This document shows, piece by piece, positions 1-64,000 of a stretch of DNA of 64,000 nucleotides. The DNA lies in contig JAPSFT010000004.1 of NCBI GenBank assembly GCA_035063765.1, positions 62,001-126,000 on the forward strand, given 5' to 3'. The notes below the pieces were generated by a model, which saw only the letters and a list, made by a program, of their open reading frames with translations, searched no databases and was not told the DNA's origin. Position 1 is the stretch's first letter, and each line of letters starts with the position of its first letter. The translations under genes and the position numbers were made by a program. The DNA is from Deltaproteobacteria bacterium. GTDB lineage: Bacteria > Myxococcota_A > UBA9160 > PR03.

Positions 1-179
1 CGCGCGAGGGGAGCGAACAGAGCCTGGGCGGCCGCGACCGCGGGGTCGCGGGCGTCCACGCTGGCGGCCGCGGGGTCCTGGGCCGCGCCGTCGCCGGGCG
101 CCCGCGAGCAGGGCGCCGCCACGAGCAGGAGCGAAGCGACCCAAACGAGCAGGAGCGGTCGCGGGTGGTGGTGGGCCAT
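1..179 (-). CDS. Secreted or lipoprotein N-terminus, partial
   Basis: Only the first 59 codons are in the window and the gene continues past the left edge. The start ATG (complement of 177-179) is preceded by a good ribosome binding site, GGAGG about eight bases upstream. The N-terminus has a His/Pro/Arg head, a hydrophobic stretch from about residue 9 to 22, then a Cys at 24 followed by small and charged residues. This is a signal peptide, and the Cys could be a lipidation site, although the AAPC sequence is not an ideal lipobox. The part that follows is Ala/Asp-rich and uninformative. The function cannot be named. The gene reads away from the XRE gene at 514-756 with a 334-base gap between them. 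Confidence 0.6.
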   Translation of the reverse strand, partial: MAHHHPRPLLLVWVASLLLVAAPCSRAPGDGAAQDPAAASVDARDPAVAAAQALFAPLA

Positions 180-513
180 CGGCGATCCTCCGACGGGCGC
201 CCGAGGGGCGGGCTCTTGCCATCGAAGCCGGTACGACGTCGATTCCGGCGCGTGCCGGATGGGCGCGGGATCTGGAGAGCAAGCGGCGTGCCCCCCGGCA
301 CGCGTAGGCGCCGCAGCTTAGTCGATCGGGGCCCCTCGACCCACCCGCTGCACACGAGCCGCTGCGCGCAGGGCTGCACCCCCCGGAGGGAGAGGTTGTC
401 GTCTACCTAGTTTGGGAGGGTCCCGACGCACCGTGGAAGCAGGAGACGAGCAGGGACGGCAGGAGAGGAGTGCCTGCGGGGGCAGGACCACCCCCGCAGG
501 CATGAACGCAGCG
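180..513. other. Non-coding stretch with two hairpins
   Basis: No convincing gene is seen between the secreted-protein start and the XRE gene. Open frames here have coding-unlike composition. It contains a 7-bp stem with a CCCC loop at 286-303 and the 12-bp hairpin at 471-502 listed separately. The promoter of the leftward secreted-protein gene should lie here, but no clear -35/-10 pair could be picked. Confidence 0.4.
471..502 (-). terminator. Perfect 12-bp hairpin downstream of XRE gene
   Basis: TGCCTGCGGGGG (471-482) pairs exactly with CCCCCGCAGGCA (491-502) across an 8-base loop. It lies 11 bases after the stop of the leftward XRE regulator, where a transcription terminator is expected. 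The bases that follow on the transcribed strand are C/T-mixed rather than a clean U-run, so termination could need assistance. Confidence 0.5.
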
Positions 514-756
514 TCAGCGGCCCTTGGTGCGCATCTTGCCCCTGCCGAGCAGGAGCCAGTCGAGCGACACGGCCTCCTTCACGGCGAGCGTGATCAGGAA
601 ATCCGCATGGGGGGTCGTGCCGTTCTCGTAGCGGTTCACGTTCTGCTGGAAGACGCCGAGCTCGCGTGCGAACTGGCGCTGCGAACGATCGCCACGGACC
701 TCGGCGAGGCGCTCGGGAAGCTTCTTCTTGATCCGTTCGATGGCCGCGGTACTCAT
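514..756 (-). CDS. Small XRE-family DNA-binding regulator
   Basis: An 80-residue protein that is essentially one helix-turn-helix domain. The core, around residues 24-45 (RSQRQFARELGVFQQNVNRY followed by ENG), matches the XRE/Cro-CI pattern in which the recognition helix ends in the NRYENG turn. It is followed by a helix containing DWLLLG, as in phage-type repressors, and a basic tail. There is no ligand or dimerisation domain. The ATG has GGAGAC just upstream. A perfect 6+6 inverted repeat at 779-794, about 23 bases upstream of the start, is a plausible autoregulatory operator, and a 12-bp hairpin follows the stop. The gene stands alone and no toxin partner is adjacent. The targets are unknown. 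Confidence 0.8.
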   Translation of the reverse strand: MSTAAIERIKKKLPERLAEVRGDRSQRQFARELGVFQQNVNRYENGTTPHADFLITLAVKEAVSLDWLLLGRGKMRTKGR

Positions 757-778
757 GGGTCTCCGTCTTCTCCCGTTT

Positions 779-794
779 CACCGAGTTTTCGGTG
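779..794. promoter_or_regulatory. Inverted repeat, candidate XRE operator
   Basis: CACCGA (779-784) GTTT TCGGTG (789-794) is a perfect 6-bp dyad with a 4-base spacer in the promoter region of the XRE gene at 514-756. Its length and spacing suit a dimeric helix-turn-helix repressor. It lies in one of the few AT-containing patches of this GC-rich region. The binding partner is inferred from proximity. Confidence 0.4.
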
Positions 795-1070
795 TGTTGT
801 CGTCGAGGCGCATCGGCGCCGGAACGGGCCCATCCAGCCCGTCCGATCGATCCGAACGCCCCTCGCGCTCGACGCTTTCCGCCAGAGCCCGCTGGGGCGC
901 GCATTTCGCGTCCTTCCGGGCAACACCCCTCGGCGTAGCGAATGGGACCGAGCAGTCCAGGGTCGCGGTCACCACCGGCAAGCTTCGAGGAGCGTCAGGA
1001 TGGAAAGCCAGACCGAGTGGTCGGATCATAGTCCCTCGGCGCCCGGCGGCAACGCCGATCGGGCGTCGGG

Positions 1071-1103
1071 CGCTGGGCGCCGGCACGGGTCGGCGCCCCA
1101 GCG
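1071..1103. other. Strong hairpin upstream of rsmD-coaD
   Basis: CGCTGGGCGCC (1071-1081) pairs with GGCGCCCCAGCG (1092-1103) with one bulged base. It could be a leader structure or a terminator protecting rsmD-coaD from upstream transcription. No T-run follows. Confidence 0.25.
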
Positions 1104-1168
1104 AGATGACTTGCCGTTCATTCGCCACGGATGAGTGGCAGCGGGAGACACGACACGGCGGCGGATCG

Positions 1169-2296
1169 ATGCGGGTGATCGCAGGCCGATTCGGGGGACG
1201 CCGCCTGCGGGTTCCGGCCGCCGGCGTCCGGCCGACCTCGGATCGCGTGCGCGAGGCGCTCTTCGCGAGTCTCGGGGACCTCGGCGGGGTGCGCGTCCTG
1301 GACCTCTTCGCGGGGTCCGGGGCGCTCGGCATCGAAGCGCTCTCGCGCGGCGCCGCCGCCCTCGTCCTGGTCGAGCGGGCCGCGCTGGCCGCTGCCGCCG
1401 TGCGCGAGAACCTCGCCACCCTCGGCGTGGGTGGCGAGGCGCGCGTCCTGCGCGCGGACGCGGTCGCCGCGGTGCGCCGGCTCGCCCGCGCCCAGGAGCG
1501 CTTCGATCTGGTGCTGCTCGACCCGCCCTGGGCCGATCCGACCGAGCCGGAGCGGGCGCTGCGCGCGCTCGCGACCTCGGGCATCCTCGCCGCCGGCGCC
1601 GCCCTGGTCGTCGAGACCGCGCGGGGCCGGGCGCTGGCGCCGATCCCCGGACTCCTTGCCGTCGAGGAGCGCCGGTACGGCGATACGGTGCTCCATCGCC
1701 TGGTTCATCGCCCGGCGGGCGTCACGGAGAGCGCCGGCACGGGCCGGCCGGAGGATCCGATGCAGGACGCAACGGGAGGACGGGGGGCCGGCGCGCCGGC
1801 GCCGCACGTGATGGGCCGCGCGCTCTTCGCTGCGAGCTTCGATCCGCTCACCAACGGGCATCTCGACCTGATCCACCGCGCGCGCGCGACCTTCCCCGAG
1901 CTGGTCGTGGCCGTGGCGCGCAACGTCGAGAAGCACGGCACCTTCACGGTCGACGAGCGGCTCGAGATCCTGCACGCGGTGCTCGACGGCGAGCCGGGCA
2001 TCCGGATCACGTCGTTCGAAGGCCTGCTCGTCGACTACGCGCGGCAGATCGGCGCGCGCGTGCTGATCCGCGGCCTGCGGGCGGTCTCCGACTTCGAGTA
2101 CGAGTTCGAGATGGCGCTCATGAACAAGCGCATGTACCCCGAGATCGAGACGCTGTTCATGATGACCAGCCAGCAGTTCTTCTACGTGAGCTCCTCGCGG
2201 CTGAAGGAGCTGGTGCGCTTCGGCGCGAACGTCGGGGACTTCGTGCCTTCCGTGGTCGCCAGGAAGCTCGAGGAGAAGCTCGGCGGCCGTTCGTGA
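1169..2296 (+). CDS. rsmD-coaD: RsmD-CoaD fusion: 16S rRNA G966 methyltransferase and phosphopantetheine adenylyltransferase
   Basis: One uninterrupted 375-residue frame holds two complete enzymes. Residues 1-185 are RsmD, which methylates N2 of G966 in 16S rRNA: the SAM-binding motif DLFAGSGALG is at 45-54 and the catalytic DPPW at 118-121. Residues 215-375 are CoaD, which transfers AMP from ATP to 4'-phosphopantetheine: SFDPLTNGH at 223-231 is the nucleotidyltransferase TxGH-type loop, with GLRAVSDFEYE and YVSSSRLKEL further on. A 30-residue Gly/Ala/Pro linker joins them. No stop separates the halves. However, ATG 1760 (residue 198) is preceded by GGAGG and ATG 1811 (residue 215) starts CoaD proper, so CoaD could also be made alone. 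The stop overlaps the next gene by four bases. CoaBC follows one gene later. Confidence 0.9.
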   Translation: MRVIAGRFGGRRLRVPAAGVRPTSDRVREALFASLGDLGGVRVLDLFAGSGALGIEALSRGAAALVLVERAALAAAAVRENLATLGVGGEARVLRADAVAAVRRLARAQERFDLVLLDPPWADPTEPERALRALATSGILAAGAALVVETARGRALAPIPGLLAVEERRYGDTVLHRLVHRPAGVTESAGTGRPEDPMQDATGGRGAGAPAPHVMGRALFAASFDPLTNGHLDLIHRARATFPELVVAVARNVEKHGTFTVDERLEILHAVLDGEPGIRITSFEGLLVDYARQIGARVLIRGLRAVSDFEYEFEMALMNKRMYPEIETLFMMTSQQFFYVSSSRLKELVRFGANVGDFVPSVVARKLEEKLGGRS

Positions 2297-3726
2297 CGGA
2301 GGCTGCGCCGATCCGCTTCGGGACGGGCGGCTGGCGCGGCGTGCTGGCCGACGAGGTGACCTTCCCGCGCCTGGACGCGCTCGTCGAGGGCGTCGCGCGC
2401 TGGCTGCGCGAAGAAGGGCAGGGCGCCCGGGCGCGCGTCCTGGTCGCGCACGACACCCGCTTCCTCGGCGCGGCCCTGGCGGCGCGCGCCTGCGCCCGGC
2501 TGGCGGCGGCCGGCCACGCGCCGATCCGCGCCGCGAGCCCCGTGCCCACCCCGCTCGTCGCCCACGCCGTGCGGCGGGGCGACGCGGACGCCGCGCTGGT
2601 CGTGACGGCCAGCCACAACCCCCCGGAGTACCAGGGCGTGAAGGTGATCGCCGGCTGGGGCGGCGGCGTCGGCGACGCGCAGGCGCGGCGCATCGAGGCG
2701 CACGCCCGGCGCGCGCTCGCGAGCGGCCCGGCGCCGGTGGCGCGCGCGCACGCCGGTGCGTCCGTCGACCTCGTCGCCCCCTATCTCGCGCACCTCCGGG
2801 ACTGGCTCGGTCGCGGGGGGCAGCGTCGGGGGCGGCCCGCGATCGTCTACGACGCCCTCCACGGAACGGGGGCCGGGGTGTGCGAGCGCGCGCTGCGCGA
2901 GCGCGGCGCGTGCGTCGAGCGCCTGCGCGGCGAGCCCTCGGCGCGCTTCGGAGGGGCTGCACCCGACCCGACGCCGGAGCGGCTCGCCGGGCTCGTGGCG
3001 CGGGTGCGCGCGCAGGGCGGCCGCGCCCTCGGGCTCGCCACCGACGGCGACGCCGACCGCTACGCCGTGGTCGACGCCGATGGCGCGCCGCTCAGCGAGT
3101 GCGAGGCGCTCGCCCTGCTCGTCGACCGGCTCGCACGCACGGGGCGGCTGGGACGCGGCGTCGCGCTCTCGACCGCGACCGGCTCGCTGGTCGAGCGGGT
3201 GGCCGCCGGTCACGGACTCCGGGTCACCCGCCACCCGGTCGGCTTCAAGCACCTGGCGCGCGCCCTCGCCGATGGGACGGCGGGCGCGGCGGGCGACGAG
3301 AGCGGCGGATTCGCGGTCGACGCCGTCGGCCGCCACAAGGACGGCATCCTGGCCTGCGCGCTCTTCGCCGAGATGGCAGGAGAGGAGGGCTTGCCACTGC
3401 GCGCGCGGCTGCGCGTCCTGGCCCGCCGCCACGGTGCGAGCGCATGGGCGCGCGTCGCGCTGCGGGCGGACCCCCGCGCACGGGCGCGGCTCGTGCAGCT
3501 CGCCGCGGCGCCACCGGAGCGCGTCGGCGGCGCGCGCGTGTGCTCGGTGGCGCTCCACGAGGGCCTGCGCCTGGCGTTCGCAGACGGCTTCCTGATGCTG
3601 CGCGGCTCGGGCACCGAGCCGGTGCTCCGGCTCTACGGCGAGGCGCCGGATCGCGCGCAGCTCGCGCGGCGGCTGGCCGCCGGGCGCGCGCTGCTGTGCA
3701 TGGACGGCCGAGCGTCCGACCGGTAA
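2293..3726 (+). CDS. Phosphoglucomutase/phosphomannomutase family enzyme
   Basis: A 477-residue alpha-D-phosphohexomutase, which shifts phosphate between C1 and C6 of a hexose phosphate to feed nucleotide-sugar and polysaccharide synthesis. All four family signatures are visible: the catalytic phosphoserine loop TASHNP at about 105-110 (Ser107), the metal-binding DGDADR at 251-256, the sugar-recognition loop GDESGG at 334-339 and the phosphate-binding RGSGTEP at 437-443. The opening IRFGTGGWRG is typical of the bacterial PGM/PMM branch. The GTG start overlaps the rsmD-coaD stop (GTGA), implying translational coupling. Whether it prefers glucose, mannose or glucosamine phosphates cannot be told from sequence alone. 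A run of five T at 3745-3749 follows the stop, without a clean hairpin. Confidence 0.9.
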   Translation: MTEAAPIRFGTGGWRGVLADEVTFPRLDALVEGVARWLREEGQGARARVLVAHDTRFLGAALAARACARLAAAGHAPIRAASPVPTPLVAHAVRRGDADAALVVTASHNPPEYQGVKVIAGWGGGVGDAQARRIEAHARRALASGPAPVARAHAGASVDLVAPYLAHLRDWLGRGGQRRGRPAIVYDALHGTGAGVCERALRERGACVERLRGEPSARFGGAAPDPTPERLAGLVARVRAQGGRALGLATDGDADRYAVVDADGAPLSECEALALLVDRLARTGRLGRGVALSTATGSLVERVAAGHGLRVTRHPVGFKHLARALADGTAGAAGDESGGFAVDAVGRHKDGILACALFAEMAGEEGLPLRARLRVLARRHGASAWARVALRADPRARARLVQLAAAPPERVGGARVCSVALHEGLRLAFADGFLMLRGSGTEPVLRLYGEAPDRAQLARRLAAGRALLCMDGRASDR

Positions 3727-3796
3727 CCTCGCGGCCAGCTTCGATTTTTGCCGTGCGAGGAAGCCGCCGCACGGAGCGCGCCCGGGGGAGGGCGAG

Positions 3797-5062
3797 ATGC
3801 CGGCCGACGAGCAGCCCGGGCGAACCGTTTCCGCTTCCGCCGGGAGCGCGCGCCGGCGCGTCCTGCTCGCGGTCTCGGGCGGCATCGCGGCCTACAAGAC
3901 GCCCGAGCTGGTGCGTGCGCTGGTGCGCGAGGGAGCCAGCGTGCGCTGCGCGCTGACGGCCGCCGCGGCCCGCTTCGTCTCTCCGCTCGCCCTGCAGACG
4001 GTCTCCGGCCATGCGGTACGTAGCGACCTCTTCGACGCCGAGCAGGAGGGCGCGATCGACCACATCGCGCTGGCCGACGAGACGGACCTCGTCGTGGTGG
4101 CGCCCGCCACCGCGAACCTGCTCGCGAAGCTCGCGCACGGACTCGCGGGCGACCTGGTGTCGACGCTGCTGCTCGCCACCCGCGCGCCGCTGCTGGTGGC
4201 GCCGGCGATGAACGTCCACATGTGGCGGCACCCGGCGACCCAGGCGAACGTCGAGCGGCTGCGCGGGCGCGGGGTGCGCTTCGTCGGACCCGAGGCGGGC
4301 CCGCTCGCCTGCGGCTGGGAGGGCGAGGGGCGGATGGCCGAGCCGGACGCGATCGCGGCCGAGGCCGCGAGCCTGCTCGCGCCGAAGCCGCTCGCCGGCG
4401 AGCGTTTCGTGGTCACGGCCGGCGGCACCCGCGAGCCGATCGACCCGGTGCGGGTCGTCGCGAACCGCTCGTCGGGGAAGATGGGCTACGCGATCGCGGC
4501 CGAGGCCGCGCGCCGGGGGGGCGAGGTCGTCCTGGTCTCGGGCCCGAGCGCGCTGCCCGCACCGCCCGGCGTCCGCGTCACCGCCGTGGAGACGGCGCTC
4601 GAGATGCGCGACGCGGTGCGCGCCGCGCTGCCCGGCTGCACCGTCTTCGTCGGCGCCGCCGCGGTGGCGGACTTCCGGCCGGTGGCGGCGGCTGCGGACA
4701 AGATCAAGAAGGAGGCGCTCGGCGAGGCGCGGCTCGTGATCGAGCTCGAGCGGACGCCCGACATCCTCCTCGAGGTGGGTGAGCTGAGCGCCCGCGAGGG
4801 CGGGCGGCGCCTGGTGATCGGCTTCGCCGCCGAGAGCCGCGACCTCCTGGCGGCCGCGCGCGCGAAGCTCGCGCGCAAGCGCTGCGACCTGATCGTGGCG
4901 AACGACGTCACCCGTGCGGGCGCCGGCTTCGACGCCGACACCAACGCCGTGTCGTTCGTCTGGCCCGGCGGCGACGTCGAGGAGCTGCCGCTGCTTCCCA
5001 AACGCGAGGTGGCCGAGCGGCTCCTGGACCGCGTCGAGAAGCTGCGCGAGGGGCGCCGGTGA
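3797..5062 (+). CDS. coaBC: CoaBC: phosphopantothenoylcysteine synthetase/decarboxylase
   Basis: A bifunctional enzyme of coenzyme A synthesis. It joins cysteine to 4'-phosphopantothenate (CoaB) and decarboxylates the product to phosphopantetheine (CoaC), the substrate of CoaD two genes upstream. CoaC occupies about residues 20-190: the flavin-binding start SGGIAAYK, catalytic His89 in [16 protein letters not shown] at 136-143 and the lid cysteine in ACGWEGEG (Cys172). CoaB follows from about 195, with NRSSGKMG and a Lys-rich DKIKKE segment for CTP and acyl-cytidylate chemistry. The first 20 residues are a loose extension. The ATG at 3797 is chosen because GGGGGAGGGCGAG lies immediately upstream. 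The length of 421 residues is normal. The stop overlaps the nfeD start. Confidence 0.95.
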
Positions 5063-6393
5063 GCCGGATCGCCCGGGCCGCCGCGCTCGCCGCGGCGCTG
5101 CTCCTCGCCGCCGGCGCAGCCGCCGCCGCCGGACACGTGAACGCGATCCGTGTCCAGGGCACGATCAACCCGGCATCGTCGGACTTCATCCAGAAGGCGA
5201 TCGCGCAGAGCGAACGCGAGCAGGCCGCGGCCCTGGTGATCGAGCTCGACACGCCGGGTGGCCTGGTGAGCGCGACCAAGGACATCATCCAGGCGATGCT
5301 CAACGCGAAGGTGCCGGTGATCGTCTACGTCGCGCCGCAGGGAGCGTGGGCAGGATCGGCCGGGACCTTCATCACGCTCGCCGCGCACGTGGCGGCGATG
5401 GCGCCGGGCACCAGCATCGGGGCTGCGCACCCGGTCGGGGTCGGGGCGCCGGGCGGCGGCCCGCCGGGCGGGGAGCAGGGCCAGGACGTGGCCGGCGAGA
5501 AGGCCGAGAACCTGCTCGCCGCCTACATCGAGTCGATCGCCCGCGAGCGCAAGCGCAACGTGGAGTGGGCGGTCAAGGCGGTCCGCGAGTCGGTGGCGAT
5601 CCCGGCCGACGAGGCCCGGCGCCTGCACGTGGTCGACCTGGTGGCGGCGTCGCGCGCCGAGCTGCTCGCGGCGAGCGACGGCCGCGAGGTCGAGGTGGCG
5701 GGCGAGCCCCGCGTGCTCGCGCTCGAGGACGTCGAGGTGCGCACGATCGCGATGACCGCGCTCGAGCGCTTCCTGCACGTGCTCGCGAGCCCCGACGTCG
5801 CGGTGCTGCTGCTGATGGCGGGCGTGCTCGGGCTCTACATCGAGTTCTCGAACCCGGGCCTGCTCGTGCCGGGCGTGGTGGGCGCCGCCTGCCTGGTGCT
5901 CGGGCTGATCGCGCTCCAGATCCTGCCCTTCTCGTGGCTCGGCCTGATCCTGTTCCTGGCCGGACTCGGCCTGCTGGCGGCGGAGGTCTTCGTCGGATCC
6001 TACGGCGTGCTCTTCGCGCTCGGCGTCGCGTGCCTGCTGCTCGGCGGGTCGATGGTCTTCGACGTGCCCGAGGTGAGCGACCTCGACGTCTCGTTCTGGT
6101 CGGTGCTGGTGCCCGCGGTGACGGGGATGGCGCTGTTCGGGGCGCTGGTCGTCTTCGGGGTGGGGCGCACGATGGGGCGCCGGCAGACCGCAGGGGTCGA
6201 CGAGCTGATCGGGATGCAGGGCCGTGCGGTGGAGGCGCTGGCGCCCGAGGGCCGGGTGTTCGTGCGCGGCGAGTACTGGAGCGTGCGCTCCGAGGATCCC
6301 GTGGCGGCCGGGGAGCCCGTCGAGGTGCTGGCCGTCGAGGGCATGCGGCTGCGGGTGCGCCGGGCGCGGGGTGCGCCAAAGGAGGGCCGATGA
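5059..6393 (+). CDS. nfeD: NfeD-type membrane serine protease (long form)
   Basis: 444 residues. There is a signal peptide (about 1-24), a ClpP-like serine protease domain and a bundle of four or five hydrophobic helices (about 240-365), ending in a soluble OB-fold NfeD domain (about 385-440). In the protease part, GSAGTF gives Ser100 as nucleophile, and Lys148 in GEKAEN sits where the catalytic Lys of the archaeal PH1510-type enzymes is found. Long NfeD proteins partner with, and can cleave, stomatin-like proteins, and the next gene is exactly such a slipin. The GTG start overlaps the coaBC stop (GTGA). A Gly/Pro-rich loop of about 15 residues lies between the Ser and the Lys. Confidence 0.92.
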
Positions 6394-7172
6394 TCTCGTT
6401 CTCGTTCCCGGTGATCGTGGTCGCCGTGCTGGCCGCGTTCCTGATCGCGGGCATCAAGATCCTCCAGGAGTACGAGCGCGGCGTCGTGTTCCGCCTCGGG
6501 CGCTACGCGGGGGTCAAGGAGGCGGGCATCCGCTTCATCATCCCGGGCGTCGACCGGCTCGTGAAGATCTCGCTGCGCGAGATCGTGATGGACGTCCCGA
6601 CCCAGGAGGTCATCACGCGCGACAACGTCTCGGTGAAGGTGAACGCGGTGCTCTACTTCCGCGTCCTGCACCCCGAGAAGGCCGTGATCCAGGTCGAGAA
6701 CTACCTCTACGGCACCTCGCAGCTCGCGCAGACGACGCTGCGCAGCGTGTGCGGCCAGGCCGAGCTCGACGAGCTGCTCGCCGAGCGCGAGACGATCAAC
6801 CGCAAGCTCCAGGAGATCATCGACCTCCAGACCGAGCCGTGGGGGGTGAAGGTGCGCGCCGTCGAGCTGAAGGCGATCGACCTGCCCGAGGAGATGCGCC
6901 GCGCGATGGCCAAGCAGGCCGAGGCCGAGCGCGAGAAGCGCTCGAAGCTGATCCACGCCGAGGGCGAGTACCAGGCCGCCCAGCGCCTGCGCGACGCGTC
7001 GGGGATCCTCGCCGAGGAGCCGGCGGCGCTCCAGCTCCGCTACCTGCAGACCCTCACCGAGATCGCCACGGAGCGGAACTCGACGATCCTGTTCCCGCTG
7101 CCGATGGACCTGCTCCGGCCGCTCTACCTCGCGAGCGAGGCAGCCGCACGCCGGATGGAGCAGGCAGGCTGA
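6390..7172 (+). CDS. Slipin (stomatin-like SPFH protein)
   Basis: 260 residues with an N-terminal membrane helix (about 5-24), an SPFH/band-7 domain starting at [13 protein letters not shown], and a C-terminal helical part ([20 protein letters not shown]) for oligomerisation. It is the expected partner and probable substrate of NfeD immediately upstream. The pair is conserved in bacteria and archaea and linked to membrane microdomain and stress functions. ATG overlaps the nfeD stop (ATGA), and AAAGGAGGG precedes it, a strong ribosome binding site. The [20 protein letters not shown] stretch is characteristic of slipins rather than of flotillins. Confidence 0.93.
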
Positions 7173-8179
7173 TGGCGAAGGAGCCGCGCAACGCGCCGAG
7201 CGAGGAGCGGGTCCGGCGCGCCGTCGGGCGCACGGTGGCGAACGTGAGCGCGGTGCTGCTCTCGGTCGCCGTGCTGGGCGCCTGGGCCTACTTCGGCTTC
7301 TACACGCTCGAGCCCGGCCAGTCCGCCGTGATCCTCCAGCTCGGGCGCTACCTGCGCACCGAGGCGCAGCCGGGCCTGCGCTGGCACCTGCCGCCGCCGC
7401 TCGAGAGCCACGAGATCGTGAACGTCGCCTCGATCGACAAGGAGGAGTTCGGGGTCCGGGTGGAGCCGGCGGCCGCGGAGGGCGCGCCGGCGGCGCCCGC
7501 CCGGCCCGAGACCGCGATGCAGACCAGCGACGCGAACATCGCGCTGGTCGGCTTCGTGGTGCAGTACCGGATCAAGGACGCCTTCCAGTCGCGCTACCGG
7601 ATCGCGAACCCGCGCGCGGTCCTGCGCGACGCCGCCGAGGCCTCGGTGCGCCGGGCGGTCGGGCGCAACACGATCGACGCGGTCCTCACCGAGAAGCGCG
7701 GCATCATCGAGAGCGAGGCGCGCGAGGAGCTCCAGGAGCGGCTCGACCTCTACGAGTCGGGCCTCGAGGTGCTCGGCGTCGAGCTTTTGGACGTGCAGCC
7801 GCCCACCGAGGTGCGTGCGGCCTTCGACGACGTGCAGGGCGCCAACCAGGACCGCAACCGGACCGTCAACGAGGCCCAGGCCTACGCGAACGAGGTGCTG
7901 CCGCGCGCCCGCGCCGAAGCGGTCGAGGCGGTCGAAGGCGCGCGCGGCTATCGCGACGCGCGGATCGCCGAGGCGACCGGCGAGGCGGAGCGCTTCCGCG
8001 CGATCGCGGCGGAGTACGCGCGGGCGCCGGAGGTCGTGCGCACCCGGCTGTTCCTGGAGACGATGGAGAAGGTGCTGCCCCAGGCGAAGACCTACATCGT
8101 GCAGCCGGGCAGCCCCGTCCTGCCGTTCCTCCCGCTCGAGGAGCGGACCCGCGTGGCCGCTCCGGAGGCTCCCCGATGA
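7172..8179 (+). CDS. hflK: HflK, FtsH modulator subunit
   Basis: 335 residues: a short cytoplasmic head, one membrane helix (about 24-47), then an SPFH domain beginning at LEPGQSAVILQLGRY and a long helical tail rich in Ala, Glu and Arg. It is shorter than E. coli HflK and lacks its Gly-rich N-terminal region. An Ala/Pro-rich insertion sits near residues 94-112, before MQTSDANIALVGFVVQY. HflK and HflC form a large membrane cage around the protease FtsH and restrain it. FtsH is not in this window. The start shares one base with the slipin stop (TGATG). Confidence 0.9.
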   Translation: MAKEPRNAPSEERVRRAVGRTVANVSAVLLSVAVLGAWAYFGFYTLEPGQSAVILQLGRYLRTEAQPGLRWHLPPPLESHEIVNVASIDKEEFGVRVEPAAAEGAPAAPARPETAMQTSDANIALVGFVVQYRIKDAFQSRYRIANPRAVLRDAAEASVRRAVGRNTIDAVLTEKRGIIESEAREELQERLDLYESGLEVLGVELLDVQPPTEVRAAFDDVQGANQDRNRTVNEAQAYANEVLPRARAEAVEAVEGARGYRDARIAEATGEAERFRAIAAEYARAPEVVRTRLFLETMEKVLPQAKTYIVQPGSPVLPFLPLEERTRVAAPEAPR

Positions 8180-9078
8180 GGCGGCTGCTCTTCGTGCTGC
8201 TGGTGCTGTCGGCGATCGGCGCCGCGTTGATCTGGCTCGGCGAGGTGGGCTGGGGTCCGGTCGTCATCACCCACGAGGACGAGCAGAAGATCGTCCTGTT
8301 CCTGGGCAGCCCGATCTCGGTCCGGGCCGAGCCGGGGATCTCGCTGCGCCCGCCCTTCGCGGAGGTGCACGTCTTCGACCGGCGCTTCCAGTACCTCGGC
8401 TCCCAGCCGCAGCAGATGCAGACGCGCGACGCCGAGCGGCCGGTGATCGATCACTACGTGGTGTGGCGGATCGCCGATCCGCTGCGCTTCTTCTCGGACT
8501 TCCCGCAGGGCATGCAGCAGGCCGAGGCCCAGGTGGATCGCATCGCCCGCTCCGACGTCCGGGACGTGGTGGGCCAGCGCACCATGCAGGACCTGGTCGC
8601 GGATGCCCGCAACGAGATCATGACCGCGATCACGGAGCAGAGCGCGGGCCGCCTGCGCGAGTTCGGGATCGAGGTGCGCGACGTGCGCATCAACCGCGTC
8701 GAGCTGCCCGAGACGACCGAGGCGAACGTCTTCGCCCGCATGCGCGCCGAGCGTGAGCGGCTCGCGCGCAAGTACCGCGCCGAGGGCGAGGAGGAGGGCC
8801 GCCGGATCCGTGCCGAGGCGGACCGGGACGCCCGCGTCACGGTGGCCGAGGCGCGCAAGCAGGCCGAGATCCTGCGCGGCGAGGGTGACGCCGAGGCCGC
8901 ACGGGTCTACGCCGAAGCCCACACCGTGGCGCCGGATTTCTACGGCTTCGTGCGGCGGCTCGACGCCTATCGCAAGACGATCGGCGAGGGCACCACGCTG
9001 GTGCTCCCGACGGACGAGGGCTTCTTCGACCTGCTCTCGGGCGGCCGCGCAGCGGGCGCTCCACCGCCGCTCCGATGA
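8176..9078 (+). CDS. hflC: HflC, FtsH modulator subunit
   Basis: 300 residues with an N-terminal membrane helix (about 3-25), an SPFH domain and the family stretch VVGQRTMQDLVADARNEIM. A heptad-like charged helix around residues 190-245 (RAERERLARKYRAEGEEEGR) follows. It is the partner of HflK in the FtsH-surrounding complex. ATG overlaps the hflK stop (ATGA). It is the last gene of the rightward train that begins at rsmD-coaD. A weak imperfect stem (9081-9126) lies between its end and that of the convergent permease gene. Confidence 0.92.
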   Translation: MRRLLFVLLVLSAIGAALIWLGEVGWGPVVITHEDEQKIVLFLGSPISVRAEPGISLRPPFAEVHVFDRRFQYLGSQPQQMQTRDAERPVIDHYVVWRIADPLRFFSDFPQGMQQAEAQVDRIARSDVRDVVGQRTMQDLVADARNEIMTAITEQSAGRLREFGIEVRDVRINRVELPETTEANVFARMRAERERLARKYRAEGEEEGRRIRAEADRDARVTVAEARKQAEILRGEGDAEAARVYAEAHTVAPDFYGFVRRLDAYRKTIGEGTTLVLPTDEGFFDLLSGGRAAGAPPPLR

Positions 9079-9113
9079 GCCTCGCCCGCTTCAGGGCTCG
9101 CGCGTCGCAGGCG

Positions 9114-10184
9114 TCAGCGGGGCGAGCGGGCCAGGAGCCAGACACTCGCCGCAGCGAAGGCGGCCAGGGTCAGCCAGGGCGTGGCGACCGGGTCGAGCAC
9201 ACCCTGCGTGGCCAGGGTGAGCCCGTACTCGCGGAGCATCCAGAACCCGAACAGCGCGCCGACACCCTCGAGCGCTGGCACCGCGAGGCTGCGGGTGCGC
9301 TCCACCCGCAGGCCGAGGGGAATCGCGAGCAGCACGAACACGAAGGCCGAGAGCGGCTCGGTGAGGCGGTCGTGGAGCAGGGCCTGGGCGCGGACCGCCT
9401 CGGGATCGCCCGGCGCGCGGCCCTCGCGGTACTCGCGCAGGTCGGCGATCGAGAGCCCCTGCACGCCGGCCGCGAGCAGCGCCCGCTCCCCCGTGAGGAC
9501 GAGCTCGAGGTGCGCCACCCGCTCGAAGGAGACCGGCGCCTCCGGCGCGCCGGGGACGAAGCGGCGGATCACCGCACCCTCGAGCTGCCAGCGCCCGTCC
9601 TCGTCGATCCGGGCGCGGACCGCCTGGATGCTGCGGACCAGCTGGCCCTGGCCGTCGAGCTCGAAGATCGCCACCTCGTGGAGCTGGCGGGCCCCGGGGT
9701 CGGCGTCGCGCACGTTGTAGACGTAGCGCCCCTTGTGATACCAGAACGAGCCACGGCGGAACTCGACCTGGTCCTCGCCGCCCACGTGGCGCCGCCACGC
9801 CTCGTGGGCGCGAACGCCCACCGTCTCGTTCGCCGCGAGTCCGAGCCCGGAGACCACCACGCCGGCCAGGGCGACCGGCACCAGCACGCGGAGCGGCGAG
9901 ACGCCCCCGGCCTTGATCGCGACGAACTCGAGCGAGCGGGCGGCGGTCCCGAGGGCGACGAAGGCGGCGGCGAAGGCGGCCACCGGGACGAGGAGCGGCA
10001 GCCATTGCGAAGGAATGCGGAGCACGACGAAGAGCAGGGCGCCGGTGAAGCCCTCCGTGGACCCCACGACGTCGTCGAAGTCGCCGAGCAGCTCGACCAC
10101 GCCCACCGCCAGCACGAGCACCACCAGCACGGCGGCGAAGGCGACGGTGAAGCGCGCCAGGAAGTAGCGCGGAAGCACGCCCAT
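9114..10184 (-). CDS. LptF/LptG-family lipopolysaccharide export permease
   Basis: 356 residues. There are three or four membrane helices at the N-terminus (about 10-110), a periplasmic beta-rich domain (about 115-270) and two or three helices at the C-terminus, the standard LptF/LptG plan. The segment SLEFVAIKAGGVSPLRVL is the conserved coupling region of the family. With LptB, such permeases pull lipopolysaccharide from the inner membrane. Only one copy is here, whereas LptF and LptG usually sit side by side, so its partner must lie elsewhere. The shape, with a short N-terminus and YFLARF near the start, slightly favours LptG. It is divergent from ribF with only 35 bases between the starts. 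Confidence 0.85.
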   Translation of the reverse strand: MGVLPRYFLARFTVAFAAVLVVLVLAVGVVELLGDFDDVVGSTEGFTGALLFVVLRIPSQWLPLLVPVAAFAAAFVALGTAARSLEFVAIKAGGVSPLRVLVPVALAGVVVSGLGLAANETVGVRAHEAWRRHVGGEDQVEFRRGSFWYHKGRYVYNVRDADPGARQLHEVAIFELDGQGQLVRSIQAVRARIDEDGRWQLEGAVIRRFVPGAPEAPVSFERVAHLELVLTGERALLAAGVQGLSIADLREYREGRAPGDPEAVRAQALLHDRLTEPLSAFVFVLLAIPLGLRVERTRSLAVPALEGVGALFGFWMLREYGLTLATQGVLDPVATPWLTLAAFAAASVWLLARSPR

Positions 10185-10219
10185 GGCGCGCCGGAGTCTA
10201 ACCGGGCGGAGCCGGGCTG

Positions 10220-11185
10220 GTGAGGGTGGTCCGCGGCAGCGAAGCGCTCGAACGCCCGCCGCACCAGGCGGTGCTGACGATCGGGAACTTCGATGGGGTT
10301 CACATCGGGCACCGCACGATCCTGCGCACCGTCATCGACCGTGCGCGCGCGCTCGATGGCGAGGCGGTCGTCTACACCTTCGATCCGCACCCCCGCAAGG
10401 TGCTCGCCGGCCAGCGCGCGCCGGACCTGCTCACCACGACCGAGCAGAAGCTCGAGCTGCTGGCGGCAGCCCGGATCGACCTGGTGGTGCTGGAGCCCTT
10501 CACGCCGGCCTTCGCGCGCACGCCGCCCGAGCGCTTCGTGCGCGAGTGCATCCACGCGCGCATCGCGCCGCGCGAGGTGTACGTCGGCTACGACTTCCAC
10601 TTCGGCCACGATCGCGAGGGCTCGATGCGGACCTTGACCGAGCTCGGCCCGCGGCTCGGCTTCGCGGTGACGATCATCCCCGAGGTCACGATCGGGAGCC
10701 GGGACGTGAGCTCGACGCGGATCCGCGAGCGGCTCGGCGCCGGCGAGGTCGAGGAGGCGGCGCTGCTGCTCGGACGCCCCCATGCGATCCGCGGCCGGGT
10801 GGTGCGTGGCGACCAGCGCGGCCGCACGCTCGGCTTCCCGACGGCGAACCTGGCGCCGGAGAGCGAGCTGCTGCCGGGGCACGGGGTCTACGCGGGCCAC
10901 GTGCGGCTGCTCGACGAGCCCGCCGCCGGCGCGCCCGGGCCGGCCGCGGGCGCCCGCTTCCCGGCCGTCGTCAACGTGGGCCGGCGCCCGACCTTCGCGC
11001 CCGACGCCGCACCGCTCGCGGAGGCGCACCTGCTCGACTTCGCGGGCGACCTCTACGGCCGCCGCATCGAGGTCGGCTTCGAGACGCGGCTGCGCGAGGA
11101 GCGCCGCTTCCCGGGCCCCGAGGCGCTCCGCGAGCAGATCGGCCGCGACGTCGCGGAGGCGCGCCGCCGGCTGGCGGGGACGTAG
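10220..11185 (+). CDS. ribF: RibF: bifunctional riboflavin kinase/FAD synthetase
   Basis: 321 residues. It phosphorylates riboflavin to FMN and adenylates FMN to FAD. The N-terminal FAD-synthetase half opens with TIGNFDGVHIGH, a nucleotidyltransferase HxGH motif, and contains SSTRIRERLGAG near residue 170. The C-terminal kinase half begins at about 185 with GRVVRGDQRGRTLGFPTANL, holding the PTAN motif that binds the flavin and ATP. The GTG start at 10220 follows GGCGGAGCC. The next gene begins 35 bases after the stop, so the two may be co-transcribed. Confidence 0.95.
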   Translation: MRVVRGSEALERPPHQAVLTIGNFDGVHIGHRTILRTVIDRARALDGEAVVYTFDPHPRKVLAGQRAPDLLTTTEQKLELLAAARIDLVVLEPFTPAFARTPPERFVRECIHARIAPREVYVGYDFHFGHDREGSMRTLTELGPRLGFAVTIIPEVTIGSRDVSSTRIRERLGAGEVEEAALLLGRPHAIRGRVVRGDQRGRTLGFPTANLAPESELLPGHGVYAGHVRLLDEPAAGAPGPAAGARFPAVVNVGRRPTFAPDAAPLAEAHLLDFAGDLYGRRIEVGFETRLREERRFPGPEALREQIGRDVAEARRRLAGT

Positions 11186-11220
11186 CGCGTGCCCGGCCCG
11201 GCTCGCGCGGAGGCGTCCGG

Positions 11221-12300
11221 ATGACGTCGCCCGGTACCGTGTCACGGCGCTCTCGCTGGCGGCGCTGGCGTGATCCCCGGGTCTGGCTCGGCATCGCGAT
11301 CACCGCCCTGACGCTCTGGCTCGCGCTTCGCGGCATCGACCCGAAGGTGCTGGCGCGCGATCTGGCCAGCGCCAACCTGCCGCTGCTCCTTGCCGTCTCG
11401 ATCCCCGCCTACGCGGTCGCGATCTGGGTACGCGCGGTGCGCTGGCGCTACCTCACGGACGCGATCGCGCCGATTCCGACGGCGTCGCTGTTCCGCGCCA
11501 CCGCGGTCGGCTCGCTCGCGAACAACGTGTTCCCGCTCCGGATGGGCGAGCTGGTGCGAGCCTGGGCACTGGCCCGCGACCAGCGCCTCGACGTGGCGCC
11601 GATCGTAGGCACGATCGTGCTCGAGCGCCTGCTCGACGCGATTGCGGTGCTGGCGATGGCACTCGTGATCTTCGGCGTCCGCGGCACCCGCTCGGGCGAC
11701 GCGCTCGTGGTCGGGCTGCCGCTCCTGGCCGGGGCGCTCCTCCCGCTCGGTGCGGTCGTGGGGATGCGCTTCGCGCCCGAGCGTGCGGCGGCGCTGACCC
11801 GCCTCCTCGCGCGCCGGCTCCTGCCCGAGCGCGTCGGCGCCTCGCTCGAGGATCTGGTGCGCCGCATGGCCGACGGGCTCGGATCGATCCAGGGCGGCCG
11901 TCACCTCTGGTGGGTGGCGTTCCACTCGCTGCTCCTCTGGGGGGTGCTCGGGGTCGTGCCGTTCCTCGCCGGCTTCGCGGCGCTCGGCATCGATCTGGGC
12001 TCACCGGCCCGGACGCTGGCCGCGTCCTACGTGGTGCTGGCGGCGGTGGGCATCGCGATCGCCCTGCCGTCGGCGCCCGGCTTCTTCGGCCCCTACCACC
12101 TGGCGGCCCGTGAGGCGCTGGCCCGCTTCGGCGTCGGCGAGGCCCAGGCGCTGGCGCTCGGCACGCTCTCGCACGCGGTGTTCTGGCTCGTGACCAGCGC
12201 GCTCGGCCTGCTGGTGCTCCGCAGCCGCGCCACCCGCCTCGAGGATCTCGCCGGGGCGGCCGATCCGGAGCCGTCCCCGCCGCCCCCCGCCGGGCCCTGA
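11221..12300 (+). CDS. Lysylphosphatidylglycerol synthase-like membrane protein (UPF0104)
   Basis: 359 residues with about eight predicted membrane helices and no soluble catalytic domain. The stretches IWVRAVRWRYL, ANNVFPLRMGELVRAW and VLERLLDAIAVL are conserved in the UPF0104/AglD-like half of MprF-type flippases. Such proteins are thought to move aminoacylated or glycosylated lipids across the inner membrane, but the substrate of stand-alone members is usually unknown. The ATG at 11221 follows CGGAGGCGTCCGG. The last residues are Pro-rich. It is probably in one transcript with ribF, with no functional link evident. Confidence 0.85.
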   Translation: MTSPGTVSRRSRWRRWRDPRVWLGIAITALTLWLALRGIDPKVLARDLASANLPLLLAVSIPAYAVAIWVRAVRWRYLTDAIAPIPTASLFRATAVGSLANNVFPLRMGELVRAWALARDQRLDVAPIVGTIVLERLLDAIAVLAMALVIFGVRGTRSGDALVVGLPLLAGALLPLGAVVGMRFAPERAAALTRLLARRLLPERVGASLEDLVRRMADGLGSIQGGRHLWWVAFHSLLLWGVLGVVPFLAGFAALGIDLGSPARTLAASYVVLAAVGIAIALPSAPGFFGPYHLAAREALARFGVGEAQALALGTLSHAVFWLVTSALGLLVLRSRATRLEDLAGAADPEPSPPPPAGP

Positions 12301-12381
12301 CCCGCCGCCTCCGCCCGTCCCCGTAAAGGTCCCGCTGCCGGCCGCCGATAACCGTCCGGGATTCCAGAGCTTTCACGGGTC

Positions 12382-12429
12382 CGCAGGGATCCTGCGCAAG
12401 CGGGCGTATCCGCACGGGTTCTGCGCAGG
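12382..12429. promoter_or_regulatory. Cluster of CGCAGG/CCTGCG inverted repeats upstream of pilB
   Basis: CGCAGG (12382-12387) and CCTGCG (12391-12396) form a tight dyad. The same core returns in TGCGCAGG (12422-12429), which pairs with CCTGCGCA (12391-12398). The two halves each follow ACGGGT. Arranged within 100 bases upstream of pilB, this looks like a regulator-binding region or a leader structure. No sigma-54 consensus (TGGC-N8-TTGC) was seen here. Confidence 0.3.
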
Positions 12430-12474
12430 GTCGGCCGGCGGCGACGCATTCGCGCGGCGGAGCGGGAGAGGGCG

Positions 12475-14175
<1,701 letters not shown>

Positions 14176-14190
14176 GGGGGAGGGCGGCCG

Positions 14191-15291
14191 ATGGCCAACC
14201 TGCATCAGCTTCTCAAGGCGATGATCGAGAAGGGGGCGAGCGACCTCCACATCACCACCAACAGCCCCCCGCAGCTGCGCGTGGACGGCAAGCTGCAGCC
14301 GCTCAAGATGCCGCCGCTCTCGCCCGCCGAGACCAAGCAGATCTGCTACTCGATCCTGACCGACGCGCAGAAGCACAAGTTCGAGGAGAACAGCGAGCTC
14401 GACCTGTCCTTCGGCGTACGCGGGCTCTCGCGCTTCCGCGCCAACATCTTCATGCAGCGCGGCGCGGTGGCCGGCGCCTTCCGCGCGATCCCCTACAAGG
14501 TGATCAGCATCGAGGAGCTCGGGCTCCCGAAGGCAATCGTCGACATCACGAAGAAGCCGCGCGGGCTGGTGCTGGTCACGGGGCCGACCGGCTCGGGCAA
14601 GTCGACCACGCTGGCCAGCATCATCGACCGCATCAACAGCGAGCGCCACGACCACATCGTGACGGTCGAGGACCCGATCGAGTACCTGCACCCGCACAAG
14701 AGCTGCGTGGTCAACCAGCGCGAAGTGGGCGCCGACACCAAGGGCTTCACGACCGCGCTCAAGTACATCCTGCGCCAGGACCCGGACGTGGTGCTGATCG
14801 GCGAGATGCGCGACCTCGAGACGATCGAGGCGGCGCTGACCGTGGCCGAGACCGGCCACCTGGCCTTCGCCACGCTGCACACGAACTCGTGCGTGCAGAC
14901 CATCAACCGGATCGTCGACGTCTTCCCGCCCTACCAGCAGTCGCAGGTGCGGGCGCAGCTCTCCTTCGTGCTCGAGGGCGTGCTGTGCCAGTCGCTGCTG
15001 CCGCGGGCCAACGGGCCGGGGCGCGCGCTCGCGATCGAGCTGATGATCCCGAACCCCGCGATCCGCAACCTGATCCGCGAGGACAAGATCCACCAGATCT
15101 ACTCGCAGATGCAGATCGGGCAGGAGAAGTACGGGATGCAGACGATGAACCAGTCGCTGGCCTCGCTCTACCAGCGCCGGATGATCAGCATGGACGACGC
15201 GCTCGCGCGCAGCCACGACGTGGAAGAGCTGAAGAGCCTGATCCAGGGCGGGGGCGGGACGGTCGTCCAGCGCCGGATGGCGGGCGCCTGA
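14191..15291 (+). CDS. pilT: PilT, type IV pilus retraction ATPase
   Basis: 366 residues. The ATPase disassembles pilin and so powers retraction and twitching. The opening MANLHQLLKAMIEKGASDLH is the PilT signature. Walker A GPTGSGKST lies at 131-139, the Asp box TVEDPIEYLH near 158-167 and the Walker B region VVLIGEMRD near 200. The retraction-essential AIRNLI motif, also called AIRNLIRE, is intact near residue 290. A Gly/Val-rich tail of about 15 residues closes the protein. It lies 15 bases after pilB, in the same operon. Confidence 0.96.
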   Translation: MANLHQLLKAMIEKGASDLHITTNSPPQLRVDGKLQPLKMPPLSPAETKQICYSILTDAQKHKFEENSELDLSFGVRGLSRFRANIFMQRGAVAGAFRAIPYKVISIEELGLPKAIVDITKKPRGLVLVTGPTGSGKSTTLASIIDRINSERHDHIVTVEDPIEYLHPHKSCVVNQREVGADTKGFTTALKYILRQDPDVVLIGEMRDLETIEAALTVAETGHLAFATLHTNSCVQTINRIVDVFPPYQQSQVRAQLSFVLEGVLCQSLLPRANGPGRALAIELMIPNPAIRNLIREDKIHQIYSQMQIGQEKYGMQTMNQSLASLYQRRMISMDDALARSHDVEELKSLIQGGGGTVVQRRMAGA

Positions 15292-15341
15292 ACAGGCGCG
15301 CCGCGAACGATTCGAACTCGTAGCGAACGAGGGGGGTTGGC

Positions 15342-16553
15342 ATGCCGGTCTTCGCCTGGGAGGGGCGCACCCGTCAGGGGACGCTCAAGAAGGGAGTGAT
15401 CGAGGCGAGCAGCGAGGCCGCCGCGATGATGCAGCTGCGGGGCCAGATGATCGTCCCGGTCTCGGTCCGCCCGAAGGCGTCGGGCGGCCTGGGCAGCGTC
15501 AGCCTCCTCAAACCGCGGGTCAAGATCCGCGACCTGGTGGTCTTCACGCGCCAGTTCGCGACGATGATCGACGCCGGGCTGCCGCTGGTGCAGTGCCTGG
15601 AGATCCAGGCCGACCAGCAGCCGAACAAGACCTTCCGTGAGGCCCTGGGCCGCGTGAAGTCCGACGTCGAGCAGGGGGCGACCTTCGCCGACTCGCTCGG
15701 CAAGCACCCGAAGATCTTCGACGAGCTCTACGTGAACCTGGTGACCGCCGGCGAGGTCGGCGGCGTGCTCGACACGATCCTGAACCGGCTCGCCGTGTAC
15801 CTGGAGAAGGCCGACGCCCTGCGCCGCAAGGTGAAGGGGGCGATGGTGTACCCGACCACCGTCATGATCGTGGCGATCGGCGTGCTCGTCCTGTTGCTGG
15901 TCAAGGTGATCCCCGTCTTCGAGAAGATGTTCAAGGACTTCGGTGGCGAGCTGCCGGGGCCCACCCAGATGGTGATCAACCTCAGCAACTGGATGCAGGC
16001 GAACATCCTGTTCTTCCTGGTCGGGATCGGGATCCTGGTGGTCGCCTACGTGCAGGCGCGGGCCCGTGTGCCGCGCTTCCGCTACCAGACCGACGCGCTG
16101 TACCTGAAGCTCCCGGTCTTCGGACCGCTGCTCAAGAAGGTTGCGGTAGCCCGCTTCAGCCGGACCTTCTCGACCATGCTCTCGTCGGGCGTGCCGATCC
16201 TGGACGCGCTCGACATCTGCGCCCGGACCGCCGGCAACAAGGTGATCGAGGCCGGCCTGCAGCGCACCCGCACCGCGATCTCCGAGGGCAAGACGATCGC
16301 CGAACCCCTGAAGCAGGTCGGGATCTTTCCCGGGATGGTGGTGCAGATGATCGCGGTCGGAGAGCAGACCGGCGCGATGGACGCCATGCTCTCGAAGCTC
16401 GCCGACTTCTACGACGACGAGGTGGACGCGGCCGTCGCCGCCCTCACCGCGCTCCTCGAGCCGCTCATGATGGTCTTCCTGGGCGGCACGATCGGCACGA
16501 TCCTGATCGCGATGTACCTGCCGATCTTCAAGATCGCGGACGCGATCAAGTAG
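15342..16553 (+). CDS. pilC: PilC, type IV pilus inner-membrane platform protein
   Basis: 403 residues. The polytopic platform couples the PilB and PilT motors to pilin. Two GspF-type cytoplasmic domains are seen: LVVFTRQFATMIDAGLPLVQ near 66-85 and VARFSRTFSTMLSSGVPILD near 269-288. Between and after them are three membrane segments (about 165-190, 220-240 and 370-395). The ATG at 15342 has GAGGGGGGTTGGC upstream. Order and spacing behind pilT indicate one transcript. Confidence 0.95.
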   Translation: MPVFAWEGRTRQGTLKKGVIEASSEAAAMMQLRGQMIVPVSVRPKASGGLGSVSLLKPRVKIRDLVVFTRQFATMIDAGLPLVQCLEIQADQQPNKTFREALGRVKSDVEQGATFADSLGKHPKIFDELYVNLVTAGEVGGVLDTILNRLAVYLEKADALRRKVKGAMVYPTTVMIVAIGVLVLLLVKVIPVFEKMFKDFGGELPGPTQMVINLSNWMQANILFFLVGIGILVVAYVQARARVPRFRYQTDALYLKLPVFGPLLKKVAVARFSRTFSTMLSSGVPILDALDICARTAGNKVIEAGLQRTRTAISEGKTIAEPLKQVGIFPGMVVQMIAVGEQTGAMDAMLSKLADFYDDEVDAAVAALTALLEPLMMVFLGGTIGTILIAMYLPIFKIADAIK

Positions 16554-16597
16554 GCGGCGGCGGGGCCGGCGGGTCTCGCCGGCAGGCAGGAGCGAGG

Positions 16598-18303
16598 TTG
16601 GCGGGGGAGGGCCATCCGAGCCCGAGCGTGCGGACTCGGGAGGCGCTGCGGCGACGGCTCGGCCACCTGATGGGGGGCCGGCTCGCGCTGTGCGTCGCGA
16701 TCCTGGCCGTCGCGCACGGCATGGCGGCGGGGTCTGCCGGCGAGCAGCCGGCGGCCGGCGCACGCGGCCTCTACGCGACCGTCGTCCTGGCCTTCGTCGC
16801 GACCCTCGCCTGCGGGCTGCTGCTCGGTCGGGTGCGGCGCGTCCGCGCCTTCGGCGTGGCGCAGGTGGCCACCGACGTGCTCGTGACGACGGCGCTGGTG
16901 CACTTCACCGGCGGGCTCGAGTCGATCTTCGCGTTCCTCTACGTCCCGATCACGGTCTACGCGGCGCTGCTGCTGGGCCGCCCCGGCGCCTACGCGGCCA
17001 GCGCCCTCGCCGTCGTGGCCTACGCGGCCGTGGCTCTGCTGCCGCGGATCGGCTGGCTGGCGCCCGCCACGGGAGGTGGCGACCCGGTCCAGCTCGCGCT
17101 GCTCGGTGTCCACGCGAGCGCGCTGCTCCTGGTGGCGCTGCTGGCGAGCGCCCTCTCCCACGAGCGCGACCGCGCCGGGCACGCGCTGGACGAGCGCACG
17201 CGCGCCCTGCGCCATCTCCAGCGCCTCCACGAGCGCACCGTCGAGAGCCTGACGAGCGGTCTGCTCACGACCGACTCCGAGGGGCGCATCAGCTCCTTCA
17301 ACCCCGAGGCCGAGCGCATCACCGGGCGGCCGGCCGGCGCGGCGCTCGGCCTCCGGCTCGGCGAGGTGATCCCCGGCGCTCCAGAGGTGCTCCAGGAAGG
17401 GGTCGCGGCCGCCGGCCGCGGCGACCGCACCCGGCTGCGCCTGCGCTTCCACGGCGGTGGCGGCGACGAGATCCACCTCGGGATCGCCGGCTCCGTCCTG
17501 CGCTCGGCCGAGGGCGAGCCCGCCGGCCACGTCGTGATCTTCCAGGACGTCACCAAGGTGGTCGAGATGGAGGCCGAGCTGCGCCGCCAGGAGCGGCTCG
17601 CCGCGGTCGGCGCGCTCTCGGCGCACCTGGCCCACGAGATCCGCAATCCGCTCGCGGCGATCTCGGGGTCGATCCAGATCCTGGAAGGCGCGCTCGCCGG
17701 CACTGCCCGCGACGACGAGACCGGGCGCCTGCTCGGGATCGCGGTGCGCGAGGCCGACCGGCTGAACCAGCTCATCACCGACTTCCTGCAGTACGCCCGG
17801 CCGGCGCCCGGCAAGGCCGTCCCGGTCCCGGTGGCCGCGGTGACCGCCGAGGTCCTGGACATGTTCGACTCGGTCCGTCCCAGCGGCGTGTCGGTCGAGC
17901 TCGCCGTGCCGGCCGCGCTCCGCGTGCTCGCCGAGGAGGGGCCCTTCCGCCAGGTGCTCTGGAACCTGTTCCTGAACGCGGTGCAGGCGATGCCCGAGGG
18001 CGGGACGCTGCGCGTGTCCGCGGCCCCGGTGCCGCCTCAAGCGCCGGCAGCGGGCAGCCGAAAACCCCCGGACGAGGAGGCGCGCTGGGTGGAGATCGAG
18101 GTGGCGGACAGCGGCACGGGCATTCCCGAGGACGTGCTCGATCGCATCTTCGACCCGTTCTTCACCACCAAGAAGGACGGGACGGGCCTCGGCCTCGCCA
18201 CCGTGCACCGCGTGGTCGAGGCCAGCGGAGGCCACCTCTCGGTCGAGAGCGCCGTCGGGCGCGGCACGACCTTCCGCATCCGTCTGCCGCGGGCGGACGC
18301 CGC

Positions 18304-18307
<4 letters not shown>
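16598..18307 (+). CDS. pilS: PilS, membrane sensor histidine kinase
   Basis: 569 residues. Six membrane segments span about residues 28-180, as in PilS, which senses pilin level in the membrane. A PAS domain follows (about 215-320, LLTTDSEGRISSFNPEAERI), then the dimerisation domain with phospho-acceptor His in LAHEIRNPLAAISG (about residue 347) and a catalytic domain with N-box NLFLNAVQAM, G1 DSGTGIP and GTGLGL. A Pro/Ala/Lys insertion lies inside the catalytic domain, near SAAPVPPQAPAAGSRK. The TTG start is chosen because GCAGGAGCGAGG precedes it. The gene overlaps pilR by four bases, and PilR should be its phosphorylation target. Confidence 0.93.
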
Positions 18308-19692
<1,385 letters not shown>

Positions 19693-19711
19693 GTCCCGCG
19701 GGAGGGCTCCC

Positions 19712-21301
19712 ATGGACCTCGCTCGCCTGCGGCTCGCTGCGCGCGGCGGGGGACGGCCGCTCGCGCTGCAGACCGAGGTCGTCCTGAGCCTGGCCCTCGT
19801 GATGCTGGCCGCGACGACCCTGCTCGCGGCCGCGCTCCTGCACGGCCACGAGACGCGCTGGCGCGAGCTGCTCGGGCGCTCGCTGCTCGCGGAGGCTCAT
19901 GCGCAGCCGGGCCCCGAGCGGGCGCTGATCGCCGGGACCCGCTGGTGGGAGCTGCGCCGCGACGGGAGCGTGGTGGCGGCCTGGGGCGGGTCCCGGGCGC
20001 TCGACGCGCGGACGCGCGCGCTCGCGGAGGAGGTCCAGGCGCGCCGCGAGCCGCTGCTGCGGCCGGGCGCCGTCTGGGACGAGATCCGCTTCGCCGCACC
20101 GGTCGGCGAGAGCGCGGTGGCGGTGGCCCGGCTGCCGGCCGAGGCCTCGCTGCGCCTGCGCGGCCTGCCGCTCGCCCTGGCGGCGATCCTGCTCCTGCTC
20201 GACGCCGCCGCCTTCACGGCTTTCGGCGCCACCGTGCTGCGACGCCGCGTCGTGCTGCCGCTGCGCCGGCTGGCGCAGGCGGCGCGCGGGCTCGCCGACG
20301 GGGCCTTCGAGGCCCGCGTCCCCGAGGAGGGGCCGCGCGAGGCCGCCGAGGTGGCGGCTGCCTTCAACGCGATGAGCGAGGCGCTGGCGGCGCGCACGGC
20401 TGCCCTCGAGAAGGCGGTGGCCGATCTGCGGGCCGCCAACACGGAGCTGCGGCAGGCGCGCGCCGGGCTCGACCGCGCCGAGCGGCTCGCGGCGGTGGGG
20501 CGGCTCGCCGCCGGCGTCGCCCACGAGGTGGGCAACCCGATGGGCGCGCTCCTGGCCTTCGTGGACCTGGCCGGGCGCGAGCCGGCCGCCGCCTCCGCGC
20601 ACCTCGCGCGAGCCACCCGGGAAGGCGAGCGGGTGCGGCGGATCCTGCGCCAGCTCCTCGACTTCGCGCGGCCGGACGCCATGCGGGCGCCGCCCCGTCC
20701 GCTCGACCTCGCGGCCGCCGCGCAGGAGGCCGTCACGCGGGTCGCCGCGCAGCAGCGCTACGCCGGGCTGCGTCTGGAGCTCACCGTGGACGGCGATCCT
20801 CCGCTGGCGCTCGGCGATCCGGCAGCCGTCGCGCAGATCCTGCTGAACCTGCTCCTCAATGCGGCGGATGCGGTGGGAGCTGCGCGGGGAGGCCGCATCC
20901 TGCTCCTCGTGCGGGCAGCGCCCCTGGCGCTGCGCGGCGGCGAGGCGCCGGAGCACGCGCAGGCGCGCCGCTCTCCCGGCGGGGTCGAGTGCGTGGTCGC
21001 CGACGGCGGCTGCGGCGTCGCCGAGGGCGACCGCGAGCGGATCTTCGACCCCTTCTTCACGACCAAGGACCCGGGTGCGGGGACCGGTCTCGGCCTCTCG
21101 AACTCCCTGCGGCTGGCCGAAGAGATGGGGGGCGCGCTCGAGCTGGTCGCGCCGCCGGAGGGGCTGCGGACCGCCTTCGCCCTGCGGCTCCCGGCGGCGG
21201 GCGCGGGCGAGCGCACCGCAGCGAGCTGCGAGGTCCGCAGGGAGGTGCGGGGCGAGGCATCCCCCACGCCCCGGGCAGTCCACGAAGAAGACCAGCAGTG
21301 A
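19712..21301 (+). CDS. Second membrane sensor histidine kinase of the pilus locus
   Basis: 529 residues. Two membrane helices (about 22-45 and 150-178) bracket a short periplasmic domain. A HAMP linker (VVLPLRRLAQAARGLADGAF), a coiled segment and a histidine-kinase core follow, with the phospho-acceptor in AAGVAHEVGNPMGAL (about residue 271), N-box NLLLNAADAV, DGGCGV and GTGLGL. The architecture is that of NtrB/ZraS-like kinases. There is no regulator next to it on the right, while an orphan NtrC-type regulator lies 8 kb away at 29111-30472 across the minor pilin operon. The two are a plausible pair (inference). It begins 19 bases after pilR and ends 13 bases before fimT. Confidence 0.85.
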   Translation: MDLARLRLAARGGGRPLALQTEVVLSLALVMLAATTLLAAALLHGHETRWRELLGRSLLAEAHAQPGPERALIAGTRWWELRRDGSVVAAWGGSRALDARTRALAEEVQARREPLLRPGAVWDEIRFAAPVGESAVAVARLPAEASLRLRGLPLALAAILLLLDAAAFTAFGATVLRRRVVLPLRRLAQAARGLADGAFEARVPEEGPREAAEVAAAFNAMSEALAARTAALEKAVADLRAANTELRQARAGLDRAERLAAVGRLAAGVAHEVGNPMGALLAFVDLAGREPAAASAHLARATREGERVRRILRQLLDFARPDAMRAPPRPLDLAAAAQEAVTRVAAQQRYAGLRLELTVDGDPPLALGDPAAVAQILLNLLLNAADAVGAARGGRILLLVRAAPLALRGGEAPEHAQARRSPGGVECVVADGGCGVAEGDRERIFDPFFTTKDPGAGTGLGLSNSLRLAEEMGGALELVAPPEGLRTAFALRLPAAGAGERTAASCEVRREVRGEASPTPRAVHEEDQQ

Positions 21302-21314
21302 CGGAGGCTTGGCG

Positions 21315-22076
21315 ATGAGCGACCCGATGGCACGGGGCTTGCGACACGGCTTCGCCACGATGCGGGCGAGCGCGTACGGACAGACGCGGCGGCGGGCGGG
21401 CTTCAGCCTGCTCGAGATCATGGTCGTCGTCGCGATCATCGGCGTGATGGCGGCGCTGGCGGGGCCGGCTCTCCAGCGCTTCTTCGCGAACCAGCGCCTG
21501 AAGTCGGCGGCCCGCTCGATGGCCGACGCCTTCCTGCTCGCGCGTGCCGAGGCGATCCGTACCGGGGATGCGCAGATCGTGTTCCTGTCCGCCGCCGGAG
21601 GCGCTGATCCGCCGGCGACGGATCCGACGGGCACCTCGCTCAACGCCTCGTCGGCCGGGGCCGAGCCGCGCGGGGGCGTATGGCCCGCCCTCGTCCTCGA
21701 CGACGGCCCGCCGGGCTCCTGGAACTGCGAGATCGACGCTGCCGATCCGGTTCGCACGATCCCTCCCGAGACCGGTGTCTCCTGGGGCGTGACGCAATCC
21801 GCCGGTGTGCGCGCGCCCGGCGATCCGGCTGGCGGTGCCGATCCGGCCAGCGGCTCGAGCTTCGAGTACCAGGGCAACCGCGTGACCTGGGTGCTGTTCC
21901 GTGGCGACGGGATCCCGCTCACCTTCGACGCCGGCTGCAACCTCGGCACGCTGGGCTCGGGGGGCGGCGCGGTGTACGTCACCAACGGGGAGCGCGACTA
22001 CGCCGTCGTGCTCTCGCCGCTAGGGGCGGTCCGGGTACACGCATTCGAGACGGGGGCAGCGGAATGGACCGACTGA
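21315..22076 (+). CDS. fimT: FimT/GspH-type minor pilin
   Basis: 253 residues. A 28-residue basic leader precedes the prepilin cleavage site (RAGFSLLEIMVVVAIIGVM), with the Glu at +5 and a hydrophobic helix as in all class III signal peptides. The globular part holds Cys residues and a Pro/Gly/Asp-rich insertion (about 100-165) that makes it longer than the usual 160-180 residues. Minor pilins of this family prime pilus assembly and can bind DNA. The ATG at 21315 follows GGAGGCTTGGCG. It is the first of five overlapping or nearly touching genes and overlaps pilV by 13 bases. Confidence 0.88.
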   Translation: MSDPMARGLRHGFATMRASAYGQTRRRAGFSLLEIMVVVAIIGVMAALAGPALQRFFANQRLKSAARSMADAFLLARAEAIRTGDAQIVFLSAAGGADPPATDPTGTSLNASSAGAEPRGGVWPALVLDDGPPGSWNCEIDAADPVRTIPPETGVSWGVTQSAGVRAPGDPAGGADPASGSSFEYQGNRVTWVLFRGDGIPLTFDAGCNLGTLGSGGGAVYVTNGERDYAVVLSPLGAVRVHAFETGAAEWTD

Positions 22077-22516
22077 AGCGGAGGCGGGGAGGCGAGGGCT
22101 TCACCCTGATCGAGGTGATGATCGCGCTGAGCATGCTGGCTGCGGGCCTGCTCACGGTGGCGGCCGCGCAGCTCTACGCGATGCGCGGAGGCTCGTCGGG
22201 ACGCCACGCCTCCGACGCCGCGACCATCGCGCACTCGCAGCTCGAGGACTTCCAGCGCATGGACTTCTCGGATGCCGATCTCACGGACACGGGCGGCGCC
22301 TGGCAGAACGGAGTCGTGCCGGCCGACGTCGGCGTGGTGGAGACGGCGGGCGGAGACGTGACCGAGATGGCCTACACGATCCAGTTCCGGGTGGACGACG
22401 TCGACCCGAACCTGAAGGCCGTCGACGTGCGCGTGAACTGGGACGAGCCGCAGCGGCCAGGCCGGTCCGTCACGCTCTCGACGATGCTCCACAACGATCC
22501 GCAGACGGGGGGCTGA
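22064..22516 (+). CDS. pilV: PilV-type minor pilin
   Basis: 150 residues. Prepilin cleavage motif GEGFTLIEVMIALSMLAAGL at about residues 10-29, with Glu at +5. The helix continues to about residue 50 and a small globular domain contains a conserved VDDVDPNLKAVDVRV strand region. PilV joins FimT, PilW and PilX in a tip complex beneath PilY1. Its start lies inside the end of fimT, implying translational coupling, and pilW starts one base after its stop. Confidence 0.88.
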   Translation: MDRLKRRRGGEGFTLIEVMIALSMLAAGLLTVAAAQLYAMRGGSSGRHASDAATIAHSQLEDFQRMDFSDADLTDTGGAWQNGVVPADVGVVETAGGDVTEMAYTIQFRVDDVDPNLKAVDVRVNWDEPQRPGRSVTLSTMLHNDPQTGG

Positions 22517-22517
22517 G

Positions 22518-23531
22518 ATGGACAGGACGCTGCGCCGCCGGGCGGGCTTCTCGCTCGTCGAGCTGATGATCGCGGTCGGGATCCTGGTGGTCGTGGTAGC
22601 CGCCGTGATGCAGAGCTTCGTCGTGCAGAACAAGGCCTACACCGTGACCGACCAGGTCGTCGAGGCGCAGCAGAGCCTGCGTGCGGTGGCCTGGCTTCTG
22701 GAGCGCGACGCCCGCATGACGGGCTTCCTGGTCCCCGAGGCGGCGGCGGTGTGCGCGGTGGACAACGTGGCGCTCCCGGACAAGGTCTGGTTCACGGACG
22801 CCGACGCGCTCGATCCCGACGGCCAGACCCGCCCGGCGCTCGGCGCCGAGGTCACGGGCTACGGCGAGAACCCGGGCCCCGACGGGCTCACCGTCGACAA
22901 CATCATCCTAGACGATACCGGGATCGGCTCGAGCGGCTTCTACGACCGCGACGGAGACGGCACCGGGGACTCGGACTTCGTCGAGAAGCACGGCGTCATC
23001 CTGGTGGACGTGGACGATCCGGCCCGGGGCGTCGCCTGCGGCGTCGTGAGCTCGATCGCCGGCAACGTGGTCAACGTCGACTTCGAGAACGCGATCGACG
23101 CGGGCGACGGCGACCGCCTGATCCTGGTGCCCGCCCACGTCTACGAAGTGGTCACGTTCGGGGTCGACGAGCCCCAGCTGCTCCGCAACGGGGAGCTGAT
23201 CGCGACGGGCGTCGAGGACCTCCAGGTCGCCTTCTTCTTCGACATGAACCGGGACGGCGTGATCGACGGCGTAGCCTCCGCCAACGGCGAGATGCCGGGC
23301 GAAGCCGGCGGCGACGTCTACGCAGCGAACGGGTACGACAACCGCGACCTGCGCGAGATCCGGCTCAACCTGGTGACGCGCACGCGGATGGACGACGTCG
23401 CGAACGACGAGGGCCGACACCAGACCCGCGAGAACCGGGTCGCGTCGGGCCCCGGCGACGGCTACCGGCGCCGCGTCCACAGCTCCACGGTGAAGCTCCG
23501 CAACGTGGGATATCGGGGGACCTCGACATGA
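22518..23531 (+). CDS. pilW: PilW-type minor pilin
   Basis: 337 residues. The short basic leader and cleavage motif RAGFSLVELMIAVGILVVVV lie at about residues 8-27, and the helix runs to about residue 55. The large globular domain is unusually rich in Asp and Gly, with DRDGDGTGDSDF near 145 and DMNRDGVIDG near 240. These resemble EF-hand-type calcium loops (DxNxDGxxD), so calcium binding is possible. PilW is a tip-complex pilin. It overlaps pilX by four bases (ATGA). Confidence 0.88.
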   Translation: MDRTLRRRAGFSLVELMIAVGILVVVVAAVMQSFVVQNKAYTVTDQVVEAQQSLRAVAWLLERDARMTGFLVPEAAAVCAVDNVALPDKVWFTDADALDPDGQTRPALGAEVTGYGENPGPDGLTVDNIILDDTGIGSSGFYDRDGDGTGDSDFVEKHGVILVDVDDPARGVACGVVSSIAGNVVNVDFENAIDAGDGDRLILVPAHVYEVVTFGVDEPQLLRNGELIATGVEDLQVAFFFDMNRDGVIDGVASANGEMPGEAGGDVYAANGYDNRDLREIRLNLVTRTRMDDVANDEGRHQTRENRVASGPGDGYRRRVHSSTVKLRNVGYRGTST

Positions 23532-24028
23532 GCCAGCGAAGGCTTCGGCGCGAGAGCGGCAGCGCCCTGATCGTGACCGTGCTGCTCCTGGTGCTGCTCG
23601 GCATCGTCGGCCTCGCGGCGCTCGACACGGTGCAGCGAGACCAGCAGGTCGCCGGCTTCCAGAACCGCTCGCGGCTCGCCTTCTATGCCGCCGAGGCGGG
23701 GGTCGCCGACGCCAAGAACCGCCTGCGGGACGTGTGGAGCACGGATGCCACGGTTGCCTTCCCGGACAGCAGCACACCCGTGGTGATGGGGGACAGTTCG
23801 CTCTTCCCGCACGGCCAGCCCAGCTACTACGCCGATCCGCTCGCAGCAGCGGGCATCGAGTACCTGGACGCGGGGGCCCCGAGCGTCGGGGGAGGCCACG
23901 ACCAGCGCCTCGGGGGCTCGTCGCGCGTCAACACGCTCTGGCGCATCCGCGTCGAGGGCACCGCGCCCGGCGGCACGACCTCGCGCCTCGAAGTCGTCGC
24001 CACGCGCGAGCTCGACAGCGGCTACTGA
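23528..24028 (+). CDS. pilX: PilX-type minor pilin
   Basis: 166 residues. The N-terminus, RESGSALIVTVLLLVLLGIVG, has the PilX pattern: a prepilin-like helix that starts SGSALI and has no Glu at +5. AFYAAEAGVADAKNRL follows, the conserved post-helix segment of PilX_N proteins. The globular part is short and Gly-rich. It lies between pilW (4-base overlap) and pilY1, the usual order of the tip-complex operon. Confidence 0.85.
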   Translation: MSQRRLRRESGSALIVTVLLLVLLGIVGLAALDTVQRDQQVAGFQNRSRLAFYAAEAGVADAKNRLRDVWSTDATVAFPDSSTPVVMGDSSLFPHGQPSYYADPLAAAGIEYLDAGAPSVGGGHDQRLGGSSRVNTLWRIRVEGTAPGGTTSRLEVVATRELDSGY

Positions 24029-24073
24029 GCCGTGTGCGTGGATGGATCCAACCGGAGGGGATGGGAGACAGGT

Positions 24074-27000
24074 ATGGAACGCCGATCGCTCGGACTCCTC
24101 GCTGTGGCCGCCCTGCTGGCGAGCCTCGCCGTATCCCCGGCGCGGGCCCAGGACGACACCGACCTCTTCACGGTCGCCGTGCCGCCCAACGTCCTGCTCG
24201 TGATGGACAACTCCGGCTCGATGAACCAGATCGTCTGGCACCCGGACTTCGACCCGGAGGCTCCGACGAGCTGCAACTACTACACGTCGGAACAGCAGTG
24301 GGGCCCCTCCAGCTTCGACGCTTCCTACGCGCGAACCCGGACCGTCTGCGGCACGACGCGCTCCTACTACGCCGATCCCGAGGTCTTCGCCGCGGGCAAC
24401 GCCATGCGCTTCGATCCCGTGTACCTGAACTGGATCCACTCGCTGCCGAACGGAGACCCGCGCCTCGCCGAGCTCGCTTCGACCAGCAACGGCACCTACT
24501 CGGCGTGCCTCCAGGCCCAGGGCTACACGACCTATTCCAAGTACCGCCGCGCGCGCGTGACGGCCGGCAAGGACGTGCTTCGCGAGGTGATCTGCAACGT
24601 CAACCAGGCCGGCGAGGTGCGCTTCGGCCTGGCCCAGTTCCGGCTGCCGGGCGGCAGCGGCGACCCGAACGGCGGCTACGTGCGGATCCCGATCAACGAC
24701 TACGACGCGGCGCCCTACACCCTGAACGGTGCCACGCGCACCCACGGGGCACACCTGGACGTCGCCATCGACGCGCTCGAGGGCGTGAGCTGGACGCCGC
24801 TCGGGGAGACGCTCTTCCAGGCCTACACCTACTTCATGAGCCGCGTCGACAGCGAGCTTCCCGACGGCGCGAGCGGCACCTTCCCGCGCTACCGCTATCG
24901 CACCAGCACCAGCAGCAACGGCGGGCGCGGCACCTCCACGACCTCCGAGGTCCCGATCAGCCCGGTGCAGTACGCCTGCCAGAAGAACTTCGTGATCATG
25001 ATCACGGACGGTGAGCCCACCAAGGACGACTTCGACACCAATGCGAACACGGGCGACTACACGAACTACGGCTTCGGCAGCTTCACGTCCCTGATCGGAG
25101 ACTACAACGGCGACGGGGAGACCGAGATCGGCGGCTGGGCGTGCAACGGGGGCAACGAGTGCGCCCTCTACCTCGACGACATTGCGAAGTGGATGCACGA
25201 CCACGACTTCCGCCCCGATCTCGACGGCAACCAGGCGATCGACGTCTACACGGTGGGCTTCAGCACCACCGACTACGCGAACGACCTGCTGGCGCGAACC
25301 GCCGCCGCGGGCGGCGGCCTCTTCTACGCCAGCAACAACGCGGAGGAGCTCGCGGCGGCGATCACCGGAGCGGTCACCGACATCATCGGGAAGTCCCAGT
25401 CCTTCACGGCCGCGACGGTTCCCGCGACACGGACGTCCGACGGCGGCAACATCTACACGAGCCTCTTCGAGCCTTCCGACCAGGCCTTCTGGAAGGGCCA
25501 GCTGAAGCTGTTCCAGATGACCTCCGAGGGCGACATCCTCGATGCCAACGGCGCGTGCGCGCTTCTCAACCCCACGCCGCCCGGCGAGTGCAAGGGCGGG
25601 CAGGTCGCACCGGCCGCGGTCCCGTTCTGGGACGCCGGCGAGGAGATCCCGGATCCCGACAGCCGTACCCTCTACACCTCCTTCCCGGGGCTCGGGCGGA
25701 TCCCGTTCACGCCGGCCGGGATCTCGATGACCGCGCTTGGCTCGGCGCTGGACCCCAGCGACGACCTGGTCCTCGCGGACATCCCGTCGTACCCGGGGAG
25801 CGGCGTCGGCTCCGTCGTCGACCTGAAGGACGCGATCGTCCAGAACCTGCGCGGTTGTGAGATGGGGACGGGGATCCTGACCATCTCCTGCGTGCGGCGC
25901 CCCTGGCTGCTCGGCGACATCTTCCACTCGAACCCGCTGGTGGTCGGGCGCCCGCGCTCGTTCATCAACGAGGGGTCGTACCGGAACTTCGCCGCGACCT
26001 TCGCCACGCGCGACAACGTGGTCTACGCCGGCGCCAACGACGGCTTCCTGCACGCCTTCCACGCGGGCGCCTGGCAGCCCACAGCGACGCCGCCGGGCTA
26101 CGACCGCGGCACGGGCGAGGAGCTCTTCGGCTTCATGCCCTGGCCCGTTCGGGCGAACACCCGGTACCTGCCGATCGACACCGGCGCGCGCGACTACTAC
26201 GGAGTGGACGGCTCGCCCTCGGCGGCGGACGTGTGGTTCTACGCGAGCGCGACGCAGACCACCAAGGACCCGTCCGGCTCCGAGTGGCGCACCGTCGTGG
26301 CCGGCGGCCTCCGCCAGGGCGGTCGAGCCTACTACGCCCTCGACGTCACCGACCCGAGCGCGGCGGCGTATCCGACCTACCTGTGGGAGTTCCCGGCCGA
26401 GAACGCGAGCGCGGCCGAGCGCGACGCGATCGGCGAGACCTGGGGCCAGCCCATCATCACGAAGGTCCAGGTCGACATCGGCGGCCAGCCCTACGAGCGC
26501 TGGGTGGCGATCGTGAGCGGTGGCTATCACCCGACGAGCGACCCGAACGACGCGCTCAACTACGACCCGAACGCGACCGCTGGACGGGGGATCTACATCC
26601 TCGACATCGAGACCGGAGCGGTGCTGGGCGAGAAGAAGTTCGTCCCGACCGAGACCGACGGCCGCGAGGAGATGCTCTACGCGATGGCGGCCACGCCGTC
26701 GGTGTTCGACACGGATCACGACGGCTTCGCCGACGTGATCTACGTCGGGGACCTGGGTGGCAACGTCTGGAAGTGGGTGATCAAATGGGAGGCCAGCGGC
26801 AACCACCTGGCCGACGCCGTGAACAGCGCGGCCGACGTGTCGCAGCCGACCACGAAGTTCAGGCGCTGGTTCGCCGCCCAGGCGACCGCCAGCTCGTCGC
26901 TGGGCGTCACGGTCGGGGCGACCACCTACTACAAGAGCATCTTCTTCTCGCCCTCGGGAGCCTTCGCGCTGAACCGCTTCTGGCTGGCCTTCGGCACCGG

Positions 27001-27634
27001 CGAACGCGCGCTGCTGAGCCGCCAGCACGACGGGACTACCGACGCCGAGAACAACCGCTTCTACTCCGTGAAGGACGAGGACCCGCTGGACCGGCGGTCG
27101 ACGCCGATCCCGATGCTCACCGAGGAGGATCTCCTCGACCAGAGCACCGACGCAACGTGTCCGAACCTCTCGGCGGAGAGCGGGTTCTTCTTCCGGGTGG
27201 CCGACGACGAGAAGTTCGTCACCGACACCGACATCTTCGGCTACTGGGTGATCACCTCCACCTTCTCGGCCTCGGGCTCGAGCGACCCGTGCAGCGCCGG
27301 TGGTGATGCGAGCCTGTACGTCTTCAAGGTGTACTGCGGCGAGGGCTTCTACTACGACAGCTCCACCTACTCCGAAGGCTCGGGGAGCCTCCCCGGTGGC
27401 GGTCCCGGAGCCGGCGGCGGCGGCACCGACCCGAGTCTGCCGGACTACGGAGACCCGGCGTCGCGGCGCCTCGAGCTCGACGCCGGCATGCCGACCGATC
27501 CGCGCGTCACGGTGAGCCCGGACGGCACCCGCGTGGTGGTCACGCAACAGGATGGCGAGATCGAGAACGTGGAAGGCCCGCCGGGCGGTGGCGGGGCGCC
27601 TGGCCAGCTCTACTGGCGCGAGGTGGCCCAGTGA
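24074..27634 (+). CDS. pilY1: PilY1, calcium-binding pilus tip adhesin
   Basis: 1186 residues. A signal peptide (cleavage after ARA, about residue 26) leads to a von Willebrand A domain with the metal site DNSGS at 45-49. An Asp/Gly-rich loop DYNGDGETEIGG lies near 345, and the C-terminal beta-propeller typical of PilY1 carries DTDHDGFADVIYVGD from about residue 879, the family calcium site that controls pilus extension and retraction. A Gly/Ser/Pro-rich segment sits near 1105-1130. There are about a dozen Cys, fitting an exported protein. The ATG at 24074 follows GGGAGACAGGT. It is the last large gene of the minor pilin operon. Confidence 0.92.
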   Translation: MERRSLGLLAVAALLASLAVSPARAQDDTDLFTVAVPPNVLLVMDNSGSMNQIVWHPDFDPEAPTSCNYYTSEQQWGPSSFDASYARTRTVCGTTRSYYADPEVFAAGNAMRFDPVYLNWIHSLPNGDPRLAELASTSNGTYSACLQAQGYTTYSKYRRARVTAGKDVLREVICNVNQAGEVRFGLAQFRLPGGSGDPNGGYVRIPINDYDAAPYTLNGATRTHGAHLDVAIDALEGVSWTPLGETLFQAYTYFMSRVDSELPDGASGTFPRYRYRTSTSSNGGRGTSTTSEVPISPVQYACQKNFVIMITDGEPTKDDFDTNANTGDYTNYGFGSFTSLIGDYNGDGETEIGGWACNGGNECALYLDDIAKWMHDHDFRPDLDGNQAIDVYTVGFSTTDYANDLLARTAAAGGGLFYASNNAEELAAAITGAVTDIIGKSQSFTAATVPATRTSDGGNIYTSLFEPSDQAFWKGQLKLFQMTSEGDILDANGACALLNPTPPGECKGGQVAPAAVPFWDAGEEIPDPDSRTLYTSFPGLGRIPFTPAGISMTALGSALDPSDDLVLADIPSYPGSGVGSVVDLKDAIVQNLRGCEMGTGILTISCVRRPWLLGDIFHSNPLVVGRPRSFINEGSYRNFAATFATRDNVVYAGANDGFLHAFHAGAWQPTATPPGYDRGTGEELFGFMPWPVRANTRYLPIDTGARDYYGVDGSPSAADVWFYASATQTTKDPSGSEWRTVVAGGLRQGGRAYYALDVTDPSAAAYPTYLWEFPAENASAAERDAIGETWGQPIITKVQVDIGGQPYERWVAIVSGGYHPTSDPNDALNYDPNATAGRGIYILDIETGAVLGEKKFVPTETDGREEMLYAMAATPSVFDTDHDGFADVIYVGDLGGNVWKWVIKWEASGNHLADAVNSAADVSQPTTKFRRWFAAQATASSSLGVTVGATTYYKSIFFSPSGAFALNRFWLAFGTGERALLSRQHDGTTDAENNRFYSVKDEDPLDRRSTPIPMLTEEDLLDQSTDATCPNLSAESGFFFRVADDEKFVTDTDIFGYWVITSTFSASGSSDPCSAGGDASLYVFKVYCGEGFYYDSSTYSEGSGSLPGGGPGAGGGGTDPSLPDYGDPASRRLELDAGMPTDPRVTVSPDGTRVVVTQQDGEIENVEGPPGGGGAPGQLYWREVAQ

Positions 27635-27651
27635 GGAGGAAGGGAGGCGTG

Positions 27652-27987
27652 ATGCGACGGATCGCAACGACGATCGCCGGGCTGGCGCTGGCAAGCGCGC
27701 TCAACGCGTGGCCGGTGGACGCCGAAGAGGTCTCGGGCAACGCGGTGCTCGGCGAGGTGCACCTGGCCGAGGGTGCCGTGGTCCTGGACGGGGATCGCTA
27801 CACGGTGAGCGACACGACGCGGCTCGAGAACGAGCAGGGCGGGGACCTGACGCTGGCCGAGCTTCCGAGCCTGGCCGGTGGGGCCTCGGCCGACGAGGCT
27901 GCCGTCTGGTTCGAGGCGGACGAGCCGACCCGCGACGGGACGCGGCGCCTGCGCCATCTGCGGCTCACGGGTGCGGTGCCGAGGTAG
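27652..27987 (+). CDS. Small exported protein in the PilY2 position
   Basis: 111 residues with a signal peptide (about 1-25, ending AWPVDA). The remainder is mostly beta-strand-like, with the stretch EVHLAEGAVVLDGDRYTVSD and several charged residues. There is no Cys, lipobox or recognised domain. In Pseudomonas a protein of similar size, PilY2, follows PilY1, so this may be a positional equivalent. That rests on place and length only. The ATG at 27652 is preceded by GGGAGGCGTG. It starts 17 bases after pilY1 and is surely in the same transcript. Confidence 0.7.
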   Translation: MRRIATTIAGLALASALNAWPVDAEEVSGNAVLGEVHLAEGAVVLDGDRYTVSDTTRLENEQGGDLTLAELPSLAGGASADEAAVWFEADEPTRDGTRRLRHLRLTGAVPR

Positions 27988-28015
27988 CCGGCCCGCGCGC
28001 CGCAGGGAGGGAGTC

Positions 28016-29038
28016 ATGAAGGGAGCCACCATCACGCGCTGGGTCGCCTGCACGGCGTCCGCCGCGCTCCTGGCCGCATGCGGCGGCGAGGTGCCGGCGC
28101 CGAGCGGCCGCTCGCTCTCGGCCCCGGTGACGGCGGCGGCGGCCACCGACAACCGGGCCCCGCGGATCGCGCGCGTAACCCTCGATCCCGCCGCGCCCCA
28201 CGCCGGCGACGACGTCGTGGCGCGCGTCGAGGCGCTCGACCCGGACGGCGATGCCGTCGAGCTGCAGTTCGCGTGGACGGTCGGGGGCCGGCGCGTCGCC
28301 GGACGTGGTGCGAGCCTGCAGGTGCCTGCGCAGGCGGGCAAGGGCGTCGCGATCGAGGTGGAGGTCACGGCGCACGACGGGCGCACCGGCAGCGAGCCGA
28401 TGAGCGCCTTCGCACGGGTGGGCAATCGTCCCCCGGAGCTCCTCGGTGCGCACATCGAGCCGGTCGAGAAGGTCAAGATCGGCACCGAGCTGGTCGCGGT
28501 GGCCGACGCCCGCGACGGGGACGGCGACGCCGTCGACTTCCGCTACCGCTGGCGCGTGAACGGCAGCCCGGTGGAGGGCGCCGAGGGTGAGCGCTTCGCA
28601 ACGACCGGGCTCGAGCGCGGTGACCAGGTGCAGGTACGGACGACCGCAAGCGACGGCGAGGCGGAGACCGCGCCGCTCGACAGCGCGCCGGTCGTGCTGG
28701 GCAACTCCGCGCCCTCGATCACGTCGACGCCGGGGGGTGTCAGCGCCGATGGAAGCTTCCAGTACGCCCTGCAGGCGAGCGATCCCGACGGCGACCGCAA
28801 CCTGCGCTACGAGCTCGCGCAGGGGCCCGAGGGGGCGAGCGTCGATCCCCTGCTCGGCGAGCTCCGCTGGTCGGCAACCCGGGACGACGCCGGAACCCAC
28901 GTCTTCGAGGTCGTCGTGAAGGACGGGCACGGCGGCGAGGCCCGGCAACGCTTCGAGGTCGTGGTGCGCGAGCTGCCGAAGGCCCGGCCCACCGCGGCCG
29001 GCGGCGAGGCCGAGGAGCCGGTCGCCTCGATCGAGTAG
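28016..29038 (+). CDS. Lipoprotein with three Ig/cadherin-like repeats
   Basis: 340 residues. The signal peptide ends in the lipobox LLAAC (Cys22 lipidated). After a short Ala/Thr linker come three tandem domains of about 85-95 residues, each with a calcium-type motif at the start of a strand: LDPDGDAVELQFAW, RDGDGDAVDFRYRW and SDPDGDRNLRYEL. These are hallmarks of PKD/cadherin-like folds. The third ends in GGEARQRFEVVV, the dystroglycan-type cadherin pattern. It likely sits in the outer or inner membrane facing the periplasm or surface and could bind the pilus or polysaccharide (inference). GGGAGGGAG precedes the ATG. It closes the minor pilin operon, and the next gene is convergent. Confidence 0.75.
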   Translation: MKGATITRWVACTASAALLAACGGEVPAPSGRSLSAPVTAAAATDNRAPRIARVTLDPAAPHAGDDVVARVEALDPDGDAVELQFAWTVGGRRVAGRGASLQVPAQAGKGVAIEVEVTAHDGRTGSEPMSAFARVGNRPPELLGAHIEPVEKVKIGTELVAVADARDGDGDAVDFRYRWRVNGSPVEGAEGERFATTGLERGDQVQVRTTASDGEAETAPLDSAPVVLGNSAPSITSTPGGVSADGSFQYALQASDPDGDRNLRYELAQGPEGASVDPLLGELRWSATRDDAGTHVFEVVVKDGHGGEARQRFEVVVRELPKARPTAAGGEAEEPVASIE

Positions 29039-29110
29039 CCCCGGAGCTCCGATGCGCTCCGCCCGCCCGCGCTCGCGCGCTCGCGGATGCCGACTGCCGG
29101 TAACCCTCTC

Positions 29111-30472
29111 TCAGCCGCGGATCCCGTACTCCTTGAGCTTGTAGAGCAGGGCGCGGTGGCTGATCTCGAGCACGCGCGCGGCGTGGGTGCGGTTGCCCGC
29201 CGTCGCGCGCAGCGCCGCGCGGATCGCCTCGATCTCGGCGGCGCGCCGCGCCCGCCGCAGCGAGAGGTCCTGGCCGACGCCGGCCTCGGCCGCGGGATCG
29301 GGGTGCACGACGTTGGTCGGGAGCTCCTGCGCCGTCACGCGGTCCCCGCGCGCCAGGATCACCGCGCGCTCGATCACGTTCTCGAGCTCGCGGACGTTCC
29401 CGGGCCAGGGGTGGGCGACGAGCCGCGCGAGCGCGTCGTCGGCGATCGCGTGCACGGGGCGGCCGAGCCCGCGGCGGAAGCGCTCGAGGAAGTGGTCGAC
29501 GAGCAGCGGCACGTCCTCGCGCCGCTCGCGCAGCGCCGGAACGTGGACGCGGAGCACGTTGAGGCGGTAGAAGAGGTCCTCGCGAAAGCGGCCCGCGGCG
29601 ACCTCGGCCTCGAGGTCGCGGGCGGTGGCGGCGATCACCCGCACGTCGACGCGTCGCGCCTTCGACTCGCCGAGCGGCCGCACCTCCTCCTCCTGCAGGA
29701 CGCGCAGGAGCTTCACCTGGAGCGCGAGCGGCAGCTCGCCCACCTCGTCGAGGAAGAGCGAGCCGCCGTCGGCCTCCTGGAACAGGCCGCGCCGCGCCCG
29801 GTCGGCGCCGGTGAAGGCGCCCTTGGCGTGGCCGAAGAGCTCCGACTCGAGGAGCGGCTCGGGGATCGCGCCGCAGTTCACGGCGACGAAGGCCTCGTCG
29901 CGGCGCGGCGACTGGGCGTGCAGCGCGCGTGCGAGCACCTCCTTCCCGGTGCCGCTCTCTCCCGTCAGCAGAACGGTGGCCTTGAACTCGGCGGCGCGCT
30001 CGATCAGCTCGAGCACCTCGATCATGCCCGGCGACGCGGCGACGATCGGCCGCTCGCCGAGCGAGCGCTCGACCTCCCGGCGCAGGAGGCGGCTCTCGCG
30101 CCGCAGGCGCTCGCGCTCCCCGGCCTTGCGGATCGCGAGCAGCGCCTCACCGGGCTGGAAGGGCTTGGCGAGGTAGTCGTAGGCACCGCGGCGCATCGCC
30201 TCGAGCGCGGTCTCGTCGCTGGCCCAGGCCGACATCAGGATCACGGTTGCATCGGATCGCCGGCGCACCAGCTCGGGGACCAGCTCGAGGCCGCCGATCC
30301 CGGGCATGCGCAGATCACACAGGACGATGTCGGGGGCCACCTCGTCGAGCTGGGACAGGGCGCGCTCGCCGTCGGCGGCGACGGCGACCTCGAAGCCCTC
30401 CGCACCCAACACCAGGGCGAGGCTGTCCCGGAGGGATTCGTCGTCGTCCACGATCAGAACCCGCCGTGACAC
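29111..30472 (-). CDS. NtrC-family sigma-54-dependent response regulator
   Basis: 453 residues. Receiver domain about 1-115 (DDDES acidic pocket, phospho-acceptor in DIVLCDLRMPG), AAA+ domain with GESGTGKE and GAFTGA, and a C-terminal Fis-type helix-turn-helix (NRTHAARVLEISHRALLYKL). The frame stays open 146 codons further upstream, but that part is low-complexity sequence from the intergenic region. The GTG at 30472 with AGAGAGG before it fits where the receiver domain begins. It runs against the pilus operon and faces away from the XRE gene. It may be the partner of the kinase at 19712-21301. It is a second sigma-54 activator in addition to PilR. Confidence 0.88.
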   Translation of the reverse strand: MSRRVLIVDDDESLRDSLALVLGAEGFEVAVAADGERALSQLDEVAPDIVLCDLRMPGIGGLELVPELVRRRSDATVILMSAWASDETALEAMRRGAYDYLAKPFQPGEALLAIRKAGERERLRRESRLLRREVERSLGERPIVAASPGMIEVLELIERAAEFKATVLLTGESGTGKEVLARALHAQSPRRDEAFVAVNCGAIPEPLLESELFGHAKGAFTGADRARRGLFQEADGGSLFLDEVGELPLALQVKLLRVLQEEEVRPLGESKARRVDVRVIAATARDLEAEVAAGRFREDLFYRLNVLRVHVPALRERREDVPLLVDHFLERFRRGLGRPVHAIADDALARLVAHPWPGNVRELENVIERAVILARGDRVTAQELPTNVVHPDPAAEAGVGQDLSLRRARRAAEIEAIRAALRATAGNRTHAARVLEISHRALLYKLKEYGIRG

Positions 30473-30601
30473 CCGCCTCTCTTCGGCCGACCCGCGGCCC
30501 ACGCTGAGATCGACGCCGTCCCGGGTCGCCCCGGGGGTGGGGCCTGGCCTGGCAGCCCGGGAGCGTTCCGGCGGCAAGGCTGCCTCAAGTGTCGTTTCGG
30601 C

Positions 30602-30657
30602 CGGACCGATAGTCCCCATCGGCGTGCCGCTCCGACCGTGGGGGACTGATTCGGTCG
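30602..30657. promoter_or_regulatory. Long imperfect inverted repeat in a divergent promoter region
   Basis: GACCGA-T-AGTCCCC (30604-30617) pairs with GGGGACT-GAT-TCGGTC (30641-30656), giving 13 matched pairs with small bulges around a 23-base centre. It lies 24 bases upstream of the small XRE gene and 130 bases upstream of the NtrC-type gene. It could be an operator for either regulator or a leader hairpin. Confidence 0.35.
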
Positions 30658-30680
30658 GGGTGGCAGGGGAGGACCCGAGG

Positions 30681-30941
30681 GTGCCGCGCAACAACGTCCA
30701 GCGTACGCGCGAAGCACTGATGATGAGCAAGGCGGAGCTGGCCCGAAAGGCGGGCCTCTCCACCTTGACGATCGATCGCGTCGAGGCGGGGCGCCCGTGC
30801 CGGCTCGACACCAAGCGAAAGATCCTCCTGGCTCTCGGCAAGCGGGTCTCGGACAAGGACGAGATCTTCAGCGCCGAGGCAGGAGCAGGGGCCCCCCCGC
30901 TCTCGATCACCGCCGTCTCGGAAGGCGATCACGCCCACTAG
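30681..30941 (+). CDS. Small XRE-type regulator upstream of pilM
   Basis: 86 residues. A single helix-turn-helix domain (about 14-58, MSKAELARKAGLSTLTIDRV then EAGRPCRLDTKRKILLALG) is followed by SDKDEIF and an Ala/Gly-rich tail. The compact form without a sensor domain suggests a dedicated repressor or activator of the adjacent pilMNOPQ operon, 26 bases downstream in the same direction (inference). GTG 30681 is chosen because GGAGGACCCGAGG precedes it and because homology-like sequence starts just after. A 13-pair inverted repeat ends 24 bases upstream. Confidence 0.8.
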   Translation: MPRNNVQRTREALMMSKAELARKAGLSTLTIDRVEAGRPCRLDTKRKILLALGKRVSDKDEIFSAEAGAGAPPLSITAVSEGDHAH

Positions 30942-30967
30942 CTCTTGGGGCGCGAGGAGAGGGGTCC

Positions 30968-32041
30968 GTGCAGATCGTTCCGCGACTTCGCTCGAAGTCC
31001 ATCGTCGGTCTCGACATCGGCTCGTCCTGCGTGAAGGCCGTCGAGGTCGTCCCGCGCGGGGACGGCTTCGAGCTGGCGCACCTCGGGATCGCGCCGCTCC
31101 CGCACGACGCGATCGTCGACGGGGCCTTCCTCAACTCCGGCGCGATCGCCGACGCGATCCGCGAGGCGCTCGGAAAGTCGGGCAGCAAGGCCAAGCACGT
31201 GGCCGCGGCGGTGTCGGGCCACTCGGTGATCGTCAAGAAGATCTCGGTGCCGGCCATGACGGTGGAGGAGCTCGAGGAGAGCATCCGCTGGGAGGCCGAG
31301 CAGTACATCCCCTTCGACGTCAACGAGGTGAACCTCGACTTCGAGGTGATCCAGCACGGCGATGCCGACCGGCCGATGGAGGTGCTGCTGGTCGCCGCCA
31401 AGCGCGACCTGATCGACGACTACGTGAACCTGATCGGCGAGGCCGGACTCACGCCCTCGGTGATCGACGTGGCCGGCTTCGCCGTGGAGAACGCCTTCGA
31501 GGCCAACTACGAGCCGGGCCCGGAGGACGTGGTCGCGGTGATCAACATCGGGGCCCAGGTCACCAACATCAACGTGGTGTCGGGCGGGGTGCCCGCCTTC
31601 ACCCGTGACGTCTCCACGGGTGGCAACCAGTACACCGCCGAAATCCAGCGCGCGCTCTCGATCAGCTTCGACGAGGCCGAGCGGATCAAGATCGGCGAGC
31701 CGTCGGCGCGCGAGAGCCAGGACGTCGTGCCCCAGGAGGTCGAGCAGGCGATGCGCTCGGTCACCAACAACCTGGTGGGCGAGATCGCGCGCTCGCTCGA
31801 CTTCTTCTCGGCGACCGCTGCCGACACCCGGATCCAGCGCCTGGTGCTGGCCGGCGGGTCGGCGCGGGTGCCTGGCATCGACACGGTGTTCCGCGAGCGG
31901 ACGGGGCTCTCGGTCGAGATCCTGAACCCGCTCCACAAGATGATGCCGTCGAACCGCTTCGATCCCGAGTTCCTGGCCCAGGTCGGGCCGTCGCTCGGGG
32001 TGGGTGTCGGCCTGGCGCTGCGGAGGGTGGACGAGTCGTGA
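30968..32041 (+). CDS. pilM: PilM, cytoplasmic actin-like pilus protein
   Basis: 357 residues with an FtsA/actin-like fold. It carries VGLDIGSSCVKAVEV, phosphate-1 type, at the start, INIGAQVTNINVV as phosphate 2 and LVLAGGSARVPGID as the adenosine motif. PilM binds the cytoplasmic N-terminus of PilN and links the alignment complex to PilB and PilC. The GTG start at 30968 is chosen because GAGGAGAGGGGTCC precedes it. It overlaps pilN by four bases (GTGA). Confidence 0.95.
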   Translation: MQIVPRLRSKSIVGLDIGSSCVKAVEVVPRGDGFELAHLGIAPLPHDAIVDGAFLNSGAIADAIREALGKSGSKAKHVAAAVSGHSVIVKKISVPAMTVEELEESIRWEAEQYIPFDVNEVNLDFEVIQHGDADRPMEVLLVAAKRDLIDDYVNLIGEAGLTPSVIDVAGFAVENAFEANYEPGPEDVVAVINIGAQVTNINVVSGGVPAFTRDVSTGGNQYTAEIQRALSISFDEAERIKIGEPSARESQDVVPQEVEQAMRSVTNNLVGEIARSLDFFSATAADTRIQRLVLAGGSARVPGIDTVFRERTGLSVEILNPLHKMMPSNRFDPEFLAQVGPSLGVGVGLALRRVDES

Positions 32042-32679
32042 TCCGCATCAACCTTCTCCCCGTTCGCGAAGCGCGCCGCAAGGCGGGCGTGCGCCAGCAG
32101 ATGATGCTGCTGGCCGCGAGCCTGGTCGGCGCGGTGCTCCTGGCCGGTGTCGTCCAGGTCTGGATGATGGGCCGCATCTCGGCGACGCGCGGGCGCGTGG
32201 CGGCGCTCGAGAAGCAGCTCGAGCAGTTCAAGCCGCAGCAGGAGCAGGTGGCCAAGTTCAAGGCCAAGAAGGCCGAGATCGAGCAGAAGCTCGCGGTGAT
32301 CGAGAACCTCGAGCGCTCGCGCTCCGGCCCGGTCCACATCATGGACGAGCTGGCCTCGCACATTCCCGAACGGGTCTGGCTGAACGACCTGAACGCCGAC
32401 AACGGCCAGATCGCGCTCGGCGGCATGAGCCTCGACAACGAGCTGGTCGCGCTCTTCCTGCGGGCGCTCGACGACTCGCCGTACTTCGCGCGGGTGGAGC
32501 TCGAGTCGACCGAGCTGAAGCTGGTCGACTCGCTCAAGCTCAACACCTTCCAGATCCGTGCGGCGCTCGAGTCGCCCGACCAGCCCTACGGCGAGCAGGC
32601 GCCGGCGGCGGCCGCGCCCGCCAAGGGCCAGCCGGCCAGGAAGCCCCCGGGCCGCGGCGCCGCCGCGGCGGCGCAGTAG
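32038..32679 (+). CDS. pilN: PilN, inner-membrane alignment protein
   Basis: 213 residues. The conserved cytoplasmic peptide IRINLLPVREARRK at the very N-terminus is the PilM-binding motif. It is followed by one membrane helix (about 22-44), a coiled coil (about 48-90) and a ferredoxin-like periplasmic domain. The C-terminus is Ala/Pro/Lys-rich, without structure. It pairs with PilO. The GTG start overlaps pilM. Confidence 0.93.
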   Translation: MIRINLLPVREARRKAGVRQQMMLLAASLVGAVLLAGVVQVWMMGRISATRGRVAALEKQLEQFKPQQEQVAKFKAKKAEIEQKLAVIENLERSRSGPVHIMDELASHIPERVWLNDLNADNGQIALGGMSLDNELVALFLRALDDSPYFARVELESTELKLVDSLKLNTFQIRAALESPDQPYGEQAPAAAAPAKGQPARKPPGRGAAAAAQ

Positions 32680-32692
32680 GAGGAGCCGGGTC

Positions 32693-33370
32693 ATGAACCT
32701 CGGACTCGACCAGATCACGACCAGGCTCGAGGCCTTCACCAAGCTGCCGCGGGCCTACCGGATGGCCGCCATTCCGGTCCTGTGCGCCCTCGTGCTCGGC
32801 CTCTACGGCTTCCTGCTCTACAAGCCGGCCAGTGCCTCGCTGGAGCAGGTCGCGGCCAAGGAGCGCAATCTCCAGCGCCAGGTGAGCGAGGTCCGCGCGA
32901 TCGTCGCCAACCTGGCGGCCTTTGAGCAGGAGCTCTCCGACCTCGAGCAGAAGCTCAAGCTCGCGCTGCGCCAGCTGCCGGACAGCAAGGAGCTGCCGGT
33001 GCTGCTCACCGACATCTCGAGCCTGGGCAAGGACGCGGGCCTCGAGTTCAAGCTCTTCAAGCCGAAGGCGGAGGTCGTGCGCGACTTCTACGCCGAGGTC
33101 CCGATCGAGATCGAGTTCAGCGGCAGCTACCACGACATCGCGCGCTTCTTCGACAAGGTCTCGAAGCTGCCGCGGATCGTGAACGTGAACCGTATGGTGA
33201 TGAAGCTCGCCGATGCCGATACCCAGTCGACGGTGCTGAACGTGAGCGGCGAGGCGACCACGTTCCGGTTCATCGAGCAGCCGGCGGCGCCCGCCCAGCC
33301 GGGTGCGCATCCGGCGGGCAAGGCGCCGCGGGCCGCTTCGGCCGCCCGGCCGCAGGGGGGACGCTCGTGA
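32693..33370 (+). CDS. pilO: PilO, inner-membrane alignment protein
   Basis: 225 residues: a short cytoplasmic part, one membrane helix (about 25-45), a coiled coil rich in Glu, Gln and Leu (about 52-95) and a periplasmic domain with FSGSYHDIARFFDKVSKLPR, a signature of PilO. The tail is Ala/Pro/Gly-rich. It forms a heterodimer with PilN and binds PilP. The ATG follows TAGGAGGAGCCGGGTC and overlaps the pilP start by four bases. Confidence 0.93.
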   Translation: MNLGLDQITTRLEAFTKLPRAYRMAAIPVLCALVLGLYGFLLYKPASASLEQVAAKERNLQRQVSEVRAIVANLAAFEQELSDLEQKLKLALRQLPDSKELPVLLTDISSLGKDAGLEFKLFKPKAEVVRDFYAEVPIEIEFSGSYHDIARFFDKVSKLPRIVNVNRMVMKLADADTQSTVLNVSGEATTFRFIEQPAAPAQPGAHPAGKAPRAASAARPQGGRS

Positions 33371-33930
33371 AGGCATGGGTCCTCGGAGGACTGCTCGCTG
33401 CGCTCGTGCTCGGGCCCGGCTGCTCGCGCGAGAACGCGAACGCGCCGACGGTCCAGGACTACGAGCAGAAGCGGGCCGAGCTGATGAAGCGCTCGAAGGG
33501 CCAGGTGGTGCAGCAGCGCGCTGCCAAGCCCGGCGAGCCGGCCGCGCCGCAGGAGGGGCTCGTCGCCGCCGCCGGCGACTACACCTATGTCGCAGCGCCG
33601 GGCCGCCGCGACCCGTTCCGGTCCTTCATCGAGGACCAGAAGCAGCGGCTCGCGAAGACGGAGCGCGGGCCGCTCGAGCAGTTCGACCTGAGCCAGCTCA
33701 CGGTCGTCGCCGTGGTGTGGGGGACCGGCCGTCCCCGCGCGCTCGTCGAGGACCCGTCGGGCCGGGGCTACGTCGTCCAGGTGGGCACGCCGATCGGCAA
33801 GAACGACGGCTCGGTCACCAGCATCAGCGACAACGCCGTCACGGTCCGCGAGACCTACGTGGACTATCTGGGTGCGCAGACCCAGAAGGAAATCGAGATG
33901 CGCACTCGTTCGACGACCCAGGGAGGGTGA
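33367..33930 (+). CDS. pilP: PilP, pilus alignment lipoprotein
   Basis: 187 residues. Signal peptide with lipobox near LGPGCS (Cys19), a disordered linker (about 20-75) that contacts PilNO, and a small beta domain opening with PGRRDPFRSF, the PilP hallmark. VVAVVWGTGRPRALVEDPSG follows, and the domain docks on PilQ. The GTG start overlaps pilO (GTGA). PilQ starts six bases after its stop. Confidence 0.92.
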   Translation: MKAWVLGGLLAALVLGPGCSRENANAPTVQDYEQKRAELMKRSKGQVVQQRAAKPGEPAAPQEGLVAAAGDYTYVAAPGRRDPFRSFIEDQKQRLAKTERGPLEQFDLSQLTVVAVVWGTGRPRALVEDPSGRGYVVQVGTPIGKNDGSVTSISDNAVTVRETYVDYLGAQTQKEIEMRTRSTTQGG

Positions 33931-33936
33931 GGTCCG

Positions 33937-36294
33937 ATGTTCGCCACCGTTCGCGTTCGCTATCGCATGATCGCCGCAGCCAGCGCCTTTGCTGCGCTGT
34001 GGCTCGGCCACGCGTCCGGAGCGGCTACGCCCTCCGCGACGCCCGATGACGCCGGCGCACCGGCCGTCTCGGCCGCTCCGGCGGCCGCGGCGGGCAGCGC
34101 CGCCAAGACCCTGCTCGCGGTGCGCGCCGAGGCGACGCCGCAGGGCATGCTCGTCCACCTCGACGCGGACGGCGCGCTCCAGGGGGTCGAGAGCTTCACG
34201 CTGAGCCAGCCGGCCCGGCTGGTGCTCGACCTGCCCGGCGTGCAGAGCCAGGTCGCCGAGCAGGTGGTCCGGGTCGAGTCCGGCCCCGTCGAACGGATCC
34301 GGGTCGGCCAGCACCAGGGCAAGGTCCGGATCGTGCTCGACGCCGGCGACGACGCCGGGGCCTTCGCGGGCCACCGGCTCGAGTCGCTGGCGGGGGGCAT
34401 GGTCGTGGCCCTCGGTGGGGCCGCTCCGCAGCCCGCGAGCGCGGCACCGGCCACCGGCGGAACGGCGAGCGGGACCGAGGGCGGCGCCTCCTCGACGGCG
34501 GCAGTGCCCGCGACGGGCGGCGCCACCGTGCGCCAGGTCGCCTACGCCAGGGCCGAGGACGTGGATCGCGTCGTGGTGTCGGCCGACCGCGCCGTCGACT
34601 ACCAGGTGATGCGCCCCGACCCGAAGACGCTGATGCTCGTCGTGCCGGGCGCCACGCTTGCGCCCGACGCGGCCACCCGCGTGGCGCCGGAGGGCAAGGG
34701 CCCCGTCGCGCTGGTCAGCGCATTCCAGCAGCCCGACGCGAAGACGCCCGAGGTCCGGATCGTCGTCGAGCGCGCCGCGGGCCTCGAGCCCCAGGTGAGC
34801 CGCGACGGCCACGACATCGTGCTCGCCTTCGAGCACGGGCAGGCCGCGGCGGCGCTGCCGGTGAACGCCGGTGACAAGGCCGGGAAGAAGACGGCGGCGG
34901 CCCCGGCGCCCGCGGCGGCCAAGGCCGTGGCGGCCGCGTCGCTGCCGGCCAACGCGGCCGAGCCCTCGGCGGCGGCCGTCGAGGGCGGCGTCGAGCCGAT
35001 CGACCAGCTCGACGAGGGCGGCCTGCTCGACGGCAAGGAGTACGTCGGGCGCCGCATCAGCCTCGACTTCAAGGACGTGGACATCCGCGACGTGCTGCGC
35101 CTCATCGCGGACGTCTCCGACCTCAACATCATCGCCGGTGACGAGGTGACCGGGAACGTGACCATCCGCCTCGTCGACGTGCCGTGGGACCAGGCGCTCG
35201 ACGTGATCCTGCTGACCAAGGGCCTCGGCTTCGTGCGGGTGGGCAACGTGCTCCGGATCGCACCGGCCGAGATGCTCAAGGCCGAGGAGGAGGCGCGCCT
35301 GCAGGAGCGCCGGGCCAAGGAGAAGCTCGAGGACCTGATCGTGAAGCTCCAGCCCGTGAACTACGCCAAGGTCGGCGAGGTGGCGAAGCTGGTGAAGCGG
35401 CTCCTCACCGCCCGCGGCACCGTGGACGTGGACGAGCGCACCAACACGATCATCATCAAGGACATCCCGGGCGTGATCGACGAGGCCACCGCGCTGGTCA
35501 AGGCGATCGACTCCCAGACGCCGCAGGTGATGATCGAGGCGCGCATCGTCGAGGCATCGCTCGATTTCTCGAAGGAGATCGGCACCGAGTGGGGCTTCGG
35601 GACCCAGCCGGACGAGGACGAGGACGACTTCACGATCGGCGGAATGCGCCCGATCACCTCGCAGGACAGCCAGTTCCCCTTCAACCAGGCCAACAACGCC
35701 GTCGTGACCAACCCGATCACGCTGAACCCGGCCGGCCTCATGAACCTGGGCGCCTTCCTGCTCGACGACCGCGTCAACGTGGACGTCCGCATCGCGGCGG
35801 CCGAGCTCAACGGCGAGGGCAAGGTGATCTCGAGCCCGCGCGTCGTGACCCTCGACAACCGGGAGGCGCTGATCGAGCAGGGTGTCTCGATCCCGTTCCA
35901 GACCTTCGAGAACGGCGACGCCCAGCTCGAGTTCATCGACGCCGTGCTCTCGCTCAAGGTGACGCCGCACATCACCGCCGACCGCAGCATCATCATGGCG
36001 GTCGAGGTGACGCGCAACGCGCCCGACGAGAGCATCGACACGCCGACCGGCTCGCCGGCGATCGCGAAGAACCAGGCCAAGACCGAGACGCTGGTCAAGG
36101 ACGGCCAGACCCTGGTCCTGGGCGGGATCTACGTGATCGAGAAGTCGGAGAGCTCGCAGCGCGTGCCGGGCTTCTGGAAGCTCCCGGTGATCGGGAACGC
36201 CTTCCGGAACTTCGACAACGAGGACTCGCGGCGCGAGCTGCTGATCTTCGTGACGCCCTCGGTGGTGATGCAGGCCGGCGCCGTCGGCGGCTGA
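33937..36294 (+). CDS. pilQ: PilQ, type IV pilus secretin
   Basis: 785 residues. The outer-membrane ring through which the pilus passes. Order of parts: signal peptide (about 1-30), a first AMIN domain that binds peptidoglycan (about 60-165), an Ala/Gly/Thr linker, a second AMIN domain (about 200-300), an Ala/Lys linker, an N0 domain (RISLDFKDVDIRDVLRLIAD from about 372), an N1 domain (DLIVKLQPVNYAKVGEVAKL from about 467) and the secretin core from about 540 to the end, with VPGFWKLPVIGNAFRN and the final LLIFVTPSVV. The length is normal for two AMIN copies. It closes pilMNOPQ and two hairpins follow. Confidence 0.96.
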   Translation: MFATVRVRYRMIAAASAFAALWLGHASGAATPSATPDDAGAPAVSAAPAAAAGSAAKTLLAVRAEATPQGMLVHLDADGALQGVESFTLSQPARLVLDLPGVQSQVAEQVVRVESGPVERIRVGQHQGKVRIVLDAGDDAGAFAGHRLESLAGGMVVALGGAAPQPASAAPATGGTASGTEGGASSTAAVPATGGATVRQVAYARAEDVDRVVVSADRAVDYQVMRPDPKTLMLVVPGATLAPDAATRVAPEGKGPVALVSAFQQPDAKTPEVRIVVERAAGLEPQVSRDGHDIVLAFEHGQAAAALPVNAGDKAGKKTAAAPAPAAAKAVAAASLPANAAEPSAAAVEGGVEPIDQLDEGGLLDGKEYVGRRISLDFKDVDIRDVLRLIADVSDLNIIAGDEVTGNVTIRLVDVPWDQALDVILLTKGLGFVRVGNVLRIAPAEMLKAEEEARLQERRAKEKLEDLIVKLQPVNYAKVGEVAKLVKRLLTARGTVDVDERTNTIIIKDIPGVIDEATALVKAIDSQTPQVMIEARIVEASLDFSKEIGTEWGFGTQPDEDEDDFTIGGMRPITSQDSQFPFNQANNAVVTNPITLNPAGLMNLGAFLLDDRVNVDVRIAAAELNGEGKVISSPRVVTLDNREALIEQGVSIPFQTFENGDAQLEFIDAVLSLKVTPHITADRSIIMAVEVTRNAPDESIDTPTGSPAIAKNQAKTETLVKDGQTLVLGGIYVIEKSESSQRVPGFWKLPVIGNAFRNFDNEDSRRELLIFVTPSVVMQAGAVGG

Positions 36295-36300
36295 TCCACC

Positions 36301-36321
36301 CTCCGGTCCACGCGACCGGAG
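36301..36321 (+). other. 8-bp hairpin just after pilQ
   Basis: CTCCGGTC (36301-36308) pairs exactly with GACCGGAG (36314-36321) around a CACGC loop. It lies seven bases after the pilQ stop and ten before the main terminator. It could stabilise the 3' end of the message or assist termination. Confidence 0.4.
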
Positions 36322-36330
36322 CAAGACCCG

Positions 36331-36370
36331 AGGCGGGGCGGACGGCAGTCCGCCCCGCCTCTCGTTTCTT
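36331..36370 (+). terminator. Rho-independent terminator after pilMNOPQ
   Basis: AGGCGGGGCGGA (36331-36342), loop CGGCAG, TCCGCCCCGCCT (36349-36360) is a perfect 12-bp stem. It is followed by CTCGTTTCTT, a U-rich tail by the standard of this genome. It separates the pilus operon from aroK-aroB and is the clearest terminator in the window. Confidence 0.85.
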
Positions 36371-36375
36371 ATACT
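36370..36375 (+). promoter_or_regulatory. Possible -10 box for a near-leaderless aroK-aroB message
   Basis: TATACT lies nine bases before the ATG at 36384, right after the terminator. Transcription from it would begin one to three bases before the ATG. No ribosome binding site is seen in that interval, which fits a leaderless start. A -35 element could not be recognised, as its place is taken by the terminator stem. Confidence 0.3.
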
Positions 36376-36383
36376 GGCGCGCC

Positions 36384-38072
36384 ATGTCGGGGGCGACGAT
36401 CTGGCTGGTGGGCGCGATGGGCGCCGGGAAGTCGGCGGTGGGCGCACGCCTGGCCGAGCGCCTCGGCCTCGCCTTCGCGGATGCGGACCTCGAGGTGGAG
36501 CGCACGGCCGGCGCGCGGATCCCGGAGATCTTCGCGCGCGAGGGCGAGGCGGGCTTCCGCGCGCGCGAGCGGCGTGCGATCGAGGCGCTGGCAGGAAGCG
36601 CGGTCGTGGTGGCGCTCGGCGGCGGGGCCATCGCCCAGCCCGGCGCGCCCGAGCGGCTTGCCGCGAGCGGCACGGTCGTCTGGCTGCGCGCGCGCCCCGA
36701 GACCCTCGCGGCCCGGATCGGCGACGCCGCCGGGCGCCCGCTGCTGGCGGGCCTCGACGCGCACGGGCGCCGCGCGCGGCTGCGGGCGTTGCTCGCAGAG
36801 CGCTCGCCCTGCTATGCGACGGCGACGATCGCCGTCGACACCGACGGGCTCGCGCCCGGCGCCGTCGCGGCCCGGATCGCAGCCTTGCTGCAGGGACGGC
36901 CGGAGGGAGCGGAGCGGATGGAAGGGGCGGCCACGGCACGCACGGTCCGGGTGGAGCTCGGCGCGCGGAGCTACGAGATCCACCTGGGGTTCGAGACGCT
37001 CGACCAGGCCGGGCCCGCGATCGCCGCCTGCACGAAGGCGCGCCGCGCGGCGATCGTGACCGTGCCCGAGGTGGGCCGGCGCTACGCGCCGCGGCTCGAG
37101 CGGAGCCTGCGGGAGGCCGGCCTCCGGGTGCGCCGGCTCCTGGTCCCCGACGGCGAGCGCGCCAAGAGCTTCACCTGGGCCCAGCGGCTCTACGGCGCCC
37201 TCCTCGACTTCGAGGCCGACCGCGGCACCGTCGTGGTCGCGCTCGGGGGCGGCGTCGTCGGCGATCTCGCCGGCTTCGTCGCCGCCACCTGGATGCGGGG
37301 CGTGCCCTTCGTCCAGGTGCCGACGACGCTCCTCGCGATGGCCGACGCCAGCGTCGGCGGGAAGGTGGCGGTGGACCTGCCGCGCGGGAAGAACCTGGTG
37401 GGGGCCTTCCACCAGCCCCGCGTGGTCTGGATGGACCTTGCGACCCTGCGCAGCCTGCCGCTCCGCCAGCGCGCCGCGGGCCTGGCCGAGATGATCAAGC
37501 ACGGCGCGATCCGGGACGCGGCCCTCTTCGAGCGCTTCGAGCGCGACGTGGAGGGCGTCCTCGCCCTCGAGCCCGCGCCGACGCTCGACCTCCTCGCCCG
37601 CTCCTGCGCGATCAAGGCGGAGATCGTGAGCCAGGACGAGCGCGAGGCGGGCCTGCGCATGCTCCTCAACTTCGGGCACACCCTGGCCCACGCCGTCGAG
37701 ACCCTGAGCGGGTACCGGCGGATCCTGCACGGCGAGGCGGTGGCGCTCGGGATGGCGTTCGCGGCGCGCCGCTCGGAGTCGCTGGGCCACGCCCCCGCCG
37801 GGACCGCCGATCGCCTGGAGGCCCTGCTCGAGCGGGCCGGCCTTCCCACCCGGCCGCCGGCCTTCCCGCGCCGGGCTTATCTCTCGGCGCTGCGTGTCGA
37901 TAAGAAGCGCACGGACGCGCACGTCCGCTTCGTCGTCTTGCGCGGGATCGGCCGGGCCGACACCGTCCCGCTGACGCCCGCCGAGATCCTGCCGAGGGAT
38001 TTCGGCGCGCGTGCGGTGGGGAGGGGCCGGGCCGGTTCGGAGCAAGGGCCCGCGCGGCGGCGACGAAGGTGA
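36384..38072 (+). CDS. aroK-aroB: AroK-AroB fusion: shikimate kinase and 3-dehydroquinate synthase
   Basis: One 562-residue frame. Residues 1-172 are shikimate kinase: Walker A GAMGAGKS at 10-17, the shikimate-binding DADLEVERTAG and the GGGAI motif. Residues 185-545 are 3-dehydroquinate synthase, an NAD- and metal-dependent enzyme: GGGVVGDLAGFVAATWMRG, the Lys/Glu segment VGGKVAVDLPRGKNLVGAFH, MIKHG and the metal-binding LNFGHTLAHAVE and LHGEAVALGM. These are two steps of the shikimate pathway. ATG 36918 (residue 179), with GGAGGGAGCGGAGCGG before it, could restart AroB alone. The Arg-rich tail adds about 20 residues. The gene follows pilQ, as in many proteobacteria, but a terminator intervenes. 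Confidence 0.92.
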   Translation: MSGATIWLVGAMGAGKSAVGARLAERLGLAFADADLEVERTAGARIPEIFAREGEAGFRARERRAIEALAGSAVVVALGGGAIAQPGAPERLAASGTVVWLRARPETLAARIGDAAGRPLLAGLDAHGRRARLRALLAERSPCYATATIAVDTDGLAPGAVAARIAALLQGRPEGAERMEGAATARTVRVELGARSYEIHLGFETLDQAGPAIAACTKARRAAIVTVPEVGRRYAPRLERSLREAGLRVRRLLVPDGERAKSFTWAQRLYGALLDFEADRGTVVVALGGGVVGDLAGFVAATWMRGVPFVQVPTTLLAMADASVGGKVAVDLPRGKNLVGAFHQPRVVWMDLATLRSLPLRQRAAGLAEMIKHGAIRDAALFERFERDVEGVLALEPAPTLDLLARSCAIKAEIVSQDEREAGLRMLLNFGHTLAHAVETLSGYRRILHGEAVALGMAFAARRSESLGHAPAGTADRLEALLERAGLPTRPPAFPRRAYLSALRVDKKRTDAHVRFVVLRGIGRADTVPLTPAEILPRDFGARAVGRGRAGSEQGPARRRRR

Positions 38073-38083
38073 GGAGGCCGGAC

Positions 38084-38632
38084 TTGGAGCAGGCGGAGGC
38101 CCTGGAGGGCCCGGGACACGCCGGCGTCGTCGACGCCGCGCTGGTGGCGCGCGCCCTGGCGCTGCTCGACCGGGGGCTCACCGCCGACGCGCGCGCGCTG
38201 CTCGCCGGCGCCCTCGACGACGGCGCTGCGGCTCCGGGTGGCGAGCCGGAGGCGCGCGCGGCCGCCGAAGCGGCCTTCGTCCGCCTGCACGACACCGAGC
38301 TCGAGAGCGCCTTCGACGACGCGCACCCCGAGACCGACGCGATGATCGACGCCGACGGGATCGCCTTCGAGGCGATCCTGCGCGCGCGGCTCGACGAGCC
38401 CGAGAGCGTGCCGCTGCCGTCACCGGATTCGCCCTTCCACACCCGCACGATGGCGGACCTGCTCGAGCGCCAGGGCGACCTCGAGAGCGCGCACGTGATC
38501 CGCTCGGCGCTCGGCGCCGCGCCCGCGCTCGCTTCCGCCGACCCCGCGCGGGATGTCGATGCGGCGGCGCGCGCACGAACCATCCAGACCCTCGAGCGCT
38601 GGCTCGCCCGGCTGCGAGGAGGAAACGCATGA
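38084..38632 (+). CDS. Small TPR-like protein
   Basis: 182 residues, helical, Ala/Leu/Glu-rich. An N-terminal helix pair (ALVARALALLDRGLTADARA) and a C-terminal one (TRTMADLLERQGDLESAHVI) fit the tetratricopeptide pattern. A disordered acidic middle lies between them. No signal peptide or membrane helix is seen, so it is presumably cytoplasmic and acts through protein contacts. The TTG at 38084 has GGAGG six bases upstream and is preferred to a GTG at 38069, which has no such site. It overlaps the next gene by four bases. The TPR motif of the larger protein three kilobases on suggests the two act together (inference). Confidence 0.65.
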   Translation: MEQAEALEGPGHAGVVDAALVARALALLDRGLTADARALLAGALDDGAAAPGGEPEARAAAEAAFVRLHDTELESAFDDAHPETDAMIDADGIAFEAILRARLDEPESVPLPSPDSPFHTRTMADLLERQGDLESAHVIRSALGAAPALASADPARDVDAAARARTIQTLERWLARLRGGNA

Positions 38633-39003
38633 ACTTCGAGCCCGTCCTGCGCAGGATGATCGACGGCGTGCCGGGTGCGATCGGCATCGCGCTGATGGGG
38701 AGCGACGGGATCCCGATCGCCGAGCACTACGCACCCGAGGCGGGTGCTGCCGCGGCCGACGGCGAGGTGGCGGCCGCCGGCGTCGAGTTCGGGCGCATCC
38801 TCGACGAGATCCGCAAGGCCTCCGACGCGATCGCGGGCGGCCGCCTCGACGAGGCGGTGATCGGCCTCGGCCGCTTCTGGCTGCTGTTCCGGGTCGTGGA
38901 CGAGGAGCTCTTCGTGGTGGCGGCGCTCGAGCCGCGCGGGAACCTCGGCAAGGCCCGCTTCCTGATGCGCCGCCACCTCCTCGAGCTGCAGCAGGAGCTG
39001 TAG
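38629..39003 (+). CDS. Roadblock/LC7 domain protein
   Basis: 124 residues, one Roadblock/LC7 domain. VLRRMIDGVPGAIGIALMGS then DGIPIAEHY is the strand-turn-strand start, and a long helix (FGRILDEIRKASDAIAGG) and a final strand region FWLLFRVVDEELFVVAALE follow. MglB, the polarity switch GAP of myxobacteria, has this fold and works with a small GTPase. No MglA-like GTPase is in this window. ATG overlaps the preceding stop (ATGA) and GAGGAGGAAACGC precedes it. The domain suggests a regulator of polarity or motility linked to the pili nearby, which is inference. Confidence 0.8.
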   Translation: MNFEPVLRRMIDGVPGAIGIALMGSDGIPIAEHYAPEAGAAAADGEVAAAGVEFGRILDEIRKASDAIAGGRLDEAVIGLGRFWLLFRVVDEELFVVAALEPRGNLGKARFLMRRHLLELQQEL

Positions 39004-39287
39004 GCGCCGCGCGCGCCCGCCGAGCCCCACCCCCTGCCGGCCGCCCGCACCGGGGCCGCCGCAGCGCTGCGCGGCCGGCGCCGCCGCATCGGCGCGCAGC
39101 CGCCCGTGCAACCCGGCGCCGCCGCAGGGGGACGGGGCGCCTCAAGAGCCCCACCGGGCGGCCGATACGTCGCCAGAGGGGAGCGCCCCGCCCGGCGAGG
39201 ATCCAGAGGGGGTCGCCGACGACCCGTGAGGTGGCGCGGGCGGGGGGCCATTGCCGGGCTGCGGCCGAAGCCCCGCGACGAGGACCA
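39004..39287. other. Non-coding gap with weak stem
   Basis: 284 bases between the Roadblock gene and the long TPR gene. One 7-bp stem (GGGGCGC at 39134-39140 with GCGCCCC at 39183-39189) is seen. The frame of the TPR gene is open through this stretch, but its content is Arg/Gly/Pro low-complexity and unlike a protein, so the gene is not extended into it. It may contain a promoter, which could not be located. Confidence 0.35.
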
Positions 39288-42200
39288 GTGGCGGCGATCA
39301 ACAAGCGGAAGATCCTCGAGTCGGCGCAGCGCCACCTCCAGAAGGGCGCGCTCGACAAGGCGCTGGCCGACTACCAGACGGTCCTCCAGGCCGATCCTCG
39401 CGACACCAACGTGCGTCTGAAGGTCGGCGACCTGCTGCAGAAGGCGGGCCGCAACGACGAGGCGATCTCGGCCTACCTGAAGGTCGCCGACCAGTTCCAG
39501 CGCGACGGCTTCGACGCCAAGGCGGTCGCGCTCTACAAGCAGGTCACCAAGATCGACAGCAAGCGGCACGACGTCTACGTGCCGCTCGCCGACCTCTACC
39601 AGCGACTCGGGTTGATGTCGGAGGCGATGGCCGCGCTGCAGACCGCCGCCCAGGCCTGCCAGCGCGACGGCCGCAAGCGCGAGGCGCTCGACCTGCTGCG
39701 ACGGATGGCGAGCCTCGATCCCGCCAACGTCACGAGCCGGCTCAAGGTGGCCGAGCTGCTCGAGCAGGAGGGGCTCGGCGACGAGGCGATGGCCGAGTTC
39801 CGCGAGGCCGCGAGCGAGCTCGAGCGCCAGGGCGACTGGGAGGCGCGCGCAGGGGTGCTCGAGCGGATGGTCGAGCTGCGGCCGGAGCGCGTCGAGGAGC
39901 TCGAAGCGCTCGCCAACACCTGGCTCGAGCACGGCCAGCCGCGCCGGGCGCACGCCTTCGCCCAGAAGCTCGTCGAGGCCGACCCCGCGCGGCCCGACTC
40001 GCACGAGCTGCTGGCGCGGGTGCTCTCCGGCCTCGGCCAGGAGGAGCTCGCGATCGACGCCTTCCGCCAGTGCGCGGAGGCGTGGCGCGAGCGCGGCGAG
40101 GAGGGCCGGGCGCGCGAGATCCTGCAGCGCCACCTGCCGCCGCAGGACTTCGCGGCGCTGACCAGTGCCACCCCGTCGCCCGTGACGGCGACGGCGGGCG
40201 GCACGGCTGCCGCGGCGGAGCTCTTCGGCGCCGCCGGCGAACTCGGCTCCGAGCCGGCGGCGGGCGAAGGGGTCTTCGGGAGCGAGCCCATCGAGGTTGG
40301 TGGGGACGGTGTCGTGGAGCTCGGCGGCGACGCGCCTGCCTTCGCGGGCGACCTGCCGCTCGCGGGCGGCGGGGCCGATCTCGGTGGCGAGCCCGAGCCG
40401 GCGCCCGCGCCCGCAGCGCCGGCGAAGCCGGCGCAGGCCGCGCCGTCCGCCCCGTCCTCGCCGGCCCCCCGCGCGGCCGAGCCCGCGCCCGAGGGCGACG
40501 TCGAGCAGCTCCTGGCGGAAGCAGCGGTCTACGCGCGCTACGGGAAGCACGAGCGGGCGCTCGCCTGTCTCGAGGCCGCGCTCGCACAGGAGCCGGCGCA
40601 CGGCGCAGCGCTCGAGCAGCTCGGGGACGTGCAGGCCGCCGCGGGCGCTCCGGAGCGTGCCGTCGAGGCCTGGACCCGCGCGGCGGAGCAGGCCGGCGAG
40701 GCACGCGACGCCGCGCGCTTCGCCCTGCTGCGCGCGCGCATCGAGGGTCTCGATCCCGCCGCCGCCGCGGCCCTGCACGCGCCGCTGCCCGCGGGCGCCG
40801 CGGCGCCGACGGTCCTCTTCGATCTGGGCCAGACGGGCGGCGTTGACGAGGCGGAGGAGGCGCCCGCCGGCGAGCTCGACGACATCGAGATCGACGTCGA
40901 CGACGTGTCGCTGGACGGCGGCGAGCACGAGCCCGCCCCCGGATCGACCGGCGCCGGCGCCGCGGAGCTCGAGCTCGATCTCGACGACGGCAGCCTGGCG
41001 GCCGTGGAGCCGGCGGGCGCGCCTGCGCACGCAGCGGCCGTGGCGCCGGAGCCCGACCTCGACCTCGATCTCGACGACCGCTCCGAGCCCGCGCCGGCCC
41101 CGGACGATGCGGCGGGCGAGGTCGAGGACGAGATCGTGTTCGACGGCGAGGACGCTGCGGCTTCGCTGCCGGTCCCGGACGACACGGAGCCGCCCGCGGC
41201 ACGCGAGCAGACCTGGGAGCTGCCCGAAGAGGAGCTCGCAACCGCGCCGCCGCACCTGCCCCGGAGCGACGCCGCCGCGGACGTCGATCCAGCCGTACGA
41301 TCCGAAGTGCCTCCGGGCGAGCTGTCGGCGTCGGCGGCACAGCACATCCAGGAGGACCTCGAGGAGGCGGGCTTCTACTTCGACCAGGGCCTGCTGGCCG
41401 AGGCCGAGGCCGTCTACCGCCGGATCCTCGCGCGCGCGCCGAGCCATCCGGGCGCGCTGCTCCGGCTCGGCGAGATCGCCGTGCAGCGCGGCGGCCCGAT
41501 CGCGGTTCCGGCGCCGCTCCCCGTCGCTCCCGAGCCCGCCGCGCCCGCGGTGGCACGCGAGGACGCGCTCGAGGTCGAGCCTCCCGACGCGCTCGACCTG
41601 ACGGCGCCTGCGCTCGACGAGGACGAATGGCCGGGCGAGGTCGCGCCGCCGGTGGAGGCGGAGGACTCGACCGCCAACGTGCTCGCGAGCGGGCCGGATG
41701 CGAGCCTCGACGACACCACGCTGCGTCCGACGCCGGCACCCGCGTTCGCCGTCGCGCCCGCCCCGGAGGCGCCGGTCGCACCCGCTGCGCCGGCGCCCGT
41801 CGCCGTCGCGGCGGCGCCGCGAGCCTCCGAGGAGCCGGAGCTCACCGCGCCCGACCTCCCGCAGGACGACGAGACCGGGGGCGCCGCCTTCGACCTGGCG
41901 GCCGAGCTCTCCGAGGCGCTCGCCGATGCGACTCCGAGCGCCGGCGCCGGCACCGACGACGAGGGCTTCAGCTCGCTCTTCCGCGAGTTCAAGCGCGGCG
42001 TCTCGCAGACGCTCGGCGAGGGCGACGTCGAGACCCACTTCGACCTCGGCATCGCCTACCGCGAGATGGGCCTGCTCGAGGATGCGATCGGCGAGTTCCG
42101 CCACGCACTGGGCTCGCCCGTGCGGCGCCTCGACGCGCTCCAGCTGATGGGCCTGTGCGCGATCGACCTGGGCCGCGGGCAGGACGCCGTCGGCCACCTG

Positions 42201-42803
42201 GAGCAGGCGCTCGCCTCGCCTGACGTGCCGTCCGAGCGCGAGGCGCCACTGCGCTACGAGCTGGGGCGCGCCTACCAGATCCTGCCCGACCGCGTTCGGG
42301 CGCTCGACGCCTTCCATCGCGTGCAGCAGCTCGAGCCCGGCTTCCAGGACGTCGCCGAGCGGGTGGCCGCCCTCGAGCGCGGCTCCGCAGCCGAGCCCGA
42401 GGCGGAGCCTGCGGAGTCGGTCGAGGCCTTCGAGTCCTTCGACGACCTCGTGGCCGAGGCCGCCGAGGACGCGCCGGCGGCACCCCGCTACGAGAGCTTC
42501 GACGACGTGGTCGCGGAGGCGAACCACGAGGACGAGGAGGTCTCCGCCGAGCTCGAGGAGGCGTCGCCGTCCGAGGAGGGCGAGGGGACGGAGCTGCCCG
42601 ACAGCGGCGCCGGCGGATCTCCGGACGACGGCGGAGCCGCGCTCGAGCGCGAGACCGAGGCGGCCTTCCTGGACGCCACGCTCGCGGGCGTCGAGGTCGC
42701 CGAGCCGGAATCCGGTCCGGCACCCGAGCACGCACCCGAACCCCAAACCGTGGAGCCTGTCGCTCCGGTGCAGCGGCGCCGGCGCAAGGTCTCCTTCTTC
42801 TGA
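39288..42803 (+). CDS. Large TPR protein with acidic repeat linker
   Basis: 1171 residues, without signal peptide or clear membrane helix. Residues 1-290 hold about seven tetratricopeptide-type helix pairs (HLQKGALDKALADYQTVLQ, LKVGDLLQKAGRNDEAI, and LADLYQRLGLMSEAM among others). An Ala/Pro/Gly/Glu linker and a second TPR (about 405-490) follow. Residues 530-700 carry acidic, alternating peptides (DIEIDVDD, ELDLDD, DLDLDLDD). A third TPR lies at about 690-735, a long disordered acidic part to about 890, and a fourth TPR block (GEGDVETHFDLGIAYREMG) from about 910-1040. The end contains two copies of ESFDD[LV]VAEA. It is a scaffold-like protein. GTG 39288 follows GAGGACCA. Its partner may be the Roadblock or ExeA-like protein. 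The name and function are not known. Confidence 0.8.
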   Translation: MAAINKRKILESAQRHLQKGALDKALADYQTVLQADPRDTNVRLKVGDLLQKAGRNDEAISAYLKVADQFQRDGFDAKAVALYKQVTKIDSKRHDVYVPLADLYQRLGLMSEAMAALQTAAQACQRDGRKREALDLLRRMASLDPANVTSRLKVAELLEQEGLGDEAMAEFREAASELERQGDWEARAGVLERMVELRPERVEELEALANTWLEHGQPRRAHAFAQKLVEADPARPDSHELLARVLSGLGQEELAIDAFRQCAEAWRERGEEGRAREILQRHLPPQDFAALTSATPSPVTATAGGTAAAAELFGAAGELGSEPAAGEGVFGSEPIEVGGDGVVELGGDAPAFAGDLPLAGGGADLGGEPEPAPAPAAPAKPAQAAPSAPSSPAPRAAEPAPEGDVEQLLAEAAVYARYGKHERALACLEAALAQEPAHGAALEQLGDVQAAAGAPERAVEAWTRAAEQAGEARDAARFALLRARIEGLDPAAAAALHAPLPAGAAAPTVLFDLGQTGGVDEAEEAPAGELDDIEIDVDDVSLDGGEHEPAPGSTGAGAAELELDLDDGSLAAVEPAGAPAHAAAVAPEPDLDLDLDDRSEPAPAPDDAAGEVEDEIVFDGEDAAASLPVPDDTEPPAAREQTWELPEEELATAPPHLPRSDAAADVDPAVRSEVPPGELSASAAQHIQEDLEEAGFYFDQGLLAEAEAVYRRILARAPSHPGALLRLGEIAVQRGGPIAVPAPLPVAPEPAAPAVAREDALEVEPPDALDLTAPALDEDEWPGEVAPPVEAEDSTANVLASGPDASLDDTTLRPTPAPAFAVAPAPEAPVAPAAPAPVAVAAAPRASEEPELTAPDLPQDDETGGAAFDLAAELSEALADATPSAGAGTDDEGFSSLFREFKRGVSQTLGEGDVETHFDLGIAYREMGLLEDAIGEFRHALGSPVRRLDALQLMGLCAIDLGRGQDAVGHLEQALASPDVPSEREAPLRYELGRAYQILPDRVRALDAFHRVQQLEPGFQDVAERVAALERGSAAEPEAEPAESVEAFESFDDLVAEAAEDAPAAPRYESFDDVVAEANHEDEEVSAELEEASPSEEGEGTELPDSGAGGSPDDGGAALERETEAAFLDATLAGVEVAEPESGPAPEHAPEPQTVEPVAPVQRRRRKVSFF

Positions 42804-42811
42804 GGTCGCCC

Positions 42812-44002
42812 TTGGAGCACCTGGAACGCTTCGGCCTGGAGCGCGAGCCCTTCCGCAACGAGCCGCAGCCGGACTTCTGGTTCGAGAGCCGTGGCGTCTC
42901 CGAGGCGAAGGCGCGGCTCCTGCGCTGCCTGCGCCAGGGCAAGGAGCTGTCGGTGCTGTGCGGCGAGCTCGGCTCCGGCACCACGACCCTCGCGCGGCAC
43001 GTGCTCGACGAGCTCGATCCCGATCGCTTCGAGGTGGGGCTCCTGGTGGTCGGCCGCGGCGTCGAGCCGGCCTGGCTGCGTTCGGCCGTGGCCCGCCAGC
43101 TCGGGGTCGCCGAGCCCGCCGGCACGCGCGCGGAGGCCCTGCGCGAGCTCTACCTCCACCTCGTCGAGCTGCGCAAGGAGGGGCGTCGCGCCGTGGTCGC
43201 GATCGACGAGGCGCAGGCCCTCGGCGTCGAGGCGCTGGCCGAGCTCGTCGCGATGCTGAACTTCGAGCACGACGACGAGCGCCTGCTCTCGGCGCTGCTG
43301 GTCGGCTCGCTCGAGCTCGAGCGCATGCTGGGCCGCGAGCCGGCGCTGCTCGGCCGCTGCGAGCTGCGCGTGCGCATCGAGCCGCTCGCCGGCGAGGAGG
43401 CGCGCGCCTACCTCGCACACCGGCTGGTCGTGGCCGGCGGCGACCCCGCGCTCTTCGCCCCCGAGCTCGCCGACGTGATCGCCGCGCGCGCCGGGGGTCT
43501 GCCGCGGCGCATGAACGCGCTCGCCGACAACGCGCTCTTCGAGGCGCACCTCGCGCGCCGCGAGTGGCCGGAGCCGGCCGACGTCGAGCGCGCGGCGCGG
43601 GACCTGCCGTGGGCCCAGAGCGGCGCCGACACCCTCTCGGGCGTGTCGCCCGCCGCGCTCGGCCTCGCGCCGCATGCACCCGCCGCGCCGGAGCTCGGCG
43701 ACTTCGACCTCGACGCGGAGCTCGGTCCCGAGCTGAGCGGGGGCGAGGGCGCCCTCCACGCAGGTGTCTCGCGGGCTCACGTCTCGCGGCCGGCACGCGC
43801 CTTCGACCGCGAGCCGCACGAGGAGGAGCTGCAGGCCGAGCTCGCCACCACCGGGCCCGACCACACCGCTCCGGGCGCCTGGAGCCGCCCGCGCCGGGCA
43901 TCGCTCGACGACGAGGTGCTCGGCACCGCACCGCCGCGTCTGCCCGACGAGTCCGAGATCGACGGCCTCTTCGTGGACCTGGTCGACGAGGAGAAGGACT
44001 GA
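42812..44002 (+). CDS. ExeA/GspA-like AAA protein with altered Walker A
   Basis: 396 residues. An ExeA-type ATPase domain (about 1-265), opening with LERFGLEREPFRNEPQPDFW. The P-loop GELGSGTTT (51-59) has Thr57 where the invariant Lys should be. Walker B VVAIDEAQ (Asp132, Glu133) is normal. A disordered acidic tail (about 270-396) ends in EIDGLFVDLVDEEKD. There is no membrane helix. The frame is intact, so the change is not mere decay; it may bind ATP weakly or act as a structural partner. ExeA/DamX-like genes often follow aroKB in proteobacteria. The TTG start at 42812, nine bases after the TPR stop, puts it in the same operon. Confidence 0.8.
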   Translation: MEHLERFGLEREPFRNEPQPDFWFESRGVSEAKARLLRCLRQGKELSVLCGELGSGTTTLARHVLDELDPDRFEVGLLVVGRGVEPAWLRSAVARQLGVAEPAGTRAEALRELYLHLVELRKEGRRAVVAIDEAQALGVEALAELVAMLNFEHDDERLLSALLVGSLELERMLGREPALLGRCELRVRIEPLAGEEARAYLAHRLVVAGGDPALFAPELADVIAARAGGLPRRMNALADNALFEAHLARREWPEPADVERAARDLPWAQSGADTLSGVSPAALGLAPHAPAAPELGDFDLDAELGPELSGGEGALHAGVSRAHVSRPARAFDREPHEEELQAELATTGPDHTAPGAWSRPRRASLDDEVLGTAPPRLPDESEIDGLFVDLVDEEKD

Positions 44003-44057
44003 GGGCAGCGGAATCGTCCGGCACATCGCCATCGGCTCGACTACGCTGTCGATCGTG

Positions 44058-46445
44058 ATGCGCCCCCTCCTGCTCGCTCTCGCCCTCCTCGCAATCGCCG
44101 CGGCAGCGCCCGCGCAGGACGTCCTGCCGCGGCCCGCGCCGCCCTTCACCGGCACGATCGAGAAGACCCTCGCGGGCTCCGTTCCCGAGTACCCGGAGCG
44201 GCCCCAGGCGCCCGCGGGCGCGCCGAACGTCCTGGTCGTGCTGATCGACGACGCCGGCTTCGGCAACCCCTCGACCTTCGGCGGGCCGGTCCGGACGCCG
44301 ACCCTCGACCGGCTCGCCGCGCAGGGGCTCCGCTACAACCGCTTCCACGTGACGGCGCTCTGCTCTCCGACGCGCGCCGCGCTGCTCTCCGGCCGCAACC
44401 ACCACCGGATGGGCTTCGGCATGATCGCCGAGACCCACAGCGGCTTCCCGGGCTACGACGCACACTGGCCGCGCGATGCCGCCTCGCTGGCCCGCATCCT
44501 GCGCGACAACGGCTATGCGACGGCCGCGATCGGCAAGTGGCACCTGACCCCCGACGACGAGCAGGGGCCCGCCGGCCCCTTCGACCGCTGGCCCAATGCG
44601 CTCGGCTTCGACTACTTCTACGGCTTCCTGGGCGGAGAGGACTCGCACTGGGACCCCATGCTGGTCGAGAACCAGACGACGCTCGGCGTCCCGACCGGGA
44701 AGGGCTTCTACCTGACCACGGCGCTCGCCGACCACGCGATCGCCTGGATCCGCGACCAGAAGAGCCAGGCGCCCGAGCAGCCCTTCTTCCTCTACTTCGC
44801 GACCGGCGCGAGCCACGCCCCGCACCACGTGGCCCAGGAGTGGGCCGACCGCTACGCCGGGAAGTTCGACGCCGGCTGGGACGCGCTGCGCGTGGCCACC
44901 TTCGAACGCCAGAAACAGCTCGGTGTGATCCCGCCCGACGCGGTCCTGACGCCTCGCCCCGACGCCTTCCCGGCCTGGGACCCCCTGCCGGCCGAGGTCA
45001 AGAGGCTCTACGCGCGGCAGATGGAGGTCTACGCCGGCTTCCAGGAGTGCACCGATCACGAGGTGGGCCGCGTGGTCGGGGCGATCGAGGAGCTCGGCCT
45101 CGGCGACGACACGCTCGTCGTCTACCTCTTCGGCGACAACGGCGCGTCGATGGAGGGCACCGAGTCCGGCAGCTTCAACGAGATCACCACGCTGAACGGG
45201 ATCCCGCTCACGACCGCGCAGCAGCTCGAGGCGATCCACGCCTACGGGGGCCTCGAGGTGTGGGGCGGGCCGCGCACCGATCCGCACTACGCGGCCGCCT
45301 GGGCCTGGGCCGGCAACACGCCCTTCCAGTGGGGCAAGCAGGTGGCCTCGCACCTCGGCGGCATCCGCAACGGCATGGTGGTCTCCTGGCCGAAGCGCAT
45401 CACCGACAAGGGCGGGCTGCGCAGCCAGTTCACCCATGCGATCGATCTCACCCCGACGATCCTCGAGGCCGCCGGCGTGACCGCGCCGGCCGTCGTCGAC
45501 GGGATCCCGCAGCAGCCGATCCAGGGCACCAGCTTCGCCTACACCTTCGACGACGCCGCGGCTCCGGAGCGTCACACCCGCCAGTACTTCGAGATGATCG
45601 GCAACCGCGCGATCTACGAGGACGGCTGGCTGTGGAGCTGCCGCATCGACCGCATCCCGTGGCGCTTCGATCCCGCGACGATCGCGCGGCTGGCGCCCGG
45701 CACCTGGGACCCCGACGAGGACCGCTGCGAGCTCTACGACCTGGAGCACGATTTCTCGCAGAGCCGCGATCTCGCCGCCGAGCACCCCGACCGGATGGCC
45801 GCCCTCGAGGCGCTCTTCTGGAGCGAGGCCGAGCGCAACCAGGTGCTGCCGCTGCTCGGCGGCATCGCCTTCCTGTGGGGGATCCGGCCGCCCGCCGATC
45901 TCGCCCCGCAGCGGGTCGTCCTCCAGCCCGGCGTCGAGAACCTGGCGCCCGGGATGACCCCGCCGATCTACAACCGCTCGTTCGCGATCGAGGCGGACCT
46001 CGAGGTTCCGCACAACTGGTGTCTCGGCCCGGTCTGCAGCGGCGCCGAGGGAGTCATCGTCGCCAACTCGAGCTTCCTCGGCGGGTTCTCGCTCTACGTG
46101 CTGGGCGGGCGGCTCCGCTACACCTACAGCTTCCTGGGCCTGAAGATCGACGACCTCGTGGCCTCCGAGGCGCTGCCCGAGGGTAAGGTGAAGGTGCGCT
46201 ACGAGTTCACCGCCGACACGCCCCGGAAGCTTGCGACCGGCGGCACCCAGCGCCTCTTCCTCGACGGCAAGCAGGTCGCCGAGGGCCGGCTCGAGCACAC
46301 CGTGCCGCTGCGCTTCTCGGGCTACGCCGGCCTCGACGTCGGCCGCGACAACGGGCTTCCGGTCTCGCCGCACTGGATGTACTACCTGCGCCGGCCGTTC
46401 CCCTTCGCGGGCACGATCGAGCGCGTGGTCTTCGACCTGCAGTAG
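44058..46445 (+). CDS. Arylsulfatase, formylglycine type
   Basis: 795 residues. The signal peptide (about 1-19, APA|QD) sends it to the periplasm. It hydrolyses sulfate esters. The sulfatase signature C102-S-P-T-R106 gives the Cys that a formylglycine-generating enzyme oxidises, and the catalytic metal ligands are in VVLIDDAGFGNPSTFGG. GKWHLTP is the second family signature. The C-terminal 150 residues form a beta-rich part. It needs a maturase, which is not in the window. The ATG at 44058 has no strong ribosome binding site; a GTG three bases earlier is an alternative. It is convergent with the other sulfatase, with 33 bases between the ends. Confidence 0.88.
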   Translation: MRPLLLALALLAIAAAAPAQDVLPRPAPPFTGTIEKTLAGSVPEYPERPQAPAGAPNVLVVLIDDAGFGNPSTFGGPVRTPTLDRLAAQGLRYNRFHVTALCSPTRAALLSGRNHHRMGFGMIAETHSGFPGYDAHWPRDAASLARILRDNGYATAAIGKWHLTPDDEQGPAGPFDRWPNALGFDYFYGFLGGEDSHWDPMLVENQTTLGVPTGKGFYLTTALADHAIAWIRDQKSQAPEQPFFLYFATGASHAPHHVAQEWADRYAGKFDAGWDALRVATFERQKQLGVIPPDAVLTPRPDAFPAWDPLPAEVKRLYARQMEVYAGFQECTDHEVGRVVGAIEELGLGDDTLVVYLFGDNGASMEGTESGSFNEITTLNGIPLTTAQQLEAIHAYGGLEVWGGPRTDPHYAAAWAWAGNTPFQWGKQVASHLGGIRNGMVVSWPKRITDKGGLRSQFTHAIDLTPTILEAAGVTAPAVVDGIPQQPIQGTSFAYTFDDAAAPERHTRQYFEMIGNRAIYEDGWLWSCRIDRIPWRFDPATIARLAPGTWDPDEDRCELYDLEHDFSQSRDLAAEHPDRMAALEALFWSEAERNQVLPLLGGIAFLWGIRPPADLAPQRVVLQPGVENLAPGMTPPIYNRSFAIEADLEVPHNWCLGPVCSGAEGVIVANSSFLGGFSLYVLGGRLRYTYSFLGLKIDDLVASEALPEGKVKVRYEFTADTPRKLATGGTQRLFLDGKQVAEGRLEHTVPLRFSGYAGLDVGRDNGLPVSPHWMYYLRRPFPFAGTIERVVFDLQ

Positions 46446-46478
46446 CGCCGCGCCGGAGGCCACGCGCCGCGGGCGCGC

Positions 46479-48494
46479 TCAGGGCGTCACGATCGGGAAG
46501 CGGCCGTCGGGGCGGTCGAGGAGCGAGAAGAACCCGAGGAGCGCCGTGCGGCTGCCCTCGACGTGCAGGTCGTCGCTGAAGATCATCTCGCGCAGGCCCG
46601 CCTGGCCCGTCGAGAGCCGCAGCAGGAACTCGCGCGTGAGCCGCACCGTGACGTCGGCGCCCGGGTCGGCCTCGGCCTCGTGGTGGTGGAGCACGCCGTT
46701 CGAGAGCTCGACGACGTGGGTCTCGCCGAGGTCCGTGAAGACGAAGTTCAGGGTGAGCTCCCGGCCCGCCGCCTTCGGGCCGACGACCCGCACCGCCATC
46801 GCGTCGAAGAAGCGCTTGAGGGGCAGGTGGCGGAGCAGGCCCATCAGGCTGGCGGTCGCGAGCGGCGGCGTGGTGATCCCGTGGCGCAGCTCGTGGGCGC
46901 CGCTCAGGTAGACGTCGCGCCAGGGACCGGACTCCGCCTGGTAGCCGAGCTGGTCGTAGGCGCGCGCGAGGAGCTCGCGGGCCTCGGCGTCGTCGGGGTC
47001 CGCGAAGACGGCGTGGTGCATCACCATCGCCACCCAGCGGTACTCGCCGCGCTCGAAGGACTCCCGCGCCTTGCGCTTCACCTCGGCGGCGCCGCCCATG
47101 AACTCGACGTAGCGCCGGGCGGCCTCGGCCGGGGGCAGGGGGTCCAGGTGGGCCGGGTTGCCGTCGAACCAGCCGAAGTAGTTCTGGTACACGGCCTTCG
47201 CGTCGTGGGAGACGGTGCCGTAGTAGCCGCGCACCGCGAAGGCCGTGCGCAGCGCCTCGGGCAGCTCGAGCTGCTCCGCGATCTCCTCGGGCCCGAGGCC
47301 CGCGTTGGCAAGGCGCAGGGTCTGGTCGTGGATGTACTTGTAGACGTCGCGCTGCTTGGCGAGGAAGTCGTGGATCCGCTCCTTCCCCCACACCGGCCAG
47401 TGATGGCTCGCGAACACCACCTCGGCGTCGGGCCACCGCCGCATCGCCTCGTCGATGTAGCCGCTCCAGAGCAGCGCGTCGCGCACCTTGGCGCCGCGCA
47501 GGGTGTAGAGGTTGTGGAGCGTGTGGGTGGCGATCTCGGCGGCGCACCAGGCCTGCTTCTCGGGCAGGTAGAAGGTGAGCTCGGCGGGCGCCTCCGAGTG
47601 GGGCGCGTACTGGAAGACGAAGCGCACGCCGTCGATCACGAGCTCCTGGCCGGTGTGGTCGATCGTCTCGGTCGGCAGGCGGAGCCCCATCGTGCCGCGC
47701 GCCGGGCCCTTGCCGAGGCCCGTGTCGACGTGCCCGCGCGGCGAGCGCGGCAGGTCGGTGCCGAACATGTAGGTGGCGCGCCGCCCCATCGCGACGCCCG
47801 CCAGCACGTTCTCGCTGGTCGCCTCCTCGACGAAGCCGGCCGGCGCGATCACGCGCACGCCGGCCGCCGCCGCCTCGTCGGGCAGCACGGCCGCGATCCC
47901 GCCGAAGTGGTCCACGTGGCTGTGGGTGAAGACGACCGCCACGATCGGGCGCGGGCGGAGATGCTGGCGCGCGAAGGCCAGCGCGGCGGCCGCCGTCTCC
48001 TGCGTCGTCAGCGGATCGACGACGATCCAGCCCGTGGCGCCGTCGATGATCGTCAGGTTCGAGATGTCGTAGCCGCGGAGCTGGTGGACGCCCTCGGTCA
48101 CCCGGAAGAGTCCGTGCTGGCCGTTCAGCTTCGCCTGGCGCCAGAGGCTCGGGTTCACGGTGGGGGGCGCTTCCCCGGTGACGAAGTCGTAGGCGGGCAG
48201 GTCCCAGATGGGCGGGCCCGAGGGGGCCCGCACGACCAGGTCCGGGTCGCTCGCCAGGAGCCCGCGCGAGGCGTCCTCGAAGTCCTGCGCGTCGGCGAGC
48301 GGAAGCGCGCTGGCGACGGCGGCCTGCGCGGCGATCGTGGTGGCGGTGGCGGGCGTGGCGCCCGCCGCGTCGGGCTCCGCCGTGGCCGCGGACGGGGTCG
48401 CGGCGGGCGGAGCGGGAGGCGCCGCCTCGCGCGAGCACGCGAGGGCGAGCGCGAGGAGCACGAGGACAGCCGGGCGGAGCGCGGAGATCGCCAC
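46479..48494 (-). CDS. Alkyl/aryl-sulfatase, metallo-beta-lactamase type (SdsA1-like)
   Basis: 671 residues, a lipoprotein by its N-terminus (LALAC20). An Ala/Pro/Thr linker is followed by a zinc beta-lactamase-fold domain with the metal motif H191-S-H-V-D195-H196. ASHHWPVWG and the NLYTLRGAKVRD stretch are characteristic of the SdsA1 family. A dimerisation domain and a C-terminal SCP2-like domain (about 545-665) complete the usual architecture. It hydrolyses alkyl sulfates such as detergents with inversion and needs no formylglycine. The GTG start at 48494 follows GGCAGGAGTC and lies nine bases after the stop of the small periplasmic gene, so the two form an operon. Confidence 0.88.
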   Translation of the reverse strand: MAISALRPAVLVLLALALACSREAAPPAPPAATPSAATAEPDAAGATPATATTIAAQAAVASALPLADAQDFEDASRGLLASDPDLVVRAPSGPPIWDLPAYDFVTGEAPPTVNPSLWRQAKLNGQHGLFRVTEGVHQLRGYDISNLTIIDGATGWIVVDPLTTQETAAAALAFARQHLRPRPIVAVVFTHSHVDHFGGIAAVLPDEAAAAGVRVIAPAGFVEEATSENVLAGVAMGRRATYMFGTDLPRSPRGHVDTGLGKGPARGTMGLRLPTETIDHTGQELVIDGVRFVFQYAPHSEAPAELTFYLPEKQAWCAAEIATHTLHNLYTLRGAKVRDALLWSGYIDEAMRRWPDAEVVFASHHWPVWGKERIHDFLAKQRDVYKYIHDQTLRLANAGLGPEEIAEQLELPEALRTAFAVRGYYGTVSHDAKAVYQNYFGWFDGNPAHLDPLPPAEAARRYVEFMGGAAEVKRKARESFERGEYRWVAMVMHHAVFADPDDAEARELLARAYDQLGYQAESGPWRDVYLSGAHELRHGITTPPLATASLMGLLRHLPLKRFFDAMAVRVVGPKAAGRELTLNFVFTDLGETHVVELSNGVLHHHEAEADPGADVTVRLTREFLLRLSTGQAGLREMIFSDDLHVEGSRTALLGFFSLLDRPDGRFPIVTP

Positions 48495-48503
48495 GACTCC
48501 TGC

Positions 48504-48908
48504 CTACGGCGTCCCGCCGGTGGCCCGCTTCTCGATCAGCTTCTGCTCGAGCTCCTGCTTCATCTCGGCCTGCGAAGCCTGCCAGGTCTGGAACTGCGCC
48601 GGCGTCAGCACGCCCTGGAGCTTCGTGTCCTTGTCCTGCTCGATCTGCCGGGCCGCGCGCGCCTTCTGGAGGGGACGCTCGCTGCCCTTCAGGACCGGAT
48701 CCATCTTCTGGGCGGTGTCGAGGTTGATCGCCTCCACCCGGGGAAGCTGCTCGGGGGTGAGCGCGAGCTTCTCCTTCATCAGCGCGGTCTGGATCTTCGC
48801 GCGCTCCGCGGGCGTCGAGCTCGCGACGGCGGGCGGAAGCCCGGCCTGGGCGAAGGCGCCGGGCGGGAGCGCCAGCGCGAGGAGGAGGGCGGGAAGGAGG
48901 CGGTTCAT
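48504..48908 (-). CDS. Small periplasmic LTXXQ-like protein
   Basis: 134 residues with signal peptide (about 1-20, AFA|QA). The helical remainder is rich in Lys, Gln and Glu. Two LTxxQ-type motifs, LTPEQL and LTPAQF, lie around residues 50 and 102, as in the Spy/CpxP group of periplasmic chaperone-like proteins. The match is by motif only. It is the first gene of an operon with the SdsA1-like sulfatase and may assist folding or envelope stress resistance (inference). Confidence 0.65.
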   Translation of the reverse strand: MNRLLPALLLALALPPGAFAQAGLPPAVASSTPAERAKIQTALMKEKLALTPEQLPRVEAINLDTAQKMDPVLKGSERPLQKARAARQIEQDKDTKLQGVLTPAQFQTWQASQAEMKQELEQKLIEKRATGGTP

Positions 48909-49005
48909 GGGGGTCCCTCGTGGAAGTCCGGAGGCCGACTCTCGCAGAACGGGCGGGGCCCCTCAAGCCTCGAGCGGTCGGCGCGATCGCCCCGCCGCCG
49001 CTGGC

Positions 49006-49035
49006 TTGCCGAAGCCCGGGCCCCCCGCCTATGTT
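49006..49035 (+). promoter_or_regulatory. Candidate promoter of tRNA-Gly
   Basis: TTGCCG (49006-49011) and TATGTT (49030-49035) match the sigma-70 -35 and -10 boxes at four of six positions each, with an 18-base spacer. Transcription would begin about 49042, three bases before the mature tRNA. Confidence 0.5.
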
Positions 49036-49044
49036 CGGGCCGGC

Positions 49045-49120
49045 GCGGGAATAGCTCAGTTGGTAGAGCATCAGCTTCCCAAGCTGAGGGTCGCGGGTTC
49101 GAATCCCGTTTCCCGCTCCA
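49045..49120 (+). tRNA. tRNA-Gly (anticodon CCC)
   Basis: 76 bases with full cloverleaf. Acceptor GCGGGAA (49045-49051) pairs with TTCCCGC, the D-arm is GCTCAGTTGGTAGAGC, the anticodon stem TCAGC/GCTGA carries loop TTCCCAA (anticodon CCC, reads GGG), the T-arm loop is GGGTTCGAATCCC, and the CCA end is encoded. The sequence just downstream carries gene remnants, as expected where an integrative element once used this tRNA. Confidence 0.97.
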
Positions 49121-49185
49121 CACTTAGCCGACTCGACCCCCCTCGAATACAGCCAAGATGCAGCCACGGGCGCCAGACGTGCTCG

Positions 49186-49659
49186 TTACGCGCGCTTGCT
49201 GCGACGCCTCTTCGGCGTCGGACGCACACCGGCCAGCCACTCCCGCACGAGCGCCGGCGGATAGCCGACCGCGCGCGCGATCGCCGGGATCCCGCGCCGC
49301 TCGGCTGCGAGCGCCCGGGCTCGCCTGCGGGCTCACGATGCCGCAACGCGGCACGCGGTAGAGCAGTAGGTGCCGAGCCCGCGCCGGCTCGCCGCGCTCA
49401 CCTGGAACGGGCGGGCGCAGCCGGGGCGGGCGCAGATCCGCACCGGGGCCCCGCCCGCGCAGGCGCGCGCGAATGCGTCCCAAGCGAAGCCAAGCAGGGA
49501 GTCGTAGGTCACGCTGCGCTCGAACCGCTTGGATCGCGGGTTCCAGAGGACCGCGAGGTGGGCGTGCGCCGCGACCTTCGCGTTGAGGACCGAGGCCAGT
49601 AGGAAGCGCCCCGTTTCGGGGAGATCGCCCGAGCGGATCACGGCCTGCGCCTCCGGCAA
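49186..49659 (-). pseudogene. Zinc-ribbon plus HTH-like protein interrupted by an in-frame TGA
   Basis: Reading leftward from a TTG at 49659, 108 codons lead to a TGA at 49333-49335. The end of this part, CARPGCARPFQVSAASRRG then YCSTACR, is the zinc-finger motif CxxxxCxxxF...CSxxCR seen in many small DNA-linked proteins. After the TGA the same frame stays open for 48 codons (ARRRARALAAERRGIPAI, ARAVGYPPALVREW), with a basic, helix-turn-helix-like character, until TAA at 49186. In relatives such a zinc motif normally runs straight into an Arg-rich helix. I read the TGA as a nonsense mutation, perhaps from TGG. The N-terminus may also be cut. Confidence 0.55.
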
Positions 49660-49663
49660 TCCC

Positions 49664-49840
49664 GGGGCGGTTCACAGCGCCGACGTGGACGTGGTGAGCG
49701 ACGCACGCCTGCTCCGCTTCAGCGAGGAGGACATCGAGCGGCTCGAGCGCCGCTACCCGCGCATCGCTGCGACGGTGCACGGCAACCTGAACCGTGTGCT
49801 CGCCAGGCGCGTGGTCCGTACCGCCGAGGCGCTTCGCTAG
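49664..49840 (+). pseudogene. C-terminal fragment of a cyclic-nucleotide-binding domain
   Basis: The 58 codons from about 49664 to the TAG at 49838-49840 encode VVSDARLLRFSEEDIERLER, YPRIAATVHGNLNRVLARRV and a short end. The LLRFSEEDIERLER...NLNRVLARR pattern is that of the final strand and helix of a cNMP-binding (Crp-like) domain, as found at the end of SulP/STAS or regulator proteins. No preceding nucleotide-binding part exists on this side: the sequence breaks off abruptly at about 49660, where the zinc-ribbon fragment starts on the other strand. A short independent gene from GTG 49685 is possible but less likely. Confidence 0.45.
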
Positions 49841-49966
49841 TTCGCTGGGGCCCTTGGAGTGACCGGCTCCGTTCGCCACTCTCGCGCGTCGGGCCGGCGT
49901 CGCCCCGGTCGCCTCCGCTGCAGCGCTCCCAAAGGGCGGCTCCGCGGGCTCCCGCGCGGCGGGCCG

Positions 49967-51355
49967 CTACGCCAGGCCCGCCGCCTGTTCGAGCTCGACG
50001 AGCGCGGGCTCGATCGCGTCCGCCATCTCGTCGAGGTCCGCGGCGACCTCGGGCGTGCTCACGAACCCGAAGTCCACGTGGTCGCGGTAGGAGAAGCAGG
50101 AGACGTTCAGGGCCACCCCCAGGACGGGCGGGCCGATCGGCACGAAGGACTCCACCCGGGCCCCGGCCATGTAGAGCGGGAAGGACGGACCGGGCACGTT
50201 GGAGACCACGAGGTTGATCGGCGCCAGGCTCTCCGAGAGGCCGGTCGCGGTGTAGGCGCGCGCCGCGAGCTGCAGGAGGCCCGGCGGCGTGGTCTCGGTG
50301 AGGCCCATGATCTGGTGGGCCGACAGGGCCCGGGCCATCTCCTTCGCGCTCGTGGTGCTCCCGTGGATCGCGGCGATCCGCTTGGCCGGGTCCTCGACGT
50401 CGGTGGCGAGCGACACCGTCATCGTGCGGATCCGGTTGCCCACCTCGCCGCGGGTGTCCTCCGTGCGGGTCGAGACCGGGATCTGCGCGATCAGCGGCCG
50501 GTCGGGCAGCTCGTTCCGCCGCGCCAGGTAGTCCCGGGCGGCGCCCGCGACGAGCGCGAGCACCACGTCGTTGAGCTTCACGCCGTAGGCTTCCTTCACG
50601 GCCTTGACGCGCGCCAGCTCCACGCGGGATCCGGTGACCCGCCGGTGCGGCGAGATGTGCGCGTTGAAGCGGGTTCTCGGGGCCTCGAAGTAGCGCGGCG
50701 GCTTGCTCGTGAGGCCCACCGCGGCGACCTGCTGGCGGACCGTCTGCTCGAGGACACGCGCGATCCGGAACGGGGTCTTGATCGCCACGTTCACCGCGAG
50801 CCCCACCACGCGCTGGAGGAGTCCCGGCATCTCGCCGCCGACGAGGGATCCCACCAGCTCGTCCGAGGGCGGCCGCGGCTCGGGGGTGGCGTCGAGCAGG
50901 ATCTCCCCGAGCCCCGCGCCGGAGACCCCGTCGATGATCGCGTGGTGCATCTTGGTGAGGGTCGCCACCCGGCCGCCCTCGACCCCCTCGATCACCCACA
51001 GCTCCCAGAGCGGCCGGGAGCGGTCGAGCTTGTAGGACATGAGCCGGCCGACCAGCTCGTCGAGCTCCTTGCGCCCGCCCGGCGCGGGCACACCGATGCG
51101 CCGGATGTGGAAATCGGGATCGAGCTCCTCGTCCTCGACGAACCAGGGCCGATCGAGCCCGATGGGGCCGCCCACCACGCGCCAGCGCAGCTGCGGCATC
51201 TGCCGCAACCGCTCGGTGATCAGCTGGCGCACCCGGTCGAAGCCGAAGGCCGGCGCCCCCTTCGGGTCGCAGACGGTGAGCGCCCCGACGTGCATGTGCC
51301 AGCCGGCGGTCTCCGCGTACCAGAACGCCGCGTCCACGCCCGAGAGCCGCTTCAT
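49967..51355 (-). CDS. WS/DGAT-family O-acyltransferase
   Basis: 462 residues. The active-site motif HHAIIDG at 137-143 and the second family block around [10 protein letters not shown] are intact. The C-terminal region has [16 protein letters not shown], the conserved ND-like end block of wax ester synthase/diacylglycerol acyltransferases. Such enzymes make wax esters or triacylglycerol from acyl-CoA, giving storage lipid. Several copies are common in actinobacteria and some proteobacteria, and only one is in the window. It is downstream of the VOC gene with a 58-base gap. Confidence 0.9.
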
Positions 51356-51413
51356 GGCCGGACGCTAGCCGAAGCCGCGGGGCCCCGTTCCGACCCGTGG
51401 TCGAGCCGGTCTC

Positions 51414-51791
51414 TCAGCCGGTCCTCATGTCCATGAAGCAGAGCTTGTTGCCGTCGAGGTCGCGCACGTAGCCGCCGTAGAAGACGTTCGGGATCCGCTC
51501 GCCGGGAGCCCCTTCGTCGGTGGCGCCGAGCGCCAGCGCCTTCGCGTGGAGCCGGTCCACGGCCTCCCGGGAGCCGCCCGGGATCGCCACCATCCAGCCG
51601 TTGCCTGCCTGGTGCGGCTTCTCGTCGTAGGGGACGCAGACCGCCAGCATGGGGGTCTTGTTGGAGGTCCCGAAGAACTTGATGCGGTCCATGCCGAAGA
51701 GCTGCTTTGCGCCGATCTCGGCGAGCAGGGCTTCGTAGAAGCGGACGGCGCGATCCAGGTCGTTGGTGCCGATCGTGACGTAGGCGATCAT
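51414..51791 (-). CDS. VOC (glyoxalase/bleomycin-resistance) family protein
   Basis: 125 residues, a single vicinal-oxygen-chelate domain. The first half opens with YVTIGTNDLDRAVRFYEALL and the second ends in GGYVRDLDGNKLCFMDMR, with the final Glu/Asp position held by an Asp or replaced (FMDM). The substrate cannot be predicted; glyoxalase, dioxygenase and antibiotic-binding members share the fold. The ATG at 51791 follows GAAGGAGACCCCCGG. Confidence 0.85.
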   Translation of the reverse strand: MIAYVTIGTNDLDRAVRFYEALLAEIGAKQLFGMDRIKFFGTSNKTPMLAVCVPYDEKPHQAGNGWMVAIPGGSREAVDRLHAKALALGATDEGAPGERIPNVFYGGYVRDLDGNKLCFMDMRTG

Positions 51792-51905
51792 CCGGGGGTC
51801 TCCTTCGCGGGCGCGTGGCGGCCGAGGGTATCGTGCCTGGGGCCCGGCGCGCCCGTGGCGGATCCGCCGCTGGAGGCTCCGATCGGCTGCGGGCGTGGCG
51901 GGGTA

Positions 51906-51938
51906 GGGGGCTCTCGCCGCCTTCGTGGCGGCTCCCCC
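51906..51938. other. Extended hairpin in a divergent gap
   Basis: GGGGG-(CTCTC)-GCCGCC, loop TTCGT, GGCGGC-(T)-CCCCC folds into an eleven-pair stem with a five-to-one internal bulge. It lies in the 276-base gap between the divergent VOC and VWA genes. It may be a leader structure of the VWA message. Nothing else could be assigned in this gap. Confidence 0.25.
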
Positions 51939-52067
51939 GGGCGTGCGGGTCCTGCCGGCCACCGGAACGCCCGGGCGGGTGCGCACACCGGCCGAGCGAG
52001 ATCGGGACCGCCGCGGGGACGCGGCGTGACGGCTCCCGGGCCCTCTCGTATCGTGGCCGCGGTGCGG

Positions 52068-54116
52068 ATGCGGTGCGCTCTCGCGGTGGCGATCGCGGCA
52101 GGTCTGGCCACCGCGGCCCTCGCGCTCCCGCCGCGGGCCGAGCAGCCGTCGGTGGCGCGCGCGCGCTACGCGGGCGGCCAGGGGGTCGCGGGCGGAACGA
52201 TCTCCTTCCTCGACGCGGGGAGCGGGCCGGTCGCGGTCGGCGTCGGCCGCTCCTTCGACCGGCGCGCGCTCGCGGCGTCGCCCGAGATCACCTTCGAGCT
52301 CGGCCGGACGCGCGCGCGCGTCGCGGCCTCCTCGCGGCTCCTCGCCGGGCTCGAGCCCGCGCCCGCGGGCGGCCCGGACGACGACCTGATCGTCTTCGCG
52401 CTCGACGCGCCGCCCGCCCGGGTGCGCGTGCTGCGCCCCGGCGCGGCGCGCCCGCGCGCGAAGGTCCTCGTGCTCGGCATCCCGGGCCTCGTGCCGGGCG
52501 ACCAGGATGCGCTCGCGGGCCGCGTGCGCGAGGCGGACGAGGGGCAGCTCGAGGTCGAGCTCGAGGCCTACTACGACCTGCGCGGCTGGGCCGGCGCGCC
52601 GATCGTCCTGGCGGACGGCGGCGGGGTGCTGGGCTTCGTGCAGGCCGTGGCACCCGACGGCCGCACGCTGCGCGTTCTGGCGACTCCGGTCGGTGTCGTC
52701 GTCGATGCGCTTCGCTTCGCGTACGAAGGGGGCCGCGGCCGGCCCTTCGGGTCGTTCGCAGCAGGCGAGGCGCCCGCGCGCCCGGCGGCCGCCGGGCCGC
52801 TCGCGACGGCGCCCGCGGCCGCGCCTCCGGCGGGACCGCCGGGCCCCGTGATGCTCGCGATCGAGCATCCCCCGGACGGGACCGTCCTGGGCGGCGACGG
52901 GGCCCTCTTCGTGGCGGGCCGCGCGATCGCGCGGCGCAGCACCGGGCTCGCGACGGACGTCGTGTTCGCGATCGACGTGTCGAGCTCGGCCGGGGCGCCG
53001 AGCGGCGTCGACGTGAACGGCAACGGGATCGTCGGCGCCCCGCCCGACCTGCAGGGCGGAGGCCTCTTCGGGCGCGGCGCGGTGGACCCCGGCGACTCCG
53101 TCCTCGCCGCCGAGGTGGCCGCCGTGCGCCGCTTCGTCGCGCGGCTCGACCCGCGCCACACCCGCGTCGGTCTCGTGAGCTTCGCCGGCGCGCTGGGCCC
53201 GGCCGGCATGCTCGCCCGCGAGTCGGCGAGCTCGGAGCTCGGGCTCACCTCCTCCTACGAGGACCTGCAGCGCGCGCTCGACCGCGTGCTCGCGCGGGGC
53301 CCGCGTGGCGCGACGCACATGGCGGCGGGCGTCGATCGCGCGCGGATCGAGCTGCTCGGCCTGCGCGGCGCCTTCTCGCAGAAGGGCGCGCCGGGAACCG
53401 AGCGGATCGTCGTCTTCGTCACCGATGGCGTGCCGACCTTGCCCTTCCCGGGCGACGAGCCGCGCAACGTCCGCGCGGTGCTCGCGGCGGCCGCGCGCGC
53501 CCGCACGGCGGGGATCCGCGTGCTCACCTACGGGGTCGGCGAGCCGGCTCTCGACGGCCCGCTGGCGCTCGTCGATCTGGCCCGGATCACGGGCGGCACC
53601 TTCACGCCGGTGCGCGACCCCGCGCGCCTCTCCGATCTCCTCGCCGATGTCGATCTGGCGGAGCTCGCCGAGCTGGCGGTCCGCAACGCGACCCTCGGCG
53701 TGACGGTCCCGGCCGGCGATCTCGGGGCGGACGGGAGCTTCGGCGCCCGCGTGCCGCTGCGGGTCGGGCGCAACGAGATCGAGGTGACGGCGCGGGCGGC
53801 CGACGGCGGGCGCGCGCTGCGGCGGATCACGGTCCACTACGCGCCCGACGCGCCGGTCCCGGCGCTGCCGCCGGGGCTCCTGGCACGCCACAACCACGTG
53901 CTCGAGCTGCACCTCGCCGCCCTGCGCCGCGAGCGCGTCGCGAGCGAGCAGGAGCGGGTCGACGTCCTGCGCAAGGAGCTCCGCCTCGAGGTCGAGCGCG
54001 AGCGCGCGAGCGCGCTCGCCCGGGCCGAGCGGCAGCGCAAGCGCCTCGAGATCCGGATCGAGGAGCCGCCCGGGGCCGAGGAGCTCCGCTCCGAGCGCGA
54101 GCCTCCCGCTCCGTGA
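52068..54116 (+). CDS. Exported von Willebrand A domain protein
   Basis: 682 residues. The signal peptide (about 1-25) and a beta-rich N-terminal domain (about 28-230) with an Ala/Pro linker precede a VWA domain (about 295-555). Its metal site is AIDVSSSAG, with MIDAS Asp and two Ser, followed by an insertion GVDVNGNGIVG that looks like a calcium loop, and DGVPTLPFPGD. After it come a short beta domain and, from about residue 615, a charged coiled coil (LRKELRLEVERERASALARA) that ends the protein. It probably acts in the envelope in adhesion or complex assembly. The start lacks a strong ribosome binding site; GTGs at 52062 and 52053 are alternatives. Confidence 0.75.
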   Translation: MRCALAVAIAAGLATAALALPPRAEQPSVARARYAGGQGVAGGTISFLDAGSGPVAVGVGRSFDRRALAASPEITFELGRTRARVAASSRLLAGLEPAPAGGPDDDLIVFALDAPPARVRVLRPGAARPRAKVLVLGIPGLVPGDQDALAGRVREADEGQLEVELEAYYDLRGWAGAPIVLADGGGVLGFVQAVAPDGRTLRVLATPVGVVVDALRFAYEGGRGRPFGSFAAGEAPARPAAAGPLATAPAAAPPAGPPGPVMLAIEHPPDGTVLGGDGALFVAGRAIARRSTGLATDVVFAIDVSSSAGAPSGVDVNGNGIVGAPPDLQGGGLFGRGAVDPGDSVLAAEVAAVRRFVARLDPRHTRVGLVSFAGALGPAGMLARESASSELGLTSSYEDLQRALDRVLARGPRGATHMAAGVDRARIELLGLRGAFSQKGAPGTERIVVFVTDGVPTLPFPGDEPRNVRAVLAAAARARTAGIRVLTYGVGEPALDGPLALVDLARITGGTFTPVRDPARLSDLLADVDLAELAELAVRNATLGVTVPAGDLGADGSFGARVPLRVGRNEIEVTARAADGGRALRRITVHYAPDAPVPALPPGLLARHNHVLELHLAALRRERVASEQERVDVLRKELRLEVERERASALARAERQRKRLEIRIEEPPGAEELRSEREPPAP

Positions 54117-54131
54117 TACGCTGCGCGGCCA

Positions 54132-55805
54132 ATGCCCTTGCCGCGCAGCATCCTGCGCCCCGACGAGCCGCGGGACCTCGACCTCTCGCTCGTCGCAGGC
54201 GCCTGGCCGGAGGACTGCCGGGGCGAGCTCGTGATCAGCGCGCCGCATCCCGACACCTTCGGCGGCCCGCACGCGTTCTTCGGCGACGGCATGACCTGGC
54301 GCCTGTCGCTGCAGCCCGGGACCTTCGGCGCGCCGCCCGGCCGCTTCGCGCTGCGCCAGCGGCGCATCGACTCGCCCTCCGCGCGGCTGCGCCGCAAGCG
54401 CCCCGAGCTCTTCCGCGCGACGATGCTCGGCGTCCACTCGCCCTTCGGCTTCAGCAACGCCGCCAACACGGCGCCGCTGCCGTGGGGCGACCGGCTGCTG
54501 GCGACCTGGGACGTCGGCCGCCCGGTCGAGATCGACGCGGTCTCGCTGCGCTTCCTCGGCGAGGTGGGGCGGCGCGGGGAGTGGCAGGAGATGGAGTTCC
54601 TCCCGGCGCCGCTGCTCCCGATGATCACGACCACCGCGCACCCGCTCGTCGATCCCGACCGCGACGTCCTGTGGTCGGTGAACACCTGGCTCGGGCGGCT
54701 CTTCGTGGTGCGCTGGGACGGGGGCGGGCGGGTCCAGCGCTGGCCGATCGCGGGCGCCACGATCCCCCAGGCGGTGCACACGATCACCCAGACCCGTGAC
54801 TGGCTGGTGGTGGCGGACTGCGCCTTCCAGGTGGAGCCGCAGGTCCTCGCCGGCGGCGACCGCACGCTCCCCGCGAACGAGGGCGGCCCGGTGCACGTGA
54901 TCCGCAAGGACGAGCTCGAGGCCACACCCGAGGGCCAGGAGGTGCCGTGCCGGGTCTTCCCGCTGGCGCCGGAGACGAACCACTACTACGCGAGCTACGA
55001 CGACCGCGACGGGATCACGATCCTCTTCGAGCACACCGAGAACGCCGACATCGCGATGGCGCAGGGCCCCGGCGACGTGGACGCCCTCGGCCGGCCCTGC
55101 GATCCGGCCCTGCGCGGCCTCTACGGCATGCCGATGAGCCCGGATCGCACCTGCCTGGTCCACTTCGACCCCACGACCGGGACGCTCGAGCACCGGGCGG
55201 AGCTGCGCCGACCGGAGCTGCTCTGGAACCGCCAGCTCAACGCCATGGACTGGAGCCGGCCCGGCCTCGAGCGCCGCACCCGCCATCACATGGTGTACCA
55301 GGGCTTCCGGCCGGAGGGGATCACCCAGAAGATGCTCCACGTCTACCGGGACCGCGTCGACCGCTCGCTGTGGCCGGCCGGCGAGACGCCGGCGCTCCTC
55401 GTGAGCGTGGACCTGGCGGACCTGCGCGTGACCGCGCTCGCGGAGCTCGGCGAGGGCGACCTTCCGACGTCGCCGATCTTCGTGCCGCATGCGGACGGCG
55501 CGGGGGAGCCGGGGGGGCACGACGGCTGGCTGGTGCTCCCGGTGCTCAACGACGCGGGCTTCCGGATCGAGTGCTACGACGCGGCCGACGTGGCGCGGGG
55601 CCCCGTCGCGACGCTCGCGCACGGGCGCACGACCTTGCCCTTCCTCCTCCACGCCGCCTGGCTCCCGCACGCAGCGCCCGCGCCCGCGGCCGAGCGCCAC
55701 CGCTTCTCCGGCGAGCTCGAACGCATCGGCGAGCTGCCGGACGAGCTCGCCGCCGCGGCGCGCGAGGTCGCGCGCGAGCTCGACGACGGCGTGCCGATGG
55801 CGTGA
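54132..55805 (+). CDS. Carotenoid cleavage oxygenase family protein
   Basis: 557 residues. The seven-bladed propeller enzyme uses an Fe2+ held by four His, all visible: H170 in TTAHPLV, H216 in QAVHTITQ, H301 in LFEHTEN and a fourth near residue 518 in LLHAAWLP. It cleaves a carotenoid or stilbene-like double bond with O2. A family end block (APAAERHRFSGELERIGE) follows. It is 15 bases downstream of the VWA gene, in the same direction, with no evident functional link. Confidence 0.88.
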   Translation: MPLPRSILRPDEPRDLDLSLVAGAWPEDCRGELVISAPHPDTFGGPHAFFGDGMTWRLSLQPGTFGAPPGRFALRQRRIDSPSARLRRKRPELFRATMLGVHSPFGFSNAANTAPLPWGDRLLATWDVGRPVEIDAVSLRFLGEVGRRGEWQEMEFLPAPLLPMITTTAHPLVDPDRDVLWSVNTWLGRLFVVRWDGGGRVQRWPIAGATIPQAVHTITQTRDWLVVADCAFQVEPQVLAGGDRTLPANEGGPVHVIRKDELEATPEGQEVPCRVFPLAPETNHYYASYDDRDGITILFEHTENADIAMAQGPGDVDALGRPCDPALRGLYGMPMSPDRTCLVHFDPTTGTLEHRAELRRPELLWNRQLNAMDWSRPGLERRTRHHMVYQGFRPEGITQKMLHVYRDRVDRSLWPAGETPALLVSVDLADLRVTALAELGEGDLPTSPIFVPHADGAGEPGGHDGWLVLPVLNDAGFRIECYDAADVARGPVATLAHGRTTLPFLLHAAWLPHAAPAPAAERHRFSGELERIGELPDELAAAAREVARELDDGVPMA

Positions 55806-55815
55806 GCGCGGCCCG

Positions 55816-56304
55816 GTGACCGGCTTCGAGGGCCTCGCCCTGGCCCGCGCGATCCACGTGCTGGGCGTCGTGCTGTGGATCGGCGGGGTCGGCTTCGTGA
55901 CCCTCGTGCTGCTCCCGGGGGTGCGGCGCTTCGAGGAGCCCGCGCGGCGCGTCGCGGTCTTCGAGGCGCTCGAGCAGCGCTTCGCGCGGCAGGCGCGCGT
56001 GACCACGCTCCTCACCGGCGCGAGCGGCTTCGCGATGCTCTGGCTCCTGGACGGATGGGACCGCTACCTGGATCCCCGCTTCTGGTGGGTGCACGCGATG
56101 ACCCTCGTGTGGCTGGTCTTCACGCTGATGCTCTTCGTGCTCGAGCCGCTCGTCCTGCACGCGCGCTTCCACGAGCGCGCGGCCCGCGATCCCGACGCCA
56201 CCTTCGCCACGATCCTGAGGCTCCATCGCGTCCTGCTCGCCCTGAGCCTGCTGACGGTGGCGGGCGCCGTCGCGGGCAGCCACGGCTGGCAGTTCGGAGG
56301 CTGA
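55816..56304 (+). CDS. CopD-like integral membrane protein
   Basis: 162 residues with four hydrophobic helices (about 8-32, 55-75, 87-110, 135-155). The first one has HVLGVVLWIGGVGF and the third WWVHAMTLVWLVFTLM, conserved His/Trp positions of the CopD/DUF2269-type membrane domain, possibly binding heme or copper. It is not a full CopD. The GTG start at 55816 follows the carotenoid oxygenase stop by ten bases. Confidence 0.7.
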   Translation: MTGFEGLALARAIHVLGVVLWIGGVGFVTLVLLPGVRRFEEPARRVAVFEALEQRFARQARVTTLLTGASGFAMLWLLDGWDRYLDPRFWWVHAMTLVWLVFTLMLFVLEPLVLHARFHERAARDPDATFATILRLHRVLLALSLLTVAGAVAGSHGWQFGG

Positions 56305-56330
56305 TCCGCGCCGCCGGGAGCGCGCCGCGG

Positions 56331-57890
56331 CTACGGGACCTGCGCCTCGATCGCGAGCGACCAGCGTCCTCCGCGCGCCCAGCCCGCGACGAAGCGGCTT
56401 CCGCCCGGCGCGGCGACCCCGTGGACGCCGCGCAGCCCCGTGCTCGTGATCCGCGGCGAGGTCCCGAGCCCGGCGGGCCAGAAGACGAAGAAGCTCCGGC
56501 CGGGGCGCGCGTCGGTCCCGCTCGCCACGAAGCGCCCGGCCGCCGGATCCCACGCCACCGCCTCGATCGGCCCGGGCGCGGCGCGCAGCGCCGGCCGGCG
56601 CAGGGCCGCGACGAGATCCTCGCGCGGGCCGAGGATCTCGTTGCGCGCGCAGTCGACCGCGAAGAGCCCCCACACCTCGGGCACGCGGCCGGCGCGGGCG
56701 TCGCCGGCCTTGTGCGGATCGCCGCAGGCCTCGCGCCAGGTCCAGAGCGTCGCGCCGAAGCGGAAGGCATCCTGCAGCGACTGGTGGCGCTCGAAGTAGC
56801 CGTCGGCGGGATCGCTCGCGCGGCCGGGATCCCCGCCCCACTCGCCGGAGAAGACGGGCGCTCCGCCGTAGGCGGCGGCCTCGCTGCGCGCGCGCGCGAA
56901 GACCGCGGCGTCGAGCGGCTGGCCGTCGAGGCCGCCCTGGTAGACGTGGGGCGCGTAGACGATCTGGTCGTCGGCCGGGAAGGGCGCGGGCGCGCCGGTG
57001 CCGAAGCCCGCCCACAGGATCGAGGGCTCGAAGAACACGAGCCGGTGCGGGTGTCCCGCGCCGGTCTCGGCGGCGCGGATCGCGGCGAGCGCCTCGGCGA
57101 TGAAGTCGTCGAGCACGTCCACCCGGGTGTAGGCATTGGGCTCGTTCATCAGGTCGTAGCCCGCCACCGCGTCGAGCCGCGAGAAGCGCGCGGCGAGATG
57201 CGCGAGCATGCGCGCGTAGCGCGTGCGGATGCCGACGCCCCCGGGCCCCGGGGCATCGCGCCAGAAGGCGTCGAAGGCGGCCAGCACGGCGGGCGAGAGC
57301 TCGCGGATCTCGAGCGCGGCGCAGCGGGGCTCGCCACCGTCCTGCGTCGCCCAGGCGGGTGCGCCGTCCCAGCCGAAGGCCGGCGGGCCGGCCGTGCAGG
57401 CCTCGCCGGGGCGCGCGGCCAGGGTGGCGCTCCAGGCGTCCTGGTGCAGGTCGATCAGGGTGTAGATCCCGCGCTGCTCGAGCGTCCGGACGGCCGCCTC
57501 GACGGTGTCGAGGTAGGCTTCGTCGTAGACGCCCGGGGCGGGCTCGACCCGCGACCACGAGAGCAGGAGCCGCACCACGTTCCAGCCCATCCCGGCGATC
57601 GCGTCGGCATCGGCCGGCGGGAAGGGGTAGGTGGTGAAGAGGGCCGGATCGTAGGCCCAGTACTCGACGAAGGCGTTCACGTTGACACCCCGCAGGAGCA
57701 CCTCGCGGCCGTGCGCGTCGACGATGCGCCCGCCCGCCACCGGGTCCGGCTCGGCGCGGAGCGCGGGGAGCCGGAGGGCGGGCCGGCGGGGCTGCTCCGC
57801 GTCGGGCGGGGGCAGGCCCGGGATGCAGGCGCCGGGCCAGGCGCCGGAGGCGAGCCAGAGGAGCAGGGCAGCGAGCGAGATGCGGGTCAC
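56331..57890 (-). CDS. Glycoside hydrolase family 5 protein (endoglycoceramidase-like)
   Basis: 519 residues. The signal peptide or lipoprotein leader ends around Cys22 (GAWPGAC), which is not a perfect lipobox. The GH5 catalytic barrel (about 55-400) shows the acid/base Glu250 in YDLMNEP and the nucleophile Glu350 in FSGEWGG. HVYQ and WTWRE are also typical. A C-terminal beta domain (about 420-519) follows. The order, with [19 protein letters not shown] near the start, resembles bacterial endoglycoceramidase-like GH5 enzymes that act on glycolipids or beta-glucans; the substrate is not certain. It is convergent with the CopD-like gene. Confidence 0.85.
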
Positions 57891-58027
57891 AGGGGCCTCA
57901 CGGGTCCGCCAGCCTAACCCACCCGCGCCGCGGACCCCCGGAGCGGTCGAATCGGGATCGCCCGGAGCGTCACTCGGGCAGAGCCATCCGCGAACGCCCG
58001 GGAGTGCCCGGGGCGAAAGGAGGAGCC

Positions 58028-59140
58028 ATGGCCGCGGTTCGCATCCTGGTCGGCACCCGCAAGGGCGCCTTCGTCCTGAGCGCGGACGGCCGGCGCCGGT
58101 CCTGGGACGTGAGCGGGCCGCACTTCGCGGGCTGGGAGGTCTACCACCTGAAGGGCTCTCCGGCCGACCCCGAGCGGATCTACGCCTCGCAGTCGAGCTC
58201 CTGGTTCGGCCAGGTGATCCAGCGCTCCGACGACGGCGGCCGGAGCTGGCGCCCGATGGGCAACGAGTTCCGCTACGAGGGCGACCCCGGCACCCACCAG
58301 TGGTACGACGGCACGCCGCACCCGTGGGCGTTCGCGCGCGTCTGGCACCTCGAGCCCGCGCCGGCCGATCCGGACGTGGTGTACGCGGGCGTCGAGGACG
58401 CGGCGCTCTTCCGCTCCCGCGACGGCGCCGCCACCTGGCAGGAGCTGCCCGGCCTGCGCGCCTGCTCGGGCCCGCTCTGGCAGCCCGGCGCCGGCGGGAT
58501 GTGCCTGCACACGATCCTGCTCGATCGCGGCCGCCCCGGGCGGATCGTGATCGCGATCTCCTCGGCCGGCGTCTTCCGCAGCGACGACGAGGGCAAGAGC
58601 TGGCGTCCGATCAACCGCGGTCTGGTCTCCGCCCAGATCCCGGACCCGACCGCCGAGGTCGGCCACTGCGTGCACCGCCTGGCATTCCACCCGGCGCGGC
58701 CCGACGTGCTCTTCATGCAGAAGCACTGGGACGTGATGCGCAGCGACGACGCCGGCGAGAGCTGGCGCGAGGTCAGCGGCAACCTGCCGACCGACTTCGG
58801 CTTCCCGATCGAGGTGCACGCGCACGAGCCCGACACGGTGTACGTCGTGCCGCTCGAGAGCGACTCCGAGCGCTATCCGCGCGGCGGGCAGCTGCGGGTC
58901 TACCGCAGCCGCACGGGCGGCGGGGAGTGGGAGGCGCTCACGAGCGGGCTCCCGCAGAGCCACTGCTACGTGAACGTGCTGCGCGACGCGATGGCCGTCG
59001 ACGCGCTCGAGCCGTGCGGGGTGTACTTCGGGACCACGGGCGGGCAGGTCTACGGCTCGGCAAACGCCGGGGACGACTGGGAGCCGATCGTGCGGGACCT
59101 GCCGCCCGTGCTCTCGGTCGAGGTCCAGACGCTGCGATGA
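58028..59140 (+). CDS. Beta-propeller with six Asp boxes (BNR/sialidase-like repeat)
   Basis: 370 residues, without signal peptide. Six Asp-box motifs (SxDxGxxWxx type) are visible: [40 protein letters not shown] and SANAGDDW. They mark beta-propeller blades. Databases call such proteins exo-sialidase-like or WD40/YVTN/BNR-like, but the catalytic Arg triad and Tyr/Glu pair of sialidases are not recognised, so no glycosidase activity is claimed. The ATG at 58028 follows AAGGAGGAGCC. It overlaps the MoaD-like gene by four bases, so the two are surely made together. Confidence 0.8.
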
Positions 59141-59433
59141 TCCGGGTCGCGCTGCCCGCCCACCTGCGGACGCTCGCGCGGGTGCGCGGCGAGGTCGAGC
59201 TCGAGGTGGCGGCCCCGGTGACCGCGCGGGCGGTCCTCGATGCCCTCGAGGCGTGCTATCCGATGCTGCGCGGGACGATCCGCGATCACGCGACCCTGCG
59301 CCGCCGCGCCTACGTGCGCTACTTCGCGTGTCGCGAGGATCTCTCGCACGCATCACCCGACGAGCCGCTGCCCGAGGCCGTCGCGAGCGGCGCCGAGCCC
59401 TTCCGGATCCTCGGCGCGATGGCGGGCGGCTAG
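59137..59433 (+). CDS. MoaD/ThiS-like sulfur-carrier protein
   Basis: 98 residues with a ubiquitin-like beta-grasp fold. It begins [15 protein letters not shown] and ends in ILGAMAGG, the C-terminal Gly-Gly that is activated and thiocarboxylated in MoaD, ThiS and related carriers. No E1-like activating enzyme or molybdopterin synthase subunit is nearby. It overlaps the propeller gene (ATGA). The tail length is right for a working carrier. Confidence 0.75.
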
Positions 59434-59451
59434 TCGAGAGGAGGGGAATCC

Positions 59452-60012
59452 TTGCCGAAGAGCATCCAGACCATCGGGATCGCGACGGTCGCGGTCGTCA
59501 CGATCCTGGCCCTCTTCGTGGCGCTCCAGCCGGCGGACTTCCGGATCGAGCGCTCGGTCACGATCGCGGCGCCGAGCCAGGCGATCTACGGCTACGTGAA
59601 CGACCTGCGGGCCATGGAGGCCTGGTCTCCGTACGCGAAGATGGACCTCGCACAGGTCAACACCTACAGCGGTCCCGCGACGGGCGTGGGCGCCACCTGC
59701 GACTGGCAGGGGGGCCAGGCCGGGCGCGGGCGCATGACCATCGTCGGCGCCGAGCCCGGCCGCGAGGTGGACCTGCGGCTCGAGTTCTTCGAGCCGCTCG
59801 AGACCACCAACCGCGTCCGCTTCACGCTGGCCCCGGCCGACGGCGCGACGCGCGTCACCTGGAGCATGGAGGGCCACAACGGCTTCGTGGGCAAGGCCCT
59901 GGGGCTCCTCCTCGACATGGACCGGATGGTGGGCGCCGAGTTCGAGAAGGGCCTGACCGCGCTGAAGGCGCTCGTCGAGTCGGCGGGGCACCCGGGCGAG
60001 GAGCGGCCATGA
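59452..60012 (+). CDS. SRPBCC (polyketide cyclase/START-like) protein
   Basis: 186 residues. A membrane-anchor-like helix (about 8-28) leads to a SRPBCC fold beginning DFRIERSVTIAAPSQAIYGY and ending at a long helix (about 150-175). Members bind hydrophobic ligands; no ligand can be named. The TTG start at 59452 has GAGAGGAGGGGAATCC before it. It lies 18 bases after the MoaD-like gene and overlaps the YCII gene by four bases. Confidence 0.8.
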   Translation: MPKSIQTIGIATVAVVTILALFVALQPADFRIERSVTIAAPSQAIYGYVNDLRAMEAWSPYAKMDLAQVNTYSGPATGVGATCDWQGGQAGRGRMTIVGAEPGREVDLRLEFFEPLETTNRVRFTLAPADGATRVTWSMEGHNGFVGKALGLLLDMDRMVGAEFEKGLTALKALVESAGHPGEERP

Positions 60013-60338
60013 GATACGCGCTGATGGTCTACGAGGGCGAGCCGGTGGAGGCGGCGGGCGAGCGGACGCCGACCTGCGCCGTCTGCGTGGAGGCGATGCG
60101 CCGGGCCGGGGTCTACGTGGCCGGCGATCGCCTGCGCGGGGTCGCGACGGCCACGACCCTGCGCATCAGCGGCAACCGCACCCGGCTCGTCGACGGGCCC
60201 TACGCCGAGACCCCGGAGCAGCTCGGCGCCTTCCACGTCATCGACGTCCCCGACCTCGACGCGGCGCTCGCGTGGGCGGCGCGCTGTCCGAGTGCGAGCC
60301 GCGGCGCGGTCGAGGTCCGTCCGGTGTTGCCTACCTAG
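60009..60338 (+). CDS. YCII/DGPF-family protein
   Basis: 109 residues. It begins MRYALMVYEGEPVE and has the motif VDGPYAETPEQLGAF, the DGPF/Y signature. Such proteins are the regular companions of ECF42-type sigma factors, one of which lies at 61346-62650, but here a LysR gene stands between. The stop overlaps the end of the convergent LysR gene by eight bases. ATG overlaps the SRPBCC stop (ATGA). Confidence 0.88.
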   Translation: MRYALMVYEGEPVEAAGERTPTCAVCVEAMRRAGVYVAGDRLRGVATATTLRISGNRTRLVDGPYAETPEQLGAFHVIDVPDLDAALAWAARCPSASRGAVEVRPVLPT

Positions 60339-61263
60339 CCGGGGCGGGACCCTCGAAGCGGTCCCAGACGGGCTCGGGGCCGAGCTCCCCGGCGAGGTAG
60401 TCGATCAGCGCGCGCACCTTCGGCGACGGGTGGCGGCTCTGGGGGTAGATCGCGAAGGCGCTGGCCTCGAGCAGGAGCTGGTCGGGCAGGATGCGGACCA
60501 GACGCCCCGCCTGGAGATCCTCGCCGACCAGGTACGTCGGCAGGCAGACGATTCCGTGTCCGAGGATGGCAACCCGGCGCAGCGCGTCGCCGTTGTCGAC
60601 CTGGAGGTCTCCCTGGAGCCGCAGCGGGCGCCGCCCGCGGGCCAGCATCTGGCGCCAGGGCGAGGCGCCCAGCCCGAGGCAGTTGTGCCTCTCGAGCTGG
60701 GCGGGCGAACACACGCTCCCGCTCCGCTCGAGATAGGCGGGGGCGGCGCACACGACGAAGCGGATCGGGCACAGCCGCCGCTGCACGAGGGTCGCGTCGG
60801 ACAGGCGCCCGCTGATGCGCAGCGCGAGGTCGAACTTCTCGCCGACGAGGTCCACCATGCGATCGGTGAGATCCATCCGCACCCGCACCTTCGGATGGCG
60901 CGCGAGGAAGGTGGGCAGGCGCGGGGCGATCTGGAACTGGCCGAACGAGACCGCGGTGGCGAGCCGGATCTCACCGCGCGGCTCCGCCTGCAGCTCGCCC
61001 ACCGAGCGCTCCGCTTGCTCGGCCTCCTCCGCGACCCGCAGGCAACCCGCGTAGAAGACCGCGCCGATCTCGGTGAGGCTCATGCTGCGCGTCGTGCGGC
61101 GCAGGAGCTGGGCTCCGAGCCGCCGCTCGAGGCGGCCCACGTCGCGGCTCACCGAGGCCTTCGAAAGCCCGAGCCGGCGGGCGGCCTCCGTGAAGCTCCC
61201 CGTCGCGACCACCTCCGCGAAGACCAGCATCGAGGCCGCATGGCGGCGCACGTCCGTTGCCAT
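60331..61263 (-). CDS. LysR-family transcriptional regulator
   Basis: 310 residues. The winged helix (about 12-70) carries FAEVVATGSFTEAARRLGLS and KASVSRDVGRLERRLGAQLL, the LysR pattern. A periplasmic-binding-type effector domain follows (about 100-300, LATAVSFGQFQIAPRLPTFL, LLEASAFAIYPQSRHPSPKV). It is of the DsdC/CrgA-like group in which RRTTRSMSLTEIG is typical. It starts 82 bases from the divergent sigma factor gene, so it may control that gene. The frame is open 39 codons upstream of the ATG at 61263, but that part has no homology. It is convergent with the YCII gene. Confidence 0.9.
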   Translation of the reverse strand: MATDVRRHAASMLVFAEVVATGSFTEAARRLGLSKASVSRDVGRLERRLGAQLLRRTTRSMSLTEIGAVFYAGCLRVAEEAEQAERSVGELQAEPRGEIRLATAVSFGQFQIAPRLPTFLARHPKVRVRMDLTDRMVDLVGEKFDLALRISGRLSDATLVQRRLCPIRFVVCAAPAYLERSGSVCSPAQLERHNCLGLGASPWRQMLARGRRPLRLQGDLQVDNGDALRRVAILGHGIVCLPTYLVGEDLQAGRLVRILPDQLLLEASAFAIYPQSRHPSPKVRALIDYLAGELGPEPVWDRFEGPAPAR

Positions 61264-61345
61264 GGCGGAACAATCATATCCAGCACTGGTGATTGTCCCA
61301 CTGCCGTCATGGCGGCAAGCTGCCCTCCTGCCCGGGAGGACCCGC

Positions 61346-62650
61346 GTGACCGCTCCGAGGCCCTTGCCGACAGCCGACACCCGCCGCGCCAGCCCCGGCG
61401 CGGATCGCGCGGCCCGCGCCGCCGCGGAGGCGGTGGCTCGCCGCAGCTACGGCAAGCTCGTTGCCCTGCTCGCCGCCCGGACCCGGGACGTGACGGCCGC
61501 CGAGGATGCGCTCGCCGAGGCCTTCGCGGCTGCCCTCGTCGCCTGGCCGGCCCAGGGTGTGCCGCGCAGCCCCGAGGGCTGGCTCTCGACCGTCGCCCGC
61601 CGCAAGTGGATCGACGCCGCGCGTCGGCGCCGCCGGGCGGAGGAGGCCGGGGGTCATCTCCGCCTCCTCGCCGACGAGCTCGCCGCCGCTGCCGGGGAGG
61701 GCCGCGCGCTGCCCGACGAGCGCTTGCCGCTCCTCTTCGCCTGCGCCCACCCCGCGCTCGACCCGGGCGTCCGCGCGCCGCTGATCCTGCAGGCGGTCCT
61801 CGGCTTCGACGCGGCCACGATCGGCTCGGCCTTCCTCGTCCCGCCCGCGACGATGAGCCAGCGGCTGGTCCGCGCCAAGCGCAAGATCCGCGACGCGGGG
61901 ATCCCGTTCCACGTGCCCGAGGGCGCCGACGTCGCGGCCCGCCTCGACGCCGTCCTGGATGCGATCCATGCCGCCTTCGCCATGGGCGGGGCGGAGCCGG
62001 CCGGGGCTGCGCTCGAACGGCGCAACCTCGCCGGGGACGCGATCTGGCTCGGCCGGCTCGTCGTTTCGCTCCTCCCGGAGGAGCCCGAGGCGCTCGGCCT
62101 GCTCGCGCGGATGCTCTACGCACGATCGCGTTGGAGGGCGGAGCGCGACGCGGCGGGCGCCTACGTGCCGCTCGCGGAGCAGGATCCCGCCGCCTGGGAC
62201 GCGGCGGCGATCGAGGAGGCGGAGGCGCTGCTCGCGCGCGCACGCGCGCTGCCGGGTCCGGACGGGCATCATCGGCTCGCGGCGGCGGTGGAGGCGGCCC
62301 ACGCGGCGAGGCGCCACACGGGCCGCACCGACTGGCCCGCGATCGCCCGCCTCTACGATGCGCTCCTCCCGAGGGCCGGCTCCCCGGCCGTCGCCGTCGA
62401 GCGTGCTCTCGCCCGGGCCGAGGTCTACGGTCCGCCCGCCGGGCTGGCGGCCCTCGACGCGCTGGCCGGCGACCCGCGCGTGGCGGGCTACCCGCCGTAT
62501 TGGGCTGCCCGCGCCGGGCTCCTCGCGCGCGCGCACGAGACCGGGCGCGCCCTTGCGGCCTACGGGCGCGCGATCGGGCTCGAGCGGGACCCCGCCGTTC
62601 GCCGCTTCTTCGAGCGCCGCCGCTCGGAGACCGCGAGACGAAACCCCTGA
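61346..62650 (+). CDS. ECF42-like sigma factor with long C-terminal domain
   Basis: 434 residues. The sigma-2 region lies at about 30-95 (SYGKLVALLAARTRDVTAAE, WPAQGVPRSPEGWLSTVARR). The sigma-4 region (about 130-195) has ATIGSAFLVPPATMSQRLVR, a helix-turn-helix. The C-terminal half is helical, with TPR-like repeats (EALGLLARMLYARSRWRAER and further pairs). This is the architecture of ECF42 sigma factors, which have no anti-sigma factor and usually pair with a DGPF/YCII protein. The GTG start at 61346 follows GGGAGGACCCGC. The divergent LysR gene shares the promoter region (61264-61345). Confidence 0.88.
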   Translation: MTAPRPLPTADTRRASPGADRAARAAAEAVARRSYGKLVALLAARTRDVTAAEDALAEAFAAALVAWPAQGVPRSPEGWLSTVARRKWIDAARRRRRAEEAGGHLRLLADELAAAAGEGRALPDERLPLLFACAHPALDPGVRAPLILQAVLGFDAATIGSAFLVPPATMSQRLVRAKRKIRDAGIPFHVPEGADVAARLDAVLDAIHAAFAMGGAEPAGAALERRNLAGDAIWLGRLVVSLLPEEPEALGLLARMLYARSRWRAERDAAGAYVPLAEQDPAAWDAAAIEEAEALLARARALPGPDGHHRLAAAVEAAHAARRHTGRTDWPAIARLYDALLPRAGSPAVAVERALARAEVYGPPAGLAALDALAGDPRVAGYPPYWAARAGLLARAHETGRALAAYGRAIGLERDPAVRRFFERRRSETARRNP

Positions 62651-62801
62651 CCAGCGCGCGCCGGCGGATCCGCGGCTCGTCCGGAGCCGCGCCGCGCCGT
62701 ATCGTGTCGCCGATCCGGTACCAGGCCAACGGCCGGCCGGAGCGCTCGGGAGCCGGGGAGCGAAGTCGCGGGAGGGGCCTTGTGATGCGCGGAGCGGAGC
62801 G

Positions 62802-64000
62802 GTGAGCGCGACCGGGCCGGACGAGCGTTCCGAGGCGGTCTCGGGCGCCGATCTCGCCGATGCGTGGCCCTTCCTCGATGCCGCCGAGCGCTCCGAGGGC
62901 TTCCGGATGCTCGCCTCGGAGGAGGCCAGCGACCTGTTCCAGGGCCTCGGCGCCCGCGAGCAGGCGGCGCTGCTCGCGGCGCTCTCGCGCGCGGAACGCC
63001 AGCTCTGGGTCCGCCAGCTCGCCCCCGACGACGCGGCCGACGTGCTGCAGGAGGCCGGCGAGGAGGCGCGCGCCGAGCTGCTCCAGCTGATCGACCCCGA
63101 GACGCGCCGCGAGGTGACGGCGCTGCTCGCCTACGCCGAGGACGCCGCCGGCGGCCTGATGAGCCCGCGCTATGCGCGCCTGCGCGCCGAGATGCGCGTC
63201 GACGAGGCGATCAGCTATCTGCGCCGCCAGGCCCGGACCCAGCTCGAGACGATCTACTACATCTACGTGCTCGACGCCGAGCAGCGCCTGAGCGGCGTCG
63301 TCTCGTTCCGCGAGCTCTTCGCCGCCTCGCCCGAGAAGACCGTGCGCGACGTCATGCACACGGACGTCGTCCGGGTGCCCGACGACATGGACCAGGAGGC
63401 CGTCTCGCAGGTCTTCGCGGAGTCGGACCTGATGGCGGTGCCGGTGGTGGACGCCGAGGGCCGCATCAAGGGCATCGTGACCGTCGACGACATCGTCGAC
63501 GTCGTGCGCGAGGAGGCCACCGAGGACATCCAGAAGATCGGCGGCACCTCGGCCCTCGACGCGCCCTACCTCGAGGTGGGCCTGCTCGGGATGGTACGCA
63601 AGCGCGTCTTCTGGCTCGCGATCCTCTTCCTGGGCTCGCTGCTCACCGCGACCGTGATCGGCTACTACGAGGACGCCATCGGGCGCGCGGTGGTGCTGGC
63701 GCTCTTCATCCCCCTGATCATCTCGAGCGGGGGCAACTCCGGCTCGCAGGCGACGACCCTGGTGATCCGGGCGCTCGCGATCGGCGAGCTGCGGCTGCGC
63801 GACTGGTGGCGGGTGCTCCTGAAGGAGCTGGGATCGGGGCTCGCGCTCGGCGCGATCCTCGGCGCGATCGGCTTCGTGCGCGTGTGGCTGTGGCCGGGGC
63901 CGGGCGCGCCGGTCGGGGAGGCCGAGCGGATCGCGCTGGTGGTGTCGGCGAGCCTGGTCGGGATCGTGCTGTGGGGCTCGCTCGTCGGCGCCATGCTGCC
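62802..64000 (+). CDS. mgtE: MgtE-type magnesium transporter, partial
   Basis: The first 399 codons are present and the gene runs past the right edge. A short N-terminal domain (about 15-125) is followed by two CBS domains (about 130-250, TVRDVMHTDVVRVPDDMDQE and AVPVVDAEGRIKGIVTVDD) and the start of the membrane domain (about 275 on). It holds LFIPLIISSGGNSGSQATTL, the conserved pore and Mg2+ site of the MgtE family. The GTG start at 62802 follows GCGGAGCGGAGCG. MgtE takes up Mg2+ and is closed when the cytoplasmic domain fills with Mg2+. Confidence 0.93.
   Translation, partial: MSATGPDERSEAVSGADLADAWPFLDAAERSEGFRMLASEEASDLFQGLGAREQAALLAALSRAERQLWVRQLAPDDAADVLQEAGEEARAELLQLIDPETRREVTALLAYAEDAAGGLMSPRYARLRAEMRVDEAISYLRRQARTQLETIYYIYVLDAEQRLSGVVSFRELFAASPEKTVRDVMHTDVVRVPDDMDQEAVSQVFAESDLMAVPVVDAEGRIKGIVTVDDIVDVVREEATEDIQKIGGTSALDAPYLEVGLLGMVRKRVFWLAILFLGSLLTATVIGYYEDAIGRAVVLALFIPLIISSGGNSGSQATTLVIRALAIGELRLRDWWRVLLKELGSGLALGAILGAIGFVRVWLWPGPGAPVGEAERIALVVSASLVGIVLWGSLVGAML

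Follow-up and report, generated by a model that had tools for sequence, protein, structure and literature searches.

In the 64,000-nucleotide stretch of DNA analysed here (the window), from a Myxococcota bacterium, the type IVa pilus locus ends in four genes behind pilMNOPQ and aroKB, and these very probably constitute the MglC–SgmX branch of the MglA polarity system. The identity of mglC, of sgmX and of an mglBA pair elsewhere in the genome, the conserved gene order and the conservation of the interaction surfaces known from Myxococcus xanthus (for the MglB-facing surface of MglC, in part) are established by sequence comparison, and what is new is a hint that the ExeA-like protein encoded by the last gene may be physically tied to both SgmX and MglA. 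The genes concerned are the following (positions in the window):

30968..36294, plus strand: pilM, pilN, pilO, pilP and pilQ, for the type IVa pilus alignment complex and secretin (reading frames; order kept in class loci, tblastn)
36384..38072, plus strand: aroK and aroB, with housekeeping functions, separating the cassette from the pilus operon (reading frames; conserved order)
38069..38632, plus strand: small TPR-like gene, 187 aa, GTG start (alignment of 13 relatives)
38629..39003, plus strand: mglC (Roadblock/LC7), 124 aa (phmmer to M. xanthus MglC structures)
39288..42803, plus strand: sgmX, TPR protein of 1171 aa, GTG start (NCBIfam NF052243; reciprocal best hits)
42812..44002, plus strand: gene for an ExeA-like AAA_22 protein of 396 aa, TTG start, orthologue of MXAN_5765 (Pfam AAA_22; model)

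The layout agrees with the preliminary description, which had reported four genes, "mostly overlapping or closely spaced", behind the pilus operon and aroKB: all four reading frames are present on the plus strand, with the pilus operon and aroKB upstream. The start of the small gene and the stop of aroB overlap by 4 bases, as do the start of mglC and the end of the small gene (the latter overlap is of the ATGA type), while 284 bp separate mglC from sgmX and only 8 bp separate sgmX from the ExeA-like gene. Past the cassette, a sulfatase gene (plus strand) and a gene for an alkyl sulfatase of the metallo-beta-lactamase fold (minus strand) stand end to end (44058-48494). Further upstream, positions 12487-16553 and 24032-30910 hold pilB, pilT, a PilC-like gene, two histidine kinases, PilY1 and a sigma-54 response regulator on the minus strand; PilB scores above its cut-off, and pilT and the PilC-like gene come after pilB. 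Since pilB, pilT, the PilC-like gene, the histidine kinases and PilY1 are found in the window, the pilus machinery and the MglC–SgmX genes form one locus. Two further PilB-like ATPases, encoded on other contigs of the genome (C16 and C7 of G000), fall under the PilB cut-off.

Gene order was compared by tblastn in 20 loci of the window's class, as far as the contigs reach. The order pilM-Q, aroK, aroB, small gene, mglC, sgmX, exeA is kept in these loci with exceptions, namely those that lack a detected aroK, aroB, small gene or exeA and one (L045) in which pilM-P lies downstream on the other strand. The neighbours are thus conserved across the class and, for pilM-Q, mglC, sgmX and exeA, also in M. 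xanthus. In some class loci, 0.6-1.6 kb separate mglC from sgmX, with aroQ- and lplA-like frames recognised by eye; such frames were seen in L044, L045, L041 and L050, and none in the window. In other Myxococcota, efp and accBC sit in the same gap. Note also L132, a contig recorded as Comamonas sp. KCTC 72670: its pil/sgmX locus is of the Myxococcus type and is placed next to M. xanthus on the tree, and the record is probably mislabelled.

The Roadblock gene is identified as mglC, encoding a Roadblock paralogue distinct from MglB. The only significant solved structures matched by its product are those of M. xanthus MglC (7ct3/7cy1, E 5.9e-12, phmmer), with no MglB among the solved-structure matches; the call of a Roadblock protein is therefore confirmed through a crystal structure, although Pfam gives no match up to E 0.1. 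The same match argues against the "MglB type" proposed earlier, as does a genuine mglB-mglA pair found at another place in this genome, downstream of recR (L005), whose products hit the M. xanthus structures with E 1.4e-64 (MglB) and E 5e-103 (MglA); the MglB reading was rejected on both grounds. The protein stops at the Roadblock fold after 124 aa and has no C-terminal helix extension of the MglB type. The gene was detected in 73 of the 91 class genomes. In M. xanthus, MglC contacts RomR through a KRR interface (K104, R106, R110) and MglB through an FDI interface (F25, D26, I28) (PMC10329633), and the counterparts of both, together with the conserved blocks of SgmX, are located as follows:

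38704..38712, plus strand: MglC D26-G27-I28, MglB-facing FDI patch (alignment with M. xanthus MglC)
38950..38970, plus strand: MglC K108, R110 and R114, corresponding to M. xanthus K104/R106/R110, RomR-facing KRR patch (alignment)
39297..40097, plus strand: N-terminal TPRs of SgmX, the pilus-activating region in M. xanthus (blastp, 41% identical over 267 aa)
41868..42374, plus strand: C-terminal TPRs of SgmX, corresponding to M. xanthus 821-1000, the MglA-GTP-binding end (blastp, 37% identical)

All three KRR residues are invariant in the alignment with M. xanthus MglC. In the FDI patch, D26 and I28 are kept and Phe25 is replaced by Ser, a change that counts against the preferred reading; among class relatives, the D and I are mostly kept and the first residue varies.

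The giant TPR gene represents a divergent form of sgmX, with function at such a distance assumed. That it encodes a TPR protein was correctly recognised at the outset (Pfam TPR_19, E 1.4e-27), and its best NCBIfam model is SgmX itself (NF052243, E 1.6e-86), with an E-value about 60 orders of magnitude better than that of the next family. The score of 292 bits lies far below the curated cut-off of 1800, and the protein is therefore called a divergent SgmX homologue rather than an equivalog member; since this cut-off is reached in 0 of the 141 genomes sampled across the phylum, the model seems to be fitted to near relatives of M. xanthus. Searches in both directions agree: M. xanthus SgmX matches only the giant TPR gene in the window's genome, and the window protein retrieves sgmX first in M. 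xanthus, the N- and C-terminal blocks being co-linear in the two proteins (blastp). In M. xanthus, SgmX is needed for type IVa pili (PMC7519303, PMC7668184), and its C-terminal part binds MglA-GTP (PMC7668184).

The small gene that precedes mglC has no family match in Pfam or NCBIfam. An alignment of 13 class relatives of its product reveals TPR-like helices, a middle motif D-x-E-L-E-x-A-F and a conserved C-terminal block, ATLERWLxNLR. The predicted structure is all-helical and of low confidence (pTM 0.27), too uncertain for a structure search. Most class members share its ATGA overlap with mglC, and the protein probably serves as an adaptor that is produced along with MglC.

As MglC and SgmX are identified and the gene order is conserved, the earlier guess of a role in pilus placement or polarity is well founded by homology, in agreement with the published genetics of SgmX and MglC in M. 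xanthus. By analogy with that organism, in which MglC acts in polarity and from which the mechanism of the three proteins is known (PMC7519303, PMC7668184, PMC10329633), MglA-GTP at the leading pole would bind the C-terminal TPRs of SgmX and free SgmX for the pole, where its N-terminal TPRs would switch on pilus extension; MglC would bridge RomR and MglB at the lagging pole and so keep MglA out.

The ExeA-like protein belongs to AAA_22 (Pfam, E 8.9e-19). In the structural model, an AAA+ domain (aa 1-267, pLDDT >90) is followed by a disordered linker of about 100 aa and a C-terminal helix, the latter modelled with a pLDDT of about 57-62. Three short features bear on its possible role:

42962..42985, plus strand: degenerate P-loop GELGSGTT of the ExeA-like protein, with Thr at the Lys position (alignment)
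43949..43993, plus strand: C-terminal helix of the ExeA-like protein, aa 380-394, containing EIDGLF (model; MglB tails; background count)
42774..42800, plus strand: basic C-terminal tail of SgmX, RRRRKVSFF-COOH, of the class [IV][SGP][FY]x (tail survey)

The loss of the P-loop Lys, noticed already in the preliminary description, is real, though limited to the genus: only the window and a same-genus relative (GEVGSGTS) have lost it, and it is kept in all other class members examined. The loss was accordingly dismissed as a feature of the system. The Walker B motif DEAQ is kept in the window protein, and in this genus ATP turnover has probably been lost, and the protein would act as a scaffold. 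By both sequence profile and fold, MuB and TnsC are among the nearest solved relatives of the AAA domain.

It is tempting, although we consider it rather doubtful, to regard the MXAN_5765 family as a hitherto overlooked component of the MglA effector complex that clamps the tail of SgmX and docks on MglA. The ExeA-like protein would then be a AAA+ clamp of the MuB/TnsC kind that grips the extreme C-terminus of SgmX, much as TnsC holds TnsB by a C-terminal hook of 15 residues (PMC9371665). The C-terminal helix of the ExeA-like protein would occupy the MglA pocket that receives the Ct-helix of MglB, and SgmX, ExeA and MglA would act as one unit. The MglB helix binds MglA in a pocket away from the nucleotide (PMC6785124, PMC11016934) and can be replaced by a helix of RomR (PMC6785124). 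Its core (DIDxLF) reads DIDNLF or DIDKLF, and the ExeA helix reads EIDGLF in the window and EIDRYL in M. xanthus. Of 44 ExeA proteins, 34 have the pattern [DE][ILV]D.[LFYM][FLMV], also present in MglB, within their last 28 residues, and none of 975 background ORFs has it within the last 25, counts to be read in the light of a motif defined after looking and of rough background gene calls.

The second pattern concerns SgmX, which ends on the [IV][SGP][FY]x tail in 45 of the 47 loci with ExeA in the genome, against 1 of the 49 others. Three of these genomes (L126, L131 and L133) have the tail with no adjacent exeA, their exeA, a true orthologue, lying at another place in the genome (E 1e-111 to 4e-119); in 33 genomes without an adjacent exeA, the best match elsewhere is no better than 6e-26. 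The SgmX proteins of L126, L131 and L133 keep a KISYx tail and carry an acidic motif just before it. Exceptions to the rule are L054 and L055 (class family f12), in which ExeA adjoins an SgmX devoid of the basic tail, and L158, which has the tail and in which no ExeA was found. Where ExeA is missing, the SgmX terminus is often acidic and MglB-helix-like (e.g., DDVDAAFDDLMGDD), one strict pattern being found in the last 25 residues in 19 of 49 cases without ExeA and in 0 of 47 with it. A reading of the SgmX tail as a PDZ ligand was given up, since position -2 is often occupied by Gly or Pro. Among the literature searched, we found no description of either the helix or the tail pattern.

On the SgmX tree, ExeA and the tail change about four times each, which leaves 2 to 4 independent pairs, too few to reach significance, and the raw Fisher value of 1e-23 for the association ignores kinship and should not be used. 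With so few independent changes, descent alone could explain the association. We therefore give about an even chance to the ExeA-like gene being a passenger, in which case exeA and the SgmX tail would be old features, physically unconnected, that one branch (Kofleriaceae/Sandaracinaceae-like genomes) lost jointly by descent, and the tail would bind something else, say FrzS or the pilus machine. The sign test, which is not significant, and the three loci that break the tail rule are in keeping with such a passenger, as is the report that inactivation of MXAN_5765 in M. xanthus causes no S-motility defect (PMC7668184). It fits less well with the retention of the tail in three genomes with an unlinked exeA, with the position of exeA directly after sgmX in two groups that lie far apart on the tree, the window's class and Myxococcaceae, and with a motif common to ExeA and MglB that was absent from the background.

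It is improbable that the ExeA-like protein is instead a secretion or secretin-assembly ATPase of the ExeA/GspA or DamX type, serving pilus or secretin biogenesis rather than polarity. Membership of AAA_22, proximity to pilQ-aroKB and an earlier annotation of MXAN_5765 as a putative Sec system ATPase (PMC3983030) speak for it, but the model contains an AAA domain, disorder and a short helix and neither a transmembrane nor a peptidoglycan-binding part, the gene comes after sgmX and not after pilQ, and the P-loop is lost in the genus. The DamX/ExeA comparison made at first was thus a loose one, sound as to the AAA_22 domain and not as to the transmembrane or SPOR parts. As for a polarity system unrelated to Mgl and so far undescribed, a small coupled TPR gene with no named family could be cited in its favour; the MglC and SgmX identities, the mglBA pair in the genome and the M. 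xanthus synteny make it barely credible, and for two of the four genes they refute it. The MglC–SgmX branch thus stands as the preferred reading of the cassette, with the role of the ExeA-like protein in it as a tentative addition.

The cassette shows that the MglC–SgmX module belongs firmly to the type IVa pilus locus of a Myxococcota class well outside the studied myxobacteria, and its divergent sequences mark which surfaces matter. Were the link to ExeA to hold, a gene left aside because no phenotype was seen would become a candidate regulator, the activation of pili by MglA and SgmX would gain a testable piece, and a short MglA-binding motif would be common to MglB, ExeA and SgmX. Among the literature searched, MXAN_5765 is named only in PMC3983030 and PMC7668184.

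Comparison with known systems places the cassette as follows. The likeness to MuB/TnsC-type AAA+ ATPases lies in the AAA domain, and TnsC recognises a C-terminal hook of its partner; differently from these proteins, there is no transposon context in the window, and we draw an analogy of partner recognition only, with no claim of membership. In Bdellovibrio bacteriovorus, bd2492-bd2495 encode, together with tamAB, a polar TPR protein of the MglA pathway that binds MglA and is a reported homologue of MXAN_5766 (PMC3983030, PMC7519303), and the synteny of MXAN_5766-5763 with bd2492-2495 was published in 2014 (PMC3983030). However, the B. bacteriovorus TPR protein is short (353 aa), its operon is without an ExeA-like gene and its genome without mglB, whereas no tamAB adjoins sgmX in the window.

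The closest counterpart is the locus of M. xanthus (L149), which reads pilM-Q, lipoprotein, mglC, efp, accB, accC, sgmX (MXAN_5766), ExeA-like (MXAN_5765) and TamB-like. Before mglC, the window has the coupled small TPR gene, unrelated to the lipoprotein of M. xanthus; nothing stands between mglC and sgmX, where M. xanthus has efp-accB-accC; the P-loop of ExeA is degenerate in the window and intact in M. xanthus; and the ExeA-like gene is followed by a sulfatase gene rather than by a TamB-like gene. Although the preliminary description knew of "no described system with this exact set", M. xanthus carries pilMNOPQ, mglC, sgmX and the ExeA-like gene in the same order, and the set is therefore not new; an undescribed system was ruled out by this order together with the match to the SgmX model of NCBIfam. 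The likeness extends to the proteins themselves, the N- and C-terminal TPRs of SgmX, the RomR-facing surface of MglC and two of the three residues of its MglB-facing surface being conserved between M. xanthus and the window.
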